A stretch of 20,657 bases of DNA, taken from positions 1-20,657 of IMG/VR virus record IMGVR_UViG_3300021960_000656. One strand, 5' to 3'. Positions 1-20,657 of the stretch are shown piece after piece; within the stretch, counting starts at the first letter, position 1, and each line of letters opens with the position of its first letter. The translations under genes and the position numbers were made by a program. The stretch is from a virus. The notes below the pieces were generated by a model, which was not told where the DNA came from, searched no databases, and worked only from the letters and a program-made list of their open reading frames with translations.

Positions 1-309
1 GGGGCTTCATTTAGTTCGGATGTAACCGTTAAAGACGCTAATAATAATGCGTTCAATTTAACAGGTTACACAGCCGCAGCTAAAATGGCAAAAGGATATG
101 CCTCTACTAGAACAAGAACAACCATTACAGCGACTGTAGCCGGTGACGCAACTACAGGAGTTGTGACATTATCCATGACGGCAGCAGATACGGCCTCTTT
201 GGATGCAGAGCGATATGTGTATGATTTAGAGATTACACAGACCTCTAGTGGTGCAGTTACAAGGGTTATTGAAGGTATTATTACAGTCAGACCACAAGTT
301 ACTACATAA
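1..309 (+). CDS. Virion structural (adhesin/baseplate-type beta-domain) protein, 5' end cut by window
   Basis: The reading frame is open from base 1 to the TAA at 307-309, so this is the C-terminal 102 residues of a longer protein. Starting it at the internal ATG at 85 would discard the in-frame coding upstream (GASFSSDVTVKDANNNAF). The visible part has the pattern '...F..DVTVKDANNNAFNLTGY.AA.KM', then a Thr/Ala-rich beta segment ending in 'RVIEGIITVRPQVTT'. This resembles the small beta-sandwich domains in phage baseplate and fibre proteins that begin with 'F...V..KD..G...DLTGY' and end in 'V.EG.ITV.P'. It sits at the left edge of a fibre module, 42 bases before the next structural gene. The structural role is inferred from this pattern and the neighbours; its exact place in the virion cannot be told. 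Confidence 0.7.
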   Translation, partial: GASFSSDVTVKDANNNAFNLTGYTAAAKMAKGYASTRTRTTITATVAGDATTGVVTLSMTAADTASLDAERYVYDLEITQTSSGAVTRVIEGIITVRPQVTT

Positions 310-325
310 GTCAACTCTTTTTTGT

Positions 326-333
326 TATAAATA
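326..333 (+). promoter_or_regulatory. T4-type late promoter (TATAAATA)
   Basis: An exact TATAAATA octamer lies in the 42-base gap between two structural genes, 18 bases before the ATG at 352. In T4-like phages this octamer is recognised by the phage late sigma factor (gp55) without a -35 element. It lies in the loop of a short inverted repeat, CTCTT (315-319) with AAGAG (337-341), and the right arm is part of the Shine-Dalgarno stretch AAGAGGGAG. Confidence 0.8.
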
Positions 334-351
334 TACAAGAGGGAGAAAATA

Positions 352-600
352 ATGCCTGATATTACAGCAAAAATTAATGTAAACACTTCACAAGGACCAC
401 AACAAGTTTCAGTATCCTTGCCATCTGCTCAGGCAGCACAAAATAGTTCTCTACAGTTGAAGCTGTTAGGTGATGTTGATACGACTACTTTAAATGATGG
501 CGCTTTATTACAATACAGGTCAAGTGATGGTAAATTTGTTACAAGAAACGAAATTGTAACAACTACTGGAACATTAACATTTAATTGTGGGGCATTTTAG
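352..600 (+). CDS. Small virion structural protein
   Basis: An 82-residue protein with a strong ribosome-binding site (AGAGGGAGA, about 7 bases before the ATG) and a late promoter directly upstream. The second half carries 'LGDVDTTTLNDGALLQYRS', followed by 'DGKFVTRNEI'. This motif recurs in phage fibre proteins ('L.DVD...L.DG..L.Y...DGKFV'), where it forms a short beta-hairpin module. No signal peptide or membrane segment is visible. Its stop overlaps the ribosome-binding site of the 573-residue fibre gene downstream, so the two are probably translated together. A structural role is inferred from the motif and context. Confidence 0.7.
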   Translation: MPDITAKINVNTSQGPQQVSVSLPSAQAAQNSSLQLKLLGDVDTTTLNDGALLQYRSSDGKFVTRNEIVTTTGTLTFNCGAF

Positions 601-609
601 GAGTTTTAG

Positions 610-2331
610 ATGGCAACAGTAATTCAAATAAAAAGAAGTTCAGGTACTACAGCACCGAGTACGCTGAAACTAGGTGAATTAGCTTATACTTATGGATCAG
701 GTTCACAGGCCAATCTTGGAGATAGATTGTTCATTGGTGAAGGCGGTGTTGACGGTAACGGTGACGCAAATAATATTTCAGTAATTGGTGGTCAATATTT
801 TACAGAAATGCTTGACCATGCTGCTGGTACTTTAACAGGTAATTCAGCATTAGTAGTAGATTCAAATTTAGCAATTGACCAAATCATTGTAGGAAATTCT
901 GCTACAGTTGGTGGTCAAATAAAATTAAACGAAGGTACAAATAACGGTACAAACTTTGTTGCTTTAAAAGCGCCGAACAATATTACAACTACAACAACAT
1001 TTACATTACCAAGTGGTGATGGTTCAGCAGGTCAATTTTTAAAAACAGACGGTTCAGGTAATTTAGGTTTCTCTACTGTTAATCAGTTTATTGATTTAGC
1101 AGGCGATACAGGTACAGATACATACAATACTGCTGAAACACTTACATTTACAGGTGGTTCAGGTATTGATACAGCAGTTACAGACAATACTGTAACAGTT
1201 ACAGCTGCTGACATAACAAATTCTAACTTATCAGGCTCTGCTGGTATTACAAATGCTAACTTAGCAACTCCACAAGTTTATCTAGGTGCTCAAACACTTA
1301 CTTTAGGTGCAGCTGCAACAACAGATATTTCAGGATTAACTTCTTTAGTTGTTGACAGTATTACAATTAACGGTTCAACAGTATCTACAACTACTGGCAA
1401 TACAGATATTACTTTAAGTCCTCACGGTACTGGTACTGTTAAAGTTCCAGCTGCCTATAAAGACAGAGCAGGATTTGATTCAGACTCATTAACAACAAAA
1501 GCATATGTTGATGAAGTTGCAACAGGTTTAGATGTTAAAGACTCAGTTTTAGTTGCTACTACTGTAAACTTAAATGCTACATACTCAAATGGTACTGCTG
1601 GTGTAGGTGCAACATTAACAAATTCAGACACACAAGCAGCTTTAGTCCTTGATGGTATTACACTTTCAAGTGGAGATAGAGTTTTAGTCAAAGATGAAAC
1701 TGTAGGCAATAGAGAAAGAAACGGTGTTTATACAGTTACAAATATAGGTTCAGGTTCTACAAATTGGGTATTAACAAGAGCTACAGACATTGATGAACCT
1801 AGCGAGCTTACTGGTGGTTCATTTGTATTCGTAGAATCAGGAACAGCAGGTGGCGGAAACGGTTATGTATTTACTCATGTTGGACAACCGACATTAGGTA
1901 CAACAGAATTACCTGTATCACAGTTCTCAGGTGCTGGTCAAATTGACGCTGGTGACGCTATATCTAAATCAGGCAATAGATTAGATGTTGTAACAGACAA
2001 TAGTTCAATTGAAGTTAACGCAGACGCATTAAGAGTTAAAGCATTAGGTATTACAAATGCTATGTTATCAGGTTCAATTGCAAGTTCTAAACTTGCTGAC
2101 CCTTTATATTTCTCAGATGAAGGTTCAACAGTAGGAAATGTTGCATTAGGCGGTACTTTAGAATTTTTAGCAGGCGAAGGTATTAACACAACTGCCTTAG
2201 GAAACACACTAACAATTACAGGTGAATTAGCAAGTACATCAAACATAGGTGTTGCTTCATTTACTTCAGATAATTTTACAGTAACATCAGGTGATGTTGC
2301 AATCAGTTTAGTTGACGGAGGTTCATTCTAG
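610..2331 (+). CDS. Tail fibre/adhesin-like structural protein, 573 aa
   Basis: The head 'MATVIQIKRSSGTTAPST' followed by 'LKLGELAYTYGSG' matches the short N-terminal domain seen in many phage fibre and major-tropism-determinant-like proteins ('IQ.KR.......L..GELA'). The middle is Thr/Gly/Asn-rich beta repeat. Around residues 285-440 lies a domain often seen in phage fibres: 'LTTKAYVDEVATGLDVKDSV', then 'LDGITLSSGDRVLVKDET', 'NGVYTV' and 'WVLTRATDIDE'. The C-terminal part repeats 'LAGEGINTT.L.NTLTI'-like segments. The ribosome-binding site AGGAG (599-603) overlaps the stop of the preceding gene and is 6 bases from the ATG. No enzymatic motif is visible. It is probably surface-exposed on the tail or baseplate, but the receptor is unknown. 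Confidence 0.75.
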   Translation: MATVIQIKRSSGTTAPSTLKLGELAYTYGSGSQANLGDRLFIGEGGVDGNGDANNISVIGGQYFTEMLDHAAGTLTGNSALVVDSNLAIDQIIVGNSATVGGQIKLNEGTNNGTNFVALKAPNNITTTTTFTLPSGDGSAGQFLKTDGSGNLGFSTVNQFIDLAGDTGTDTYNTAETLTFTGGSGIDTAVTDNTVTVTAADITNSNLSGSAGITNANLATPQVYLGAQTLTLGAAATTDISGLTSLVVDSITINGSTVSTTTGNTDITLSPHGTGTVKVPAAYKDRAGFDSDSLTTKAYVDEVATGLDVKDSVLVATTVNLNATYSNGTAGVGATLTNSDTQAALVLDGITLSSGDRVLVKDETVGNRERNGVYTVTNIGSGSTNWVLTRATDIDEPSELTGGSFVFVESGTAGGGNGYVFTHVGQPTLGTTELPVSQFSGAGQIDAGDAISKSGNRLDVVTDNSSIEVNADALRVKALGITNAMLSGSIASSKLADPLYFSDEGSTVGNVALGGTLEFLAGEGINTTALGNTLTITGELASTSNIGVASFTSDNFTVTSGDVAISLVDGGSF

Positions 2332-2522
2332 TGTGGCAAAAAATTAAACAATTCTTTATATCAGGAGCTCCAGGTATTAAAAAACCTGAAGTTGATTTAT
2401 CTAATTTAGAAAAGAAAACAAAAGTTGAGTTAGAAAAACTTGGCAGAAAAGTTGGTATTGAGTTAGATAAAAGATTAACAAAAGATAAACTCATTAAACA
2501 AATTAAGAAACATTGTAAGTAA
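2331..2522 (+). CDS. Small Lys-rich protein with HeH/LEM-like helical motif
   Basis: A 63-residue basic protein with a GTG start whose G is also the last base of the upstream TAG (TAGTG junction). Its own TAA overlaps the next ATG (TAATG). There is no clear Shine-Dalgarno site, so translation is probably coupled to its neighbours. The C-terminal half has the pattern 'KVELEKLGRKVGIELDKRLT' followed by 'KDKLIKQIKKH'. This looks like the helix-extended-loop-helix fold of SAP/LEM/Rho-N type found in many phage proteins ('L...G...GIELDRR..K..LI..I'). Such folds can bind nucleic acid or act as protein-protein modules. Which applies inside a fibre module is unknown. Confidence 0.65.
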   Translation: MWQKIKQFFISGAPGIKKPEVDLSNLEKKTKVELEKLGRKVGIELDKRLTKDKLIKQIKKHCK

Positions 2523-3073
2523 TGCCTACAGTAATTAAACCAAAAAGAAGTGAAACAGCATTAGCAATACCATCAGCTGGTTCATTAGCTGTTGGTGAAT
2601 TGGCAATGAATGTTACTGATGGAAAGTTTTATACTAAAACATCAGGTGGTACTGTTAAAGAATTGGGTGGTGCAGGTTCAATATCTTTACAAGATGTTGT
2701 AGCAAATGGTTCAAGTTCAAACCAAGATATTCTTTTAGACGGTGCAAATTTAGTATTTGAAGGTTTTTTAGCAAACGCATTTGAAACTACTTTAACAGTA
2801 GAAGAACCTACTGTTGATAGAACAGTTACATTGCCTGACAGAACAGGTACAGTACCAGTTATTGAAACAGGTAGAAATATTGTTATTGAAGGTACTTCTT
2901 ATGAAACAACTATTAATACAACGGATCCTACCGCTAATAGAACAATATCTTTTCCCGATATTAGTGGTACGGTAATTACAACAGGAAATTTAACAGTAGG
3001 TGGTATAGTAGGCGGCGATGCTTTGGTTGGTGAAGGTGACGCTCTTGCTTATGCTATCGTATTTGGAAGTTAA
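2522..3073 (+). CDS. Tail fibre-like structural protein, 183 aa
   Basis: The N-terminus 'MPTVIKPKRSETALAIPSAG' then 'LAVGELAMNVTDGKFYTKTS' is the same kind of fibre head as in the 573-residue protein upstream, with a well-formed 'GELA.N..DGK.Y.K' turn. The body has two copies of a beta-hairpin repeat: 'EEPTVDRTVTLPDRTGTVPV' and 'TDPTANRTISFPDISGTVIT'. It ends in 'ALAYAIVFGS', close to the end of the 1108-residue fibre gene (AIAMSIVFG). The ATG overlaps the upstream stop (TAATG). The role is probably an adhesin or fibre subunit. A function beyond that cannot be read. Confidence 0.7.
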   Translation: MPTVIKPKRSETALAIPSAGSLAVGELAMNVTDGKFYTKTSGGTVKELGGAGSISLQDVVANGSSSNQDILLDGANLVFEGFLANAFETTLTVEEPTVDRTVTLPDRTGTVPVIETGRNIVIEGTSYETTINTTDPTANRTISFPDISGTVITTGNLTVGGIVGGDALVGEGDALAYAIVFGS

Positions 3074-3075
3074 CA

Positions 3076-3423
3076 ATGGCAAGTGCATTTAAAAACGCAG
3101 GAATGACAGTAGTAACAGATAATAACGCTAGTGCAAATTTATATACAGCACCAGGAGCTGGTACGGCCGTTATTCATGCTCTATATATTTCTAACAAACA
3201 TCCTACAAACTACGCAAATGTGGATGTTCAAATTACTACAGACGGTGGTACTACATTTTATTATGTGGGTAAATCACTACAAGTAGAACCTGAAAACACT
3301 TTAGTGCTTGATAAACCACTAAATTTAGAAAGTAATGATATTTTAAGAGTTGTAGCTGAAAGAAATGCTGATTCGTCTTTACCTGATGTTCAAGCAACAG
3401 CAGCTATTTTAGAAGTTACATAA
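3076..3423 (+). CDS. Small virion structural protein, paralogue of the 119-aa protein at 7277
   Basis: A 115-residue protein without signal peptide, made of predicted beta strands. It shares its layout with the 119-residue product at 7277-7636: a 'V..I.ISN/TNK' strand, then a 'T.F....G' strand, then 'P.NT.V..DK...L...D..R...A'. The two are probably distant paralogues. Proteins of this size and pattern are common in the fibre regions of T4-like marine phages. It begins 2 bases after the preceding stop, with GGAAG about 7 bases upstream of the ATG. The structural role is inferred. Confidence 0.65.
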   Translation: MASAFKNAGMTVVTDNNASANLYTAPGAGTAVIHALYISNKHPTNYANVDVQITTDGGTTFYYVGKSLQVEPENTLVLDKPLNLESNDILRVVAERNADSSLPDVQATAAILEVT

Positions 3424-3432
3424 TAAAAGTAT

Positions 3433-3440
3433 TATAAATA
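3433..3440 (+). promoter_or_regulatory. T4-type late promoter (TATAAATA)
   Basis: Exact TATAAATA in the 36-base gap before the 145-residue structural gene, 19 bases upstream of its ATG. The transcript would start close to the AAGGAG ribosome-binding site. No inverted repeat encloses this copy, unlike several others in the window. Confidence 0.8.
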
Positions 3441-3459
3441 GTATTTAAGGAGTAAGTCT

Positions 3460-3897
3460 ATGGCATATGTAGTTCAGAAAAAGGAAGAATCAGGTATCTT
3501 TAGTAGTGCCCAATCTGCCTTTCACGGTCTGAAAGTTGAAAGACGAACATTTACAGGTGATGGTCAAGTAGATGAAGGCATACTCGTATATACAAAGGCT
3601 TTTATGTCGGATCCTAATGTGTCAGTTAATTTAGCAGATTATGGTACTCCGTACAATGGTGTTGATGACGCAAATTCTGGTACAGCAAACGCATACAACA
3701 GAACATTAATATCAACACAAGGAACAGAATTGGCTGATGGTAGAACACCAGGCTCAAGAGCTTATGATGGTGTTCGTTTTGACAATAACAAATTAACTTA
3801 TTATATGAATGCTGACGGATTTCTAGTAGCTAGATATTTTGAAGACTTTACATATAATACAGGAGCAGCAGGTAACACAAGGAACTATACAACTTAG
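3460..3897 (+). CDS. Virion structural protein of unknown role, 145 aa
   Basis: A soluble 145-residue protein preceded by a late promoter and a good ribosome-binding site (AAGGAG, 9 bases from the ATG). It begins 'MAYVVQKKEESGIFSSAQSA' and contains aromatic/Asn-rich stretches ('NKLTYYMNADGFLVARYFED'). No enzymatic motif, signal peptide or membrane segment can be seen. Its place between fibre genes and its late promoter suggest a virion component or fibre accessory protein. I do not recognise the family. Confidence 0.6.
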   Translation: MAYVVQKKEESGIFSSAQSAFHGLKVERRTFTGDGQVDEGILVYTKAFMSDPNVSVNLADYGTPYNGVDDANSGTANAYNRTLISTQGTELADGRTPGSRAYDGVRFDNNKLTYYMNADGFLVARYFEDFTYNTGAAGNTRNYTT

Positions 3898-3918
3898 ATT
3901 GTACAACAAGGATAACAA

Positions 3919-6900
3919 ATGGCAGATTTCGTATTAGGGAGAATTAAATTTGTATGGAAAGGCGCATGGGCAGGTTCAACTTCCTATATCGCTGATGATG
4001 TTGTAAGATATGGTGGTAATGCTTTCGTAGCGTTAGCGAACCATACTTCTTCAGCAGCTTTTGAAACAGATTTATCAGCCAACCCTACAAAATGGCAAAA
4101 AATGGTTGGTGGTGTAGAATACAAAGCTGACCACGCAGACGCAACTTATTATAAAGTAGATGATATCGTTAAGTACGGACCAACATTATGGGTATGTACA
4201 ACGGCTCACTTATCTACTTCAGCAGTTTTAGATACAACAAAATTTTCAGTATTTTTACCAGGCCTTGAATTTGAAGACTCATGGGCAGTTGGTACTCAAT
4301 ACCAACAAGGTGATATTGTAACTTACGGTGGTTATCAGTATGTTGCAGAAAGAAATAACATTGGTCAAACGCCTATAGATTCAGGTGCTGATTGGGAAGT
4401 AATTACTACAGGTTACAGTAACCTAGGTGTATGGGCATCCGGCACTGCTTACAAAACTGGTGAAGTTGTCCAATACGGTGGTAATACATATGTTTATAAA
4501 GTAAGTTCAGTAGCAGGTACATTACCAACTGATACAGCAAAAGCAGATTTATTAGTAGAAGGTGTTTCACACAAAGGTACATATAGTGCCGGCACTGCTT
4601 ACAAAATCGGTGAAACAGTAATTTTTTCAAACTCTACTTACAGAGCAAAAATAGATACTACAGCAGGTCAAGCTCCTGCTGACGGTACAGACAATACACA
4701 ATGGGCTCTTTATGTTAAAGGTGCACCATCAGGTGTATTCACTACACAAGGTGACATTGTTCAACAAGGTGCTGCTGGTCCAGTAAGATTACCAATTGGT
4801 AGAGGTGGCGATAGATTAAGAGTTAACGCTGCTGGAAACGGACTAGAATATTTTAACGAAGATTCAGGTAATAGTTTATATGTTTCTCCAGAAGGATTAG
4901 ATACAAATCCAGGAACAGAAACTTTACCTTTAAAAACAATTAAGAAAGCTTGTCAACTAGCACAACAAAACGGTATTTCTCAAATATCAGGTTTAGCTGG
5001 TGGTACAGGCGGAACACCAGGTACATATAGAAATGTATCTATTACAGGTGGTTCATCTTCAGGTGCAACTGCTGATGTTGTAACAGACGGTTCATCTGTT
5101 GCTTCAGTTACAATTATTAATAACGGTACAGGATGGTCTGAAGGAAATACTGCTACGATTGCAGGTGCAAGTATAGGTGGTGCTTCTAATGTTACCTTTA
5201 CAGTTGAAACGATTACTGGTGGTGACACTATTCGTATTCAATCAGGTACTTATGAAGAAGTTTTCCCTATTAGAATTCCACCACAAGTTACAGTTTTAGG
5301 TGATTCTTTAAGAGCTACAAAAATAGAACCAACAAGTGGTTCTGCTACTTCAGTTTCTACAGTTACTAATGTTGGAGCTAATGACGCTTTAAGAACACCA
5401 GGTACATATTCAAATGTTTTAGCAACAGCTACAAGCGGTAGTGGTGTAGGTTTAAGAGTTACAGTAGTTATTGATGGTTCATCAGCGATTACAGTTACAC
5501 CTACTCATGGCGGTTGTTACTTTGCAGTTGGCGATACACTAGAAGTAGCGGATAACTTATTAGGTTCTGGTGGTGCAGCTAATTTAACTTTTGAAGTTGC
5601 TACATTGCATAATAACAATGCAGCTACAATGTTCTTAGTTAACAATGCTAACTATGTGTCGTTTATGACATTCCAAGGAATGACAACAGGTGCTGTAGTT
5701 GTAGCGCTTGACCCTAGTGGTGCAATCACAACTGCTTCGCCTTATATCCATAACTGTACATCTGTTAACACAGGTTCAACTGGTATGTTAATTGATGGTA
5801 AAGCTCACACAGCAGGTAATAAGTCAATGGTTGCCAATGACTTTACTCAAATCAATACAGACGGTAAAGGTGTTTCAGTTATCAACGGTGGTAGAGCAGA
5901 GTTAGTATCAGTCTTTACATACTATTGTGAAAAAGGTTTTAATGCAGAATCAGGTGGTGTAATTCGTGCTCTTAACTGTTCAAACGCATACGGAGAATAC
6001 GGTGCTTATGCAACAGGTGTAAGTGCTAATGAAGCTCCTGATGAAGTACAATTAAGAGGTGGCCAAATTAGATTCCAAAACTTGCAAGGTAACATTGCAA
6101 GTGCTACGGTTACTGAGGGAGATACTGCTACAGGTGCTGTTTCAGGTGCAACAGCAACAGTAATTGGTGTTGTACAAGCAACTAGAAAATTAAAAATTGA
6201 AGGTGGTAACGGAAGATATTTCTCACCAGGAGAAACAGTCAATGTCACTGGTGGCGCTTCATACGACTTTAAAGTATCTACGGCAACAGCTGATTTAATT
6301 GACGCAACTACAGTAGCTATTACAGGTGCAACACAGGCCAATCCAGTTGTAATTACAGCAACAGGACACGGTTTAAATAACGGTAACAAAATTGTTATCT
6401 CTGGTGTTGTAGGTATGACTGAGTTAAATACAAATACTTACTATGTACAAGGTGCTACAGCTAACACATTTACTTTATCATCAAGTACAGACCCAGCAGT
6501 TACAACAGATGTTGACGGAAGTGCATTTACAGCTTACACTTCAGGCGGTACAATCACACCTAAAACACCAACAACTGGTCAAACAGGTTTCTTATTTGAA
6601 GTAGATAGTACAAGTTCACTATTAGCAAGTGCAACATCAATTAAAATTGGTTCTAACTTACAGTTTGCTGGTGACTCACAATATTATCGTGTAACTGCCG
6701 TCACAAATACAGACACAGTAAATAAACAAGCTCTATTAGCTATCACTCCTGAGAGAACGGCTTTTGCTCCAGAAAATACGGAAGTTGATATTACTAAAAA
6801 CTTCTCAAATGTCCGTCTAACGGGACACGATTTCTTATCAATTGGTACTGGTTCATTTGTTGACACCAACTATCCAGACGCAGTAGGAAATACACAACCG

Positions 6901-7245
6901 TATGACCAATCCAGAGAAACTACTGAATTGCTTGGTGGTCGTGTGTACTACACTTCAACTGACCAACTTGGTAACTTTAGAGTAGGTTCGCAGTTTAAAA
7001 TTGACCAGGCAACTGGAACTGCTACACTAAACGCAGACGCATTTGACCTTTCAGGTTTGACTGAGTTACAACTTGGTTCTATTGGTGCTGCTATTGGTGC
7101 AACGATTAATGAATTTAGTACAGATGGTACACTATCAGGTAATTCTGATACGGCCGTCCCAACCGAACAAGCAGTTAAGACTTATGTTGATGTTAATTCG
7201 TTCTCAACTGGTAAAGCGATTGCTATGTCAATCGTTTTTGGATAA
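3919..7245 (+). CDS. Large tail fibre with five carbohydrate-binding-like modules and a beta-helix
   Basis: This 1108-residue protein is the largest in the window. Residues about 12-265 hold five copies of a W/Y-rich module, for example 'VWASGTAYKTGEVVQYGGNT' (171-190) and 'TYSAGTAYKIGETVIFSNST' (221-240). This is the 'W..GT.Y..GD.V.Y.G..Y.A' pattern of chitin/cellulose-binding type 5/12 domains. At 321 'YVSPEGLDTNPGTETLPLKT' opens a DUF1565/pectate-lyase-type right-handed beta-helix. It is interrupted by a Gly-rich insert at about 364-430, resumes with 'DTIRIQSGTYEE', and has a second copy of the insert at about 490-560. Residues about 798-880 form another known phage beta-domain ('ATGHGLNNGNKIVISGVVGM...NTFTL'). 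The C-terminus resembles that of the 183-residue fibre protein. No lyase catalytic site is evident. Ribosome-binding site: AAGGAT, 8 bases upstream. The likely role is host-surface polysaccharide binding. Confidence 0.8.
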   Translation: MADFVLGRIKFVWKGAWAGSTSYIADDVVRYGGNAFVALANHTSSAAFETDLSANPTKWQKMVGGVEYKADHADATYYKVDDIVKYGPTLWVCTTAHLSTSAVLDTTKFSVFLPGLEFEDSWAVGTQYQQGDIVTYGGYQYVAERNNIGQTPIDSGADWEVITTGYSNLGVWASGTAYKTGEVVQYGGNTYVYKVSSVAGTLPTDTAKADLLVEGVSHKGTYSAGTAYKIGETVIFSNSTYRAKIDTTAGQAPADGTDNTQWALYVKGAPSGVFTTQGDIVQQGAAGPVRLPIGRGGDRLRVNAAGNGLEYFNEDSGNSLYVSPEGLDTNPGTETLPLKTIKKACQLAQQNGISQISGLAGGTGGTPGTYRNVSITGGSSSGATADVVTDGSSVASVTIINNGTGWSEGNTATIAGASIGGASNVTFTVETITGGDTIRIQSGTYEEVFPIRIPPQVTVLGDSLRATKIEPTSGSATSVSTVTNVGANDALRTPGTYSNVLATATSGSGVGLRVTVVIDGSSAITVTPTHGGCYFAVGDTLEVADNLLGSGGAANLTFEVATLHNNNAATMFLVNNANYVSFMTFQGMTTGAVVVALDPSGAITTASPYIHNCTSVNTGSTGMLIDGKAHTAGNKSMVANDFTQINTDGKGVSVINGGRAELVSVFTYYCEKGFNAESGGVIRALNCSNAYGEYGAYATGVSANEAPDEVQLRGGQIRFQNLQGNIASATVTEGDTATGAVSGATATVIGVVQATRKLKIEGGNGRYFSPGETVNVTGGASYDFKVSTATADLIDATTVAITGATQANPVVITATGHGLNNGNKIVISGVVGMTELNTNTYYVQGATANTFTLSSSTDPAVTTDVDGSAFTAYTSGGTITPKTPTTGQTGFLFEVDSTSSLLASATSIKIGSNLQFAGDSQYYRVTAVTNTDTVNKQALLAITPERTAFAPENTEVDITKNFSNVRLTGHDFLSIGTGSFVDTNYPDAVGNTQPYDQSRETTELLGGRVYYTSTDQLGNFRVGSQFKIDQATGTATLNADAFDLSGLTELQLGSIGAAIGATINEFSTDGTLSGNSDTAVPTEQAVKTYVDVNSFSTGKAIAMSIVFG
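4439..4606 (+). repeat. Tandem module repeat with two identical 18-base segments
   Basis: The 18-mer CCGGCACTGCTTACAAAA occurs at 4439-4456 and again at 4589-4606, exactly 150 bases (50 codons) apart, inside adjacent carbohydrate-binding-like modules. Both copies encode GTAYK of the 'W..GTAYK.GE' motif. The spacing equals one module. Confidence 0.85.
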
Positions 7246-7248
7246 ATA
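7241..7248 (+). promoter_or_regulatory. Possible variant late promoter (GATAAATA)
   Basis: GATAAATA differs from the late consensus at the first base only and lies 28 bases before the next ATG. It overlaps the TAA stop of the large fibre gene. It is weaker evidence than the exact octamers, because such a one-mismatch site is easy to find by chance in AT-rich DNA. Confidence 0.4.
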
Positions 7249-7276
7249 ATAGTAGAAAAGTAAAAAGGAATAAAAA

Positions 7277-7636
7277 ATGGCAAATCCAAATATAGTAAGT
7301 GTCACAACGATTAGAGGTAAAACTGATAGTGGTGAGTTGAACACAACATACACTACTGCTCTTGTATCAAACGCTGCTGCTTCAAGTATTGTATATAAAA
7401 TTAACAGTGTTACAATCACTAACAAAGCAGGAACAGATACAACTTTCAGAATATCTTTCTATAATGGTACAACCGATAGATTTGTAGCTTATGATGTTAA
7501 CTGTCCAGCAAATACAGTTGTTATCGTAACTGATAAAAACTCTAGTTTCTACCTTGAAGAAGGTGATTCTGTAAGAGGCGGTGCAGCTACGAACTCTCGT
7601 TTAGACTATGTGATTTCTTACGAAACAATAGCTTAA
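7277..7636 (+). CDS. Small virion structural protein, paralogue of the 115-aa protein at 3076
   Basis: A 119-residue beta-rich protein with AAGG about 9 bases upstream of the ATG. It has the same strand order as the 115-residue product at 3076: 'VTITNK', 'TTFRISFYNGTT', 'VVIVTDKNSSFYLEEGDSVR'. It ends with 'VRGGAATNSRLDYVISYETI'; the octapeptide RGGAATNS (residues 100-107) recurs in the next gene. No signal peptide or membrane segment is present. The position, between the large fibre and the probable fibre tip, fits a small connector or cap subunit. That is inference; the family's biochemical role is not known to me. Confidence 0.65.
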   Translation: MANPNIVSVTTIRGKTDSGELNTTYTTALVSNAAASSIVYKINSVTITNKAGTDTTFRISFYNGTTDRFVAYDVNCPANTVVIVTDKNSSFYLEEGDSVRGGAATNSRLDYVISYETIA

Positions 7637-7650
7637 TAAGAGGTAAATAA

Positions 7651-9018
7651 ATGTCTGGACCAATAATCGGTAGAAGGCTCGGAAGACGACAAAACAATTC
7701 TGAAATAGGAACTGTGGAGTCCATACACTCAGCAGGAGATCCTGGTAGTAAAAGAGCGAATACATACGATAATGCGTATGCAAGAAATTATGGTATTCGT
7801 ACTATGAATCAGGTGACTAATGGCATTTTTAATTCTACTTATAGAGATTTAGCTTCAGGCGGCGGCGGAGGTACAGCTAACCATCAAGTTTTTCCTAACA
7901 CAGTTAGTGGTAATGCCGAAACATTTGGCGGCGGTGCTGTCAGTGAAGCTTTTGGTGCTGGCGTTAACTATTTAAGAACTTACGATTCTGGCCATTTCAA
8001 TCAAAGTAAATATCCTTATTATACTCCTTTTTTTACAGGTAATCAAATCTCTACGCAATTGCAAAGAGGTAATGCAGGTTCAGACGGATATGGTGGTGCA
8101 AATAACCAAGGTTTTAGAGACTCAACATCACGAGCTGCTCAATGGAAATTTAGACAAGTAATTAATGTTGCTTACACAGGTGGTGGTTATAAAGACGGTT
8201 CACCTTGGAGACAAGTGCATAGAACAAACTCAGCTACACACCAAACTACAAATTTAGGTATTCAAATGGACCATCCAGGTTCTTATATTTCAGGTGCTTG
8301 TAGTGATACAACTTTCTTCTTATGGTCAACACCATCAGATAATTCACACTTTACACCTAGTGCAAGAACATCAGCGTTTCATATGTACACAGAAACAGCT
8401 AAAGCACACAATAGTGTGTTTGATACATATTCTGATAGAAACGACTCGGGTACATCATTCAAAGAAACCTTTTTATCATTTCACGGTGGTGGTGATAGAA
8501 CAGGTATGGAAGTATTTAATTTATGTACAGAATCTAGACAACAACAAACTGGTAGTGACATGAGAGGTGGCGCAGCTACTAACTCAGCCTTTTCTGATAA
8601 AGACCAAGGATATCATTGGGGCGATTCTAGTGGATATAAAGTTAATCACTCAACATTTTCTGTTTCTGGTACTACGCATTGGTCTGCTCACGGACAACAA
8701 AAAGGTATATCTTCAAAAATAAGATTAGGTTATTGTGGTAACGAAGGTTCTTACAATGGTGGGTACAATTTAAGAAGATGGAATTTAGTAACTGATACTA
8801 ACACAGGTACTTTTTCAAAATATCGTGCAAACTGTGGAGAAGAAAACTTTACAATGGGACAAGATTGGCAATATATGATTGGTAATTATGATGGTGGTGG
8901 TCAAAATAACGGAAGTTGGCTACAATATTATCACACAGATACAAGAACAGATGTCAGTGGTTTACAACCGACAGCAAATGCTGGACAATCTTCAGGTCAC
9001 TGTGGTTGGAGAACCTAA
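7651..9018 (+). CDS. Probable distal fibre/adhesin tip protein, 455 aa
   Basis: A soluble protein that is very rich in Gly, Asn, Ser, Thr, Tyr and His, with many Trp residues and a few Cys. It begins with a basic segment 'MSGPIIGRRLGRRQNNSEIG' and has a poly-Gly run at residues 70-74. Later segments such as 'HWGDSSGYKVNHSTFSVSGT' and 'YDGGGQNNGSWLQYYH' are unlike the Thr/Ala-rich shafts upstream. Such Gly/Asn/aromatic-rich composition is typical of receptor-binding fibre tips. The octapeptide RGGAATNS at 305-312 is shared with the preceding 119-residue protein. Ribosome-binding site: AGAGG, 8 bases upstream. It is the last fibre-type gene of the module. I do not recognise a named family. Confidence 0.6.
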   Translation: MSGPIIGRRLGRRQNNSEIGTVESIHSAGDPGSKRANTYDNAYARNYGIRTMNQVTNGIFNSTYRDLASGGGGGTANHQVFPNTVSGNAETFGGGAVSEAFGAGVNYLRTYDSGHFNQSKYPYYTPFFTGNQISTQLQRGNAGSDGYGGANNQGFRDSTSRAAQWKFRQVINVAYTGGGYKDGSPWRQVHRTNSATHQTTNLGIQMDHPGSYISGACSDTTFFLWSTPSDNSHFTPSARTSAFHMYTETAKAHNSVFDTYSDRNDSGTSFKETFLSFHGGGDRTGMEVFNLCTESRQQQTGSDMRGGAATNSAFSDKDQGYHWGDSSGYKVNHSTFSVSGTTHWSAHGQQKGISSKIRLGYCGNEGSYNGGYNLRRWNLVTDTNTGTFSKYRANCGEENFTMGQDWQYMIGNYDGGGQNNGSWLQYYHTDTRTDVSGLQPTANAGQSSGHCGWRT

Positions 9019-9043
9019 AAAAATTGATATAAATATCATTAGG
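9014..9043 (+). promoter_or_regulatory. Late promoter inside nested inverted repeats
   Basis: An exact TATAAATA lies at 9028-9035, 36 bases before the next ATG. It is enclosed by CCTAA (9014-9018) and TTAGG (9039-9043), and the promoter itself lies in GATAT-AA-ATATC (9026-9037). The outer left arm overlaps the TAA stop of the fibre-tip gene. The structure could end the upstream transcript while the promoter starts the next one; there is no T-run after it. Confidence 0.65.
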
Positions 9044-9071
9044 TTTAGTAATAATTAGATTAGGAATTAAT

Positions 9072-9920
9072 ATGGAAAATGAAATGAAAAATAATGATGG
9101 TGTTCTTTTAGAAAAAATGACAGACACCGAATTGGTTGAATTTGCTAACAATAATGTTGATAGTTCAGTTCGTAAATTTAAATTAAAACACTTTGTTGGT
9201 CAATCTCAACTCACACCCTTTCACCATTTAAAACAATTGTTTTTAGAATTAAGAGTAAGACAAGATTCTTATTTACATATTCAATGGGAAATTGAAAGAA
9301 AAACTTTAGAGGAAATGGTTGAGAAAGAAAAACTTGCCAATTCCACTAACAAAATTGAAAAACAATATATTCAAATTGATTTATTGCAGATTGTAAAAGA
9401 CAAGAAAAGACACGAAGACGCTCTTGTTGGTGCATTAAAAGAAAAAGATAGAATATTAGAATTGATTAGAGAGTTATGTGAGGGTCCTCAAGGTACTTTA
9501 CCAGACGGCACAAAATTGATGGATATTTTTGGTAATGAAGAGTTAGAAGAAGAATTAGAAAGACAACATTGGATTACTAGATTAGCTAAACAGGCAAGTA
9601 TGGAAATGTTGGCCTACGGCAAAATTGGTACTGGTAATATGGACGCTATCGCAATGATGGATCCTAAAGAAATTGGTGAGTGTTTACAGTTGGCTAGTGA
9701 TTATACAGTAAGAGTAGGCACAGGTATGGGGTTATTAACTGAAAAGTCTATAAATGACTTAAAATTAGGTTATATACCACCAGAAAACAAAAAAGCAATG
9801 CAACATATGGGTATTAGTAACGAGTTTTTGTCAGAAAATATGTTAGAAAATGATATAGATAAGAATAATGCTCTTATAAATAATAAGTATAAAGACTTAA
9901 AGGATAATTCAAATGGCTAA
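9072..9920 (+). CDS. Conserved phage protein of unknown function, helical, 282 aa
   Basis: A charged, mostly helical protein without signal peptide or membrane segments. Residues about 70-130 look like a coiled coil rich in Glu/Lys ('LEEMVEKEKLANSTNKIEKQ'), followed by 'KEKDRILELIRELCEGP', an acidic 'EELEEELERQHW' stretch, and a C-terminal region with 'YGKIGTGNMDAIAMMDPKEI'. The ribosome-binding site AGGA (9062-9065) lies 6 bases before the chosen ATG; a second in-frame Met at residue 5 is less well spaced. A late promoter is upstream, so it is probably made with virion proteins. It overlaps the next gene by 8 bases. I believe similar proteins occur in T4-like marine phages but cannot assign a role. 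Confidence 0.6.
   Translation: MENEMKNNDGVLLEKMTDTELVEFANNNVDSSVRKFKLKHFVGQSQLTPFHHLKQLFLELRVRQDSYLHIQWEIERKTLEEMVEKEKLANSTNKIEKQYIQIDLLQIVKDKKRHEDALVGALKEKDRILELIRELCEGPQGTLPDGTKLMDIFGNEELEEELERQHWITRLAKQASMEMLAYGKIGTGNMDAIAMMDPKEIGECLQLASDYTVRVGTGMGLLTEKSINDLKLGYIPPENKKAMQHMGISNEFLSENMLENDIDKNNALINNKYKDLKDNSNG
9873..9887 (+). promoter_or_regulatory. Possible late promoter within the upstream gene, in a small inverted repeat
   Basis: Exact TATAAATA (9875-9882) lies inside the end of the 282-residue gene, 30 bases before the ATG at 9913. This distance is similar to the other late promoters here. CTTAT (9873-9877) and ATAAG (9883-9887) flank a 5-base loop within the site. Because it is in coding AT-rich DNA, chance occurrence is possible. 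Confidence 0.5.
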
Positions 9921-10656
9921 AATACATGTATTAGTAAAACAACAAGACGCTTCAGGCAAAGGTTGGCTTGAGTCATATACGGGTTATGGTGCGTATGGCG
10001 TATTTTCTATCGCTGATGAATACCAGGATATGAGATTAGACTTGGATTCTATAGGCGCAGAAATTTTAACACCAGAAGAAGCTAAGTCTTCTATTTTTGC
10101 AGATTCTTATAGAGGTTACATCAAAATTAAATCAGGTAACGCTATTGAATCAGACTTTCCAGAATTAGAAATGTCTTCAGAAGCTACAAGTATAAAATAT
10201 GATATGACAGCTGATGACATTGCAAAAGGTGTAGCATTTAACAAATTAGTATTTAAAAAATACATTAGAGATAGATTTAACGATAAATCAAAAGATATCG
10301 TAAGTGCAAGATATGGTAAATTAGAACAACAATCTTTTGAACAACAGAAAAAAGAAGCTGAGGCTTGGACTGCTGACAACACAGCAAGTATACCAATGTT
10401 ATCAACTTTAGCAACTGCTAGAGGTATTACAGTATCAGATTTAGTATCAAAAATTAATACTAAGGTTGCTGCTTATAATTCTGCTGTTGCAAGTAAATTA
10501 GCTGAACAAAAAGTTTTGGAAGATGAAGTTGACGCATTAGTAACTATTGCAGATTGCCACGCTTGGAGACATAGAAAATTGGGTATTACAGCAAGTACAA
10601 TTCAATTAGAAGAAGACGCTACATTAGGCGCTCCAGCTACAAAAATTATATTTTAG
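9913..10656 (+). CDS. Phage structural/fibre-accessory protein with DUF4376-like C-terminus
   Basis: A 247-residue soluble protein. The N-terminal half is mixed ('GWLESYTGYGAYGVFSIADE'). Residues about 137-215 form a helical segment: 'FEQQKKEAEAWTADNTASIP', 'LSTLATARGITVSDLVSKIN', 'KVAAYNSAVASKLAEQKVLE'. This matches the DUF4376-type pattern common at the ends of phage tail-fibre or fibre-assembly proteins ('QE..A..Y.AD.......L..LA.ARG....L...I..K...Y......L.G....L'). The ribosome-binding site AAGGA lies about 9 bases before the ATG, and the gene overlaps the upstream one by 8 bases. It is the last gene before the metabolic operon. A role in fibre assembly is suggested by the domain and context but not shown. 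Confidence 0.65.
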   Translation: MAKIHVLVKQQDASGKGWLESYTGYGAYGVFSIADEYQDMRLDLDSIGAEILTPEEAKSSIFADSYRGYIKIKSGNAIESDFPELEMSSEATSIKYDMTADDIAKGVAFNKLVFKKYIRDRFNDKSKDIVSARYGKLEQQSFEQQKKEAEAWTADNTASIPMLSTLATARGITVSDLVSKINTKVAAYNSAVASKLAEQKVLEDEVDALVTIADCHAWRHRKLGITASTIQLEEDATLGAPATKIIF

Positions 10657-10658
10657 TT

Positions 10659-10676
10659 AGTTTCTTTTTAGAAACT
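10659..10676 (+). terminator. Possible weak stem-loop terminator
   Basis: AGTTTCT-TTTT-AGAAACT forms a perfect 7-bp stem with a 4-base loop, 3 bases after the preceding stop codon. The stem is AT-rich and is not followed by a T-run, so termination is uncertain. It marks the boundary between the virion module and the metabolic operon, and no late promoter follows it. Confidence 0.35.
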
Positions 10677-10695
10677 TACAACTTGGTTTTATATT

Positions 10696-12378
10696 ATGTT
10701 TAGTGTACCTTTAAACCCCAAATTATCGCCGGATCAATTTGACTATTTTTTAAATTTTCTTAAAAAATATAAACATCTAATTTATGATGTTTATTTTACT
10801 AGTAGAATACCTCCATTCACACAAGACGCAATGGGAGATGTATTCAATGAAAATCAGTTTGATTTAATAAGTGAAAATGCCTTGATTATATCAAAGGCAA
10901 CAGGCATTCCTTTATCTGCTACTTTCAATAATATTGAAGTACCGCCCACAGATGAAAATTTAGACACATTTATAAAACATTTTAAAAAACTATATGACGC
11001 TGGCGTTAAGATAGTTACTATTCCACACACACTATGGATGTTAACAGGCCGTTTTCAAAAGGCATATCCAGATGTGGTGGTGAAAAATACCATATTAAGA
11101 AATACGCAAAGAGCTAATGAAGTTATTAAATGTGTAGAAGCAGGTTTTCATTACATAAACTTTGATAGAGATTTGATGAGAGATGAAGATACTTTAAAGC
11201 GTATGCAAGACGCCAAAAAGTATTGTAAAGATAAACTAGGTGTAGATGTTAAGTTTAGTTTATTAGCAAATGAAGGCTGTTTTGGAAACTGTCCTGTACA
11301 AGACGAACACTTTTTATATAACAATACAAGAAGTAAAGGCAATCAACCTACTTACTTTCAAACTAACATAAGTTATTTTTCTTGCCCTAAATGGGAAGAA
11401 CAAGACCCAGCATATCATTGGCGTATCGCAAACTTTCCTCCATTCCGAGATGAATGGGATAGATTGTTAGGTTATATTGATGTGGTAAAAATGCATGGTA
11501 GAGAAAGTGTTTCTCGTTTATTTGAAACTATGAAAATCATAGAAAAGTTTGATAGAGGTGATGAGATATTATACACTGATTATGAAAACTTTATACGAGA
11601 TAATAAATTTGCACAAAAAAGAATTGATGTATGGAAAACAACCATAAGAAACTGTAAATTTGATTGTTGGGATTGTAACATATGTGATAAGATTGTAGAA
11701 AAGAATAACAGTGTAAATCTAATTGATACTGTTAAAAATGCATTAATCAAGTCTAAAAAAGAAGAATCTAAATTGAGTAAGGCAACACTTGATATACCTG
11801 GTCTTACATCACACAAAGTAAAACACTTCATTAATAATATATGCGAGTTACCTGATTGTAAATATTTGGAAGTAGGTGTTTATCAAGGGGCTATGTTTAC
11901 CTCTGCTTTAGAGGGCAATGATTTAGTTGCAAGTGCTGTAGATAATTGGTCAGATACACATAATGTGCCAATGAGAGATATTGATATACACGCTGAAAAA
12001 GAAGATACTAAACAAGTATTCTTAAAAAATATTAGACCATATGTTAGTGGTAAATCTATTACTATCTTAGACACGGAAGATTCTTTGAGTAAAATGCCTG
12101 TTAAAGCAAATGTTGTACTCTATGATGGCGAACATACCGAGGAAGCTCATTATTCCTTCTTAACTAAATATAATAGTAAAATAGATAATACTTTCTGTTT
12201 AATTATTGATGATTGGAATTGGTTACAAGTAAGACAAGGTACAGAAAAGTCAATAGAAGATTTAGGTTATAAAGTATTATTTAAAGAAGAAATATTTACA
12301 AAGGGTGAAGACCCTACTGATTATTGGAATGGGTTAGGAATTTTTGTAATTGATAAAGGTGTTTTGAATAGAATATGA
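10696..12378 (+). CDS. Two-domain protein: U32-like Cys-rich (Fe-S?) barrel fused to class I methyltransferase
   Basis: Residues 1-340 resemble the peptidase-U32/UbiU-UbiV superfamily TIM-barrel: 'VVVKNTILRNTQRANEVIKC', 'GFHYINFDRDLMRDEDTLKR', then 'SLLANEGCFGNCPVQDEHFL', a pattern like 'L.NEGC...CP.R..H' of U32-like proteins. Cysteines C195, C199, C230, C320, C324, C327 and C330 could hold an Fe-S cluster. Residues 365-560 look like a SAM methyltransferase of the Methyltransf_24 type: 'YLEVGVYQGAMFTSAL' (390-405, glycine motif I), 'AVDNW' (414-418), 'VVLYDGEHTEEAHYSF' (473-488) and 'LIIDDWNW' (502-509). Together they would pair a possible oxidative or Fe-S step with methyl transfer on an unknown substrate. 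There is no clear ribosome-binding site. It is the first gene of the operon and its TGA overlaps the next ATG. The methyltransferase half is fairly sure; the U32 half less so. Confidence 0.65.
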   Translation: MFSVPLNPKLSPDQFDYFLNFLKKYKHLIYDVYFTSRIPPFTQDAMGDVFNENQFDLISENALIISKATGIPLSATFNNIEVPPTDENLDTFIKHFKKLYDAGVKIVTIPHTLWMLTGRFQKAYPDVVVKNTILRNTQRANEVIKCVEAGFHYINFDRDLMRDEDTLKRMQDAKKYCKDKLGVDVKFSLLANEGCFGNCPVQDEHFLYNNTRSKGNQPTYFQTNISYFSCPKWEEQDPAYHWRIANFPPFRDEWDRLLGYIDVVKMHGRESVSRLFETMKIIEKFDRGDEILYTDYENFIRDNKFAQKRIDVWKTTIRNCKFDCWDCNICDKIVEKNNSVNLIDTVKNALIKSKKEESKLSKATLDIPGLTSHKVKHFINNICELPDCKYLEVGVYQGAMFTSALEGNDLVASAVDNWSDTHNVPMRDIDIHAEKEDTKQVFLKNIRPYVSGKSITILDTEDSLSKMPVKANVVLYDGEHTEEAHYSFLTKYNSKIDNTFCLIIDDWNWLQVRQGTEKSIEDLGYKVLFKEEIFTKGEDPTDYWNGLGIFVIDKGVLNRI

Positions 12379-13115
12379 AGACTATACAATTTTTTAGTAC
12401 AGTACCAGGAGTTGCAGAAGCATTTCCTATTGTTGAAGCAAAAAACTATAAACCTGAATGGACAAAATCAGCCATAAAAGATTTAGTTGATAAAAAAGGT
12501 AAAGTTACTAATAATGATACTGGTCGTTTTACTCATTTAGCATATTGTCCTGGTATATTTGACTTATTTAAAACAGGTTATATTGTGCCTATGTGGTATG
12601 ATATTAATATAAAAACTGAAAAAGATAAACCAGGATTTTCTTGGACGGTGGCAGATAAGGCCTTTAGTTCTTTAAGTGATATGAAGTTTATAGATACGCA
12701 TAATGATAGAATAACAAATTTTATACCTAAAAGAAAAGGTACAATAGATAATATAGTAAAAATTAATACACCTTGGAATGTAATTGTTCCTGATGGTTTA
12801 AAACTTTTGTGTTTACCTATAAGTTATCCTGATAATTTTGATTATGAATCAACAACTGGCATATTAGACCCTAGTCATTCAAGTGAGATAAATATACAAA
12901 TGAATTGGAATGTTGAGAATGGTGAAAGATTGATTAAAGCAGGCACACCTTTAATGCACATTATTCCTTTGTCTGAGGAAATGTTTAACCTAGAAGTTAG
13001 AACAGCTAACGAAAAAGATTTACAGTGGGTTAATATTTTAAAATATACAAAAACATTTTCTTTTTCAACAACAAGACAATTGGTGCAGAAATTATATAAG
13101 AGGTTTTTTAAATGA
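12375..13115 (+). CDS. Conserved protein of unknown function (DUF6065-like?)
   Basis: A 246-residue soluble protein overlapping the previous gene (ATGA) and the next one (ATGA), so it is translationally coupled on both sides. Notable segments are 'HLAYCPGIFDLFKTGYIVPM', 'INTPWNVIVPDGLKLLCLPI', 'TGILDP' and 'NIQMNWNVENGERLIKAGTP' followed by 'LMHIIPLSEE'. This is a beta-rich pattern I associate with an uncharacterised family seen in phages and bacteria (possibly DUF6065), often beside Fe(II)/2-oxoglutarate oxygenase genes. No metal-binding triad can be read with confidence. The call of family is tentative and the function unknown; membership in the same pathway as its neighbours is inferred from the overlaps. 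Confidence 0.5.
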   Translation: MKTIQFFSTVPGVAEAFPIVEAKNYKPEWTKSAIKDLVDKKGKVTNNDTGRFTHLAYCPGIFDLFKTGYIVPMWYDINIKTEKDKPGFSWTVADKAFSSLSDMKFIDTHNDRITNFIPKRKGTIDNIVKINTPWNVIVPDGLKLLCLPISYPDNFDYESTTGILDPSHSSEINIQMNWNVENGERLIKAGTPLMHIIPLSEEMFNLEVRTANEKDLQWVNILKYTKTFSFSTTRQLVQKLYKRFFK

Positions 13116-13720
13116 TACAAGCTGTTTTTGCAACTCCTGTTTATAAATCTGATAACTTGTACAGTCTAACAAAAGAACAATTAGATTATTTAAGCAAATT
13201 ACAAACAATTAAAAATAAAGGTGGTAATTACTTAACTACAAGAAAAGATATAATGGATGATGAGTCTATGAAAGACTTTAAACATTGGTGTTTACTTAAT
13301 GTCACAGCATTTGCTAAATCATTAGGTGCTAGTGATAAAACAAGTTTTTACATAACACAATCTTGGATGAATAAAAATCCACCACATTCATATCATCATA
13401 CACATATGCACCCTAATAGTATTTTTAGTTGTATCTATTATGTAGAAGGTGATACATGCCCTACATATTTTTACAGATATGATGATAGAACATCATTTGG
13501 TAATTTTGCTTTTTATGATGGCGATAAAGGTAGTAATGTTTATACGGCTACAAAAGTAGGTGTGTTAAATGAACCTGGCCGATTGGTTATATTTCCGTCA
13601 TCAATGGTACATGATGTTGATAAGAATGAAGGCACGAAAGAAAGAATTACAGTATCGTTTAATACATTTGTAAGAGGAGAAATGGGTGATCCTGAAAATA
13701 GTAATCACCTAATTATTTAA
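13112..13720 (+). CDS. Putative Fe(II)/2-oxoglutarate oxygenase, type A (TIGR02466-like)
   Basis: This 202-residue protein has the hallmarks of the TIGR02466 family of putative 2OG-Fe(II) oxygenases: start 'MIQAVFATPVYKSDNL', core 'SWMNKNPPHSYHHTHMHPNS' (84-103) followed by 'IFSCIYYVEGDT', and 'PGRLVIFPSSMVHDVDKNEG' (155-174) then 'KERITVSFNTFVRG'. Candidate iron ligands are H98/H100 in the first motif and H167 in the second; R178 would bind 2-oxoglutarate. The family is known for the double-stranded beta-helix fold; substrates are mostly unknown. It overlaps the previous gene (ATGA) and is followed after 1 base by the next. It pairs in family with the product at 14560. Confidence 0.75.
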   Translation: MIQAVFATPVYKSDNLYSLTKEQLDYLSKLQTIKNKGGNYLTTRKDIMDDESMKDFKHWCLLNVTAFAKSLGASDKTSFYITQSWMNKNPPHSYHHTHMHPNSIFSCIYYVEGDTCPTYFYRYDDRTSFGNFAFYDGDKGSNVYTATKVGVLNEPGRLVIFPSSMVHDVDKNEGTKERITVSFNTFVRGEMGDPENSNHLII

Positions 13721-13721
13721 T

Positions 13722-14054
13722 ATGGCAGATAGATTTAGAGAAAGTAACGGTATACCTCATGTAATTAGATTGGATGGTAATGCTCAATGGGAAATTACTA
13801 ACGAGTTTAAAAGAGATGGTGGTAAAAGATATTGTCATATTACAAAATCTCCTTTTAAGTATGAATATTATTTTTACTTTTCTAATAGAAGAAGTGTTTT
13901 TGATTGGTTGATGGATGTAAAAGGACCAAAGATGCCTAGATGGTTACTTCCTGATGAAGTATACCAAGAAGTTAAATTTAAAACATTAAGTTATAAACAA
14001 GACTCATACGGCAAAAGATTGTATGTGAGAAGTCCTGATAACTATGACAAATAA
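13722..14054 (+). CDS. Small protein of unknown function, 110 aa
   Basis: A basic, aromatic-rich soluble protein with 'SPFKYEYYFYFSNRRSVFDW' and 'GPKMPRWLLPDEVYQEVKFK' as its most striking parts. There is no signal peptide, membrane segment or recognised motif. The start follows the upstream TAA by one base (TAATATG) without a Shine-Dalgarno site, and the end overlaps the next oxygenase gene by 11 bases. It is therefore locked into translation between two oxygenases. It could be an accessory or substrate-binding partner, but nothing in the sequence shows that. Confidence 0.5.
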   Translation: MADRFRESNGIPHVIRLDGNAQWEITNEFKRDGGKRYCHITKSPFKYEYYFYFSNRRSVFDWLMDVKGPKMPRWLLPDEVYQEVKFKTLSYKQDSYGKRLYVRSPDNYDK

Positions 14055-14544
14055 AAACTATACTATAATAGATGATTTTCTTCCTGAAGACGATTATAAA
14101 AAAATTTATGAGGTCATAACTGATACAGGTTTTGATTGGCACCTTACAGACAAAATAACCTTAGAACAAGAAGATAAAGATATTTTCTTTTATCTTTGTC
14201 ATGTGTTTTATAATCAAACTTCTTTATATCAAAGCAGTTTTTTTGAATTAATATTTCCATTATTAAAAAAGATAGACCCTAAAGCTTTAATGAGAGCAAA
14301 AGCAAATCTTTATTTAAACCAAGGACTAGGTGTAAAAGAACATGCTAGTCATACAGACTATCCCTTTACACACAAGGGTGCCTTATACAGCCTAAATACT
14401 TGTGATGGTTATACAAAGATAGGTGAAGAAAAAATACCTAGTGTGGCAAATAGAATAGTATTTTTTGATCCGTCTGAACATCATTGTAGTACATCTTGTT
14501 CAGACACCAAAACAAGAATGAATATTAATATTAATTATTTTTAG
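14044..14544 (+). CDS. Putative Fe(II)/2-oxoglutarate oxygenase, type B (prolyl-hydroxylase-like)
   Basis: This 166-residue protein begins 'NYTIIDDFLPEDDYKKIYEV', the usual opening of 2OG-Fe(II) oxygenases of the prolyl-4-hydroxylase type. Residues 99-106 contain H103-T-D105, the HxD iron motif, followed by 'GALYSLNTCDGYTKIG'. The distal histidine is H146 or H147 in 'FFDPSEHHCSTS', and R158 is placed to bind 2-oxoglutarate in 'RMNININYF'. All key residues of the family are present. It is closely related to the product at 15152 (both have 'SVANRIV.FD' and 'CDGYTK'), so it arose by local duplication. It overlaps the upstream small gene by 11 bases. The substrate is unknown. Confidence 0.8.
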   Translation: MTNKNYTIIDDFLPEDDYKKIYEVITDTGFDWHLTDKITLEQEDKDIFFYLCHVFYNQTSLYQSSFFELIFPLLKKIDPKALMRAKANLYLNQGLGVKEHASHTDYPFTHKGALYSLNTCDGYTKIGEEKIPSVANRIVFFDPSEHHCSTSCSDTKTRMNININYF

Positions 14545-14559
14545 ATTGAGAGATTTATT

Positions 14560-15150
14560 ATGCATAAAGAAAAATTATTAAACTTATTTCCTACACCCTT
14601 AATTCTAATGGAAAATGTCTTTACAGACCAATTAGATTTTTTAGAAGGTTATTTAAAAGAAGAATTAGAAAAAACAGGTCATAAAAGAACACCTACCCAA
14701 AATGTAGATTCAACATTTCATTTAGACACTAATCTATTTGAGAAAGAAGCTATAAAACCTATATCTGATTTCATCTATCAAAAAGCTGTAAACTTCTTAA
14801 CTCACTTACAATATAGTGATTCGTATATTAACAAGTGTAAATATAATGAGATGTGGTTTAATATTAGTGATGAAAATGATTTCTTATTCCCTCATCATCA
14901 CGGATTTTGTTTAGTGTCAGGTGTATTTTATATAAAAGCACCAGAGAAATCAACTATAACTTTTTATGACCCCTCATATTTTTATCCTAATCATATAGAA
15001 GTTAAAACACCAAATTTATACAATCAAAAAGATGTAAATTTAGATTGTAAGGCAGGCAACTTATTAATGTTTAGAGGTGATACTTTACACGGAAATACAT
15101 TACAACCAAAAGGTGAGAAAATTGCTATTTCTTTTAATTTAGGATTATAG
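14560..15150 (+). CDS. Putative Fe(II)/2-oxoglutarate oxygenase, type A' (TIGR02466-like)
   Basis: A 196-residue member of the same family as the product at 13112: 'LLNLFPTPLILMENVF' at the start, 'EMWFNISDENDFLFPHHHGF' (97-116), then 'LVSGVFYIKAPE', and 'AGNLLMFRGDTLHGNTLQPK' (165-184), then 'GEKIAISFNLGL'. Candidate iron ligands are among H112-H114, with H177 as the distal one. The position usually held by a 2-oxoglutarate-binding Arg ('RI.ISFN') is Lys (K187), which may alter cosubstrate binding or may be tolerated. It lies 15 bases after the type-B gene and 1 base before its second copy, completing an A-B-A'-B' order. The substrate is unknown. Confidence 0.75.
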   Translation: MHKEKLLNLFPTPLILMENVFTDQLDFLEGYLKEELEKTGHKRTPTQNVDSTFHLDTNLFEKEAIKPISDFIYQKAVNFLTHLQYSDSYINKCKYNEMWFNISDENDFLFPHHHGFCLVSGVFYIKAPEKSTITFYDPSYFYPNHIEVKTPNLYNQKDVNLDCKAGNLLMFRGDTLHGNTLQPKGEKIAISFNLGL

Positions 15151-15151
15151 T

Positions 15152-15649
15152 ATGCATAAAGTAATTGATGATTTTTTAGAACCAGAAGATTTTATTTTTG
15201 TTCATAACTTGATTATGAACGAGCCTTTTCCTTGGTTTTATATGGATTCTTATAGAGAATCAGGATTAGAAAAAGACAAAACAAATAATTTTTCATATCA
15301 TCTTCATATGTTGTATGATAATAATGTGCCTTCTTCACCACATTTTGATAATATTCTTCCTCTTATTTTTAATAAAATAAAAATGAAAACTTTAATACGA
15401 GTTAAAATAAACAGTTATACAAGAGAAGATAAGTTAGTTGAACACGATTTTCATACAGATTACGATTACCAAAACAACGGTGCTGTTTTTAGTATAAACA
15501 CTTGTGACGGTTATACTAAATTAGAAGATGGTACAAAAATTCAAAGTGTCGCAAATAGAATAGTTTTATTTGACGCTTCTAAACCACATTGTAGCACTAA
15601 TACTACCAATCAACCTAGGAGAGTTAATATAAACTTTAACTATTTTTAA
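15152..15649 (+). CDS. Putative Fe(II)/2-oxoglutarate oxygenase, type B' (paralogue of 14044 product)
   Basis: This 165-residue protein has 'HKVIDDFLEPEDFIFVHNLI' at the start, the HxD motif H101-T-D103, 'AVFSINTCDGYTKLEDGTKI', the distal H146 in 'DASKPHCSTNT', and R156/R157 before 'VNINFNYF'. Thus the full Fe(II)/2-oxoglutarate site can be read. It is plainly homologous over its length to the product at 14044; they keep the same core but have diverged in the N-terminal half, which in this fold helps choose substrate. AGGA about 8 bases upstream of the ATG serves as the ribosome-binding site, and the stop is followed after one base by the permease gene. Confidence 0.8.
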   Translation: MHKVIDDFLEPEDFIFVHNLIMNEPFPWFYMDSYRESGLEKDKTNNFSYHLHMLYDNNVPSSPHFDNILPLIFNKIKMKTLIRVKINSYTREDKLVEHDFHTDYDYQNNGAVFSINTCDGYTKLEDGTKIQSVANRIVLFDASKPHCSTNTTNQPRRVNINFNYF

Positions 15650-15650
15650 T

Positions 15651-16685
15651 ATGATAGATTTTATTTTAAACGGACAGGTGTATCTTTTTCTAATTATCTT
15701 TGTAATGATGATTGCAGGTATGATTAAAGAACATCAATTATTTAAAGATTTGTTTTGTTTCTTTGAACAAAGTTTAAAAAGTAAAAAGGCTGTAGTTACA
15801 ATAGTTTCTGCTTTGACTGGATTATTACCCATTAAAGGTAGAGTTACAGTTAGTGCAGGTATGTTAGATACTTTAGCACCACCTAAAGGAAGTCCAGGTA
15901 GAGAAAAGTTTGGACCTATTGATTATCTTGCAACACATCATTATTACTTTTGGTCACCATTAGAAAAAACAGTTATATTACCAATGGCTGCTTTTGGTTT
16001 ATCATACACAGCTTTTATGTCAATTATGTGGCCGCTATTAGCAATTTCTATTGCTTGGATTTTATTTTATATAATCTATATGGTAGATGAAAAAGATATA
16101 CAATTAGGTGATTGCACAACAAAAATTAAAGTTAGTAGAATTACGAGATATGTTTTACCTTATATAGTAGGTGTTTTAGCTATTATTGCAGGTATTGATT
16201 TCTTATGGGCATTTGGCTCTCTAGTATTATATTATATGGTTGTTACAAGGACATTTGATTTTAAGAAATTAATTGGATATGTAGATTGGAAACTTGTAGG
16301 TTGGGTTGCTGCTATTATTGCAGTCGCCAATTATGCAAATGCACATACAAATGAAATAAAAGAGTTTTTAGGTAATACAGGATTAATTATTACTGAACCA
16401 ACAGGTTTCATTGGTCTATCATTAATTGCATTTACAGCTTCTTGGTTTTTAGGCTCTAGTTCCAGATTTGGTGCATTTACAGTTATCTTATCTTCTATAT
16501 ATGGAATAGAATATTTACCATGGTTTTTTGCTGTTGACTTTGCAGGTTATATGTTATCACCAATGCATAAGTGCGTAGCAATCGGTAAAATGTATTTTGG
16601 AACAAAACTATCATATTATGTCAAAATATTAGGCATATGGGCAATTGGTGTGATAGCTACAGCTGGAGTAATGTTATATGCTTGA
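15651..16685 (+). CDS. Inner-membrane permease, DUF401-like
   Basis: A 344-residue polytopic membrane protein with about nine or ten hydrophobic helices and no cleavable signal. The paired conserved segments 'LTGLLPIKGRVTVSAGMLDT' (55-74), 'THHYYFWSPLEKTVILPMAA' (95-114), 'SWFLGSSSRFGAFTVI' (264-279) and 'FAGYMLSPMHKCVAIGKMYF' (297-316) match the layout I know for DUF401 proteins ('..LLPMPGG....AP', 'N...RH.WEY.WPLYP', 'GF.G.LLSP.HLC...T..YF'). That family is grouped with ion/organic-anion transporters and is uncharacterised. It is slightly shorter than usual bacterial members (about 400). It overlaps the heme oxygenase gene by 8 bases, and there is no Shine-Dalgarno site. A transported substrate cannot be read; iron, bilin or organic acid are options from context only. 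Confidence 0.6.
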   Translation: MIDFILNGQVYLFLIIFVMMIAGMIKEHQLFKDLFCFFEQSLKSKKAVVTIVSALTGLLPIKGRVTVSAGMLDTLAPPKGSPGREKFGPIDYLATHHYYFWSPLEKTVILPMAAFGLSYTAFMSIMWPLLAISIAWILFYIIYMVDEKDIQLGDCTTKIKVSRITRYVLPYIVGVLAIIAGIDFLWAFGSLVLYYMVVTRTFDFKKLIGYVDWKLVGWVAAIIAVANYANAHTNEIKEFLGNTGLIITEPTGFIGLSLIAFTASWFLGSSSRFGAFTVILSSIYGIEYLPWFFAVDFAGYMLSPMHKCVAIGKMYFGTKLSYYVKILGIWAIGVIATAGVMLYA

Positions 16686-17253
16686 TATAAAAGAATTGAC
16701 AATGGAACATCATAAAAATGCTGAGAGGCAAGAGTTTGTAAGAATTCTTATGTCTGGTGAAATTGATGAAAGACTATATGCTACCTACTTATACAATCAA
16801 CTTCAATGTTATTCTGTATTAGAAAAGTATGGTCATCATAATGGATTGTTTAGACAAACACCTGGTTTAGAAAGAGCTGAGAAAATACATTACGATTATT
16901 CTAAACTTTGGCACAACACAGAAAAAACTCCTATTATAACACAAAGTACAAGAGAATATGTAACGCACATAGAAGCGATACAAGATGACGCACACCTACT
17001 TTATGCACATATCTATGTAAGGCATATGGGTGATTTAAGAGGTGGTCAAATGATTAAAAAGAAAACTCCAGGTGCTAATAGATACTATACATTTAGAGAT
17101 AAAGAAGTTATTGAGTTTGGTAGAATTATTAAAGAAAATATAAACAGATATTTGAACATATATGAACACAGTGTTTTACCTGAAGCACAATTATGTTTTG
17201 ATTTTGCAACAAGACTCTTTAAGGAGATGAAAGAAATAAATGATTTGGGATAG
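16678..17253 (+). CDS. hemO/ho1: Heme oxygenase (biliverdin-forming)
   Basis: Heme oxygenase cleaves heme with O2 and electrons (usually ferredoxin) to biliverdin IX-alpha, CO and Fe(II). The start region 'LDIKELTMEHHKNAERQEFV' carries the proximal heme ligand in the H-x-x-A-E pattern (H12), as in 'LR.GTK..H..AE' of cyanobacterial HO1. The distal helix 'HIYVRHMGDLRGGQMIKKKT' (111-130) holds the signature 'Y.R.LGDLSGGQ'; GDLRGGQ is 118-124. With 191 residues it is shorter than typical HO1 (about 240), mostly at the C-terminus, yet both heme-contact helices are present. It overlaps the permease gene by 8 bases and the bilin reductase gene by 14 bases. That order, heme oxygenase then bilin reductase, is the biosynthetic order and fixes the pairing. 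Confidence 0.92.
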   Translation: MLDIKELTMEHHKNAERQEFVRILMSGEIDERLYATYLYNQLQCYSVLEKYGHHNGLFRQTPGLERAEKIHYDYSKLWHNTEKTPIITQSTREYVTHIEAIQDDAHLLYAHIYVRHMGDLRGGQMIKKKTPGANRYYTFRDKEVIEFGRIIKENINRYLNIYEHSVLPEAQLCFDFATRLFKEMKEINDLG

Positions 17254-17923
17254 ATTAATTCAGTGTAAAGATGATATTATAGAAATTTTAGATTTAACCT
17301 GTTCAGAATATAATGAGCCAGGTATGAGTAGATTTAACAATGAAGAGTTTGGTTGGGTCAATAGAACTTGGAAGAATGAGTATATACGAAGAGCTCATGT
17401 AGATGTTGTTGATGTAAGAGAAAGTAAAGGACTTTGGATGATGCATGTATGTTTATTTCCAGAGTTGACAAATGGAGGACCGATTTACGGTTTTGATGTG
17501 ATTGCAGGAAAAAATAAAGTTACTGGTGCATTCCACGATTTTAGTCCACTATTACAAAAAGACCACCCTTTGACTAATTGGTTTCTAAATGAAACTAAAT
17601 GGTTTAAACCGAGTAAAGAGAGAGAATTGCCAGATTGGGCTAAAGCTATTTTCAGTGGTGGAATGATAGCAGCCGGAAATGTTACTGAAGAAAAAGAATT
17701 AAATCAGATATGTATTATGGCAACAGACAATCTGGCAAACTATATTGATAAGATAAGAAATCACGCAGGTGAGGCTGCGAAAGAGGATGTTATAAAGGCA
17801 CAAAACTATTACTGTGAACATCAACAACAAAACCCTCACACACCTAGGGTTATGCAATCACTAGGTTTACCGGAAGAAGACATTAGTTTGTTCTGTAAGG
17901 ACAACCTTTTTCCTAAAATATAA
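17240..17923 (+). CDS. pcyX: Ferredoxin-dependent bilin reductase, PcyX/PcyA type
   Basis: A 227-residue bilin reductase that would reduce biliverdin IX-alpha with ferredoxin electrons. The core 'GGPIYGFDVIAGKNKVTGAF' (79-98) then 'HDFSPL' matches 'P.FG.D.V...G.....I.DLSP' of PcyA; D86 aligns with the catalytic Asp105 of Synechocystis PcyA, and H53 ('RRAHVDVVDV') with His88. The position of PcyA Glu76 appears to be N41, so this is not a standard PcyA. The tail 'YYCEHQQQNPHTPRVMQSLG' matches the conserved 'YC..Q..N..T..VL...FG'. PcyX, described from uncultured marine phages, makes phycoerythrobilin; that product is inferred here. The start at 17240 has AAGGAG 13 bases upstream (17221-17226) and overlaps the heme oxygenase end by 14 bases. 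Confidence 0.85.
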   Translation: MIWDRLIQCKDDIIEILDLTCSEYNEPGMSRFNNEEFGWVNRTWKNEYIRRAHVDVVDVRESKGLWMMHVCLFPELTNGGPIYGFDVIAGKNKVTGAFHDFSPLLQKDHPLTNWFLNETKWFKPSKERELPDWAKAIFSGGMIAAGNVTEEKELNQICIMATDNLANYIDKIRNHAGEAAKEDVIKAQNYYCEHQQQNPHTPRVMQSLGLPEEDISLFCKDNLFPKI

Positions 17924-17926
17924 ATA
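17919..17926 (+). promoter_or_regulatory. T4-type late promoter (TATAAATA) overlapping the pcyX stop
   Basis: Exact TATAAATA, 18 bases upstream of the porin ATG. The TAA stop of the bilin reductase (17921-17923) lies inside the octamer. It gives the porin gene its own late start, separate from the metabolic operon. No inverted repeat encloses it. Confidence 0.8.
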
Positions 17927-17944
17927 GAACGAACGGAGAATAGA

Positions 17945-19006
17945 ATGAAAAAAATAATAATAACTCTATTTCTGTTAATGTCCTCTTTGGCTTACGCTGA
18001 TGAAAACAAGATAACAGACCTAGAAAAGCGAGTTGCTGAATTAGAGAGTAACAAATTAGATTTACCTAAATCATTGTTTATAAATGGTGAGATTGAAGCT
18101 TACTATGATGACAAAACTTACGATAGTGGTTATGATAGTAGAGCAGAATTACAAGTTGGCGTAGAACAAAATGTAAACACACCATATATTAACTATGTTG
18201 GCGGTTCAGCTGTATATGATACACATTACGCATTAGACACAACACAAAACAATACACTTGTTGAAAAACAACTTGCTTTTGGTGGTGACAAATGGAGATT
18301 GTATATGGGTGAAACAGACGCACAAAGATATGGTTTTGCAAAAACACCTAAAATCAGTGCTCCAATTATCATTACACAACCTAACAATAGAATAGAACAC
18401 AATGAAAAAACTGTACTATCTTTTGGTGGTTTTGACTTTGACAATCAGTTTGATATGGATTCATACAGACTAGATAGAGATACTCCTTACGGTGCCAGTA
18501 TTGGTTGGGACAACAAAGGTGATACTTTGTACTATAACGCAACAGTTAGTTTAATGGGTTATGCTGAAGTTTCATATATGGCAATTGACTCAAAAGCTAC
18601 AGGTGCTAATTACACTAAAGACACAAAACAAGAAGGTTGGTCAATTGGTGGTTCTTTATATCGTTGGGATATTCCAATGATGTGGGGTGTTGAAAAATGG
18701 GACGATAAAGACACAGGCGTTCAATCATCTAAAGACAGATACGACTATGGTGTTTTATACAGTGTTACAGACTCAACATATGTTACAGCACACAGAACTG
18801 AGAATGATGACCTAGGTTACACAGGTAATTATTACGGTGTGGTGTATAATTTGTACACAGATAAAGACGCAACTAAGCGTCCTGATAAAAGAGATGGTAT
18901 AGAAATGGGTGTATATTACCACGAAAAAGGCGGTAAATCAGTCTATACAAATCAGGATTATACAGATACGCAACAGGTATTAGCGTCTATTAAGTATAAA
19001 TTTTAA
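17945..19006 (+). CDS. Outer-membrane beta-barrel (porin-like) protein
   Basis: A 353-residue protein with a classical signal peptide 'MKKIIITLFLLMSSLAYADE' (cleavage likely after AYA, residue 18), then a short coiled coil 'ITDLEKRVAELESNKLDLPK' (23-42). The rest is alternating amphipathic strands with aromatic girdles (for example 'GDTLYYNATVSLMGYAEVSY', 'NYYGVVYNLYTDKD'), ending 'LASIKYKF' with the C-terminal Phe that the Bam machinery recognises. The lack of a plug domain argues against a TonB-dependent receptor. N-terminal coiled coil plus barrel is seen in DcaP-like and LbtU-like porins; which family applies is not clear. GGAG lies 6 bases before the ATG, and it has its own late promoter. 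Possible roles are nutrient or iron uptake, surface masking of the phage receptor, or envelope change before lysis. Confidence 0.8.
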   Translation: MKKIIITLFLLMSSLAYADENKITDLEKRVAELESNKLDLPKSLFINGEIEAYYDDKTYDSGYDSRAELQVGVEQNVNTPYINYVGGSAVYDTHYALDTTQNNTLVEKQLAFGGDKWRLYMGETDAQRYGFAKTPKISAPIIITQPNNRIEHNEKTVLSFGGFDFDNQFDMDSYRLDRDTPYGASIGWDNKGDTLYYNATVSLMGYAEVSYMAIDSKATGANYTKDTKQEGWSIGGSLYRWDIPMMWGVEKWDDKDTGVQSSKDRYDYGVLYSVTDSTYVTAHRTENDDLGYTGNYYGVVYNLYTDKDATKRPDKRDGIEMGVYYHEKGGKSVYTNQDYTDTQQVLASIKYKF

Positions 19007-19041
19007 TTAAATTATCTTAAAGCATACTAGGATTAATGTTT

Positions 19042-19069
19042 CCTTTTCTTATAAATATACCAGAAAAGG
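19042..19069 (+). promoter_or_regulatory. Late promoter in the loop of an 8-bp inverted repeat that covers the gp13 ribosome-binding site
   Basis: CCTTTTCT (19042-19049) and AGAAAAGG (19062-19069) form a perfect 8-bp stem; the 12-base loop contains TATAAATA (19050-19057). The right arm contains AAGG of the Shine-Dalgarno site AAGGG (19066-19070), 8 bases before the neck gene ATG. A transcript reading through from the porin gene would hide this site, while a transcript begun at the late promoter lacks the left arm. The stem could also end the porin transcript. Confidence 0.75.
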
Positions 19070-19078
19070 GTATTATAT

Positions 19079-19885
19079 ATGGCAACTCCAGCAACAAGAG
19101 AAACATTAAAACAGTATGCTTTAAGAGCATTAGGTAAGCCTGTCATTGAAATCAATGTTGATGATGACCAGCTAGAGGATAGACTGGATGAGGCCTTACA
19201 ATATTTCGCACAATATCATTATGATGGTATTAAAAGAGCGTACTTAAAATATCAGTACACAAGTGCTGATAAAGCAAGAATTACTGGTAATTCATCTGAA
19301 TCTGTTACTAAGAATTCAGTTACTACAACTTGGGCAGAACAAAACAATTTTATTGTTGTTCCTGAATCTGTAGTATCAGTTGTTAACATTTTTCCATTCT
19401 CAGATAAAGGTAATCTAAACTTATTTGATGTTAGATATCAATTAAGATTAAATGACCTATATGACTTTTCATCTACAAGTGTAATCAACTATGACATTGT
19501 ATTAAGACATTTAGATTTCTTAGACCATATTCTAGTTGGTGAAAAACCATTAAGATTTAATCAACACGATAACAGACTACACATTGATATGGATTGGAAC
19601 AACGACTTACAAGTTGGCGAGTATCTAGTTATTGAGTGTTATAGAAAATTGGATCCTGAACAATTTACGGATGTGTATAACGATATTTTCTTAAAAAGAT
19701 ATGTAACTGCTTTGTTTAAGAAACAATGGGGTGCTAACTTATCAAAATTCAATGGAGTAGCAATGATTGGTGGAGTAACTTTAAATGGTCAACAACTATA
19801 TTCTGAAGCAATACAAGATGTGGAAAAATTAGAAACAGAAATTAGAAGCACATTTGAATTAAATCCAGCAATGCTAATAGGATAA
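19079..19885 (+). CDS. 13: Neck protein, T4 gp13-like (head completion)
   Basis: This 268-residue protein begins 'MATPATRETLKQYALRALGK' followed by 'PVIEINVDDDQLEDRLDEAL' and 'QYFAQYHYDGIKRAYLKYQ', the conserved start of gp13 neck proteins in T4-like marine phages. In T4, gp13 and gp14 close the filled head and form the site where the tail joins. The length is a little below T4 gp13 (about 309), as usual for cyanophage homologues. Further conserved parts are 'NFIVVPESVVSVVNIFPFSD' and 'LVIECYRKLDPEQFTDVYND'. It has its own late promoter and is followed 6 bases later by the gp14-like gene, the same order as in T4. It marks the return to the structural core after the metabolic operon. Confidence 0.9.
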   Translation: MATPATRETLKQYALRALGKPVIEINVDDDQLEDRLDEALQYFAQYHYDGIKRAYLKYQYTSADKARITGNSSESVTKNSVTTTWAEQNNFIVVPESVVSVVNIFPFSDKGNLNLFDVRYQLRLNDLYDFSSTSVINYDIVLRHLDFLDHILVGEKPLRFNQHDNRLHIDMDWNNDLQVGEYLVIECYRKLDPEQFTDVYNDIFLKRYVTALFKKQWGANLSKFNGVAMIGGVTLNGQQLYSEAIQDVEKLETEIRSTFELNPAMLIG

Positions 19886-19891
19886 AATGCA

Positions 19892-20657
19892 ATGGCAGTT
19901 AATCACTATTTTCAAGGCGGCCGAGGCATTGGTAATGACGCCGAGAAAAGGTTACACGAAGATATAATCATAGAAAGTTTAAAGATATTCGGTCAGGATA
20001 TCTATTATCTTCCTCGTACACTTGTAAATAGAGATTTGGTATTAGGTGAAGATACATCTAGTAGATTTGATGATTCTTATTTACTTGAAATGTATTTTGA
20101 AACTAACGAAGGCTTTGCAGGTGAAAATGAAATTATCAATAAGTTTGGTTTAGAAATTAGAGATGACACAACATTAATAGTTTCTAAGAGAAGATTTGAG
20201 GAGCATGTTGCAAGTAAAGCTAATTTGATTGCAACTGGTAGACCAAATGAAGGTGACATTTTATATGTGCCTTTAATGAAATCATTTTTTGAAATTCTTT
20301 TTGTAGAAGACCAAGAACCGTTTTATCAATTAGGCAACTTACCTGTATATAAATTAAAAGTAACTCGTTGGGAATATGCAAACGAGAAATTAGATACTGG
20401 CCAACAAGTTATTGACCAGGCTGAAGATAAGTATTCATTAGATACTTTACAATATAGAATTACATTAGAATATGGACAAGAAGTGTTAACAGGTGCTGGT
20501 TCAATTGTGTTAGAAGATTACCACGATTATTCAACAGGTCAACCTGCTTTCTTAATGAAAGAGGATTATGTTGCTACTAACATTCAAACACAATCTACAT
20601 ATGCTAGTAACTTAGACTTAAACGCAGAAGCAGGATATGATACAGTTTCAACAGCAG
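19892..20657 (+). CDS. 14: Neck protein, T4 gp14-like, 3' end cut by window
   Basis: An open frame runs without stop from the ATG at 19892 to the window end (255 codons). It begins 'MAVNHYFQGGRGIGNDAEKR' and continues 'LHEDIIIESLKIFGQDIYYL' and 'PRTLVNRDLVLGEDTSSRFD', which is the conserved start of gp14 neck proteins. Later parts such as 'FEILFVEDQEPFYQLGNLPV' and 'YKLKVTRWEYANEKLDTG' also fit. AGGA (19879-19882) lies 9 bases before this ATG; the ATG at 19887 is in another frame and closes quickly. It directly follows gp13, as in T4. With gp13 it would form the neck ring to which the tail is attached. Confidence 0.88.
   Translation, partial: MAVNHYFQGGRGIGNDAEKRLHEDIIIESLKIFGQDIYYLPRTLVNRDLVLGEDTSSRFDDSYLLEMYFETNEGFAGENEIINKFGLEIRDDTTLIVSKRRFEEHVASKANLIATGRPNEGDILYVPLMKSFFEILFVEDQEPFYQLGNLPVYKLKVTRWEYANEKLDTGQQVIDQAEDKYSLDTLQYRITLEYGQEVLTGAGSIVLEDYHDYSTGQPAFLMKEDYVATNIQTQSTYASNLDLNAEAGYDTVSTA

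Follow-up and report, generated by a model that had tools for sequence, protein, structure and literature searches.

The window analysed here is the whole 20,657-nucleotide stretch of IMG/VR record IMGVR_UViG_3300021960_000656, part of which had been read in a preliminary description as a single iron/oxygen island. The open reading frames and the tight spacing behind that proposal were confirmed, as each of ten genes (10696-17923) overlaps the next or is no more than 15 bases away from it (in order -4, -4, +1, -11, +15, +1, +1, -8 and -14) and are followed after 21 bases by a porin-like gene and after a further 72 by gp13 (Table 1). The same gene order was looked for in marine phage contigs, as had been suggested, and it was found again: the complete order minus the porin in three contigs (L090, L091 and L285) and a partial order in five (L092, L109, L186, L268 and L279). 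Because the complete order recurs elsewhere, chance and a one-off assembly can both be dismissed. The arrangement is real and recurrent, yet a single iron pathway, as had been described, it is not; its sequence shows two separable modules joined together, FUS-(P7084/2OG)-PERM and HemO-PcyX.

Table 1. Features of the window, by position.
Feature	Position	Strand	Description
T1417 (phrog_1417)	7651..9018	+	Conserved phage protein, first of three upstream of FUS
TATAAATA	9028..9035	+	Candidate T4-type late promoter ahead of T1409; closest one preceding the island apart from that at 9875
T1409 (phrog_1409)	9072..9920	+	Conserved phage protein
T1604 (phrog_1604)	9913..10656	+	Conserved phage protein
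FUS (phrog_1458)	10696..12378	+	U32-like TIM barrel at the N-terminus, with cysteines predicted for Fe-S; O-methyltransferase-like domain at the C-terminus
P7084 (phrog_7084)	12375..13115	+	dUTPase/dCTP-deaminase-type fold
OGa	13112..13720	+	2OG-Fe(II) oxygenase-like, PF13759/TIGR02466, HxH...H...R
SML	13722..14054	+	Small protein, occurs in island relatives
OGb	14044..14544	+	2OG-like, phrog_274, HxD...H...R
OGc	14560..15150	+	2OG-like, PF13759, HHH...H, Lys in place of usual Arg
OGd	15152..15649	+	2OG-like, phrog_274, HxD...H...R
PERM	15651..16685	+	DUF401 permease, about 9 hydrophobic segments
PERM stop/HemO start (ATGCTTGA)	16678..16685	+	Overlap of 8 bases, conserved
HemO	16678..17253	+	Heme oxygenase, PF01126
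PcyX	17240..17923	+	Biliverdin to phycoerythrobilin reductase, PF05996, Asp55 present
TATAAATA	17919..17926	+	Late-promoter candidate for porin-like gene; spans pcyX stop
Porin-like protein	17945..19006	+	Outer-membrane protein-like; optional insertion between pcyX and gp13
TATAAATA	19050..19057	+	gp13 late promoter, kept in 145/168 relatives
gp13	19079..19885	+	Neck protein; right border of variable cluster

Pelagimyophages and cyanomyophages share a known hypervariable region, the host-recognition cluster (HRC), which according to the parts of its description drawn on here begins after VrlC and holds tail fibres up to the neck genes (PMC7029224). The window likewise has a variable region among tail fibres that ends at the neck gene gp14, and is probably the downstream half of such a cluster in a T4-like phage; VrlC itself lies outside the window. 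Those parts of the description make no mention of the FUS-2OG-PERM module, and the glycosyltransferases stressed there are absent among the families found in 7651-19006. Synteny with Pelagibacter phage Mosig EXVC030M (MT647606; PMC11480375) suggests that the phage is most likely a pelagimyophage of SAR11.

Most gene-level calls of the preliminary description were correct, and that of heme breakdown held up well. HemO matches PF01126 (E 2.4e-19) and carries the GDLxGGQ motif as GDLRGGQ, and the bilin reductase matches PF05996, the FDBR fold family (E 3e-18), is closest to the PcyX structure 5OWG (E 6.5e-130 over 1-226) and keeps Asp55, a PcyX-specific residue (PMC11480375) which is D in 104/105 relatives. 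Lying beside gp13, the pair corresponds to the published cassette, and by homology its expected products are phycoerythrobilin, iron and CO. The same overlapping pair adjoins gp13 in Mosig, with 83% identity to the PcyX and 72% to the HemO of the window, and 2OG genes are close to it in both; the Mosig order is 2OG genes-hemO-pcyX-gp13, however, and FUS and PERM are absent. That the combination had never been described is therefore true only in part, as Mosig, a pelagiphage in culture, already has several genes annotated as 2OG oxygenase or 'endonuclease V' beside hemO-pcyX here. The window differs from the marine-phage cassette in having FUS...PERM before the pair and a porin-like gene after it, and in the absence of the valaS gene. 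To our knowledge, there is no agreed purpose for HemO-PcyX in phages of non-photosynthetic hosts.

The genes upstream of HemO have their own associations. Three phage genes (7651-10656) precede FUS, and in the 59 contigs with FUS the first of these, T1417, is upstream of it in 53 (with tandem copies in some relatives), while T1409 and T1604 are near it in 56 and 54 respectively. The same triad and FUS, 40-45% identical, occur in the cyanophage row T4-GC_347/352/353/354 (S-H25, S-RIM2 and metaG-MbCM1), and in two of these phages a 2OG-like protein and then PERM come after FUS. In contrast to the window, HemO-PcyX is absent at that place and there are fewer 2OG genes; FUS-2OG-PERM without heme genes is found in S-H25 and metaG-MbCM1, and relatives of OGd lie between FUS and PERM in cyanophages. 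A cellular source of FUS was considered and rejected, as its two matches in MAG contigs are phage pieces, having T1604/T1409 neighbours, and FUS was seen only in phage DNA.

All four 2OG-type proteins of the preliminary description are present, two through PF13759 (E 1.5e-19 and 1.5e-10) and two, OGb and OGd, through phrog_274 (about 2e-43) with only weak PF13640 scores (0.18 and 0.009); the 'DNA endonuclease V' label of phrog_274 in PHROGs is probably a mislabel. The metal triad HxD/E...H with Arg is complete in OGb and OGd, reads HxH in OGa and lacks the Arg in OGc. SML had no match to a known family in the family searches. The permease call was borne out by a DUF401 match (E 4.4e-11). The 353-amino-acid product of the porin-like gene looks like an outer-membrane barrel, with a signal-like N-terminus and a C-terminal F, although the family search gave no significant match; a search of phage records gave none either. 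This gene is a clean insertion, gained or lost at least six times on the PcyX tree.

The two modules are distributed separately. Genes of the window itself served as anchors for the scans that gathered the loci, together with the nearest 80 matches, and the counts given here are therefore not those of a random sample: the 59 FUS contigs include PERM in 50 and HemO in 17, the 50 PERM contigs include FUS in 43 and HemO in 16, and the 48 PcyX contigs include FUS in 13 and PERM in 17. Where 6 kb upstream was visible, 19/48 HemO-PcyX contigs had no recognised 2OG gene. The test proposed in the preliminary description, whether oxygenases accompany hemO-pcyX more often than expected, was made in a set anchored on gp13, which itself matched over 600 contigs. 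The presence of 2OG genes was not associated with HemO-PcyX in this set: the proportions within 3 kb were 3/13 vs 1/23 (Fisher p 0.12), and extension to 6 kb gave p 1.0, the numbers being small. Adjacency of 2OG genes to HemO changed at least 16 times on the PcyX tree, and PERM at least five; this tree suggests a mosaic, which the AU test does not confirm (p 0.149).

The motif TATAAATA was found upstream of gp13 in 145/168 cases, and of FUS in 0/76, PERM in 0/76 and PcyX in 0/99, against a background of about 1%; a further copy at 9875 is inside T1409. It precedes HemO in 5/91, and in four of these five an antisense gene stands ahead of HemO. Since the motif precedes gp13 but not FUS, PERM or PcyX, HemO-PcyX is probably read through late, and the ten genes are probably transcribed late from the upstream copies. 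Searches for sigma-70 promoters and hairpin terminators gave results near chance level, and the late-promoter variant CTAAATA fell below its chance count.

The first gene had been called a Cys-rich Fe-S-methyltransferase fusion, and of this the seven invariant Cys and the O-methyltransferase-like C-terminal domain were found, while the Fe-S cluster stays predicted. Its barrel has a fold like that of the U32 hydroxylases (TrhP, RlhA, UbiU/V), matching the U32 protein structure 5d88 (E 1.8e-6, TMt 0.66), and its C-terminal domain resembles TrmR-type O-methyltransferases, the FUS profile matching YrrM/TrmR structure 5zw3 (E 0.0038). FUS could unite a TrhP-like hydroxylase and a TrmR-like methyltransferase in one wobble-uridine enzyme that tunes translation late in infection; trhP1, trhP2 and trmR form a common operon in B. 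subtilis (PMC6599085), and of the four U32 proteins of E. coli it is TrhP that matches FUS best (P 0.0014, with seven control proteins at 0.1 or weaker). Unlike these enzymes, FUS has both domains in a single phage protein and no match to PF01136, the U32 family, and the spacing of its E193, C195 and C199 is unlike that of E162, C170 and C177, which are essential in TrhP; on these sequence tests it was rejected as a true U32 member. The hhalign probability against TrhP is only 17%, and a tRNA gene search across the window found none. U32-type and TrmR-type folds act on small molecules as well, and the wobble-uridine role is considered highly improbable. A radical-SAM enzyme was also set aside, with no family match and with the CX3CX2CX2C motif sitting late in the domain.

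Could HemO nevertheless free Fe(II) from host heme to load the phage 2OG oxygenases and the Fe-S enzyme, with permease and porin moving a substrate? The HemO reaction releases iron, all the parts stand in one gene run, and their order is the same in several contigs. A part for phage HemO in supplying iron has been proposed (PMC11480375), and host iron-transport genes are raised under a pelagiphage carrying a 2OG gene (PMC12753301). However, the assortment of FUS, PERM, the porin and the 2OG genes does not follow that of HemO-PcyX, T4-like marine phages commonly have many 2OG genes, in genomes and at places that lack HemO (PMC9146016, PMC3037559), and iron release would need no PcyX, so this pathway is very unlikely. 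Phages carry HemO-PcyX independently of the oxygenases, the very result that the preliminary description had named as refuting its island. What survives of its grouping is PERM-HemO-PcyX: the identical 8-base overlap is found in about 17 contigs and one of 10 bases in three more, despite diverged proteins, and in six contigs PERM is near HemO-PcyX at a second genomic site by curli genes, without FUS. Translation of HemO is probably coupled to PERM through this overlap. These three might be a functional unit, in which a permease captured from the FUS module moves heme, a bilin, an iron ligand or a co-substrate of the heme step, but 34/50 PERM contigs are without HemO and 31/48 PcyX contigs without PERM. 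Overlapping genes are frequent in phage genomes, and the six contigs with the second site fall together in a single clade of PcyX and therefore represent one event, which leaves such a unit doubtful. A chimeric assembly of two unrelated phage pieces, suggested by a contig (L007) that ends at window position 16684, exactly at the PERM/HemO junction, and by the PcyX tree, on which most FUS-PERM contigs are placed away from the window, was rejected as having almost no likelihood, because gene order and the exact overlap are shared by numerous independent contigs of different sample origin.

The account that we favour, and consider reasonably probable, is that two mobile modules abut in the HRC of a T4-like phage, with late transcription and PERM-coupled HemO. 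Module 1 would be FUS with P7084, the 2OG oxygenases and PERM, tied to the conserved phage triad. Its FUS and 2OG proteins would hydroxylate and methylate a late target, at a guess a small molecule or a protein of the virion or envelope; the cargo of PERM, also a guess, would be a small organic anion. In module 2, HemO would open heme to biliverdin, Fe(II) and CO, and PcyX with ferredoxin would reduce biliverdin to phycoerythrobilin. Against a strict division stand the overlap of PERM with HemO and the second site, which suggest that some of module 1 may act together with module 2. A broader proposal, of FUS-2OG-PERM as a widespread phage-only, late module tied to the triad in the HRC, which performs an undescribed hydroxylation/methylation and whose permease was captured into a translationally coupled HemO-PcyX unit, is rather unlikely as a whole.

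Marine and freshwater T4-like phages commonly carry the FUS-2OG-PERM block, the proteins of which are mostly labelled as of 'unknown function' in the libraries that were searched. If HemO-PcyX is indeed promoter-less, late and permease-coupled, a role in early host takeover would become less likely, and the permease would offer a concrete partner to test.

The linear viral DNA of the window (20,657 bases, 34% GC) carries ten forward genes at 10696-17923, whose junctions range from an overlap of 14 bases to a gap of 15. The gene calls of the preliminary description held, with two additions, the fold of P7084 and the family-less gene at 13722.

Features of the window in and around the ten-gene run
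Feature	Position	Description
Tail-fibre genes		5' of the run; CBM_5_12 carbohydrate-binding repeats in 5 stretches (E 2.3e-25) of the protein at 3919-7245
T1417, T1409, T1604 (triad)	7651-10656	phrog_1417, phrog_1409, phrog_1604; conserved phage proteins, 5' of the run
FUS	10696-12378	
P7084	12375-13115	dUTPase/dCTP-deaminase-type fold
OGa	13112-13720	2OG-Fe(II) oxygenase-like; HxH...H...R
SML	13722-14054	no known family matched
OGb	14044-14544	2OG-Fe(II) oxygenase-like; phrog_274
OGc	14560-15150	2OG-Fe(II) oxygenase-like; HHH...H without arginine
OGd	15152-15649	2OG-Fe(II) oxygenase-like; phrog_274
PERM	15651-16685	DUF401 permease
HemO	16678-17253	ordinary PF01126 member
PcyX	17240-17923	
Porin-like gene	17945-19006	353 aa; 3' of the run
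gp13	19079-19885	neck gene
gp14		neck gene

In the structure model of FUS (mean pLDDT 89) the N-terminal part is a predicted TIM barrel matching the U32 protein Mk0906 (5d88), and the C-terminal domain appears O-methyltransferase-like. Seven cysteines are invariant (C195, C199, C230, C320, C324, C327 and C330). Membership of U32 by sequence was ruled out, as the PF01136 profile did not match FUS and its residue spacing is unlike that of TrhP. The P7084 fold was identified by Foldseek (best E 3.4e-4), and three members of its alignment matched PF00692 (best E 3.2e-4); P7084-like genes occur in several copies near FUS-PERM in three contigs (L300, L139, L159). Phrog_274 is named 'DNA endonuclease V' in PHROGs, as in the annotation of the cultured Pelagibacter phage Mosig, but because OGb and OGd have the 2OG-oxygenase HxD...H...R motif this label is probably wrong. 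PcyX matched crystal structure 5OWG (E 6.5e-130); Asp55, called PcyX-specific, is present in it and in 104/105 relatives, and the reported product of PcyX is phycoerythrobilin, that of PcyA being phycocyanobilin (PMC11480375).

From IMG/VR scans and phage records 305 loci were compared (225 after dereplication), fetched with window genes as anchors and limited to the best 80 hits, so that the frequencies apply to close relatives rather than to phages at large. The order FUS-P7084-OGa-SML-OGb-OGc-OGd-PERM-HemO-PcyX-gp13 was found again in L090, L091 and L285, and in part in fragments L092, L109, L186, L268 and L279; shorter forms are without OGb-OGd (L093-L098) or PERM (L099, L101). In this anchored sample, PERM was present in 50 of the 59 FUS contigs with 5 kb downstream and HemO in 17, FUS in 43 of the 50 PERM contigs and HemO in 16, and FUS in 13 and PERM in 17 of the 48 HemO-PcyX contigs with 6 kb upstream, 19 of which had no recognised 2OG gene. 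No association of 2OG genes with HemO-PcyX was seen in the small gp13-anchored set (Fisher test, p 0.12 within 3 kb and p 1.0 within 6 kb). Cyanophages S-H25 and metaG-MbCM1 have triad-FUS-2OG-PERM with HemO absent at that place. Mosig has 2OG genes-hemO-pcyX-gp13 and neither FUS nor PERM. Gene calls of metaG-MbCM1 look fragmented at 12730-13193 and around 8229-8531 (neighbouring pieces of a single T4-GC cluster), perhaps through assembly frameshifts. Two contigs with FUS and T1409/T1604 (L309, L310) are binned one in a Dehalococcoidia MAG, the other in a Euryarchaeota MAG; both are phage pieces. The gp13 of the window is 91% identical to that of Mosig, and we infer a SAR11 host solely from synteny with this phage.

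The single iron pathway first proposed is not borne out, as contig counts and the PcyX tree show the 2OG genes, FUS, PERM and the porin to be distributed independently of HemO-PcyX. On that tree PERM presence requires at least 5 state changes, the porin at least 6 and a 2OG gene next to HemO at least 16. Contig L009 aligns with the window to 17923 and resumes at 19046, and the porin is therefore a clean insertion. HemO-PcyX and the oxygenases are carried independently, the outcome named in the preliminary description as refuting their grouping, at a site which PMC7029224 describes as a hypervariable host-recognition cluster. PcyX of the window clusters with FUS-less phages (95/93), most FUS-PERM contigs forming a separate clade (100/98), and FUS of the window clusters with island contigs (support 100), which suggests an exchange after PERM; since a joint PcyX clade was not rejected (AU test, p 0.149), this remains a suggestion.

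In about 17 contigs PERM and HemO overlap by an identical 8 bases (ATGCTTGA in the window); three more have an overlap of 10 bases. The overlap is kept despite diverged proteins. PERM also lies close to HemO-PcyX without FUS in six contigs (L244, L249, L259, L263, L264, L291), in the order 2OG gene, GMP reductase-type gene, PERM, outer-membrane-type protein (absent in some), Hsp20, HemO-PcyX; these form one PcyX clade and were therefore counted once. L244, the only one with a Pfam check, has curli genes csgF/csgG and curlin repeats 3' of HemO-PcyX. The one link remaining from the proposed grouping, PERM-HemO-PcyX, may possibly be a unit.

All six window copies of the T4 late-promoter octamer TATAAATA lie on the coding strand, and the porin-like gene has its own, spanning the pcyX stop. 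Among relatives (scored from 80 nt before to 40 nt after the called ORF start; background about 1%), it was found at gp13 in 145/168 and at HemO in 5/91, and was absent at FUS (0/76), PERM (0/76) and PcyX (0/99). Where an antisense gene precedes HemO (four contigs), HemO has its own octamer in 4/4. The simplest reading of these promoter positions is that HemO-PcyX is probably transcribed late, via read-through from the upstream cluster.

The gene cluster is real and recurring, and is partly known already; new relative to the published work considered are the conserved FUS-2OG-PERM module, the PERM/HemO overlap and the probable late read-through of HemO-PcyX.
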